Source: Paramacrobiotus metropolitanus (Eukaryota > Tardigrada > Eutardigrada > Parachela > Macrobiotidae). From it: DNA of 48,320 nt. Positions 1-48,320 of the stretch are shown piece after piece. The stretch is taken from assembly GCF_019649055.1 (NCBI RefSeq), contig NW_026570548.1, forward strand, positions 1 to 48,320. Direction: 5' to 3'. Made by a program: the position numbers and the translations under genes. Below the pieces are notes generated by a model that had not been told where the DNA came from, made no database searches, and saw only the letters and a program-made list of their open reading frames with translations. Position 1 is the stretch's first letter, and every line of letters begins with the position of its first letter.

Positions 1-686
1 CGAAAACGCATCCCCATTCTCTTTGCGTTCGACAAGACTTTATCCATACAAAGTTGAAAGGTCGCAGGTCCATTTGCAGACTCAAAAGGCATTCTTTGAA
101 ACGGAACATTCCGTCCTGCGTGACGAAAGTTGTCTTATCTTTCGAGGCTGGATCCATTGGGATCTGCAGAAGCCACTTTGTAAGTCCATCTTGCCGTAGT
201 ACTTGTTTCCCGCGCATGCGTCAAGCAGTTCGTCTGGGTTCGGCGGTCGATAGTTGTTCTTTTTCGTCAGCTTGTTCAGCAAAATCGCAATTGACGCAGA
301 ATCTTGTTCCCATAGTTCCGTCGCCATTCTTCTTTGCGGCGAGTACGACCGGAAAACTCCATTCCGCATCGGATGGTTCAATGACATCTTGCTGTAGCAT
401 CTCTTCGATGTGCTTTGTGATGAATTCGACCTTTCCAACTTGTTCTTGCTGGATTGCATTTAACCGGTTTGGCATCGGCTGTGTCAATAGTGTGCGTTAC
501 CCCTTTGACATCGCCATACGGTTTCTTTGACGTGGGGAGAACTTTCCAAAACTCCCAAAATGCGTTTCGCACGTCATTCTTTTGTTCCTCAGTTAGGTCT
601 GGTCCTAACTTTAATCTTTCAATTATGTCGTTCAGTTCTTCTTTCGTCTTTGCATCCACTTCGGGATCTTCAAGGATGTTTTTCAC
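1..686 (-). pseudogene. Reverse transcriptase, N-terminal part, frame-broken and truncated by the window
   Basis: Minus-strand translation gives a lead-in with 'TIDTADAKPVKCNPAR' (686-378), then 'IEEMLQQDVIEPSDAEW' followed by 'FPVVLAAKKNGDG' and 'RFCVNCDF' (487-221), then 'GKMDLQSGF' (near 180). In Ty3/gypsy RTs these are the fingers region, the RFCVDYR-like segment and motif A with its first catalytic Asp. The three pieces lie in three different frames, so at least two frame shifts occur in 600 bases. The YxDD-containing part is outside the window. The enzyme would copy the element RNA into DNA in cytoplasmic particles. Frame changes make this copy non-functional as read, unless they are sequencing errors. 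Confidence 0.75.
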
Positions 687-733
687 GACGGTAGCCGAGT
701 TGACCTTTACATTCTCGAGGTGTTCGTAATGTT

Positions 734-1735
734 CTACGTAACCGAGAAATTGGCCCTCCTTACGGTCTTTCGGCTTTTGCTTCGGTTTTCGATAATAATT
801 TCAAATCGAGTGCCGTTATGGTCCGTGACTCCCGTTCTCGGTTGGACTTCATTATCCTTTTGAGGAGTTGCTGTATACATCAGCTTCTGATTCCGTGGTA
901 CATGAGCGCCCATCTTGACCTTTACGCGTGTGCCGAGGTTTGGTCTCAGCTTAACTCGTTGGTCGCTGTAAACCTTGATCGCTCCTTCTGGGATTCTTGC
1001 TTTCTGCACTTTAATTCTTCGAACAATGATCTCTTTCTCTTGTTGTTCGTTCTTTTCATCGTCTTCGTCGAGGTCAAGCAGATCTTCTTGATCCGAAAGG
1101 TCACTCACTCCGGAATCTTCAGAAGTGGTAGAGTTATCGCTCGTGCTCGAAAATTCCGAGTCAGATTCGCTGCTATTGTTAGCTTCAAGCTCTTGACCTT
1201 TGCTCTTTTTCTCAATTGGTCGCTCGTCGACGCCTTCATCTTCACTTTCTGTTGTAAGGTCATCGCTTTCATCCTTGGGAGCGCTAAGTTTTTTAGCTTT
1301 TCGTTTTTCGGGCAGAGGTTTGTCCGTTTCCTTGGACTTCCGTCCGTTTCGTGCAGCTATCCTTGGATTTGTTCGTGTTGCGCGAATCCTTGCTCGTGAC
1401 CTATCCCTTTCATCGTCTTCCGAGCTATCATCTGCTTGAGCGGTATTCTGTGACCTTTTTGCTTTTCCAACTGGCGGCCCTTCCTCGCCGGTTTCAGGTG
1501 ACCTTTCGTCAACTTTCGGAACTGACCTTTCTGGCTCTTCTTCCAGCATCGCGTTTAGTGACCTTTCGTTCTTCTCGGTTGGCGGCCTTTCCTCGCCATT
1601 ACCGAGTGACCTTTGTAGTGAAGCCACTAACGACGCTGCTTTCTTTTCTTGCGGCGACATTTGAGCCTTTTTTGCCTCTGTTACCGGGATTCCGTTTTCC
1701 TTGTCCCGAATCGCCTGGTTCAGTTCCTTGATCAT
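734..1735 (-). CDS. Retrotransposon pol linker ORF (protease-RT connector), acidic repeat-rich
   Basis: A 333-residue open frame between protease and RT. Residues about 1-230 are low-complexity, with 'ERPP' and 'ERSP' repeats and an acidic Ser/Asp/Glu tract near 170-230. The last 100 residues, including 'VKLRPNLGTRVKVKMGAHVP', look like the folded connector that precedes RT in gypsy-type Pol. The ATG at 1735 is probably internal: codons upstream stay open and join the preceding ORF by a frame change near 1850. The sequence is dense in AAAGGTCA motifs, read here mostly as Arg-Ser in ERSP. No independent function is recognisable. Confidence 0.5.
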   Translation of the reverse strand: MIKELNQAIRDKENGIPVTEAKKAQMSPQEKKAASLVASLQRSLGNGEERPPTEKNERSLNAMLEEEPERSVPKVDERSPETGEEGPPVGKAKRSQNTAQADDSSEDDERDRSRARIRATRTNPRIAARNGRKSKETDKPLPEKRKAKKLSAPKDESDDLTTESEDEGVDERPIEKKSKGQELEANNSSESDSEFSSTSDNSTTSEDSGVSDLSDQEDLLDLDEDDEKNEQQEKEIIVRRIKVQKARIPEGAIKVYSDQRVKLRPNLGTRVKVKMGAHVPRNQKLMYTATPQKDNEVQPRTGVTDHNGTRFEIIIENRSKSRKTVRRANFSVT

Positions 1736-1745
1736 CTGAGCTAAC

Positions 1746-3539
1746 TCATACGGTGTATGTGAGGGTTCCTCTTCTTCGGCGCCTGTGCCGTTTTCTTGAG
1801 CAGCACTTGTGCTGACCTCTTGTTCTTTTTTCTTTGGTTTCTTCGGCGCTTGTGCCGTTATCTTTGTTCTTTTCTTCTTCGGCGCTTGTGCCGCTTTCTT
1901 TTTCAGCGCTTGTGCCGTGACCTTTCGGTCTCTTATCGCCGATAAAGACGCAATTTGCCATCAGTTCTTCTGTAGTCCAGTCATTGTTCGGTACCGTCTC
2001 ATACATGCACCAAGTATCTCCGCCTCTTTCGGGATACTCCACTCCATCTGGATCTGGTGCAAAGGTCACCTTCTTTTTTCTCAGATAGCCAAATAATCCG
2101 AGTACGCGTCTTTTTCGCGTGACCTTTAATTCAGGGATTTCTCCTGTATATATCGGTACTTCTTCGAGGATTTTGCCCCATTGTTTGTTCCATTCTCTTA
2201 AATTTCCCTTTTTGAGGCAGGCCTGGTAATGGTCAAATAATTCGTACATTACTGTGCCGAGTCCGATTGGGAAAATGATCGCTCGTCCTTGACCTTTCCA
2301 TAGGTAATTGACTCTGAATTCCCAGAATAAGTCAACCCTAGCTTGTTCCCATATTTCGTTCTCTTCCATTGCTCGTCGCCTTTCTCTGTCGAGCTTTGTA
2401 ATCGGGTTTGTATACCATGGGTCGCTTTTATCCGCTTTTTCGGGAATGAAGTTGTCCGCTTCTTGCTGCCAATGATGGAGCCACTTCCCTCTGGAGATGA
2501 TGTAGTTCTTGACTACCGATAACCATTCTCGATAACATTGCCAAAGGTAAGTTGCTTTTGACAGTTCCGGCATGGGAAGTGTTCGCATAATCGACTTGAC
2601 CTCTTTCTCTTCTTGTCTTTTATGACGTGCAATTGCTGCATTGCATTTCGGCCACTCCGAAAGGTCATCTTGTGTCATTTCTTGCATGCATTTTGCACAT
2701 CTTTCTTGAGGTCGCGCTATCGAAAGGTCATCGCTGTCGTGCCAATCGTGATGGCAAGAGGTTGCTCTCTCTTCCGCAGTCCATTCTCTCGGTTTGCGGG
2801 AAATGACGCGATTGTTCCCTTCCGGCATCCGTTGTCTCGGTTCGGGACGGGCGATAACTCGCTTATCCGTTTCTCCGGAATCGGTATCTGTCCATTCGTC
2901 ATCTTTTTCGATTTCGATTACGCTGTTATCTGATGATATTTCGATGACTTCGATTTCTTCATCTGCAGAGCGTGGTTCGGAAGTAAGACGACGACTACTC
3001 TCTGCTACCTCTTTGCGCAGGCGCGTGTCTCGACCTTTCATCCGCCCTCTTGCTTTATCACGTGGTTCGAAAGTGTGTTGAGCACCATGCTCCGTTTTCC
3101 TTGCATCCAGTTGCTTTATGGCTTGATGTCGTATTTCCGAGAATAGTGCTCTTTCGTCGCTGTTCATCAGTCCTGGCTCTGTCCTGGGCCCAACCATTCT
3201 CGTGCCCAGTGCCTCTGGTACTGGGAGTAGCCTTGACCACTCCATTCCTGGCACTAGCGACTGTTTCTTTGCAATCAGTGCTTCTGCTTGCATTATCTTG
3301 ATTTGTTTCATCGTTGGTGACCTTTGATTTCCTTTAGACTTCGGTGACCTTTTGCTTCTTTCAGCATTTTCTAATCCCTGTGCCTCTGGTACTGGGATTA
3401 GATTTTCACCATTCTCATTTTGCTTATTTTCTTTCGATCCCTGTGCCTCTGGTACTGGGATAGCCGTTACTTGAATTATTTCTTGGTTGAAGTTCGGTGA
3501 CCTTTCCTGCATTAACTTTTGCGGATGATTTTGGCTCAT
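1746..3539 (-). CDS. Retrotransposon pol linker ORF with PVPEAQG and GTSAEE repeats
   Basis: A 597-residue open frame that overlaps the end of the protease frame by about 115 bases. It contains three copies of a P-V-P-E-A-(Q/L)-G peptide near residues 28, 48 and 107, ERSP repeats, an acidic stretch around 195-225, and a possible zinc-binding cluster 'CHHDW...CAKCMQ...CNAAIARH' around 263-310. A C-terminal GTSAEE repeat runs into an Arg-rich tail that looks like the wrong frame: in the next frame the repeat continues and joins the 734-1735 ORF. The peptide repeats coincide with DNA hairpins (see findings). I do not recognise a family. Confidence 0.45.
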   Translation of the reverse strand: MSQNHPQKLMQERSPNFNQEIIQVTAIPVPEAQGSKENKQNENGENLIPVPEAQGLENAERSKRSPKSKGNQRSPTMKQIKIMQAEALIAKKQSLVPGMEWSRLLPVPEALGTRMVGPRTEPGLMNSDERALFSEIRHQAIKQLDARKTEHGAQHTFEPRDKARGRMKGRDTRLRKEVAESSRRLTSEPRSADEEIEVIEISSDNSVIEIEKDDEWTDTDSGETDKRVIARPEPRQRMPEGNNRVISRKPREWTAEERATSCHHDWHDSDDLSIARPQERCAKCMQEMTQDDLSEWPKCNAAIARHKRQEEKEVKSIMRTLPMPELSKATYLWQCYREWLSVVKNYIISRGKWLHHWQQEADNFIPEKADKSDPWYTNPITKLDRERRRAMEENEIWEQARVDLFWEFRVNYLWKGQGRAIIFPIGLGTVMYELFDHYQACLKKGNLREWNKQWGKILEEVPIYTGEIPELKVTRKRRVLGLFGYLRKKKVTFAPDPDGVEYPERGGDTWCMYETVPNNDWTTEELMANCVFIGDKRPKGHGTSAEKESGTSAEEEKNKDNGTSAEETKEKRTRGQHKCCSRKRHRRRRRGTLTYTV

Positions 3540-3850
3540 CGTCTTCAGCTTCAGTTTCTCTTTCTTCCTCGTCGTGTCCGTCTATCAGGACGAATTTCTT
3601 TGCGAGGAAGTCGAATCCCAGTAGGACTTGGACGTCGTCTGACGCTGGTCTGACGTAGAATGAGTGTTGACTGGTTTTCCTTCTTAAGGTCACTGGTGCT
3701 ACGCAGTAGTGCGTTACTTCAAAGCCTGACGTTCCACTGATCCCTTTGATCATCACCTTCTTTTTCGGTGGAAGTCTGACAGTCTGGAGGCCGTTCCTCT
3801 CTCGCAGAACTGTTGACAAATCAAAGACGTCTCTGCGCCAGTGTCAAGCA
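3424..3850 (-). pseudogene. Retroviral-type aspartic protease domain of the retrotransposon, frame-broken at the active site
   Basis: The active-site motif LDTGAET is encoded at about 3840-3815, and the C-terminal flap/helix motif 'VLLGFDFLAKKFVLIDG' at about 3615-3565. Retropepsins normally carry D(T/S)GA followed about 60-80 residues later by an (I/L)LG(x)DFL motif, so both halves of a retropepsin are present. The motif is in a different frame from both its upstream neighbour (ORF ending at 3844) and its downstream continuation (3819-3424), which share a frame. Two compensating shifts therefore flank the catalytic Asp, the first at a run of six A (minus strand). As read, no single protein carries a complete protease. 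Confidence 0.7.
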
Positions 3851-5595
3851 TTGCCATGACCTTTTTTATTCCCAATTTTGACTTCATGTGTATAAGCTTC
3901 GATCCGTTTCGGTAAGTTTCCATCTTCGAGTTTCAAGACTCTTATTCTACACTTGACTGGGATTGGTGCAGCGTGCTTGCTCTCTATCAGACCTTTTGAG
4001 CTCCAACGATCTATCCGTTTCGGTACGTCGGGTCGCACATCTGAGAACTTTTCGATCCTTTTTGACTTCGGTAAGATATTCGCTTGCTCCTTCGCAGCGT
4101 TTTCTTTACCCGTGACCTTTGCCACTTCGCACGTCAAACCCTTCTCTTGTGCGTTCTCGTGACCTTTTATCACTTGCGCAATAACTTCGTATTGTGACTT
4201 TTCATTGCGCACGTCTTTAGACGGCTTATCTTGCAACTTTGCCATTATCTCTTGCGTAATTTCATCCGCAAAGGTCATCTCGTCATCTTCACTCTTCTTC
4301 TCTGGTGACCTTTCGTACACAACCATCTTATGGTCGTTTTCTTTCATCCAATCTGTAATTTTCTTCGCAATTTCGTTATTCGTGCGAGTTGGATCGATTT
4401 GAGATGACAATCCGTCAGTTCTTGGCGGTGACCTTTCGTTGTCATTCCGGATTGCCTCTGTCATGTCATACGACTTCTCCTTCTGCGGAGTTTGCGCTAA
4501 GTCCGGTGACCTTTCCGGTCTTGACATGAAAAATCCGCCATTTAGTGACCTTTGTAAAGGTACTTTCTCACCATACTGAGGCGGTAATTCACCCTTCTCA
4601 ATCCGCTCTCGAAACTGACGGTTATTTTCGTCGCATTGGACTTTCTCTTTCCAGTAGTCTTGTACTTTCGGTTGTGAAGCTTTAACCATTTCCTCGAGAT
4701 GTTTTCTCATCCGCCAATCTTGTTTCTCTCTTTCCTCCCAGTAAGCTTCTCTGGAATTTCTCACGTCTTGCGGTGACCTTTGCGGCGGAGGAACTGGTTT
4801 CCACATACCGTGCCGTCCATTCGGTCTGTAAGCGACTTTTTGCCACTCCATCTTCTGTTGTAGAGTGTTTGCCTCATCGAGAGAGTCATCTGAGACTTGC
4901 TGTGCCCCTTCGCTCTGTTTCACTGTTTGCTGCGCCATTCGCAGAGTCAAGTTACTTTCTTGACCTTTCGGTTCATCGGCGACTTCACCGTGACCTTTCT
5001 CTTTCAGTGACTCTTGAGTCTGCTGCACTGGCAATCTCTCGTGACCTTTCACTTCTTCAACTCTCGCTTGAGGTGACCTTTCGGTCTCTTGCGCTCCTTG
5101 CGCAGTCACGGCCCTTCCGTGATCTTCCTCGGCAGCTCTTGCTTGAAATACTTTTGCCATCTGCTCAAGGAATTTCGGTCTATCCGGACCGCCTTCGTGC
5201 GTTCGTTGTACGGTTACGGTCATTCCGTCAAATTCAAACGTATTTTCGACGAACTTTCGGAATCTCGCGTGATGTGTTTCATCATCCTCTTCGCTTGAGA
5301 TTTCCGCTTGCGTCTTTCGCAGAGTAGCTTCACTCTTCCTCGCGGTTGCTTTCCGCGGTGACCTTTGGGTCTGCTGTCCTTGCAGCGTCACGTTACTTTC
5401 GTGACCTCCTTGGTTTGCAGTTACTTTCTGCTGTCCCGGATGCAGAGTTGAGGCCCTTCCGTCAACCCTGTTCCCCGCAGTTACTTTCTGCGGTGACCTT
5501 TCGGTCGGCCCCGGTTGAGTCAAGTTACTTTCTTGACTCCCCGCAGTTACTTTCTGCGGTGACCTTTCGGTCAAATTCTTCCGTCCTTGCGGCAA
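3844..5595 (-). CDS. Retrotransposon spacer ORF upstream of protease, rich in ERSP/KVTAG repeats
   Basis: A 583-residue open frame between the gag tail and the protease. It has no good ATG at its 5' end, so it is probably part of the gag-pol polyprotein reached by frameshift. Residues 1-80 carry repeated ERSPQKVTAG-type peptides; ERSP recurs throughout. The centre is charged and Gln-rich and predicted unstructured. The C-terminal 75 residues ('HAAPIPVKCRIRVLKLEDG' onward) look folded and lead into the protease, as the beta-strand before the DTGA loop does in retropepsins. The repeats are also DNA hairpins and AAAGGTCA sites, so the peptide repetition may be a by-product of nucleotide repetition. 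Confidence 0.5.
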   Translation of the reverse strand: MPQGRKNLTERSPQKVTAGSQESNLTQPGPTERSPQKVTAGNRVDGRASTLHPGQQKVTANQGGHESNVTLQGQQTQRSPRKATARKSEATLRKTQAEISSEEDDETHHARFRKFVENTFEFDGMTVTVQRTHEGGPDRPKFLEQMAKVFQARAAEEDHGRAVTAQGAQETERSPQARVEEVKGHERLPVQQTQESLKEKGHGEVADEPKGQESNLTLRMAQQTVKQSEGAQQVSDDSLDEANTLQQKMEWQKVAYRPNGRHGMWKPVPPPQRSPQDVRNSREAYWEEREKQDWRMRKHLEEMVKASQPKVQDYWKEKVQCDENNRQFRERIEKGELPPQYGEKVPLQRSLNGGFFMSRPERSPDLAQTPQKEKSYDMTEAIRNDNERSPPRTDGLSSQIDPTRTNNEIAKKITDWMKENDHKMVVYERSPEKKSEDDEMTFADEITQEIMAKLQDKPSKDVRNEKSQYEVIAQVIKGHENAQEKGLTCEVAKVTGKENAAKEQANILPKSKRIEKFSDVRPDVPKRIDRWSSKGLIESKHAAPIPVKCRIRVLKLEDGNLPKRIEAYTHEVKIGNKKGHGNA

Positions 5596-5853
5596 TCTTT
5601 TTACACCCTTCTCTTGACCTTTACGAGCCCCTTCGCTCGATTTCGAGTTACTTTCTCGAATCCTCGGATTTCTTTTCCGGGTCTTTGCGTTACTTTCTCA
5701 GCATCCCTTTCTCGCTGCGGTCTTTGCCTGCAACGGAGCACCTTGCTCCTCTATATCCGGTGGTTTCGGTTCCGGACGATCAGTAGGCTCACCGGCGCCT
5801 ACTGACCTTGAACGTTTCCCTGGGCCATTCCCTGAACCGGCGCACCTTGCGCC
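4946..5853 (-). repeat. Array of short hairpins with conserved loop and co-varying stems
   Basis: Plus-strand coordinates. Loop TTACTTT with stems: GTCAAG/CTTGAC (4946-4964), GTCACG/CGTGAC (5387-5405), GCAG/CTGC (5417-5431), CCGCAG/CTGCGG (5475-5493 and 5541-5559), GAGTCAAG/CTTGACTC (5517-5539), TTCGAG/CTCGAA (5642-5660). Variant loop TTGCTTT: CGCGG/CCGCG (5341-5357). Related hairpins: TGCGC/GCGCA around TCCTT (5090-5104), TCACGG/CCGTGA around CCCTT (5106-5122), CTGC/GCAG around TGTCCTT (5371-5385), CGAGC/GCTCG around CCCTTC (5624-5639), GGAGCA/TGCTCC around CCT (5735-5749), GGCGCA/TGCGCC around CCT (5839-5853). In the element's RNA the loops read AAAGUAA, AAGGG, AAGGA and AGG. Confidence 0.8.
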
Positions 5854-6381
5854 TGACCGGCACCATTCGCCGGGGCGAAGTTAAAGCCTCCGCCTTGCTG
5901 ACCGAAACCGTTCTGGTTCCCACCGACGAAGCCGCCTTGCTGCCCGCCGAAGTCGCCCTGGCCACCTTGACCGGCGAAATTGCCCTGGCCACCTTGACCG
6001 GCAAAATTCTGGCCACCTTGACCACCGTTATTCCACTGGCTCTCCAGACCAGCACCGTTCCATTGGCCACCTTGACCACCACCATTCCATTGGCCACCGC
6101 CGTAATTTCCGCGATTGCCGCCACGGCCTCTTCTCTTCCTCGGAAGCCTCCTCTCACCGGACCATATCCGCCATTTCCTCCGCCTTGGCCACCGTGACCG
6201 GCGAAGTTGCCTGGCCTCCGGCAGGATTTCCTTGGCCACCTTGACCACCGGGGTTGTACCAGAAATTACCCTGGCCGCCTTGATTGACAGCAGTTGGCCT
6301 GGCCACCTTGACCGGCATACCGTCCACCTTGGCGTGATTGTGGCACATAACCATTTGCCATTGCGTTGCGCCATCCACCAT
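5799..6381 (-). pseudogene. Gly/Gln/Asn-rich gag tail, spread over two reading frames
   Basis: Continues gag downstream of the CCHC knuckle. Minus-strand translation is built of GGQGGQ, QWNGGGQGG and NFAGQGGQG type repeats. The repeat starts at the very end of the main gag frame (stop at 6266), continues in a second frame (6381-6154) and finishes in a third (6374-5799). The repeat-rich DNA is a likely place for slippage. Such Gly/Gln-rich tails are typical of RNA-binding, phase-separating nucleocapsid extensions; that role is inference. Confidence 0.5.
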
Positions 6382-9300
6382 GATTGTTACGCAGCATCAA
6401 CCATTCTTCATACACGACCCTGTTGGGGTTCTGATTCCACGGTGTTCCCGCAAACGAACACGCTTGCGTGTGGTGGTTACCGTACATGCAGTTCTGGCAT
6501 GTCAGCGCGTTATTGGCCACCCATCCGTCGATCATGGTGAACAGGCGCTCTACTCGCGACCCGTATCGTGGTCCTTGATTTCCTTGTCCACGGTTCGGTC
6601 GGAAGTTTCCTTGATTTCCTCCGCCACCGTTGAATCCTTGGCCGGCAAAGCCCGGATTCCCTTGAGCCATTCCCTGACCGCCAAGCCCTCCATTCAGGGC
6701 ATTTCTTTGCACGTTTCCTTGTGGATTCTGTTTTGGCCTTGCTGCTTGCTGAGCTGATGCTTGGATCGCCGCGATCGCAGGCTTGGTCGCTTCTTGGACC
6801 GCTGTCTGTATCGCCGCGATCGTCGCGTACGATATCTGACCTTCATTTCGCTCGTTGTCAAAGGTCACCTCTTGAGTGCCTAAAGGCGGAAATTCCGTGT
6901 TATATCTTGGTACCTGCGCCGAGTACGACTGGTTCTGTCGCCCATTCGCGACTTCTTCGATCTGGCGCGATCGGATGATCACGCAATCATCTTGGACTCG
7001 GTTGCCTCTCGTGACCTTATACTTTTCTTCGCCAGTCGACCAGGTGCGGAAGAATTCCTTGATATCCATTGGGTTATGGAATTTCTGTGCTCGAAGTGCC
7101 TTATAAAGGTCACTGTCGTTCTTACATCCTTGAATCAGGAATCCGATAGCCTGCTTCTCAGTTATGATCCGTTTCGACTTGAAGCGCATGATCGCCTGAT
7201 AGAACTGGTCAAGCGTTTCTTTGCCAGCCTCGAACTTTCTTGTCATCGCTTCTCTTAAGGCGTTGACCCCTTCGTCACGATCGCCAAAATGTTCTTTGAA
7301 CTTCGTCATCCATTCGTCGACGGTTAGTTCTTCCGCCTCTTCCTCATCATCAATTTCTCTTTCCGCATCAAACCATGCCTTCGCGTCCCCTTTGACTGCG
7401 TTGGCGACTTCCAGCATCATTGCTGCATCCGAAAGGTCATACGTCTTCTGAGTCTCCTTGACCTGACGGATCCAACCAAGTAAAGCTTCTCGGTTGCCGT
7501 TGTAGTCGATCAACGCGGATTTTCGGGCCATGGCTCTCATGTAACCTCTGAATTCCCGTTCTTCGCGACGGAGTCGCTGTGCTTCAGCGTGGTATTCCGC
7601 GCGGTACTCTCTTTCTCGCCTCTCCTCTTCACGAGCTACCCTTTCCTGCTCGTTTTGGCGAACTCGTGGATCTTCATGATTGTCTGGCTGATGGTCAGAT
7701 TTGTAGACGATTGTTTCCCTCGGTCCTGTTTCTTGTTGCCGAGGATTGACCCCACCGATCGGTCCTGAGTGCCCCTTCGCCAACTCAGTATCGTCGGTGA
7801 CCTTTTCAGCTTTGACCTTATCTTCATCATGGCCGTCGCTTCGGCCAGTCCCCGTCTTTAAGGGAGCTTGGAAATGGAAGCTACCTTCGACGGTGTGGAC
7901 TTCGCCATATCCGGGGGGTGGAGATTCGATCCGTTCCGGCTGTTTTGCCTCTCCTTCCTTTTGTTTTGCCGACCGTTTTAAAGTTTTAATTTCTTCCTCT
8001 CTTTGTTTGACTGTCTGCTGCAGCTGCTTTACGGTTTCGTTTGCGTCTTTCCTGAGCTTCTCATAATCGTTGTTTGCTTCGGTGACCTTTCTCATTTGCT
8101 CGAGGATTGTACTTGCTCGATTATCGAGAGTCTTATCGAGATCCATTTTTGCTGCTTTTAGGATCTCAGCTTCTGCTTCCAACCGTGTGATACGATCCGC
8201 TCTGTCTGCGAGGGTCCTTCCTCTCGCTTGGCACTCTTCCTCGACTACTTTCAGTTGGGCTTTTAGTTCCGTAATTTTATCATCCTTTTCCATTACGGAA
8301 GTAGCCAATCCGACTGATTCGTCGCTCAATTTGGCGATCTCTTCTTTTTGTTTTTCATTTTCTGTCTTTCCTTCTTTATTCACGACTTCTAGGACAGTGA
8401 CCCGTTCGTCACACCGTTGTGCTTCCTTCAACCACTTCTTTGCTTCTTTCTTTTGGTTGTCGATTTCGTCATTGAGTCGCTTGAATTCAGTTTTTGTTAT
8501 TTCGGCCAGTTCAAGCAGTTCCTTTGCTGCTTGATCTCTCTGGTTTTCCGCTTCGTTGTGTTTCCTTTTCATCTCTTTTAATTCTGTTTGTAACGTGTTG
8601 ACAAGGTCTTCGCGTAATTTAAGGTCATCCTTCAATTTCGAGATGTCAGCCGTCAAACTGGTGACCTTTCCGGTGAACTTCGTCGCATTTGCTAGAGATT
8701 CGTCACGTTTCTTCTCGGCCTCCTTGACCTTTGACTGTAAAAGGTCACGCTCATTTTTCAATTCTGCTATTTCCTGTGACCTTTCAGCTGCTTCCTCGGA
8801 CAGACCGTCTTCTTCTGCGGTGAGTATGCCTTCCGCGTCTCGATCTTCGACCATTTTCCTCAGATCCTCTGCAGCTTTTTTCTGACCTTCAAATCTGACT
8901 TTCCATTGTTGCGCTTCATCTTCGAACGTGACCTTTTCTTGTTCCATCACGCTCAATCTGGCTTCGACTTCAAAGGTTTTGTTGCATTGGTCCCGTATCG
9001 CAGCGAAAGCTTGCGCTTCCTTTTCGTCGAGGAGTTGTTCTAGTTCCTTGACACGCTGCTTTAATCCATTCATTACGGATGTTTTTGGTGATGGTGACCT
9101 TTGGTCCGGGTCGTCGGCTCTTCCTGACGCCATTCCTTCAAAGGTCTCTTCTGGCTTGTCCTGGAGGGTCGTATCAAACATCCCTTTCGTTAAGTTTGCC
9201 TCCTTCATTGCCGTATGGAAAGACGTCTGTACCGTCGTTTCGTCTTCATCGTCAGTGTAAAACTTGTCACTTGACGTGGGGCTGGTACCGTTCTCTTCCA

Positions 9301-9832
9301 GCTGTTCTTGTAAGAACAGTGAGTTTTCCGAAAGGTCATCCTGTTTGACCTTTCCCTCGTCGATCAGCTCGTTGCTGCTGACGGCGCCACTACCTTCGGT
9401 GACCTTTTGACTGACTTCGTCACTTCCCTTCTCAACTTGATCCGCGTTTTCCTCCTTGACCTTTTCGGCCGACCGTGCCATTCCTCCGGTCTCGGCCTTC
9501 TTGTCATCTTTGTTCTGTCCATCTGAAGCCGTTCTCTCTTCGGTGACCTTTGCTTGGTCTACCGTGTTATCTCCGACATGTCGTTCGGAGCTTTTTCCAT
9601 TTCCGTCACTCGAGCTTTCGTTCTGAGTTTCCCTCAGGGCCGTTTGATATGTGGCCTCTGAGCCTCTGGCGTCCTTCCTCCCAAAGGTCTTTTGAGCTAG
9701 AGTTGCTCTTTCATGTTCCACGGGCCGTGTGTACGGCTTTAGTTTCCGTTCGTAAGGGTTTTCTAACCCCTGAGACCGTTCTCTCTGACTGCTCGATGAG
9801 ACCGGTTCATTACCGTCTGTGTCTTGGTCCAT
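6266..9832 (-). CDS. Retrotransposon Gag with coiled coil, capsid-like domain and CCHC zinc knuckle
   Basis: The open frame begins upstream at 9940 (TTG), but the first ATG is at 9832 ('MDQDTDGNEP'), giving about 1188 residues, far longer than an ordinary Ty3 Gag. Numbering from the open frame: residues 40-280 are polar and disordered, about 290-690 form a long charged coiled coil, about 850-1010 contain a capsid-like retrotransposon Gag domain ('ALLGWIRQVKETQKTYDLSD', 'WFDAEREI', 'FKEHFGDRDEGVNALREAM', 'FLIQGCKND'), and 1148-1161 read 'CQNCMYGNHHTQAC', a perfect C-x2-C-x4-H-x4-C knuckle. Gag would assemble particles and package RNA. The frame holds many AAAGGTCA motifs on both strands. Confidence 0.75.
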   Translation of the reverse strand: MDQDTDGNEPVSSSSQRERSQGLENPYERKLKPYTRPVEHERATLAQKTFGRKDARGSEATYQTALRETQNESSSDGNGKSSERHVGDNTVDQAKVTEERTASDGQNKDDKKAETGGMARSAEKVKEENADQVEKGSDEVSQKVTEGSGAVSSNELIDEGKVKQDDLSENSLFLQEQLEENGTSPTSSDKFYTDDEDETTVQTSFHTAMKEANLTKGMFDTTLQDKPEETFEGMASGRADDPDQRSPSPKTSVMNGLKQRVKELEQLLDEKEAQAFAAIRDQCNKTFEVEARLSVMEQEKVTFEDEAQQWKVRFEGQKKAAEDLRKMVEDRDAEGILTAEEDGLSEEAAERSQEIAELKNERDLLQSKVKEAEKKRDESLANATKFTGKVTSLTADISKLKDDLKLREDLVNTLQTELKEMKRKHNEAENQRDQAAKELLELAEITKTEFKRLNDEIDNQKKEAKKWLKEAQRCDERVTVLEVVNKEGKTENEKQKEEIAKLSDESVGLATSVMEKDDKITELKAQLKVVEEECQARGRTLADRADRITRLEAEAEILKAAKMDLDKTLDNRASTILEQMRKVTEANNDYEKLRKDANETVKQLQQTVKQREEEIKTLKRSAKQKEGEAKQPERIESPPPGYGEVHTVEGSFHFQAPLKTGTGRSDGHDEDKVKAEKVTDDTELAKGHSGPIGGVNPRQQETGPRETIVYKSDHQPDNHEDPRVRQNEQERVAREEERREREYRAEYHAEAQRLRREEREFRGYMRAMARKSALIDYNGNREALLGWIRQVKETQKTYDLSDAAMMLEVANAVKGDAKAWFDAEREIDDEEEAEELTVDEWMTKFKEHFGDRDEGVNALREAMTRKFEAGKETLDQFYQAIMRFKSKRIITEKQAIGFLIQGCKNDSDLYKALRAQKFHNPMDIKEFFRTWSTGEEKYKVTRGNRVQDDCVIIRSRQIEEVANGRQNQSYSAQVPRYNTEFPPLGTQEVTFDNERNEGQISYATIAAIQTAVQEATKPAIAAIQASAQQAARPKQNPQGNVQRNALNGGLGGQGMAQGNPGFAGQGFNGGGGNQGNFRPNRGQGNQGPRYGSRVERLFTMIDGWVANNALTCQNCMYGNHHTQACSFAGTPWNQNPNRVVYEEWLMLRNNHGGWRNAMANGYVPQSRQGGRYAGQGGQANCCQSRRPG

Positions 9833-9940
9833 ATCTTTGGCTTCCGTTGATGATCGGATAACTTGGACGATGCTAATAATGTTTCTGACACGTGTGTTAG
9901 TTTTAGCTACGTAAGCCCCTTTACACGTAAACAGAAACAA

Positions 9941-10345
9941 GTGCTGTCCTAAAGGTCACCTCCTTTTGTATCAGCTCAATTTTACTAAAGGTCACTCTGC
10001 CTCAAAAAATGCTAAGTCCCTTCTAAAGGTCACTTCCTTTAGTAAAATGAGATTAATTTCCCACTGTTTCAGCTTAATAGCTTACTCCGTCGCGTTATAG
10101 GTAACTTTTTCCTTCAGAACTTTTCTGTTTTAAAGGTCACTATCAACTTCGTTCTAGAACGTCTAACCTGAGAATATTTTTCGATTTTATTGAGAAATCA
10201 ACTTAGATTTCCTCAGAATAAACGTTATTTATTCAGCTTTCAACTTTTAATAAAGGTCATCATTCTCGTCGAAATTTTGGTAAAGGTCAACTTCTCGTCA
10301 GTCGATTCAGAAAATTTTCTCAGCTGGCTACGTCACGATCTTAAG
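9941..10345 (-). promoter_or_regulatory. Gag leader with six AAAGGTCA motifs
   Basis: This non-coding stretch lies just upstream of gag and holds AAAGGTCA at about 9946, 9988, 10026, 10134, 10253 and 10281, all in the same orientation on the plus strand. AAAGGTCA is the classical monomer site (NBRE type) of NR4A/HR38 nuclear receptors and contains the AGGTCA half-site used by many others. Because no protein is encoded here, these copies cannot be explained by codon choice. Whether they bind a receptor, act in the RNA, or only share origin with the coding copies is unknown. Confidence 0.45.
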
Positions 10346-10605
10346 TGCCGTGCGCAAAAACTCCGCCTCCTATCGAAATCTCAGCTTCTAATTGGCTAAT
10401 TTCCTAACTACGCTACTGCGCCAATCACAGTGCGAATAACTGACCAATCAGAAACGTTGTTTTTCAGATTATAAGGCAGAGTGACGTCACGTCGAAAATC
10501 GAAAATTTTAGCTAGCGCGCCGTGCGCAAAAGTACCGCCTACTTTTCGCTCAGCTCATCACCGACCAATAAGAATTGAGGATTTTACCAATCAGCCAATA
10601 GCTAA
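10346..10605 (-). promoter_or_regulatory. CCAAT-box/CRE-rich promoter-like block, probably the retrotransposon U3
   Basis: Within 260 bases there are about six CCAAT/ATTGG boxes (near 10392, 10420, 10443, 10564, 10588 and 10595), a perfect CRE palindrome TGACGTCA (about 10481), and two copies of a block starting CCGTGCGCAAAA followed by a GC-box-like ACTCCGCCT or GTACCGCCT (10350 and 10519). A TATAAG lies at about 10470 on the plus strand. The position upstream of gag and the duplicated enhancer-like layout fit an LTR U3 driving minus-strand transcription. The LTR ends are not identified, so a host promoter cannot be excluded. Confidence 0.45.
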
Positions 10606-10859
10606 ATTAATAAACGAAAATCTGACCTGATCGTCTCCGTGATCCAGAAATCGATCCTGCGCGTCCTTCCGCGATTCCTCCAATCCTCCAGCGATTAAGC
10701 TGACTTCTCCTGGGCCAGCCGATAACCCCTTCCGTTTCGCCTCAACGGGACGCAACGGTGCGTCGACCAAATAGCTTGCTGGCTGCGGGTCTTCTGTCGC
10801 GCCTTGACGTTGGCAACGACAGGGGCGCTCGATCACCCTTTTGGGAGAGCGCGTATAAT

Positions 10860-11062
10860 GTGTGTGTGCGCTCTACTCAGTAGAGACGCACCTGAAACTC
10901 CACACCCGACAGCCAAAAGTGGCTTGCCCACTCGTGCCCCCCTTCGGGCTTCTGCCTCTTGCGGCGATCTTTCTCGGCGCTTGTGCCCCTCCAATCAAAG
11001 CTACTTCAGTAGCCTTGATCGCGTCAGGTCAGTACAGCGTGCTCTACTCAGTAGAGACACAC
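10860..11062. repeat. Short palindromes including two copies of CTCTACTCAGTAGAG
   Basis: The near-palindrome CTCTACT-C-AGTAGAG occurs at about 10871 and 11042. Between them are GCTACT-TC-AGTAGC (about 10999) and CGGCGCTTGTGCC (10975), the latter identical to hairpins in the retrotransposon linker ORF at 1777-1917. This links the stretch to the retrotransposon, perhaps as part of its LTR or leader. No gene is seen. Confidence 0.4.
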
Positions 11063-11237
11063 TGATGCTGATCTGCTGAGATCCAGACGCTCCTTCGCCA
11101 CCGATCAGTACGCGAGCCCTTTCTCGCGGGAGACTTCTTCCACACCTCGTCAAATGGACGGGAAAAACTTCAGAGATTATTCTGGAGAAACACGACTCTT
11201 GCTACCATATGAGCGTGGACCTGGTGAAGGTTCACGC

Positions 11238-11293
11238 GTAGGAACAGAATTGACGGAATTCTGCCTACCAAAAAGCCTAGCAATGCTATAAAA
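11238..11293 (+). promoter_or_regulatory. Bulged hairpin followed by a TATA box
   Basis: GTAGG-AA-CAGAATT...AATTCTG-CCTAC folds into a 12-pair stem with a two-base bulge (11238-11268). About 20 bases further, GCTATAAAAGCGCC (about 11284) is a good plus-strand TATA box. An AATAAA lies at about 11596. TATA and AATAAA about 300 bases apart could mark a plus-strand LTR or a short transcript. No ORF of note follows. Confidence 0.3.
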
Positions 11294-11299
11294 GCGCCT

Positions 11300-13049
11300 A
11301 CGCTATAGAAAGCGAGAAATGGCGTGACTGCTAGGAATTTATGAACAGCCTAAATTCGATAGAATTTCCTCATGGACAACTCCGCATTGCTGACTGCAGC
11401 AAGCGTGGAAAATGCGCACGTAGCCGCCACACAGTGCGGGTGCGTGCAGAACAGCGTGCTTCCGCCACGCGTAAGGCGGGCGTGCAGCAAAACACAACAG
11501 ACTGCCAAAGCGAGGGTGTACGCATGTACGCCTGCGCTCACAGCATCAACCGTAGATCGTGCTTGTAACTGTAAGTGACCCGCTTTTCATTAAGCAATAA
11601 ACCACCACCCCACTATAGAAGTGGCAAAAGCAGAGGGCATTTATCACACCACGTGTGCGACCTGGTATCGTATCGTATTGAGTTAACGGACGGGTAACAG
11701 GATGCCTGAGCGATTAGGCCAGAAGGAAGAAGGCGATACGCGCAACACGTTATATCGGCAACGACAAATGCACGGACCGCATACGTTTTAGGATTCCGTT
11801 TCTTGTAACCGGATTGCAGTCTCCGCGTGAAGTTAAAACCTACAGAGAAAGGCCGAAGGTTCTATACAGTAGTATCCCCCAACCGGCAACGCTCCTGGAT
11901 CAGTGTTTGCATGTGTGCATTGAAGTTCCCGTAAGATGGTGGGTTGTTTGAGATGCTCTTGTTCTGAATAAAACGGAAGCTCGTTTGGAAACTTCTTACA
12001 AATGAAGACCGGAAAACTTGCAGTGCAGAGAAAGAATCAATAAAGCAAATAATCCAAAATCACAAGTTCAGCCGTACCAGCGCACAGGGAAAACAGCAAT
12101 CACAACAAAAACATCGTAATTATGCCGTATAGCATTTCGAATGAAGCCGATATGAAAAATTAGGCCGCGGTCGCCGGTTAGTAGTTCATTGGTTAAAAAA
12201 TACTGACATTACTTGCTAATTCGCATTTGCAATTATGTTATTCAAGATAAATATAGTAACTGAATGCTTAGCAGCAGGAAAATTATTATCCTGCAAAGTG
12301 CAAACCAAGTTCGGCACTTTTGCATTAGTCTTAATGGACTGCAATATTTTTTTACTGTTTAAACATGACCGTGTAAAACTGACCAGTGAAACCCCATGGA
12401 CCAGAGAAAGCCAGTAAAACCAAAATCCGCGAGAATAAATTTTAAGAACACGCATCTGAACTGAATTGGTTTAACAAATACCTTTCCACGTTTTTGACAG
12501 ACGCAAAGTGCGATGCGTTGCAGGAAATAGTCAACGGTGCCGAAAAGAAAACCTGGCCTAGAGTACTAGTATTTCAAGAGCTACAAGTAACTCGTACGTT
12601 GATAATAGAAGTACAAGTATTCATGATATTAAATTTTCCCCGCCTGGCCACCCGTAGCTATAACATATGCCTGTGCTCATTTGATGTCTAACATCGGCGG
12701 TGCAATCAGTTAATGCTATCTTGAGATGATAATCTCGATAATTCGTGTCTACCGTTGATAATGCCCGACCGTAACACTCAATGCGTATCGCTTAATGAGA
12801 TCTAATTCCAAAAATTTTCATGTTACGGGACGCATTGTGCCGCCGCAGCGAAACATGCGAAGAACATGCCAGTTGCCAACTCATATACATGTACCGGTAT
12901 ACAAACCTCCATAGTAAGTCAAGTCTTATACGTGTGTGCACTATCCGTTGGTGCTTTATTACCACACAGAGATACAGCATTCTTCTATCATTTAGTGGAG
13001 ATTCTTTTGATGTATTCTTATTATTTAGACAGAAGCCACATAAGCCAGA
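11300..13049. other. Non-coding stretch
   Basis: No ORF here shows domain similarity or codon structure; those present are under 95 codons. The region becomes AT-rich to the right and includes the 5' flank of F-box copy A, which begins at 13050. Apart from AATAAA near 11596 I see no defined element. Confidence 0.5.
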
Positions 13050-13053
13050 ATGT

Positions 13054-13062
13054 ATCTGTACG
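13054..13062 (+). repeat. Left 9-bp target-site duplication of foldback element 1
   Basis: ATCTGTACG, repeated exactly at 14709-14717. The sequence belongs to codons 2-5 of F-box copy A; copy B has the homologous codons uninterrupted at 19960. Confidence 0.85.
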
Positions 13063-14708
13063 GGCGCACCGACAACTCGCTGACCGACATCTTGCTGACC
13101 GACAACTTGCTGACGACTATTTGCTGACCGACAAAATGTTGACCCGACAGTTTGTTGAAACAACGAATCGCTGACCAACATTTTGCTGAACGACAGTTTG
13201 CTGACACCGACGATTTGCTGACGACATTTTGTTGACTGACAAAATGTTTACCCGACAATTTGCTTACATACTAATTTGTTGACCGACATTTTGCTGACCG
13301 ACGATTCGTGGAAATACCGACAACTCGCTGACCACCAGTTTATTTTGTTATCCATCGAATCATTGTGATAAACAAATAAACAAAAACACCATTTCGAATA
13401 AAAGGCTACAAAGATGCTACAAGTACAAATGCAATGAACAATACTGTTACTGGCAGATATTTGTTTCCAGGTTGTGCAAACAGCAGGATGCTATTGTGCG
13501 CATATGCAGTAACGAAATCCGTTTTCGCTGTGCAGAAACACTTTACCACTAACGATACAAGTTTAAATTTTGAGTTTTGATGGTGATACAGATACTTACG
13601 CCGCAGACCGAATACCACCGGTGTAATTATAAATATAATATATATATATAAAAACATTAATAAATAATTATTATTAACTAAGACAACAACAACAAACAAC
13701 AGATTTCAGTTATAAATGTCACCAGTGACTAAACGAAACCCCCAACGACCTCGGGACTTTTTTTTAGAGCAAATCTAACCTCGGGATAATTTTCAGCGCA
13801 TTTTTCTGATACAGAAACCATTTTTCAAAACTTTTTTTGAAAAGAAAAAATTTCTGACTGCCGGGCCCCATACACCCCCCCCGTTACCTTAGGCGGTTGC
13901 AATGGCGCCACTAACAAAAACTTTATTTTTGCCTTTAGAACACTAATTTCTAGGTAAATCGATATCGCTGATTCTGAATATGTTGTTAGAAACCTTGTAT
14001 TAGTTATCTTAAAGAAGAATCTTGCGTATTCAAATTTTTCGACGGAAATCTGCAAAATTTTATTTTTTCGAAAAATTTTCTGTTCTTCGACTCAAATAAT
14101 TTTTCTGATCGCATATTCGAAATCAGCAATGTCGATTTACCTAGAAAAAGTGTTCTAAAGGCAAAAATAAAGTTTTTGTTAGTGGCGCCATTGCAACCGC
14201 CTAAGGTGACGGGTGGGTGTATGGGGCCCGGCAGTCAGAAATTTTTTCTTTCAAAAAAAATTTTTGAAAATGGTTTCTATATCAGAAAAATGCGCTGAAA
14301 ATTATCCCGAGGTCAGATTTGCTCTAAAATAAAGTCCCGAGGTCGTTGGGGGTCTCGTTTAGTCACTGAATGTCACTGTAGTGCTTCTTTTTCATGAAAT
14401 AAACGTAGATTTTAATTTTCGCGTAAATTTTGCTTATGTGCGTTGAACAGGTCAGCAAATTGTCGGTCAGCAAGTTTTCGTTTTTTACAAGTTGTCGGTC
14501 AGCGAGTTGTCGATTACCGACATTTCGCTGACCGACAAGTAAGTTGTCGTTCAGCAAATTGGTTTCAGCAAGATGTCGGTCAGCAAGTTTGTAGAAAAGG
14601 GAAGTGTCGGTCAACGATTTGTCGGTCAGCAAGTTGTGATAGTCAGCAACAAGTCGGTCAGCAAATTGTCGGTCAGCGAGATGAAGGTCATAGAGTTGTC
14701 GTGCTACC
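13063..14708. mobile_element. Foldback (FB)-like transposon 1 with tandem-repeat terminal inverted repeats
   Basis: The left arm (13063-about 13336) is about 16 degenerate copies of a 13-15 bp unit close to TTGCTGACCGACA. The right arm (about 14449-14708) is the same unit in reverse orientation (TGTCGGTCAGCAA). Termini are GGCGCACCGACAACTC on the left and, as reverse complement, GGTAGCACGACAACTC on the right. It is flanked by a perfect 9-bp duplication, ATCTGTACG. Drosophila FB elements and Mutator-like elements also make 9-bp duplications, and FB arms are tandem repeats. No transposase is encoded, so it is non-autonomous. The interior holds an AT-rich spacer and a nested hAT-like element. 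Confidence 0.85.
13723..14368. mobile_element. hAT-like non-autonomous foldback element nested in FB element 1
   Basis: Inverted arms of about 260 bp (13723-13982 and about 14105-14368) begin CAGTGACTAAACGA and share CCCCCAACGACCTCGGGA. The whole 646-bp unit is flanked by an exact 8-bp direct repeat AATGTCAC (13715-13722 and 14369-14376). CA(G)TG termini and 8-bp duplications are hallmarks of hAT elements. There is no transposase ORF; the arms nearly meet, so the RNA would fold into one long hairpin. Confidence 0.85.
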
Positions 14709-14717
14709 ATCTGTACG
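14709..14717 (+). repeat. Right 9-bp target-site duplication of foldback element 1
   Basis: ATCTGTACG, identical to 13054-13062. The interrupted exon of F-box copy A resumes here. Confidence 0.85.
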
Positions 14718-16743
14718 AGCTGCAAAAAGTTAAAAGATCTCTGTACGCCTGGAATGCCGTGGATGTAGAGATTGACGGTCTCCTTCAGTACGGCCACGTT
14801 ATTGGCCTGGAAGAAACTGACGGAACAACGCCGCGTTTGATCGTCGACTTCGGCTGTCCGACCCAGGATGCAGTGCTAATGGAAGAAGGGACGATCTTCG
14901 ACAGCTCTTTGCGCCCTACCTCTAAGAAACGCCCGCCCACGGGAGAGCAGGTGGAAGTGCTGATATTCGAGCACAAGAATGGTCCCTGGAAATGGTATCC
15001 GGGCAAGATCTTGATTAAGTCCTTCCTCAACTTGGAAAAGACAGCGCTGATAGAAGTGGAAATCAATGGCTATCGTCAGCGCGAACTGCTTCCCGAAAAA
15101 CAGATCCGACGACCACTTTCGCTGGATAAACAACAGCAAAAGCGTCTGCAACCAGGACACTTCGTCTTGCGGACGTGTCGTGTGCCGAACGGTTACTGGA
15201 CGTTGGACCGGTTTGTAGCAGATGCATTGTGCCGTAAGGTAGAAAAGAAATTTCATCTTCGCTTTACGCGCGTCCTCAGCCAGGAGCTGCACTACGTTCG
15301 GCGGTGCAATGAGCCTCCAATGGATGATGCGGATGTGGTAAGATTCCCTACGAAACCGGTTTGACCTCCCAATATCATTGTTGTTTTGGTACTGCATGGG
15401 GTCGTTTCTTGTCGAACGTTAGTTATACTGTATTTTGCGTAAACCGGCAAGAAACAACCGGAAACTGTGTTTTACAGAAAAATATAGAATAAAATTTTTG
15501 CAAAATGTTTTTCTTGAATTTGTGTTGTTTGCTCTACGTAATTATGCGTAAGCTCTAACTAAAACTTTGTTCAATTCTTTTTTATTTTAGGCGAAACTTT
15601 TCGAAAGCCAGAATGGGAAATGTGTACGTTCTCCTAACGAAAAGTCGTGCCTGAGCGAACGAAAGCGGAAAAAGCGCCAAACTGCAGGGGATTGCGGTTT
15701 AGCATTGCCAGTCGAGATCTTGAAGGAGATCTTCCTCTCACTGCACACCGTCGATCAACAGCGCTGCCGACGCACCTGTCAGCTGTGGGATGCCGTGCTG
15801 ACATCGGGAGACGAGTGGAGAACATTCGTGCGCATACAGATAGAGGCAGAGGACGATTATGCCATTCATCCATACATTGGGTATAATTGCCTCTTCAAGC
15901 ACATCACGCCCGGTACGCGAACAATCTGCCTGCAAGATCCGGAATGTGGTCTTGACTACGAGGACCGCGAAGATTGGATTAAGATCAACGAAGCTGTGAA
16001 CTTGATTAGAAAAGTCCTGGACGATGGAGGCATACGCATCGACCGATTTATCCTGCACCAACGCGAGATGTTAATTGACTTATCCGAACTGCCGCTGAAA
16101 ATGTTTTTCGCCGAGACAGTCGCGCTGTATTCCAAACTGGCATCCTGCTGTGACCGTTTAATATTGAAGCAACACCGTCTGATTTATCAGTGCATAAATG
16201 ATAATTCCTGGGAATTCCGTATTCCAACGGCTGCCATGAATCCAGGCAGTGTGGACGAAGCGCAAATTTGGGATGTGTTTGAGAAGCATCTGTGCTGTGT
16301 TGGACCGAAGAGAGAGCTGTACGAAAGGCATCGGTGTCATCCGCCGGTCGACAAGCAGCGTTTGACCCACTGCCTGGCGAATTTGATTAACAGCCGAGAG
16401 AGGGCGTCGATTGTGAAGAAGGTACCTCATGTACTGTACATATACCACGGCTACAGTACTCTCCGAGAAACTGTGCATGAGTTCTGCAATTCAGCTTTTT
16501 CTAATGGCATTCCGATTATCCGGAATGATTTTACAGATTCTGAAGGATTACCAAACTTGCGATCCGCGTTCCTCCGCTTCTTACCGGAATTCGAAGTGGA
16601 TTTTGTATAATATGGCGAACATGGACGTCGGAAAGCTGAACAAACTGTGCCTGCTTGCCTTGTGGCGCGAAATGGCGTTCTGGTCGGATTCATCCTCCGA
16701 TGAGGAAGAAGGCAACAGCGACAGCTCAGATTCTGACAACTAG

Positions 16744-17827
16744 GGACGGCGCATTACTGGTGAACCTTGTTTCATTTAGCGCTATATTCTTATACTTTGT
16801 ACTATATAATTGCACCAGACTGGGCATTGGCAAACCGGGACGCAGCTCTCATGGTCGGGGCTGCAGACTTAGCTCTGCCTGTTTCATCATAACAACATTA
16901 TCCAGATTCAGATCTATATTGCCACGAATGGGATACACCAGAGCCGGCAAACCAGAAAAGACTGACCAAAACCAATATTATATTCTGAAAGCCCGTAGTC
17001 GAAAACCCGTCCAGATAGTATTCATTTCTTTCAAAACCTCTCCCGCTTCGAACGCCAACCGGAAGAGTTTTGACTACCTTCACCAAATGTAACTAAATTA
17101 GTATAATAATAATTATCATCGTGGTATTTTTAACCAGGTAGTGTTGCCACGTAAACAAACTAAAATACGGTTAAAAAACGAAAGTATTTTCCACTAAATA
17201 AAGTATCACAATTAATTTAATTAGCAGACGACTACAAATTTAACGACTACATATTTAAGAACGACTATATATTTAACATTGTCATCGAGGACAATTTCTA
17301 AACAAGTGCCGGCCGAGCAGCTATCGCCACACTATCACTAATGTGATTGTCTGTTCAATCAGTGATAGACCGAACTACCGCCACTGTTCAGTGCACAAAC
17401 CCGTTAGTTCACTGAGTGACCGAACTACCACTACGGATAGCTATGTGAGCGGTTGACCGAGCCGCTCACATAGCTATCCGTGGTTTTCGGTTTTACCTTC
17501 GATCACCGCACTGGTCCGCAAACAGTGAGGACATTAAGGCTTCGTTTATGAAACAAAACGATAGTCATTTTCGGTTGCCATTGGTACAGCAACGATGTTC
17601 AGTACAGATAGAGACCTGTGGCTGCCCGCAGCTTCCACCTTTATATCACCTGTCAGGACAGTGAACAACTGCTGAATGGTGCAGCACTATAGCAATATTT
17701 TGCGATTTTTGTGCAAATATAACGTGGTTTTCGCGCTAATTAATTGTGTGCCTAGTTGGTTCGTACAGTCGACTAGGTTGCTTTTTTCATTGGCGTACTA
17801 TAAATAATTACCGGAATTATTCCGCAG
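16744..17827. other. Non-coding stretch between copy A and an orphan exon
   Basis: Contains the 3' flank of copy A and several CACTG/CAGTG-bearing inverted motifs around 17310-17440, possibly the remains of another inverted-repeat element. No coding sequence is recognisable. The 17433-17481 palindrome is listed separately. Confidence 0.5.
17433..17481. repeat. Perfect 20-bp inverted repeat with 9-base loop
   Basis: ACGGATAGCTATGTGAGCGG at 17433-17452 and its exact reverse complement at 17462-17481, separated by TTGACCGAG. It would extrude as a cruciform or fold as RNA. The origin is probably a decayed MITE; function is unknown. Confidence 0.9.
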
Positions 17828-18038
17828 ATTTTGCAGGATTATCAAAACTGTGACCCACGTCTTTATGCGCAATATGGGAATTCCAAGCTGATTCGGTATA
17901 ATATACATAGCTACCGTAGACGTTGAGAAGCTGAATAAATTGTGCCTGTACGGCTTGTGGCGCGAAATGGAGGACTGGTCGAGTTCTGACTCACCCTCGG
18001 ATGGGAAAGCGAGCGACAGCTCCGAGTCCGACGATTAG
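17828..18038 (+). pseudogene. Orphan last exon of an F-box family copy
   Basis: A splice acceptor (ttccgcag) precedes codons that read like exon 3 of the family: I-L-Q-D-Y-Q-N-C-D-P-R, then 'LNKLCLYGLWREMEDWSSS'-like residues and an acidic Ser/Asp tail ending in TAG. A short insertion after AATAT changes the frame and gives a stop midway. Exons 1 and 2 are not present nearby, so it is a remnant of a deleted gene copy. Confidence 0.75.
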
Positions 18039-18992
18039 GAAGTAATAACGGTTCGGTAGATAGTTTACAGTTATAATTGGAGACCCTGAAACGCGATAAA
18101 CACGGCGCTTTTACCTTCGATTTTTTCTAGTATGTGCCGCAAATACAGTACATATAATACGATAATATGTGTCGTAAAATTGCTTGGAATTTTGAATCTT
18201 ACCTTTGTAATGCTCTTTTAATGTTCGGAGAATTATGGAGGAGCGCAGTTCTCAACAATTCTACTGATGGTTTTGCTAATAAGCTTATTTTGACAGTTCT
18301 GCGTCTGTATGTGTCAACGCTTTGATTTCTGTTTTCTTGTGCAGCATTTTTATTTGCGGTGATACTATATTGCTGATCTTTCTCTGTGTAAGCATTCTGC
18401 TCAAACGCGCGCATGTCCGGCGTCTGTCAGTAGTTTATCGAAAGGAACCAGCGTCAGTCTGAAATGTCCAAAATCAATCTAAAATGCTAATCTGAAAACT
18501 GTGCGGGTGAGCAATAATGATGTAATCTTCTCCGGATCTACAGTTACATTACACTACTATCCAAATTAAATATCCCAATTAAATAGTTCTGCGTCAAAGC
18601 TTTATGACGGTATTCCTGCACTATTTTTCTCCTTCGCTTTTCCTTTACTTCGTTTATTGACTTAAGAATATAAAATTCTCGCTGTATGCTTAATTAGTCG
18701 ACAGGCTTATATATCGTACCTTTACCCCCTCGTGACGTGTTTGGATTGGTCTCACGAATATTGCCTTGTAATGGTCGCGCTTAGTAGGTGTAGAAGCGAT
18801 GTTAACTAAATCGATGGTAGTCACGGTACTGAACGGAAAGCATAATAATTTTCGAGCTATATACCGGTAACATGTTAATGAATTTACGAAAGTCTCATTG
18901 CTTACCGGCAGCAATAACACTACATACCATACTTATGATTTAATAAGTTACATCGCGTATTACACAAGTAACAACAACAAAAATACACAACA
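18039..18992. other. Non-coding, AT-rich stretch
   Basis: No coding region, RNA gene or clear repeat is seen between the orphan exon and the retroelement fragment. Confidence 0.5.
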
Positions 18993-19556
18993 TCATTCTC
19001 GCTCAGCTAATTTGAAGGCAAAATACACATCTTCCCGCTCAACCATGTCGCTGAATGTACCGAGAACAGAAACTGCATTTCCTCGCTGAATCTCGATACC
19101 GATTTTCTGTCGCAAAAACTCCCCTGAGCGAGGGTTGCCTGTACAGTCGCTAATCTTTCTCGACAGATCTTTGAAGAATTTCTTTGTCAGTGGTCCGAAT
19201 GTACCCGTGGTTTCAAACGCCAGCGGTTGAACGTTGTAACGGCCTGCCAGCCCGCTGTACTTTTCTAACTTCCGATTTTCAAGAATTTCCGCTGCGCTTC
19301 CGGGCACCCTGGACGTCTGGGCGATGTATGTTAGGGCAAAGGTGTCAGCCACGGTTACATCCCATACTAGCGCCTTGCCATTTTTCCAAGGGAATGCTGT
19401 GACTCCATCAGGTCGCTTTCCATCTCCTCTGTTTAAGCCTGCTGGCTCAAGTGACGATGGTACTCTTGCCGAGCACAATGCCCGCTTTGTAGCTTCGTTC
19501 AGGACGGCGTGGACTCCGTGCCTTCCTTTCGCTAGCTTGCATACCAAGCCAGCGAA
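18993..19556 (-). pseudogene. Retroelement C-terminal endonuclease-like domain, fragment 1
   Basis: Minus-strand product of about 187 residues with 'GRHGVHAVLNEATKRAL', 'DGKRPDGVTAFPW', 'ALVWDVTVADT' and 'FLRQKIGIEIQRGNAVSVL'. This pattern (CxxxxGRHxxH, RPDG, WDVTxxDT, RGNAxSVLGT) is a domain I know from the C-terminal ends of metazoan reverse-transcriptase elements; the RPDG...WDV arrangement resembles a PD-(D/E)xK nuclease core. No reverse transcriptase precedes it and the upstream frame meets a stop, so it is a 5'-truncated copy. It sits 400 bases upstream of F-box copy B. Two further fragments lie at 30728 and 34788. Confidence 0.65.
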
Positions 19557-19959
19557 CTACATAGTATGTTCCTCTGCAGGCTTTATGCGTGCCCATGTTA
19601 TGTTTTTGCCTTTGGCGGCTCATTCAGTTAAACATTCAGTAGCTTATCTTGAGATGCAACATTCCGATAGCTCACTCATGTTGGCCGGATAGCAGTACAC
19701 ATGCGTTGATCAGATCATTAATCGTCCGATTGCACTTGATTCTCCGTACCTCAATGTTTCATCGCAGCGAAACAAGCGACGAACAAGCACAAGTCGTACA
19801 AGTGCCTGTAATGTTCCTCGCAATATCGTTTGCAATTTGCAGTTTTTCCTTAATAAATGTGCTACTTAGCAACATAACACTAAGCGACGCACCATTATTT
19901 TAACCGTCACGGTGGCTATCTTCAGTCACTTTATTAATTTTCATATTAGATAAATCAAA
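19557..19959. other. Upstream region of F-box copy B
   Basis: Non-coding. It should contain the copy B promoter, but no convincing TATA box is seen. Copy B's ATG at 19960 follows the context CAAAATG. Confidence 0.4.
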
Positions 19960-22900
19960 ATGTATCTGTATGACAAAATAAAAGGTAAAAATTCCCTGTA
20001 CGCCTGGAATGCCGTGGATGTTGAGGTTGAGGGTTTGATGCAACGCGGGCACGTTATTGGCCTAACGGACGGATCTGACGGAAGGCTGCCGCGACTTATC
20101 ATCGATTTCGGCTGCCCGACCCAAAATGCCATTCTAATGGAGGACGGAACGGTCTTCGATAGCCACCTTCTTCCAGCTTTTAGGGGTCGCGCGCCCGTGG
20201 GAGCGCGGGCTGAAGTGCTAATGTTTGAGCGGAAGAACGGCCCTTGGACATGGTATCCCGGCAAAGTCCTGATTGAGACTTTCATTAACTTGGAAAGTAC
20301 AGCGCTGGTGGAAGTGGAAATCAACGACTGTCGTCAGCGCGAACTGCTTCCCGATCAACAGATCCGACTGCTTTTGGACGAGAAACTGCAGCGAAAGCGC
20401 CTGCAACCAGGACACTTCGTCATGCGGACGTGCGGTGTGCCTGACGGTTACTGGGCCTTGAACCGATTTGTAGCAGACGCATTGTGCCGCAAAGTAGAGC
20501 AATTGTACCGCCTGAAATTTACTCGCGTTCTCAGCCAGGAGATGCACTATGTGCGGCGGCGTGACGAGCCTCCCTTGGAGGATGCAGATGTGGTAAGTTG
20601 CAGTACCGCTGCTTGCTTCGCTGTACCGCTGCTTTCTTCAAAGTAATCGCCAGTACTTACAAGAAGTACCAATGCTTCAAGTAAATAAATCGAGATTAGT
20701 TTTAAGTAGTACCATTGTTTTCATGGAAACACATTTTCCTGCTTTATATAATTATAAATATACGCTCATTATGAAACCAGTCGTATGTTAGCAGGAGATA
20801 AGCACAGCCTAAAATATAGTTTGCCCGAATACCGGGCGAGCAGTCACTGAGTTTCTTGCCCGGAATGCCCGGGCGCATTGCCATTGCATATGTTTTACTG
20901 GCACGAATTTTGCCCACTTACACTTGTTTGTAGGAATTAGCGTTTGACCAAGATCTTGACAAAATATGGTTGGACCACTAGGCGAAAGTGTTCAAAGGAC
21001 AGAGAGAAGAATGCGCACTTTCTGTTGACGATGAATTCCAGAAGAGCGAACGCAAGAGGAAAATGCGGGTTACTGGCGGTGAATGCGGTTTGGCGTTGCC
21101 TGCAGAAATTCTGAAAGAGGTCTTCCTCTCACTGCCCACCGTCGACCAGCAGCGCTGCCGGCGCACCTGCCTACTGTGGGATGCCATTTTGACATCGGGA
21201 GATGAGTGGAAGAAACATGTACGCATACGGGTGGAGGATCCGGGTGCGTGGGATTACGATCATCCGTTTATCGGGTATGGATGTATCTTTAAGCACATCA
21301 CGCCCTTTACGCGAACCTTTTGCCTTGAGGATCCCGAGGCCAACTTAAACTGCGCATACCCCGACGATCTGGTTGAGACTAATGAAGCCTTGAACCTCGT
21401 TAAAAACGTTCTGGACGATGCCGGCATACGCGTTGACCGTCTTATCCTGAAACAACGAAAGGTGTTAATTCATTTATCTGAATTAACACTGAGAGTGTTT
21501 TTCGCCGAGATGGCAGCGCTATTTTCCTCACTGGCGTCCTGCTGTGACCGTTTGATTTTGAAGCAATACCGTCTGAATTATCGATGCAGGGTTACTGACA
21601 ACTCCTGGGAATTCCTCATTCCATCGGCTGTTTTCGTTCCAGGCAGTGTGGATGACGCGCAAAGTTGGGATGTGTTTGAGAAGCATCTGAGCTTGTGCTG
21701 TGTGGGACGGAAGAGACAGCCGTACCAGGGGCATTGGTGTTGTCCGCCGGTAGACATTCCGCGGATGGCGTCCTGTCTAGCGAATCTGATTAACAGCCGG
21801 GAGAGAGCGTCGACTGTGAAGAAGGTACTATACAGTGGACTTTAAAGTTTTGTTACATTCGGTCCGGGACCGAATGGCCAATAAAAATAAACGGCCAAGA
21901 CGAAATGCACCTTGCGCATCGTACGAAAACAATCAATCAATACCTCAAAGTCTCAAACGAAAGAGAAAAAAATTTATGAATTTCGATACCAAACAGGTCA
22001 TCATCCTTTATAAAATTTCATAAAATCTAAGAAAACATCGAGTCGTTTTAGGTTGTCGTTGACAACGCATACGATTTCTGTGTGAAAACTGAAACCAAAC
22101 CGTGGATTCGAATTCTATGCTATGTCTACTAGGAAAGTGCACTCGCTTTTTGCGGGCACTGCATGACCGAAGCGTAGCAGGAATACGTGTCTAAGTTACA
22201 GTAGTTTGTGGTAAGCCTCTAATGGTAAGGCAATTTAAGCTAGTTTCAGTAGAGCAGCATTACCAAATCACCAATGAAATCTGGAAAGCCATCCGTTCAG
22301 CCGTCCGAAATCTAGAGCGCCTAACAGAAAATCCGTCAGTGCTCTACAAACTGTGTTTTCGCAAGCGAACGGTTTTGTTTAAATGTAATGTCTGCTACAC
22401 CAATCAGATATCATGTTGTTTTAGTAGTATTGTCTTCTCAGGTAGACAAACTTTTCAACTCGGAATCAGAGCTTTTTTACGGTTACTCCGGAAGAACAAC
22501 ACCGTCTTGATTAATTCTGTGATGTTATCACTTTTGTTAGGCAGTAGCAGGAAGGATCAAAAAGGTCACCCACTATCCCTTACTAAGGGGCAGTCATCTC
22601 AGTAATTTTAATTACATGCTGGCCAATGTGTTGCCATTCTAGCGATCGTATAAAGGAGGAGATAACAAAAATGTCTGCTGGGCGTTTTTGCCAGTCCGGT
22701 TCCCTTAAAAATGATGCAGGTCAGATCATACACTATGACAAAATAATAATTTATGCCGGCCAAGCCGGGAGGGGGAGGTCAGGTTTAGTGGCTCTGCCGT
22801 AGGACTTCTTTTTTGACTAAATGGTCAACCTCTGTCAGTAGCCTACTTCAACAGAAACTTAAGCAAGGGGCATACGCCAACTGGAGGGGCGGTGCTCCAA

Positions 22901-25404
22901 AATCAAACTGATGAAACGAACAGGTTCAATTCGTCAGTTCGGGCCTCCAGTTTCTCCAGTAGTGGCGTTCCCATCAGTTTAAGTTGGAGGTTACCTTATA
23001 TTTTATGGAAACGCGCCTTTACTGGGGGCCCGAACTGACGAATTGAACCGGTCATTTCATCAGTTTGAATGGAGCTCCGCCCCTCCAGTTGAAGTGTACT
23101 ACATGCTTACAGCGCATTGTCGGCTGTTTTGAGAGCAGATTCAAAATGTTTTCAGCAACACGTTCACCACAATTTTCAAAGGTCCTGAGTGTACGGGGCT
23201 ACAGTGCACCCTTCTTTTTTAGATCAGATGGTATCATGGTAGCGACCGACAAACGGGCAACACAAGTTACTCGGGACGTGAGTATGTATATACGGCCACC
23301 TCGCATCGGGCATCTCATCACAATGCTACTGTGCATATGTGCATTTAGTGGCGGTGACCGACGAACGGACATCGCCAGTTACGTGGGGTTCGAGTATCTA
23401 CTGCAACCGCGCATTGGTGCACCTCTTCCCAATGCTACTGTGCATATCTGCATTTAGTGGCGGTGATCGACGAACGGACATCGCCAGTTACATGGGGTTT
23501 GAGTATATACGGCCACCGCGCATTGGGGCACCTCTTTCCAATGGTACCGCGGATATGTGCATTTAGTGGCGGTGACCGACGAACGGACATCACCAGTTAC
23601 ATGGGGTGTGAGTATATACGGCCACCGCGCATTGGGGCACCTCTTTCCAATGGTACCGCGGATATGTGCATTTAGTGGCGGTGACCGACGAACGGACATC
23701 ACCAGTTACATGGGGTGTGAGTATATACGGCCACCGCGCATTGGGGCACCTCTTTCCAATGGTACCGCGCATATGTGCATTTAGTGGCGGTGACCGACGA
23801 ACGGACATCACCAGTTACATGGGGTGTGAGTATATACGGCCACCGCGCATTGGGGCACCTCTTTCCAATGGTACCGCGCATATGTGCATTTAGTGGCGGT
23901 GACCGACGAACGGACATCACCAGTTACATGGGGGTGAGTATATACGGCCACCGCGCATTGGGGCACCTCTTTCCAATGGTACCGCGCATATGTAGAGTTT
24001 AGTGGCGATGACCGACGAACGGACATCACCAGTTACATGGGGTGTGAGTATATACGGCCACCGCGCATTGGGGCACCTCTTTCCAATGGTACCGCGCATA
24101 TGTGCATTTAGTGGCGGTGACCGACGAACGGACATCACCAGTTACATGGGGTGTGAGTATATACGGCCACCGCGCATTGGGGCACCTCTTTCCAATGGTA
24201 CCGCGCATATGTGCATTTAGTGGCGATGACCGACGAACGGACATCACCAGTTACATGGGGTGTGAGTATATACAGCCACCGCGCATTGGGGCACTTCTTT
24301 CCAATGGTACCGCGCATATGTGCATTTAGTGGCGGTGACCGACGAACGGACATCACCAGTTACATGGGGTGTGAGTACATACGGCCACCGCGCATTGGGG
24401 CACCTTTTTCCAATGATACTGCGCATATGTGCATTTAGTGGCGGTGACCGACGAACGGACATCACGCTTCCCATTAATTCTGAACATAGAGGACCTTCGC
24501 TACGCTTCGGTCGACGAGAAACTTTAGATTCATCGATTTTCACTTATGGTTAGATCTCATAAAAACTACGTGTAAGAAACTTGTTTGAGTTGTTTCGTAT
24601 CAACATCCTTGAAATTTTCTTCTCTTTCGTTTGAGATTTCGGTAAATAATTTTCGTTGGGATATCGCAAGGTGCAAATGTTAATGTCAGCAGGCCGATTG
24701 TCGGTCCCAAATTTGGCTGGTTGAGTACAGAAAAGTGCCTGGTTGCGCGCCTTTTGTAACAAAATTTTGAGGTCTACTGTACGTAATATTACGACCTTTC
24801 AATTGACATGGTTTTTAACGTACGATGTGAGCATTGCGACATAAGAAGCCAGTGTGTGCATCTTTTGCGACTGAAAGAGTGAAAAAAACTGGTAGGGCAA
24901 AATTTACGGCGGTCGTTTTGGCGGCCGCCGGTTGTTTCGGACGGTTTAGAGGCTGAAACGACCGGCTGTCGTCTTACACGACCGGTTGTTTTGGACGGTA
25001 ACACACGTGGCTTTGCCACCGACAAATGCACCTCACTTTCAGATAACAGTGATGAAAATCACAGCATACAGTAAGATAGTTCAGTACCGCTGTTGGAATG
25101 TACGGATTCATGCACCACGGTTATAGTTTTCTTTTAGAAACTTCGAACTGGCTTGACTTTTGTAATTCTACCGACACTTAGCCCGATTAACGTGATATTG
25201 CAGATCCTGAAGGACTACCAAACCTGCGACCCACGCACTTCTTCTCATTACCGGAATTCTAAGTGGATTCTGTATAATATGGCTAGCGTGGACCTGGACA
25301 AGCTGAACAAATTTTGCCTCTATGGATTGTGGCGCGAAATGGCGCACTGGTCCGATTTACCCGCGGATGGGGACACCAGCAGTAGTTCCGAGTCCAATTA
25401 CTAG
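19960..25404 (+). CDS. F-box family protein, copy B (three exons, intact)
   Basis: Exons 19960-20592, 20982-21824 and 25204-25404, all joined in phase 0, give about 558 residues. Exon 1 (211 residues) is the family-specific N-terminal domain: 'NSLYAWNAVDVEVEGLMQRG', 'RLIIDFGCPTQNAI', 'GPWTWYPGKVLIE', 'VMRTCGVPDGYWALNRFV'. The W-(Y/F)-P-(G/A)-K pattern is loosely like Tudor/Agenet barrels; that is a guess. Exon 2 opens with an F-box ('LPAEILKEVFLSLPTVD', 'RRTCLLWDAIL'). Exon 3 ends 'DTSSSSESNY'. The likely role is a substrate adaptor of an SCF ubiquitin ligase. Intron 2 is 3379 bp and holds a MITE and the 109-bp minisatellite, while copy A's intron 2 is 115 bp. If exon 3 is not reached, exon 2 reads through GTACTA to a stop at 21845. 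Confidence 0.75.
22878..23091. mobile_element. Foldback MITE in intron 2 of F-box copy B
   Basis: The arms begin CAACTGGAGGGGCGG and end in its reverse complement CCGCCCCTCCAGTTG. The match continues for about 65 bases per side (including CAATTCGTCAGTTCGGGCC and GGGCCCGAACTGACGAATTG) with a few mismatches. The element is about 214 bp with no ORF. I could not settle the target duplication: similarity fades gradually outwards (TAAGCA near both ends). Confidence 0.75.
23242..24466. repeat. 109-bp minisatellite, about 11 copies
   Basis: Head-to-tail units beginning near TGCATTTAGTGGCGGTGACC recur at about 23337, 23449, 23558, 23667, 23776, 23885, 23994, 24103, 24212, 24321 and 24430; the step is 109 bases after the first. 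Inner copies are more than 95% alike; the first and last are more diverged. Both strands show ORFs of about 75 codons in rotating frames. This follows from 109 = 3 x 36 + 1 and is not evidence of a protein. The array lies in intron 2 of F-box copy B. Confidence 0.95.
24467..25203. other. 3' part of copy B intron 2
   Basis: Non-coding. From about 25095 it resembles the short intron 2 of copy A (ATGTAC...CACGGTTATAG versus CTGTACATATACCACGGCTACAG), so the ancestral intron end is preserved and the minisatellite, MITE and nearby DNA were added between. Repeated GACGGT/ACCGGC motifs occur near 24905-25000 (CGGTCGTTTTGGCGGCCGCCGG). Confidence 0.5.
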
Positions 25405-25653
25405 GAAATACTTTAACAGGGCAGAACCCTGATAGATTCAGTGCCATATTGGTTATCGTACTAAACGTTTACCTTCCCTTACTTAGCTTCTTTGTACTGC
25501 ATCAAAACGCAAACAGCCTGGAATATTTTTCAAACATTTACAGTGATCGCTTTCTTATTGACCGGGAAATCAATTTTAAGAGTAAAACTAATACGGCAAA
25601 ATTTTCTGGGCGGCTAGCTGATCAGCCTAATCCGCCAGTTTTGCATCGAGGCT

Positions 25654-27103
25654 TTAATATCCGTTTTCCTCTGGTGTTTCATCATTTTCACCTTCGGCGC
25701 TTTCCCAAATTGACGATGAGTTCTCGATGTGTTTCTGTACGTAATTAAACTCGGCGTACTGGCAGATTATCTTCGGCTTGCTTAAGGCCAAATCATCCAG
25801 GTTGTTCGCCTTCCTCAGTCGATCCCAATACTGTGCGAGTGAACGCGGATCATTGGTCTGGAATTTCTCCAAACCCTTGAACATTAAACAGGCTTGTCAG
25901 AATGATCGTTATGACATCGTGTATCCTCATTCAGTTAACTGTATGCAGTTTTCCTAATATTATACCGATACCTAAAATACCAATAAGTACTGTACTATAA
26001 TCAAATCGTAATGAACTGCTATCAGGCGCTCCGCCGATCAGCTCTGGAGCCTATTGCGCCAGGCTTTCCACATCCACCGGCTTTTCCCAGCACTCATACT
26101 GCTCGAAGACAGGTTCACCGCACCGAAGGATCAGATTCACATCATGCAGGTTTACCGCACCGAAGTTTTCGAATATTTTTTACCAATACATCGTACCGAA
26201 GTTTTCAAAACGTTTAACGGGATGCGGAACTTCATAGGAACGTCCAAAGCGCAGATATAATACGTTAGTGAAGAATCCTTCCAGATGAGCCGCTCACAAC
26301 AGGCCACCAACATTCCGTACAATTTGTAGCTGCTATCAGAGTAATCCCACACAGAGTAAAAACACTTCAAATGCTCGCACAAATCAATCGGTCAATGGGA
26401 TGTCGGTGACCTCCAGAACGTTCTGGATGTTCTTGATCAATTCGGCATTTGAAGGGGTATATGCGTACTCAATACCGCTAACGCAGATACGTTATCGTCT
26501 GACTGGAAACTGATATCACATGAGAGCCGTTTTTTGCATTCTGTTCCTTTTCTTGGTAGTTTATCCATATCCTGACGGACTAAATTTCCTGCTGCGGTCG
26601 CATTCGTCGTCCAGTATTTTTTCCGGCACGCTGCGTGTCCTAGTTGCCAACTGACCCGGCTGCAGCATCTGTTGCTGTAGGTCGGCTAATCTCCTTTTGT
26701 TGGAGCAGTTCGCGCACACGATGCCCCGGTAGCTTTACCGGTACCCGCGCGTATCTTCGGAAAAAATAGAAGTCGAGCAGGAGGAGTTTCGTGATACCAT
26801 TTTCAGAGATTATCGGGATGGTTGCGCTTCAGCACTTGCACAGCCTCGTAATGGTCACTTGCAGCAGCAGCGGCGTCGCAAAAGCTCGTTTTTCCTGGTC
26901 CGTTTTTCCTGCTGGCGCGTTGCGTGTTCCACCGAGACGGGTCGCTGTGTCGTAAAGCCGAAATCGATGATCAGCCGCGGAGGAGTCTAGTTTGTTCCAG
27001 GGGATTAACGTTTTCAAATTGCAACCGTCCGTCCACCTCCACGTTCACCTCCTTCCAGGCGTTCACTGAGCGTTTGGATAGTCGATACGGCCCACGGATA
27101 TTC
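25654..27103 (-). pseudogene. Decayed, inverted copy of the F-box family gene
   Basis: On the minus strand, exon 1 remnants (about 27103-26620) show 'VNAWKEVNVEVDGRLQ' and a 'VRELLQQ...LQPGQLATRTRSVP' segment. Exon 2 remnants (about 26480-26150) show 'IKNIQNVLEV' and 'LVACCERLIWKDSSLTYY'. An exon 3 remnant (about 25880-25654) shows 'EKFQTNDPRSLAQYWDRLRK' and an acidic tail. Order and spacing match the family, but frameshifts and stops are frequent and the F-box itself is hard to find. It is most like copy D (AACCRRIIWKDSVLKY). It is the only copy in inverse orientation. Confidence 0.7.
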
Positions 27104-27402
27104 TAGCACTTCGTACAAGTGCGTGCTGACTTAACGAGCGGTGGAAACACAATGAAAAACAAGAAATAGCGCGTCCATCAGGAAACTGTGCTTATGGCTC
27201 GATACCGGTAACTGCGTGCTTATCACTTCGTTCCAAAGTTCAAATCATTCTTCTCTAAAGAACTGCTTACACGATTGACTCGGTTTTTGTCTTGGTCCGT
27301 TGTTTTTCAATATACCAGTCAGTACTTACCTATTTGTACAGCAATTTGTTCACTTTTGCAAAGACGCTTCCTGTACTCTGCAAGTGAGCGCAGAGAAGTC
27401 AA

Positions 27403-29215
27403 AATGTATTTGTACGATGACGATACGCGAGCCGTGCGCGGATGTGATGGTGTGGATGTGAAAATAAACGGCCTACTGCAGCATGGAAATTTCATCGGTC
27501 TGGAAGAGAATGGCGACACTGCGGCAACGTTTGATCGTTGACTTCCGATGCCCAGAGCAGCACACGGTTGTAGTGGATTACGGGACGCTTTTCAGCTGTT
27601 ACGAGCCTCCTTTCGACCGACCACCACAGGGAGCAGCCTGTGAGGTGTTGCTGTTCGATCATCCTGCTAATCCTTGAAAATGGTATCCCGGGCGAGCGCT
27701 CCTGGGTCCCTTCGAGAACCTGACGGACTATTCGTTGGTGGAGGTGAAAATGTTTGGCCAACGTTTTCCTGAACTGCTTCCCGACAACCAGGTCCGTCTG
27801 GCGACATCGGAAAAGGAGCGCACCGGAAGACGTCTTAAACCGGGTGATTGGTACATGAAGACGTGCAGTGTGCCGAACGACTACTGGACTCTCAACCGCT
27901 CCTTAGCCGCGAGAATATTGCGCTCAGTGGAAAACCGCTTCCAACTGCGAATTACTCGCATTTTCAGCAAGAGGACGCACTACATGAAGCAGTACGGCCG
28001 GCGTTATTTATCTCAAACCAGGATCGTACGTTCACGTCAAAGCCAAACGTTATTTATGAAGTGTTGACGGTCAGACAGGTTTTTTGTATTTCATCATAGT
28101 TAAATTACTTCGGCGGTGTAAGAAAGGAATTCTTAATTAAAGGCAAGTACTTATCCGACGATTCCCGAAGCCTGGAAGAATTCGAGAGTGAACCAAAGAG
28201 GAAAGGACGGTGTAAGGCGAATGGACGCGGTTTGCCGTCGTGGTCTTCCTTTCACTGGACACCATTGATAGATAGCGCAGCCGGCGCACCTGCCATCTAT
28301 GGGAAACCGTGCTTGCTTCGGCAGAGGTGTCCAAAGTCCAGACTTCCGTGTTTCGCTCCAATATCCAGCCTTCTCTCAACGGCTCAGGAAATACTGGAAA
28401 TTTAGTTATACTGCGTACGCTTGCATCCTCAAGCAAATAAGTCCAGCGATGCGGGCCATTTGCCTGCAAGATGTCGACATCGAACGCGAAAACAAGCAAG
28501 ATTTAGACGAACAAGATCCCGACGAAGCGATGAACTTGATTAAAACGGTACTAGACGATGCCCGCATGCGTATCGACCGTTTAATCGTGTGCCAGCGCAT
28601 TCATAAGTTCGATCAGATAGGATCCCCTTTAATTCAGCTAAAAGCGGTTTTCGCCGCGATGGCTGGACTCCATCCTAGCGAGCTGCTGTGACCGCATAAT
28701 TTGAAAAATTTATTCCTTGATATGGGAAAGCGATGACGGTGCGGGCGTACAGTACTAGAATTCCGTATTCCGTTTGCCGACTTCATTTTAACAAATGCGG
28801 TAAGCACAGTTTTGGGATTTGCTAGAAAACCATCTGTGTTGCGGCGGGCAGCCGCTGGATGTGGAGCGCATTGCGCTGTCCACATCTGGTTGTACGGACA
28901 TGGACGCAAAGACCAGGAGAATCGAACAAGTAAAGGCATGCCCGCTTTGTGCGCGTTTTCGTGAAGTAACTGGTTGTCTCTCAAAATGTAGATTTTGAAG
29001 CACAGTCAAGCTGGCGATCCGCGCCCCTCTGCACGTTATCGGGGAAGCACTTGGACGCTATTACCAGCGTGGATGTCCACCAACTGAACACGCTGTGCCG
29101 ACAGGTCTTGTGGCTCTACGTGCAAAAATGGGCTACAAACACCCTTGGAATCCAGTGAAGAGGGTGTGGATTCTAGCCACAGCTCCGAGTCCAATTCCAA
29201 TGATAGTTCTTAGTT
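27403..29215 (+). pseudogene. F-box family gene, copy C, degenerate
   Basis: Begins with an ATG at 27403 ('MYLYDDDTRAVRG', 'DVKINGLLQHGNFIGLEEN'). A one-base shift follows near 27520, and the conserved Trp of the 'PWTWYPG' motif is a TGA stop (about 27676). Exon 1 otherwise runs to about 28010 with 'MKTCSVPNDYWTLNRSL'. The exon 2 F-box region (28137-28330) is scrambled by frameshifts; 'LKQISPAMRAICLQDVD' and 'EAMNLIKTVLDDARMRIDRL' (28430-28590) are clear, and a stop follows at 28689. Exon 3 traces (29000-29215) end in 'SSHSSESNSN'-like codons. Confidence 0.75.
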
Positions 29216-29890
29216 TAGTCTTGTTAGTTGTTATTTTATTCCAGTGTTAGTTCTGTCCGATGCCAGCGATACATCTTGCATAATTAGCCCGTTTGAAATT
29301 AGACGATTGTTTTATGCGTCAAGTGTAGCTTGAACCACAAGTAATCATTCCTTTAATCAAGTCATGCCTTGAATTCCCTTTTTTTAGTAGCTAAACAATT
29401 TCTAGTTGATAGTTTTTAGTAGTTCACTCATTTAACTGCCTTTGTGGTGATTTCTTACACTTTACCGTATTGCCATTTCCTGATAATCCGTTTTCTCTTC
29501 ACTAATTTTGCGCTGGTCTTCGGCGGCAGCGGTGATATTTATGAACGAAAAATTGCTGTACGTACGTCAATCAACGTGTCCAAATAGCGTAGCGTAGTTT
29601 TGCAATAAGCATTTCCTTAAACGACAGCATTGTCGGTTTGTAGTTGTTATTGCTGCTTTGAAAGCGCACGATAAGTCTGAGAATCCGCTACTACTGTTAT
29701 ACTGTACATATATACAATCAGCTGATAGTTTTGTGCGAAACTGATACTAGTAGCATGTAACTTACTGATTGCACCGTATATATGATTATATACCGAGCCG
29801 ATAGCACAGGCACTGTACGTTATCACAGCGGCGTCGAACATCACGTTCAGTAAACAGATTTATACTGCATTGCTCATTGCGGGAAAAGAA
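29216..29890. other. Intergenic region upstream of F-box copy D
   Basis: AT-rich and non-coding. It presumably carries the copy D promoter; no element is well enough defined to call. Confidence 0.4.
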
Positions 29891-32800
29891 ATGTATTGGT
29901 ACGATGATGCCGAAAGATCAGTGTACGCATGGAATGCGGTGGATGTCGAAGTAAACGGGCTGCTGCAACACGGCCACGTCATCGGCTTGGATGAGAGCGA
30001 CGGAGATGCACCTCGTCTGATTGTTGATTTCCAGTGCATGGCACAACGGTCGGTGTTGATGGATCACGGCAAAGCATATGACTGCTCCAGAAAGGGGAAA
30101 TCCGACAAGATGCCGGAACCACTTGAATGGACCGACCGATTCAGTAGTGCGGCTGCGGGACCTGGGCATCTAACCGTGGAGGTCTTACTCCGCGCCCATT
30201 CCAATCAACCCTGGACATGGTTTCCCGCTAAGCTACTGCTATTCCGCTTCGCAAACCGAAAGTACGCTTTCGCGGAGGCAGTACTTGGTGAGCAGCGCGT
30301 TCGCGAAGTGTTGCCTGTAAGCCAGATCCGGCAGCCGTCCAAGACAGAGACGCTGCAAAAGAAATTATTGCCGCCGGGCCACTTTACCATACGAACGTGC
30401 AGCGTGCCGGACGGATACTGGCTGACGATGGAACCAGCCATGCCCGCCATGTTCCGCAAGGATTTGCAGCGTGAATGCAGGATTCATTTAGTGTCGGTTC
30501 GCAGCCACACTTTACATTACCTGCAACGGTCTGCTGAACCGCCGATAAGCGACGAGGACGCAGTAAGTCGGTACTTCATAGTGCTTCTGTTCTCCCGGTT
30601 ATTAACATTCTTTCAAAACATATGTTCTCGAAATAGGAAGGGCATTGTAACTAGGCTGATCGAATATAAAATGTAAATTTTATTTCTCAATATGTATAAG
30701 GCGAGCATCCCTCAACAAAACTGATCAAATGAAGAATTTGTCCCAGTTAACATGGGAAGGGACAGTGCACAAAACACTCATCGCATTGCCACGCATAATC
30801 TCTAAACTTAAACGTTGAAACAAAAAACAAGTAGAACGGCTCTCGCCCGTCCTTAAAAACAACTTTTTACCAATCTCTTTTAACGTAATAATGCCGGTCT
30901 CACACCAAGTGCCAAAAGTCTCGCATGCAAAGGGGACAAAATTACAGCGATCCATAAGCGAGTTGTATTTTCCAATCTTCTCCCGGCAGGCCAGTTCAGC
31001 GGCAGCGCCAGCACACTTTGAAGTCGCGTCGATGTATGAATCCGCCATCGTGTCTCTGCAAGTGACGTCCCAAACTAACGGCTGACCGCGGTACCACTTC
31101 CAACGCGTGGCTCCATCCGGGCGCTTTCCGTTTTCACGCAAAAAGCCAATGGGCTCCGGATATGCTTCAATGCCGGCATTACATAGCGCTCGCAGTATGA
31201 TATCGTTGATACCATTATGGCGTTCCCTTCTCCCGATGCACTTCTTGCAAGCTAGCCCATGGTATCCGTTTTCCGCAACCTCTTTGCCACATCTCGCACA
31301 TGAGTGCTGCTCTACGATCTTGGCGCCAAGCCATAGGCCAACAGAAATGCGGAAAGTCTGAAGAAATTAATATTAATTAAATTAATATAAAATTAATAGT
31401 ACAGCTGAAGATGCAGTAGCTGATCCCATTCCGTATTATGCTGCTGTGCGCAAACAGGGAAAAGCCGCCTTTTGCGATGCGAAGCTTGTATCGTACCGTC
31501 ACCCGTGTAAACTTCGGCAACCGGTTTTTGAGCCTGCAAATAATTTTTACAGCAGCGTGAAGAATCAACCTGGTTACAGAGAATCTTCGGTTCATACGTA
31601 ACTTCTACTGTATGTAGAGAAAGTCCGTCAAGCACGTGATGTTTCGCATCGATCATGGACTGGATCCACTATTACGAATTCCGAACAACGAAGCCAGTGA
31701 ACCACGCCGCAAAGCCGCGGCAACCGGGAATGAGCGCGGTCTACCGCTGCCGCCCGAATTACTGACGGAGGTTCTGACATCGCTGTCCACCGTCGACCGA
31801 CAGCGTTGCCGACGCACTTGTCAACTGTGGGAAGACATTTTAACATCCGCTGACGGGTCCCGAGATCTACGTCTCTCGCTGCAGGAACCTAGCTTCTCAG
31901 CCCGGGTGGAGCGTGATTGGAGCGCTGATTACGCGGTATACGGCTGCATCTTCAAGCACTTTACGCCCGTCACCCGGACCATCTCTCTGCACGATCGGGA
32001 AGTATCGGATGATAGTGGGATGGAACTGGAAGACACGACGTACGCCAGCCAAGCGATGGACTATATTAAACAGGTGTTGGACGATGGCGCCTCCGGCATC
32101 GAGCGGTTCATTCTGCACCAACGGTCCATGTCAATAATGGCTTTCAATTATTCCTTGGCGGAGTACTTTGACAGTGTCGCTGCACTGTACTCCAGCTGGG
32201 CGGCTTGCTGTAGGCGAATAATCTGGAAGGACAGTGTATTGAAGTATACCGATGGATTTGGCATGACCGAGTTGGAGTTCCGCATTCCCTACGCGGTATT
32301 CAATCTGAACACCTTAGATGCGGCACAAATTTGGGAGCTTTTCGAGCGAGCTTTGTGCTGGAATAACTGGCTAGACGTGGAGTGTTTAGCGCAGCAGACG
32401 ACGGATCTGGTTCACCGGAAGTCGGAGACGGCCTGCAGTAAACTTGTCGAGGTAAGCCCTGGCAATATTCAAGATTTTATTTATATTCTCACATATCAGA
32501 CTGAGCATCGTGAGATGCACAGTCGGGTATTGGCAGCCTCAAGTACGTAGATCGACGACCATGCAACGGGTTAGTTGCTAACTTGCCATTGATGGTTTTC
32601 GCTCCAATAAAAGTCATTTTAAAGTTTCGGTGAATCCTGAACTTCGCAAGTTCAAACCATTTTGACAGCCTCGATAGCTCCTCCGTTCTTTTCTCTTGAT
32701 TGAGGCAGATTGTAATCAAGTTCTATTGCTAGAACAGTGTTCATCAGCACCCGGTTTTTATGTAGCTCCTGGAGGCGTACCAAGAGCCCGATCCGCGTCC

Positions 32801-32924
32801 GTCGGCGCATTACTTCGGCCGGAAATGGACAGTGGGTAATCTGGATTGTCTGGACGTCAGGAAACTGAATCGGATTTGCTTGTATGCGTGGTCCTGGCAC
32901 ATTGGACGTTGCTTTCCACCATGA
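29891..32924 (+). CDS. F-box family protein, copy D (three exons, intact)
   Basis: Exon 1 29891-30562 ('MYWYDDAERSVYAWNAVDVE', 'QPWTWFPAKLLL', 'IRTCSVPDGYW'), exon 2 about 31633-32451 with an F-box ('LPPELLTEVLTSLSTVDRQR', 'RRTCQLWEDIL'), exon 3 32766-32924 ('LLEAYQEPDPRPSAHYF', 'LNRICLYAWSWHIGRCFPP'). All junctions are phase 0; total about 548 residues. The alternative exon 2 acceptor at 31617 is also in frame. It is the most divergent copy: an extra Ser/Gly-rich insert near residue 80, and no acidic Ser tail. Intron 1 (1070 bp) carries a retroelement fragment on the opposite strand. The likely role, as for copy B, is an SCF adaptor; substrate unknown. Confidence 0.75.
30728..31355 (-). pseudogene. 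Retroelement C-terminal endonuclease-like domain, fragment 2 (in intron 1 of copy D)
   Basis: The minus-strand frame is open from about 31355, well upstream of its first ATG: 'HSCARCGKEVAENGYHGLAC', 'GRRERHNGINDIILRAL', 'NGKRPDGATRWKW', 'PLVWDVTCRDTMADSYI', 'RLSLEIMRGNAMSVL'. A CxxC...H...C zinc-finger-like module precedes the RPDG/WDVT nuclease-like core. It is preceded on the same strand by TTTCTTCAG, an acceptable splice acceptor. No reverse transcriptase is adjacent. The reading frame is intact over about 208 codons, notable for a supposed dead fragment. Confidence 0.65.
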
Positions 32925-33610
32925 ATATATTATGATGGGGTCGACGGACTAGCGTACGCTACCCATCGCTTGTCCTTTTTTCAGCCCTCTGCTGCTGTCA
33001 TCTGTGCCTTTTCATACAATTTGTCCGCTTTGATCACTACAGATTTGTGGCCGTGACATCGTCATTTTCACCTGATGGCAACATTGGCAAAGGTGGTTTA
33101 CTAGCTTGCCAGTTTCCGATCAATATCTAAACACAGTCCGTGCACTGATGAATATGGTGATGCGATTAAAAAAGTTTTTGGTTATGTTGCCATGGCTATG
33201 TTTTTCTTAACATATTTTGCCATTTAATACGTTAAAAATCTGGTTTCTGGTGCAAACTTTTCAGTTCATAATGAAACCTAAGAAACCCCAGAAACCGCAG
33301 TTGAAAGAAAACTAAGATACAATAAAAACAGACCAATCATGAGGTAGCCTTTGTAAACATAAAACAATGTTAGGCAACCTAAGAGAACAAAAGGCAACGC
33401 ACGTTAACTTAAGACAACACAAGAAATGTAAGACAAAAAAGATAAGACACCCAAGAATCTCCAAAATTTTCGCAAATACCTACAGTAGGCGCTAGGCACA
33501 AAGAAAATATGCACCAGTACATACTAGAGTAGTCGATTTGCCGCTGTGGGTGCGGCAAATAGCCACCGAGCTGTATATCTGCATTCTTGCGGCAAAATAG
33601 TCAACATGAT
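32925..33610. other. Non-coding stretch before FB element 2
   Basis: Contains CCTAAGAAACC-type repeats at about 33283 and AAGACAACA-type A-rich repeats (33360-33460). No gene is seen. Confidence 0.5.
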
Positions 33611-33619
33611 ACGTATTTT

Positions 33620-34348
33620 CTTCGGTGTGCCTTTATTCGGTAGCACGTCAAGTTGCCGACCGGCGTTTTGCTGCCCGACAATTTGCTGACCGGTAAGTTG
33701 CTCATTGACACAACTTGCTGACCGACAGACTGCTGACCGACAATTCCCTTCTCTGTAAAATTGCTGGCCGACATTTTGCCAAAACTCTTTCGTTGATCGA
33801 CAGCTCACTTGTCGGTCAACAAAATGTCGGTAACCGACAAATCGCTGAACGACACCTTCCAGAGGACACAATCTTGCTGATCGACAATTTGCTTACCAGT
33901 TGAAGCGTTCAAACAGAGAAGGAAGTCAACCCAATGCAGTCAGTTTTCTTGGGTATTTGTCGGTTTCTTAGGTTTCTTAGGTTTTTTAAGGATTCGTAAG
34001 GTTTCTTAGGTTTCTTATGTTTCTTAAGTTTCTTAGGATTCTTTGCGAAAAGTGGCTGTTAAACAAGTCCGAAGCACTTCGAATAAAAATTCCAGATCAG
34101 CAGTTTGTCGGTGCTAAGGTGAACTGTCGGTCATTCAGATGTCGATCAACAATTTTGCCGCTAAGCGATGCGTCGGGAATTGTTTTGTCGGTCAACAAAA
34201 TGTCGTCAGCAAATCATCGGTGTTAACCAAACGGTCGTTCAGCGATTTTGCGTTTCAACAAACCGTCGGGTCAACATTTTGTCGGTCATGAAAAAGTCGT
34301 CAGCAAGTCGTCGGTCAGCAAGATAGCGGTCAACAAATTGTAGGTGTG
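33620..34348. mobile_element. Foldback (FB)-like transposon 2, same family as element 1
   Basis: The left arm (33639-about 33900) starts GGTAGCACGTCAAGTTGCC and aligns through its length with the reverse complement of element 1's right arm, including the shared landmark CAATTCCCTTCTCTG versus CACTTCCCTTTTCTA. The right arm (about 34110-34348) ends GGTGTG and aligns with element 1's left arm. Both are built of TTGCTGACCGACA-like units. An exact 9-bp repeat ACGTATTTT at 33611-33619 and 34349-34357 is the best target duplication; another 9-bp repeat, GCGGCAAAA (33589-33597, 34370-34378), lies just outside. The centre differs from element 1. Confidence 0.75.
33955..34045 (+). repeat. TTTCTTAGG microsatellite in the centre of FB element 2
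   Basis: About eight imperfect copies of the 9-mer GTTTCTTAG, with variants such as GTTTTTTAAG and GTTTCTTATG. The complementary motif CCTAAGAAACC lies outside the element at about 33283, so the centre may include captured flanking DNA. Confidence 0.75.
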
Positions 34349-34683
34349 ACGTATTTTTTCGACCATACTGCGGCAAAACAATCCACTTACAGGTATAAGG
34401 AAAATGTTGCGAACTGAGTTTTCGGGCTCTAGATCAGGTTCACTGTCATAACTATATACTTAATACAACAAAAGTCGCAAGGATGTTGGATAACAACTTT
34501 CAAATCGGTTGCACGACAATACTTTTAAACTTTTTGTCCATTTCGTTTCGCCATATCGCCGCCCTTCAGTGAATGTGCTCATTGTGTAATGTGTATCGTC
34601 CCGTTTCCCTTGAAAACTGAGTACTGAATCTACAGATGGCGCGGCCTGGCAGAGCTTCGCCAAACTTATAAGTGCCTCACGTC
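34349..34683. other. Non-coding stretch
   Basis: No coding region or repeat identified between FB element 2 and the 34684 hairpin, apart from the 9-bp repeat copies named under FB element 2. Confidence 0.4.
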
Positions 34684-34724
34684 CTGCTGTGGTTGGCTGA
34701 CTTCAAGTTAGCCAACCACAGCAG
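34684..34724. repeat. 41-base near-perfect hairpin
   Basis: CTGCTGTGGTTGGCT and its exact reverse complement AGCCAACCACAGCAG enclose GACTTCAAGTT, itself almost palindromic. The stem is 15 pairs, one mismatch, then 4 pairs with a one-base loop. AACTTATAA flanks both sides (34665 and 34725). Confidence 0.9.
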
Positions 34725-34787
34725 AACTTATAAAGCCGAGTTCCTAATTTGGCATTCAACTTTCGGTATACTCCCTTTTCTCGTTTC

Positions 34788-35042
34788 TCAATTAGTTTTG
34801 ACACTGTTACAGAATATATTACCCTGTATAGAAAGTCGCTGTCTAAAAAACTCTTTGGCGCGTTTCTGGCCTGTGGCGGTGGCGATACCGCATCCAACCT
34901 TCTCCACAAGCCTTTTTATTCCATCTCCCCACGGTCCGTAAATTTCGAATGCGGCCGCCATGAAATTATGCCGTTGTTGCAGCCAGCTGTGTTTCGTCAG
35001 TTTCGCTCTTTCGGCGTGTTCAGCTGCGGCCCCGGCGTCCAT
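34788..35042 (-). pseudogene. Retroelement C-terminal endonuclease-like domain, fragment 3
   Basis: 'DAGAAAEHAERAKLTKHSWL', 'EIYGPWGDGIKRLVEKVG' and 'RAKEFFRQRLSIQ' match the AGAAAExAExxKxxKY...ETxGxWG...RSxxFLxQRLS portion of the same domain as fragments 1 and 2. Only the C-terminal half is present, in the same orientation as the other two, just upstream of the beta-lactamase-like pair. Confidence 0.6.
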
Positions 35043-35267
35043 TGAGGTGCGATCGATATATCGTTAAAGATACTGCACAGATACGTTAAAATACGGCAAT
35101 GCTCCCAAAATAGGTTGGAAAATTATGAGGATACATTAGGGATACGAACAGAATACTGTGAGAAACGGCGGGATACTGGGAATACAAGTACAACGACACG
35201 AAATGAAACATCACTAAGGACACTGGTGTTTTGGGCAATGTAATGTATTTGTACTATGTTTTCACAG
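35043..35267. other. Non-coding stretch where exons 1-2 of the first hydrolase would be expected
   Basis: No sequence resembling the first two exons of the downstream paralogue (37970-38331 and 38526 onward) is found here. Confidence 0.5.
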
Positions 35268-36996
35268 ATTATCTGGCTCCTATCCTTCTGGGAACACCCA
35301 GGAATACGACAAGAAAACATGCTGCCTGGGCTGCCGCCAATGCTCCGCGCGTCTTCCCCAACAGACAGCGTTATATGTACAACAACCACGTCTTCGGTGC
35401 AGCAGGTACAGTGTAATGTAAAACAAAAAACTTTCGGTCCGAAGAAAAGTCGTTTTTGGCGTTCCTCGCTGGCATGAGGATAAACAAAACGCGCGCGATC
35501 ACAGCGTCAGCCTACCACGATATGTGTAACCCATCTTGCATAAAAACTTGAATATACCAAATTTTGGTTACAATAATCATGTCGCGGTAAATATCAGCTC
35601 ACAATTTCTTCCCAAATGGTCAAATTTTCATATGCAGCGTGCACAAAGTCTGCCATTTGCAAAAGTGACCTTTGCAGGCTGCTTTGCGGAAGTCCTCGCC
35701 AAAAAGCTACTGGGCCGTTCTGTTACCTGGGAAGAGTTGTTGGACATGTATTTTTTTAAGCCATTGGGAATACAGCGTGATGGCGTGATGTCGATTTCGC
35801 CGGCTACAATTTAACATCCTTTTCAAGACTGTCCTTTCCACATTTGTCCGAGAATCTTCGCTACCGTGCAATGGACGCAAGAACGGTGGACCTAATCGAA
35901 CCAATTGGCCCTTCAGGGTAACCGCTTACGTGTACACAGGCCCAAGCCAAGACAAAATTGCTTTTTGTCAATTTTTGAACTGATGACCATGCCGTATGAA
36001 TCTTAGAATATTAATTTGCATGTGCGGTACCTTAACTGTAAACTTTCTAGTTCTGTGTGCATGACGCCCAATGCTATGGCGGTATGGATGCAGTTCATGC
36101 TTGACCGGGGTCAGCATAGATTTCGACAGTTGATTTCAAGTAAATCTTTGGAGGACACGTGGAAAACACGAATAATGGGCCTACCCGAGCCACCTCATCC
36201 TCCCGCAACGAACCTGGGAAACCGAACGTTTACACTGGCTGAATACCAACAAGAGATGCTCGAGAACCTGGGCTATGGATTAGGATGGATGGAGACAAGA
36301 CATCGAGGTACAGTATGTACATGAACAAATGCCACACTTACCGGTGTATGCACAGACACACATCGATTCGGTTTTCTTGTATAATTATCGGGAGTTATCA
36401 TTACAGGGCACCGATTAGTGCAGCATTCAGGCGGATACCTCAGCTACATGTCGCTATATTCTATCTTTCCGGATCAGGATATCAGCATTTTCACCACTTC
36501 CGCTGGACCCTACATTGGCATTACTTCGGAAATGAACACCAGGTTGCATTATCGACTGTTTGACTATTTCATGCAACTCGCTCCTCTGAATCCAGCGGAC
36601 AGTGTTTGTGCTCAGGTCTTCAATAGCAGCATTCCCAAAGCGCCATCTGTATCAAATCCTGCTACTGTGGTAACTGTCGATAACAAATATTACATTGGTG
36701 AGTACTACCATCCGGTGCACGGCATCCTGAAGATCGAAGACGGTAGTCCAATGAAGGCCTTCATGGGTCGCGAGGGCAACGCCACGATTGAATGCACAAC
36801 ATCGGTGTCCCAGTGTTTGCTGCGGTTTCACGGGATTACGTGGTGGGTGTCGGGATCAGATGGTTATGGAACACCAGACTTATTAGGGATCGGCTTCGAT
36901 TTCGCTCCGGATGGTTTTGTCAACCAAGTTACGGTCCCTATGTACTGCTTGGCAGATCCGCCACTTTTCGAGAGAGTGTCGAAAAACAGAACCTAA
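35268..36996 (+). pseudogene. Beta-lactamase-related serine hydrolase, 5'-truncated copy
   Basis: Exons 35268-35405, about 35666-35917, 36051-36307 and 36407-36996 correspond one-to-one with exons 3-6 of the neighbour at 37970. They include the Y-N-N motif ('YMYNNHVFGAAG') and H-S-G-G ('VQHSGGYLSYMSLYSIF'). The exons with the S-x-x-K nucleophile are absent. A frame change in the second exon near 35780 gives an early stop ('SISPATI'), though the correct codons continue in another frame. The long last exon (196 codons) is intact and still similar to the paralogue. As read it cannot be catalytic. Confidence 0.75.
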
Positions 36997-37969
36997 TTTT
37001 ATTGACAAGACAACATAGTGCTAAATAAGGTGGTGTGTTATAAGATTCGTATCTTCACTGGTTGTGATAAGGAACTTCTTTGACAATTCTCGAAGTGCGA
37101 ACTATGCACTGAGTGTCGAATCATTTAAAAATGGGTGGTCATAAAATAAAATTGCACAACATTATTACTGCAAACATGACATTGTTTTATCAAAACAAGT
37201 GAGCAGTCAAGGAACACCATTTAGATTAATAAAACAGGTACTTATGAGTACTATAGCTGCTAGCTACCCTACGTGCAGCATTAGTATCTATATAACATAC
37301 AACTTGCAAGTACTGTGTACAGAGTTCGTATTGTCTATAATCAATCCTCTTGTAATTGTGGATGCTGTATTGTACAGTGCATTGGCGTAATATATTTATT
37401 TTCTTGTTATCATGCGTGCATCGTACTCGTGCGCTGCCCACTCTAGACAGATGCGCACACATTTCTGTAGGAGTCGCTGATTTTTTAAAATTAATGTCCT
37501 AAATTCAACACCAAAATGCTTACTCGGAGTAACTATTGAGCTATCGTTTTTGACAGTCATAGTTGTGCCAGTATCATATTTGTACAGTTTGTAGCTTCTA
37601 TCAATGGCGCCCGCGCAAAACGTCAGTTTGTTTTCATGGTCAGCATTAATTTTACCACATTAGTACTTTGTGTTTGTAGTACAAGTCTAAGAATTTGTTG
37701 ATTTGCAGTTTCCCAGTTTATTACACAAACGCTGCAGCTGTAGCGTTGACGAAGCGTTCAGTCCTTGAAAAATGTCACTTCTGGCTGCCGGTTGTACTGA
37801 GCACATGTGCCAAATTGGCGGAAAAATTTTCGACCACATTTTATGTTTTTCAAAATCTTACACATTAATACGAAGAAGCAGCCAGTGTACTTTCGTGGTT
37901 ACTGCAGTTCTGCAGTAAATTGTCACTTCTGACCGGCGCTGCGCGAGCTCATGTGTATAATCCGAGAAA
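36997..37969. other. Intergenic region between the two hydrolase genes
   Basis: Non-coding and AT-rich. It must contain the 3' end of the truncated copy and the promoter of the complete one; no specific signal is convincing. Confidence 0.4.
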
Positions 37970-40521
37970 ATGTTCAACTATGATATTATTTTCAGGTTAC
38001 TAGTACGTATTGCAACCTTTTTTGCCAGTTTTAGTTCCAAATCCGGGACAACGTCAATAACTGGCGATATTGATTTGATAATTAGAGAAGAGCTATCAGC
38101 GTGCCATTTGGACAAGAAAGCCGGTTACGGTGTGGTGGTGATTGCAAAAAATCGTCTTGAAAACGGCGTCAAAAGGGACGTTATATTCACATCCGGATAT
38201 GGATATCGGGATTTGGGCAAGAAGGCGCTTGCCGACGCGGACACAATGTTCTGTATTGGGTCTATGTCCAAACATATGACCGCAACATTGTTGGTGCATA
38301 TATTAGACCTGCTACAAGAGAAAGGGCACCGGTTAGTAAAAGTCACGCTTAGCTTATAGGGATTCTTGTCACCATCCCTAAAATTTATTTATTATGTCTG
38401 TAGTTAATCTGTTTGATAGCGCATTAATTGTATTGTTAGATAATAAACCATATAACACATTAAAAATTTTATTGAAGTCTAATCAATATACTATGATAAT
38501 TATTATGTATGCGATTTGCATGCAGGTACACGTTACAGACAGTGATCACTGAACTTGATCCCGATTTGAACTTCCCTGGATCACAGTTCATTAATGTTAC
38601 TTTGGAAGATGTTCTTAGCCATCGCACAGGTCTAACAGGTACGGATATTGCCATGCTGTTATTACGACCGTATCCATCATGGCACAAACGACAGCCAATT
38701 AAACGCAACATTGGCTGAGTTTGTACACATGTCATATGTGCTATGAACGCAAACTTGGTTTAACCATTTAATTTGCATGTTCAGCTACGAATTACTTACC
38801 GAATGACCTGTAAAAACTGGGTTAATAACAAAATTTGTAGATTATCTCGCTCCTCTCCTTGTGGGGTCGCTCAGAAACACGACAAGAAAACATTCGGCAT
38901 GGGGCGCCGCGAATGCTCCGCGGTTGTACCCAAATAGGCAGCGCTATATGTACAACAACCACGTTTTCGGTACAGCAGGTAAGTTTTGCTTCAAAACTGG
39001 CAACAAATCATCCATAAAATGCTAATTGCAGTGACCTTTGCAGGATACTTCGCGGAAATCCTTGCAGAAAAACTGCTGGGATATCCTGTAACGTGGGAAG
39101 AGTTGTTAAAATTATATTTTTTCAAACCATTGGGAATTCAGCCTGACGTTGACATAGCAGGCTATAACTTCACATCATTTTCAAGATTGTCATTACCCTA
39201 TATTTTGTCGGAGACTGACGGTTATCGCGCAATGGACGAGAAGACAATAAGCCTGATCGAGCCGCTTGGGCCTTCTGGGTAAAATACTTTCGCGCTCCTT
39301 CTCACCTTAACAATCCGACTGTAAATCTGGTAAATGGCAAACCGCTAAAACCCGTGTTTTTGTATTTTACAATGTACTGTACACTCTGAAAAAGAGCCTA
39401 AAATGTACAATACATCAGGGCGCTGTATGTATTTTACAGATGCGTTTGCACACAGGACAGCGTTAAAAGCTGAACAATCTCATTTTTTAATCTGTTAGTG
39501 GTGCCTGTTTAACTCCCAACGCAATGGCTGTTTGGATGCAGTTCCTGCTCGACCGGGGGCGGTTCAAGTCTAGACAGCTGATTTCACGTAGAACTTTGGA
39601 AGACACATGGAAATCGCGCATTTCCGGTTTGCCCAACCCACCGGACCATCCTGCATCAAACTTAGGAAATCGGACGTTTACAATAAAGGAATACGGACAA
39701 GAAATCATCGAGAACCTTGGTTATGGTTTAGGGTGGATGGAAACCAGACACCGAGGTGCGTTCTATACTGTTTACGTATATTATACAACTGTAAGTTGTA
39801 ATTATAATATTCATCGGCACAACGTCGCCTAAAGAAAATTAAATTATGTAAAACGTACGTACGTACGTCCGTCCGTCGCGCGACGGACCGCATCACACTA
39901 AAGGTTAAGAAAATCTGTTACTTATCGTTAGGTTACCGGTACCTTCAGCATTCAGGCGGATATCTCAGTTATACATCGCTGTACTCGATTGTTTCGGATC
40001 ACGATATCAGCATATTCACCACTTCGGCTGGACCATATAATGAAATTGTATCGGAAATGAATCAACGATTGCACTATCGGCTGTTTGACTATATAATGCA
40101 ACTGGCTCCTCTGAATCCAGCGGACAACGTTTGTGTAGAATTGGATACCCAGAATGCCAGTATCCCCGCAGTGCTGTCGACGCCAAACATCAACACCGCA
40201 GTAGAAGTTGATAATACTTTGTACATTGGGCAGTATTACCATCCGGTGCATGGGATTCTGAAAATCGAAGACGGTAACCCCATGAAGGCCTTCATGGGCC
40301 GCGAAGGCAACGCTACCATTGAGTGTACAACTTCGGTGTCGCAGTGTTCGATGCGCTTTCAAGGGATTGTGTGGTGGGTGTCGGAACCGGATAGCTATGG
40401 AGCGACACCCGGATTATTAGAGATTAGCTTTAATTTTACCAGTGATGGTTTCGTCAGCCATGTTACATTGCCGATGTACTGCCTCGCGGTTTCACCTGTT
40501 TTCGAAAGAGTATCAACATAG
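37970..40521 (+). CDS. Beta-lactamase-related serine hydrolase (LACTB/class C-like)
   Basis: Exons: 37970-38331, 38526-about 38638, 38841-38978, 39032-39278, 39499-39755, 39932-40521. Splice phases are consistent. The catalytic set of the beta-lactamase/penicillin-binding fold is visible: S-x-x-K in 'FCIGSMSKHMTATLL' (exon 1), Y-x-N in 'YMYNNHVFGTAG' (exon 3) and H-S-G-G in exon 6, which takes the place of the KTG motif. The N-terminus is hydrophobic (MFNYDIIFRLLVRIATFFA), so it may be secreted or membrane-anchored. The exon 2 donor is uncertain: GTACGG at 38639 keeps phase, but codons beyond (T-D-I-A-M-L-L) also look family-like. Introns and a paralogue show a resident animal gene. Substrate unknown. 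Intron 5 has an 18-bp perfect palindrome (39871-39888). Confidence 0.75.
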
Positions 40522-41344
40522 CAAATTAAAACAGATCTGTATCAAGATAAGGTGATGCAGTACCATGCACCAAGGTTATAAGTCCTTGATTAATTATTTA
40601 TATACGTATGGTAATTATAATATGACGACTATTTTCATTATTGTGTCAATTCCGACAATTCGTACGTGTACCGAGTACATAATTAATTTTGGTAATTGTA
40701 CTCTGTACGCCCGCTCAAGTCCCCATCGGATTCGCTCACCTGAATTGTAAAATTGATTGATACGTTCAATACTGTAGTAGTGTTACGTAAACTGAACACG
40801 CGAAAGGTACTGTTGTAATCAGAGCGGAAAATTTTTAAATGTTATCAGAATCTTGTGTGGAAGTAAGTACTGTACGGGCGGGTTTTTTGGGTTTAAATAA
40901 GCATGCACCGCGTGCGGCGGTTACTTAATAGTGCACAATCCGTGTCAGAATGGCGTGACTCAGTCATGAGCTCAGCTCTTGCCTCGCGGTAAATCCCCTC
41001 TGACTGCAGCCTTCGGAAACAGATGTGAAATCTGTTCCAAAATCAAAAATGCAGCGTTGCTCCTCTTCATTTTTGTAGCGTCTTGTTTCAGATTTATTAA
41101 AGCATATTTCCCCGTGTAAATATTTTAATAACCTTATTAAAGTCTGCCTGAATGGGACGTGCTTGAAATTATTGGGATTTATTAATCAGTAATTTGTAAT
41201 TGTATGGACCGAATTCTTACTATCGACGCTTGTCTATGATCCGGTCTTCCTTTCAGCACTGCGTGTTGGTGGAATTTCCGATATATGGTTTATCTCATCT
41301 CTTCGAATCCTTTTGTTCTCACTGTATTGCCTTGAGATCTCAAA
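40522..41344. other. Intergenic region upstream of Lunapark
   Basis: Non-coding. It should contain the Lunapark promoter and 5' UTR; no TATA box is evident near the start codon, as expected for a housekeeping gene. Confidence 0.4.
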
Positions 41345-44300
41345 ATGGGAGTACTGTTGTCAAAATTCAGGGTACGTGAAAGTCCTCAAAATCATGAAAA
41401 GCGCTTACTATAGACTATAGTTATTGCAGTAACTCTGTAACTAGGTACCTGAATATCGTTATTGTTTGCTTGATTTGAAGATTTGAGGCTCTTTTGCTTG
41501 ATAGTTACGCTTACTTTTAGGAAGCTCTCTTTGCTCCTTTTGTATTGTATAACGTTAACTTAGTTATTTTCAGAAAGCGAAGATCGAAGAGACTGCTGAA
41601 GAAAAATTGGCAAAAATTGAATCTCAGATCAAAAGCCTGGACGAAATTATCCAGCAGGATCGGCAACGGGAGAAACGCATCTGGGCTAGTTTCCTCTTTA
41701 TCACGGGATTCCTCTACGTTACCGTTGCGGGTATTCTCCATTTCTTTGTTCTGGAGCGCAGCACAATAATCGATTATGCGAAATTGGTTCTCATTTGGAT
41801 CACCCCAATCTTTCTGTGAGTGAGGCGAAGGATGTTGGAGCTGTGTAGTTTCTGCAGCTTTCTCGCTTTTGCCTTCTGGCTTGCCTCAGTTTTGACGGGT
41901 TTTTAATTATTAGTTTAATGCGTATTATAACGCGGGGCCATATGGGCGCCACGCGTATCCTCGACAGCGAACAGCGTGAACCCGGATGAGGCTTTATTGC
42001 CGAATCTAATGCGCACCGTGGCGCAGCAACACCAAAACTAATGAGGAAGGATCCTGCAGCCAGTGCAACTGTGCTGCAGGTCCGTCAAAACAGCGCAGCA
42101 ATGTGCGGGGGGGAAATCCCCAGAAACAGCGAATAGCTACTCAGGAGGGCGGGGCGTCCCGCCCTTACACCCTTTGCAGGCATCGCTACGTCCTCGGAGC
42201 GAAATCTCCCAGGATTCGGAGGATCCGCACCCCCGCCGGTTCGGCTCATGTTGGGTTCCGGGTCAGTTCGGTCCGGTTCGGGCGGTTAATCCGGTCGGCT
42301 CGGTTCCAGTTTGGTCGGCTCAAATCCGGTTCGGCTCAGGTTGGGTTCCGGGTCAGGTCGGCTCCGGTTCGGTCCGAGTCAACCGTCTGGGTCAACGCAC
42401 TGTCGCGCCAGATCCAGGGTCCAACCCGGAAACGGGTGAATTCCGTAGTTTCTTCCAGCAAGGGAAAGGTCACGTTCTGGGGAAATTTGGGCAGGGGTTT
42501 GGGGTCTATGTGGCCCGTGACCCTGCAAAAAAACAAAGCACGCAAATCCGCGGTGAAATCCACTGCTCCGTCCGGGGGATGTCGCCGTCCCAGGAAGTTC
42601 GGGCAGTGTTTTGGTGGGGGAATTCTTCGGCGTGGTGCTGGTGGTCGATCCGTGCCGTTGGGATCGGAGTTGGTGCTGCTGTTGGCGGTGTATCCGTTAT
42701 GGTTTCCCGCTGGTCCGGGTCGCGTTCGCCGTCGGCATCGCAGGAGGCAATTCTCGCTCCACGGCATCGCAGGAGGCGTTTCTCGCTCCGCGGCATCTCC
42801 GTCCAGTTTGGGAGGCATGTCGTCGCGGGGAGGCGTCCATCTCCGTCAGTTGGGAGAGGAATCCGTCACGTTCCGCGAGAATGGGGGGGCGTTTGTAGCT
42901 CCACACCCAGGGGTTAAATTGGCTCAAATAATCAGAGGAGCCGTGCGCGGGCGTGCACGGCCTGGCTCGTAACCAACGATCTGCTACCATATAACGCGGG
43001 GCCATATGGGCGCCACGCGTATCCTCGACAGCGAACAGCGTGAACCCGGATGAGGCTTTATTGCCGAATCTAATGCGCACCGTGGCGCAGCAACACCAAA
43101 ACTAATGAGGAAGGATCCTGCAGCCAGTGCAACTGTGCTGCAGGTCCGTCAAAACAGCGCAGCAATGTGCGGGGGGGAAATCCCCAGAAACAGCGAATAG
43201 CTACTCAGGAGGGCGGGGCGTCCCGCCCTTACAGTATAATTATATTCTCTTAGAGGTAATAAAATTGTGTACTTATACCGGAAATTACGTACAGTTGTAT
43301 AATTGCGCATGTAAAGTTTTATTAACTGCGTTTTAATTCTGTAAAGTTTAGCGACGGGAAACCGCAAAAATATTGAAGTGATTGAAATCTGGTGTAATTT
43401 TAAAATTAAAATGCAAGCTGTAAATTGAAGTAATTACAATGTAGATGAATAGACTGATTATTATTGATTTATATTTATTTAATAACGCACAGATGGTTGG
43501 AATAGCTTTGATGTGATTATGGTGTTGAAGATGATAACGATGATTAATTTTGATAATATCCGCTTGCGTGTTGCAGATTGTTTCTGTGTGGCCCACGCTT
43601 TTTATTGTCGTATGGAAATCTTAATAATTAATTTCTGCAAGACGTGTGTGTGCGATGTGAAGATAAAATCGAATATGTTATTTTGTTTTTAGCATTTATT
43701 TCCTCCAAAGATGGATCCCTTGGTATTTTGAGCGTCGAATTCTAGTGAAAAAAGAGAAACTTATCAAATTCCGTCAAGATAAGAAGAAGATCCTGGATCA
43801 CGTGCGAGACAATGAGCCATACAATAAAGCTAAAGCTATTCTGGAGAAATACGACCCGCTTTCCGTCACACCACGGGGCTCCACTCAGGCCGTGCCTTCC
43901 CATCCCCAGGTCCGTTCGGGCAGCAATGTGAGCCTGACGAAAATGCCTGTGACACCGTTTCCCGCCACCGCAGCACCGGGTCCACGCCCTCCTTTACCCC
44001 AGCCCCGTCCAGGCGCCAATAATTTTTACCCGCCGCCATATGCGCCGCAAAATCGTGATTTGGTCTATGGTCGACCGCCACAAATCAAGCACCGCACCAC
44101 CATGGATCGTATGCTGGATTTTCTCGTTAAGGATGGCCCGGAGAACCGTATGGCGTTGATATGCCGGAATTGTGGGGCGCATAATGGGTTGGTTATGCTG
44201 GATGAATTTGATTATACAGGTAAAAAATACTGTAATTAAAAACACGTTTTTCTTCACTGCGAGAATGTACTAGCTAGCAGTAAAGATAAAATCGATGTAC

Positions 44301-44943
44301 AAGTAGTAGTGAAATGATGCGAGTTAACGCACTCCAAATTTGAGTGTGTTGAATTTCTGATTGATATTGTTTGCACCGATTGGTTGCTGATTTTTGGTTG
44401 TTGTTTGATTTTTCTTTGGCTACGTTTTATGCCACAGTGGCTCTTTTCTTCAAATACCAGTACACTGTGACTGTTTTACATAACTGTTTTAGCTTCTTTT
44501 CTGGCGAAAATTGTTTTATTTTGTGAAAATAGTTGTTGCCCGTTTTTAGGATTTAAATGTTTCGAGTGTCTCGTAAGCCTCGTCCGATTGTTTCGCGACC
44601 GAGCATAAGCGCGGAAGGACAGCGCAGCGGATCCTTTCCTCTAACCGGCTCATTGGACAACCAGTTCGAGTCGTCCAGCTCATCAGAGGAAGAAGATGAG
44701 ACCACCGCTACCCGCATCGCGGAAGAAGAAACACCGGTGCATCAGGCCACCGTCAAATCAGCGGCGACCATTTTCCAGCATGAAGATATACCGCGCGCTT
44801 CCGTGGCGGCTGTGGATCCGAGTTTGGAGGAAAGTGATACGGGCAGTGAGAGCGATGTGGAGGAGGAGGATTCACCGCCCGACAGCTCACCGACGGCGGC
44901 ACCGTTGTCGGTGGAAGCCGAGCGTCCCGCCGTTGTGGCCTGA
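41345..44943 (+). CDS. LNPK: Lunapark, ER three-way-junction protein
   Basis: Exons 41345-41371 (MGVLLSKFR), 41574-41815, 43693-44219 and 44550-44943; about 396 residues. In order: N-terminal myristoylation-like MG, coiled coil (about 10-40), two membrane segments ('FITGFLYVTVAGILHFF' and 'LVLIWITPIFLLIYF'), a basic coiled coil ('DKKKILDHVRDNEPYNKAKA', 'ILEKYDP'), a Pro-rich stretch, then the Lunapark zinc ribbon 'MDRMLDFLVKDGPENRMALI' with C-R-N-C and F-K-C-F-E-C, and an acidic tail. Vertebrate Lunapark has the same order and stabilises ER tubule junctions. At the last junction the frame breaks: the acceptor at 44549 keeps F-K-C-F-E-C but hits a stop 13 codons later, whereas the long acidic tail is in another frame. 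Intron 2 carries a TRIM element. Confidence 0.85.
41926..42169 (-). repeat. Left LTR (3' LTR) of the TRIM element
   Basis: A 244-bp direct repeat, essentially identical to 42990-43233. On the minus strand it starts TGTAAGGGCGGG and ends CGTTATA. A polypurine stretch GCAAAGGG (42170-42177) directly precedes it on that strand. Confidence 0.9.
42962..42989 (-). other. Primer-binding site complementary to initiator tRNA-Met
   Basis: TGGTAGCAGA followed by TCGTTGGTT on the minus strand directly abuts the 5' LTR. Initiator tRNA-Met ends UCUGCUACCA, complementary to the first ten bases. Similarity weakens further in, but a T-arm-like GGTTACGAGCC follows. Confidence 0.8.
42990..43233 (-). repeat. 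Right LTR (5' LTR) of the TRIM element
   Basis: 244-bp copy of 41926-42169 at an offset of 1064. Flanked on its right by the GTAT target duplication. Confidence 0.9.
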
Positions 44944-46204
44944 CTGGAATTATGCTTCCGCTTCGTAGTTAATATGTAGTTGTGCTCAAAGTGTGGTTGG
45001 GAATTGGTAGAGGCTATCTAGTCGTTTTTGTCTCAAGATATCAGCGGGATTGTTTTTGGGAATTGGCTTGAGACCCTCCTTAATGTTAAGTATTTCAGTG
45101 ACAGTTTGCTTTGTGGAATAATCGCTTCCAGCGTTTCTCACTATTTGCATTGCATATCTGCTCAGCAGATGTGCAGATTTGCTATTGTGTCATCGACAGT
45201 TTCACCATCGTTTGTGAAGTAAAAATCAAATGCGGTATTCCTGCTGGTTGTTGCTCGGAAGTGTCCTTTAGTGTGTTCGTGGATAAAACGTATGTGCCTT
45301 TGAATCTGGCACAGTATCTGCCTGTACATGTCGGCTGATGGATACTCGTATTACAATAATATGTAACGATATTCCTGTCATGTACGCTCGCTTATGAAGC
45401 GGTTGTAAATTGTGTTAAAGCATTTTATCAGCAGCACCCGGCAATTTTCCAGCCCAGGTCCTTGGAAGTCTTTCCTTTCATATTGACGGCAGATAATGAT
45501 TGATTACTTTATGGTTGTATATGGTGCGCGAAAAGGTGAGCACTGTCCTTATTTCTCACTTACGATAATTTATCTTTAAAGGGAAATTCATATGGTGCAA
45601 TACTTACAAACTGAAACTGCAATGATATGTTACAGCTAATTCCAAGCTCCCGAATGGAATTTTTAGGAAAATACCACAATATTCTGCAATTTCAAAGATA
45701 ACAGCCAGTAAGTTTTGACGTGGCTAGCTGTAGTGTGGTCGCTAAATCTTAACTGACTCGACCAAAAACTTTTAACAAGTATTTTTTCAGTTATCAGAAG
45801 GCCAGTTTTTCACTTTCGAGCAGAATAACTAACCTTTTCAACTGTAACTACCTCTACCGTTTATTCCGATATTAACGTAGTACAACTCCGACCTTTCCGC
45901 TAAAGCCAAGTCTGCCAAGATGATTCGGACAGGCTAGCAGATTTTACATGACCAAAACTACAGAACTTTGGGTTTGCAAATTGCCACCAGACTGATCAAT
46001 CTAAATGGCAATAAACGACTAAGACAGCATTAACAATTTAACATGAAACATACAGCAAACTGCGGCACGCAGCAAATCCCAAAACAGGGAAAGCCCCTAA
46101 TCAACACACAGCAAAAACACAGAAACCCAAAACAATTCCATACAAAAAGAAAAGATCGTCATGACCCGAGGAAAACGATTCCTCTCCATCGTCCGATCAC
46201 ACTC
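44944..46204. other. Intergenic region between convergent Lunapark and U2SURP
   Basis: Non-coding. It holds the 3' UTRs of both genes. ORFs present are short and without recognisable domains. No repeat or RNA gene is seen. Confidence 0.5.
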
Positions 46205-48020
<1,816 letters not shown>

Positions 48021-48320
48021 CTACGGCAAAACGTCAGCGTCAGGATTTATATAATATTGACCGTAACGTAATCACTTAAGATTTCAAAACAAAAATACTT
48101 TAAAATTGCAAAATTGCCTGAAACAAACAATGTGCAACTGACAGCTTCCGTTAACGCAACAAGAATTTTCGACTGTTTTCAGGAATGCGCAAAAACCGGT
48201 AAAATCTCCACAATCACGATCACAATTAAAAAGGTATTTAAATCTTACACCACAGCAATGCCTCTTACCCATTCCTGTAGTACCCGGCATTCTGCACGTG
48301 GCCACTGCTGCTGTTGTGGA
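48021..48320 (-). other. Upstream U2SURP intron (window edge)
   Basis: The minus strand shows a splice acceptor (GCCGTAG) at 48021 and no confident coding sequence up to the edge. A donor-like GGAATGG/GTAAGAGG at 48269 might end a further exon, but its translation does not match U2SURP convincingly. Confidence 0.4.

Follow-up and report, generated by a model that had tools for sequence, protein, structure and literature searches.

The giant Ty3/gypsy-type LTR retrotransposon described here, from the tardigrade Paramacrobiotus metropolitanus, carries the word AAAGGTCA at roughly 150-letter intervals, on both strands and in non-coding as well as coding DNA. Judged from sequence, this word appears to be a nucleic-acid tag, selected and specific to the clade, that overlaps the protein code. 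We give a probability of about 0.4 to the view that the tag is bound by a sequence-specific protein, most likely one encoded by the element itself (the candidate being the product of its third open reading frame, ORF3), which would mark the element as self. This view is based on a codon-independent excess of the word, its occurrence on both strands and in all permitted frames, its near-exactness, the constraint on its sites in the leader, their partial turnover between families A and B, which are equally dense in sites, and another, weaker word in clade C.

The element and its array of sites

The window, that is, the whole stretch of DNA analyzed (48,320 nucleotides), is an entire contig, whose end cuts the element at position 1; this copy is without its own 3' end. 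A preliminary description had placed a retrotransposon at 661..10290. The nature of the element is borne out by LTR pairs, a protease, and a reverse transcriptase (RT)-RNase H in its copies, whereas the coordinates fit the span of the motif and are too narrow for the element, which runs from 11542 (5' LTR) to 1. In seven copies, a second match to the stretch 11210..11542 lies 17.5-24.9 kb downstream; for 10320-10950, the DNA search gave no second downstream copy among 41 listed matches. The order protease, then RT-RNase H, is met with in the related copies L076, L075, and L047 (Pfam matches). The features are the following:

1..11542, minus strand: 5' part of the giant Ty3/gypsy-type LTR retrotransposon, cut by the contig end at position 1 (copies by DNA search; ORFs)
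11210..11542, minus strand: 5' LTR, ~333 bases, TGTGAG...GCTCA (downstream second match in copies; ends read from the sequence)
11190..11207, minus strand: candidate primer-binding site for a tRNA, TGGTAGCAAGAGTCGTGT, two bases past the LTR (by eye)
9833..11209, minus strand: non-coding leader (first in-frame ATG at 9832)
9952..10289, minus strand: six TGACCTT sites (sense strand) clustered in the leader, and conserved among copies (counted; copies aligned)
6269..9832, minus strand: gag-like ORF with a long charged, coiled N-terminal part, a capsid-like part, and a CX2CX4HX4C knuckle (open frame; knuckle and order by eye)
5802..6386, minus strand: glycine-rich frame after gag, with short tandem repeats (ORF and tandem-repeat listing)
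3756..3932, minus strand: protease segment, LDTGAETS (by eye; Pfam aspartyl protease in related copies L076 and L075)
2043..2780, minus strand: protease-RT linker domain, containing Cys/His residues in families A and B (alignable across families A, B, and C)
2..500, minus strand: reverse transcriptase piece (DNA copies; RVT_1 and RNase H in copy L047)
701..10289, both strands: 65 AAGGTCA/TGACCTT sites, 57 of them AAAGGTCA (counted)

No Pfam gag family exceeded the cut-off for the gag-like ORF, either in the window or in related copies, despite the zinc knuckle seen by eye, and the window ORFs gave DUF matches only, all below the cut-off. The linker between protease and RT yielded a poor structure model (mean pLDDT 57), for which a fold search returned 81 matches at E <= 10, not one of which reached E <= 0.001. 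A search for SL1 RNA found a match in no genome, the controls being equally without one.

Over both strands of the whole window, AAGGTCA occurs 70 times, compared to 5.8 expected (sd 2.2, maximum 11; 100 dinucleotide shuffles). The recount reproduces the 65 or so cores noted earlier in the first 10.3 kb: 65 lie at 701-10289, and the other 38 kb holds five (14684, 22562, 35666, 39032, and 42466). The remaining 419 permutations of the same letters have a mean of 1.8 matches in 1-10300, even with the overlapping AAAGGTC (63) counted in. AAAGGTCA is found 41 times on one strand and 16 times on the other; the base that follows is C, then A or T, and seldom G. All six sites that had been reported in the non-coding leader were recovered (9952, 9988, 10026, 10133, 10253, and 10283), with none from 10291 to 11542. 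The use of both strands, with residues that differ by frame, also holds. Sites within ORF segments occur in each of the three sense frames (KVT/KVK 15, KGH/KGQ/EGQ 11, and ERS/QRS/KRS 19, one site being entered twice where two segments overlap) and in two antisense frames (VTF/MTF 3, xDL 9); the third antisense frame is unused because it would read a TGA stop.

Excess and exactness beyond the protein code

The earlier claim that protein selection is insufficient to explain the count stands. Codon-preserving shuffles of the window copy (family A) gave means of 8.6 sense and 0.79 antisense sites, compared to 44 and 12 observed, and those of the family B copy L071 gave 5.5 and 0.64, compared to 37 and 8. 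Protein sequence or codon usage as the entire cause is therefore excluded. The word is also nearly exact: each single-base change at positions 1-8 is represented 0-3 times, which gives 17 occurrences over all 24 kinds (~5.7 expected), as against 83 of AAAGGTCAC.

This exactness bears on whether the array serves a nuclear receptor of the host (NR4A/HR38 type, or a related one that reads an extended AGGTCA half-site) for expression, insulation, or nuclear placement over the whole length of the element, which we consider somewhat unlikely. Receptor-site clusters usually have weaker near-match sites around the core, and a graded receptor site might tolerate the near-matches that are scarce here. 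Saturation of ORFs would have no counterpart in known enhancer use, and clade C, which belongs to the same genome, manages without AAGGTCA and has another enriched word. However, what is strictly kept of the word matches the NBRE core letter for letter (57 of 65 sites), and zinc fingers of the nuclear-receptor type are encoded in the host genome (63 zf-C4 matches, tallied exon by exon). According to a review, NR4A monomers bind the NBRE, AAAAGGTCA (PMC7883379). Distances between sites show no clear helical phasing and no clear dimer spacing, and the latter result is as expected of a monomer site. If a host receptor does read the word, its sites would be packed unusually densely within a mobile element.

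Spread without selection, by tandem duplication, template switching, or repeat expansion, is very improbable, even though some features speak for it. Two short tandem arrays exist (1824-1925 and 5944-6098, the only ones within 1-12400), the distances between some sites at 1451-1613 are multiples of 12, and eight of 49 sites in family B lie opposite gaps in A. Of 137 distances between neighboring sites, 73 are divisible by three, which indicates that the array was partly shaped by the protein frame or by duplication in frame, and is a point against the self-tag. However, the sites occupy all permitted frames and both strands, one-mismatch words form only a faint halo, and the non-coding leader is constrained. 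The sites also share no long flanking consensus, which, with so few arrays, tells against the proposed seeding by a mobile short repeat.

Turnover between families and a different word in clade C

Other copies of the element retain the motif; together with the codon-preserving shuffles, this means that neither of the two outcomes named earlier as refuting the observation was obtained. Among 25 aligned copies of the leader, the pairwise difference is 0.040 at sites and 0.189 in spacers; the leader sites are under constraint, whereas the spacers drift. In the coding pieces, site conservation is only mildly above that of other blocks, which counts against a self-tag. Family B, a sister of A with 57% aligned DNA identity, has an equal site density (49, 46, and 38 sites in 8, 8, and 7 kb, and 26 in 4 kb in L076). 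Of the 49 sites aligned without gaps between A and B, 23 are kept, compared to 47 of 570 permuted 7-mers (p = 8e-13), and the remainder are placed elsewhere, such that about half of the positions coincide.

The untranslated regions hold TGACCTT only (6/6 in the leader and 7/7 after ORF3), and these 13 sites in one orientation are not predicted by a symmetric DNA reading; ORF3 of copy L077 holds AAGGTCA only (8/8), and the window ORFs hold mainly AAGGTCA (44 to 12). Since the two forms are mutually complementary, UGACCUUU in the untranslated regions and AAAGGUCA in the ORFs could pair, or Gag or ORF3 could bind them, compacting, packaging, or exporting the 17-25 kb transcript. The RS-rich part that we see by eye in ORF3 would suit such a role in RNA, which we nevertheless judge unlikely. 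Both forms are enriched in ORFs relative to codon shuffles, the antisense form more so; the polarity in ORFs may therefore merely mirror what the proteins allow, and that of the untranslated regions may stem from local duplication. G-U wobble variants are not clearly better tolerated than others, and the leader of clade C has its word in the ORF orientation (two sites). With both orientations above expectation, the sense-only RNA packaging signal suggested earlier does not fit, and a small-RNA seed site or any other sense-only RNA signal was rejected on the same grounds.

Clade C is more distant (RT 68-69% identical) and has no AAGGTCA in 17 kb. The codons of its copy L075 predict 0.4 and 0.3, i.e., zero is expected there too, which weakens this absence as support for a self-tag. 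Clade C seems to rely on another word, G[GT]CCAA. GNCCAA occurs 71 times, compared to 31.4 expected, and G[GT]CCAA is kept at 44 of 51 positions between two copies, although it was picked from the same data, from two clade C copies, and its excess is weaker than that of AAGGTCA in A and B. Its antisense form TTGG[AC]C is hardly enriched (10 vs ~5.4), and the word is looser than in A and B.

A candidate reader and comparison with known systems

To return to the element-encoded self-tag, its candidate reader ORF3 (~913 residues) has, in family B, a CxxC...CxxC cluster in addition to the RS-rich part, and is intact in many B copies. The ORF3 search in clade C scored 50 of 828 candidates. Pfam and a PDB sequence search of ORF3 recognized no DNA-binding domain in the element; a PDB match to MafB (E 0.034-0.06) lies in a charged helix and is not believed. 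The structure model of the C-terminal part is poor (mean pLDDT 43).

We propose that families A and B accumulate and retain AAAGGTCA in the leader, the ORFs, and the 3' non-coding part wherever the protein tolerates it, that a sequence-specific protein would bind the tag over the entire element, and that copies with more tags would leave more descendant copies. By analogy with VANC proteins, the self-mark might, for example, hold the chromatin of the element open against silencing. It is possible, albeit doubtful, that this is an animal retrotransposon lineage with a second code, consisting of a near-exact 8-9 base word at ~150-base spacing, an element-encoded reader that would recognize self DNA or RNA, and a word switched per clade. 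If true, a mobile element would bear a steady coding cost to maintain an address word, its reader would provide a self/non-self address system for a retroelement, and a single protein and a 9-base probe would make the contest between transposon and silencing testable in an animal. The array would also be a natural, dense nucleotide code that overlaps the protein code in all permitted frames, with an apparent change of word between clades in one genome. A term search of the open-access literature found no comparable retrotransposon case among the papers listed, which is not proof of absence.

NBREs in host promoters are single or few, and no array of ~65 receptor sites within 10 kb, most of it coding, is known to us. 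The Su(Hw) array of Drosophila gypsy consists of degenerate sites confined to the leader; the tardigrade element likewise has clustered sites in a Ty3/gypsy leader, although here the protein-binding sites are predicted and element-wide. DNA uptake sequences belong to bacterial chromosomes and a competence machinery, whereas the present word belongs to a mobile element. Those of Pasteurellaceae and Neisseria resemble it, as far as the excerpted account goes, in being short words found throughout the genome, genes included, with one orientation commoner inside genes (PMC2346458). In size (>17-20 kb) and extra ORFs, the element is like the giant Ty3/gypsy elements Burro of planarians and Ogre of plants, for which the excerpt mentions no saturating word and whose internal proteins differ (PMC6431247). 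The core of the NBRE is this very word, AAAGGTCA (PMC7883379).

A close parallel is the VANC/VANDAL anti-silencing system of Arabidopsis (PMC5735166, PMC10398659). VANDALs are plant MULE DNA transposons, whereas ours is an animal LTR retrotransposon; their words sit in non-coding tandem repeats, whereas here they are mostly in ORFs, in all permitted frames, on both strands, and with few arrays; and VANC proteins and their binding are known, whereas ORF3 is a candidate reader. In both cases, however, a short exact word of 8-9 bases has amassed across a transposon family, and the proposed effect spans the entire element. The 8-9 base word that is recognized differs among related VANC proteins, and the binding of VANC21 falls strongly on single-base changes (PMC5735166), a dependence on each base that the scarcity of near-matches here resembles. 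Words differ among related families there; here the weaker G[GT]CCAA of two clade C copies, chosen from the same data, may be a comparable case.

The element and its copies

The word AAGGTCA/TGACCTT is carried by a retrotransposon, as the preliminary description had recognized; it is an LTR element of Ty3/gypsy type. Both its size and the extent of its copying go beyond what could be seen there. Its contig (C328), which the window spans entirely, belongs to a 170-Mb assembly.

1-11542, minus strand: 5' part of the LTR retrotransposon, truncated where the contig ends
11210-11542, minus strand: LTR, with a second match downstream in seven copies

The second LTR match (~335 bases) lies 17.5, 18.4, 18.7, 18.7, 24.8, 24.8, and 24.9 kb downstream in at least seven copies (40 of 88 candidates scored), distances that may include nested insertions. 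Positions 10320-10950 lack a second downstream match (40 of 87 candidates scored) and are therefore assigned to the leader, which is followed by a gag-like ORF, protease, a long linker, and reverse transcriptase (RT). The domains were matched on related copies (protease in L076 and L075, RVT_1 in L075 and L047, RNase H in L047). The window copy has frame changes, and long open frames are kept in other copies. Matching protein records all come from P. metropolitanus (gag query, 10 of 10; linker, 1 of 1; ORF3, a third ORF, 8 of 8). After the protease, at 3197-3471, a peptide repeat IPVPEALG/LPVPEALG is found in both family A (the window element and close copies) and its sister family B, and as IPIPEAPG in the more distant clade C. 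Elsewhere, the window contains three open frames with F-box matches (15591-16607, 20982-21842, and 31618-32547), a lunapark zinc-ribbon match (43667-44236), and short imperfect repeats of TTGCTGACCGAC (13059-13302) that are unrelated to the element.

Abundance and strictness of the word

AAGGTCA occurs 70 times in the window against 5.8 expected, with 65 sites at 701-10289, five in the remainder, and none between 10291 and 11542; the excess described earlier is thus real, and stronger than stated. AAAGGTCA accounts for 57 of the 65, and the 419 other permutations of the same seven letters average 1.8 matches each in 1-10300. This region also holds a second, one-sided word, GAAAGTAAC (eight sense, none on the other strand). 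Across the genome, the 13-mer AAAGGTCACCGAA is matched 541 times and its reversed form 12 times; for GAAAGGTCACC the corresponding numbers are 2576 and 120. These counts cover the genome as a whole, inside and outside element copies alike.

Sites use all three sense frames of the ORFs and two antisense frames, the remaining one being that in which the word would read as a stop. On average they stand 150-163 bases apart, with no obvious helical periodicity, and neighbor distances are multiples of three in 35 of 64 cases in the window, 27 of 48 in L071, and 11 of 25 in L076 (both family B), so the protein frame still plays a part. Codon-preserving shuffles of ORF segments, which hold amino acids and codon usage constant, gave means of 8.6 sense and 0.79 antisense sites (300 shuffles) against 44 and 12 in the window; a run of 2000 shuffles on an almost identical set of segments, in which two overlap and one site is counted twice, never exceeded 18 sense and 5 antisense sites. 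L071 has 37 and 8 against 5.5 and 0.64. Codon choice is thereby ruled out as the whole cause of the excess, in keeping with the original argument that protein selection could not explain the count. Compared with the shuffles, enrichment is stronger for antisense than for sense sites, and the surplus of sense sites in the ORFs is therefore probably largely what the proteins allow.

AAAGGTCAC was counted 83 times in the window element, L071, and L076 combined, where 0.27 would be expected; L071 and L076 are partly homologous, so they are not independent samples. Changing any one base of positions 1-8 gives 24 variants, each present 0 to 3 times, for a total of 17 against ~5.7 expected, which amounts to a faint halo of near-matches and no more. 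Position 9 is C in 83 cases, A in 22, T in 20, and G in 1, and preferences in the flanks are weak, for example, G directly before AAAGGTCA in 43%.

Conservation and turnover among relatives

The motif is kept across copies. In the leader, pairwise difference is 0.040 in motif columns and 0.189 in the others (25 of 30 leader loci aligned; L013, L021, L031, L032, and L033, with partial or split matches, were excluded), where taking sites from any row somewhat favors the motif columns. Of nine site positions, eight occur in half or more of the rows, and their mean conservation is matched by 4% of non-motif seven-column blocks. The contrast is weaker in the coding pieces (28 of 29 loci, excluding the short L056): the pairwise difference falls from 0.086 outside the motif to 0.034 within it in the linker, and from 0.071 to 0.046 in the RT part, with 17% and 36% of other blocks equally conserved, respectively. 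None of the 20 sites in the L047 piece falls within the RVT_1 region (residues 560-720), and two touch the RNase H region.

Family B, whose RT is mostly 81-86% identical to that of A at the protein level (150 of 1363 candidates scored), carries the word at equal density (49, 46, and 38 sites in 8, 8, and 7 kb); L076 has 26 sites in 4 kb, adjoining an RT match of 76% identity. In an A-B alignment of 57% DNA identity, 23 of 51 A sites coincide with 23 of 49 B sites and the rest lie elsewhere, which at similar density indicates that old sites are kept while new ones arise at other positions. Of the 49 A sites that face no gap, 23 read identically in B; the corresponding figures are 47 of 570 for permuted 7-mers (p = 8e-13), a control sharing any bias of the aligner towards matching words, and 392 of 7862 for 7-mers overall.

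Clade C, represented by L074 and L075 (RT 69% identity), has no AAGGTCA in 17,002 bases, which is not depletion, because codons predict less than one. G[GT]CCAA is overrepresented in its ORFs, where the sites fall in all three frames (27, 14, and 9 of 50). In L075, GNCCAA occurs 71 times against 31.4 (sd 4.2; maximum 45 in 500 shuffles), an excess due to GGCCAA and GTCCAA, TTGGNC 16 times against 7.4 (largest shuffle 16), and the strict antisense TTGG[AC]C 10 times against ~5.4. Between the two copies G[GT]CCAA is kept in 44 of 51 cases, whereas 6-base windows in general are kept in 4746 of 7516 (p = 2e-4). [ACT]NCCAA, at 42 of 67, stays at this background rate, but G[AC]CCAA, at 14 of 16, does not. 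Chosen from the same data and from two related copies, this word is less strict than AAAGGTCA and its excess far smaller; we regard it as a lead.

Candidate readers of the word

The economical reading of these observations, to which we give a probability of roughly 85%, is that AAGGTCA is a selected recognition word. The preliminary description identified the word with the NBRE of NR4A/HR38 receptors and offered a receptor-binding array as one of several readings. A host receptor of this type does fit the identity of the word (PMC7883379), but accounts less well for clade C and for the scarcity of near-matches; it is one candidate among three. A role in RNA is kept as another, since sites in both UTRs (window 9952-10289 and L077:2409-3601) run one way, 13 of 13 reading TGACCTT in the sense direction, the reverse of most sites in the ORFs, although local duplication could yield the same orientation.

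The remaining candidate reader is a protein encoded by the element itself, possibly the product of ORF3, seen in the family A copy L077 within the 3.6 kb that precede its 3' LTR.

L077:57-2408: third ORF near the 3' end

This 784-aa open frame contains eight sites, all AAGGTCA, and is followed by 1.2 kb of apparently non-coding sequence (2409-3601) with seven, all TGACCTT. Its relatives in protein records (P0012-P0019) range from 461 to 913 aa (P0012, 849; P0016, 913). No family or fold was recognized for ORF3; by eye, P0016 combines a CxxC...CxxC cluster with an evident RS-rich region. Full-length relatives lie 8.6-8.7 kb downstream of the RT match in family B copies on C213, C59, C103, and C32 (50 of 828 candidates scored), and many copies of family B retain an intact ORF3 of 912-916 aa. 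An element-encoded reader would fit both the clade-specific word and its strictness. VANC21 offers a precedent: its binding to a 9-base site is lost on single-base changes, and its relative VANC6 uses other sites (PMC5735166).
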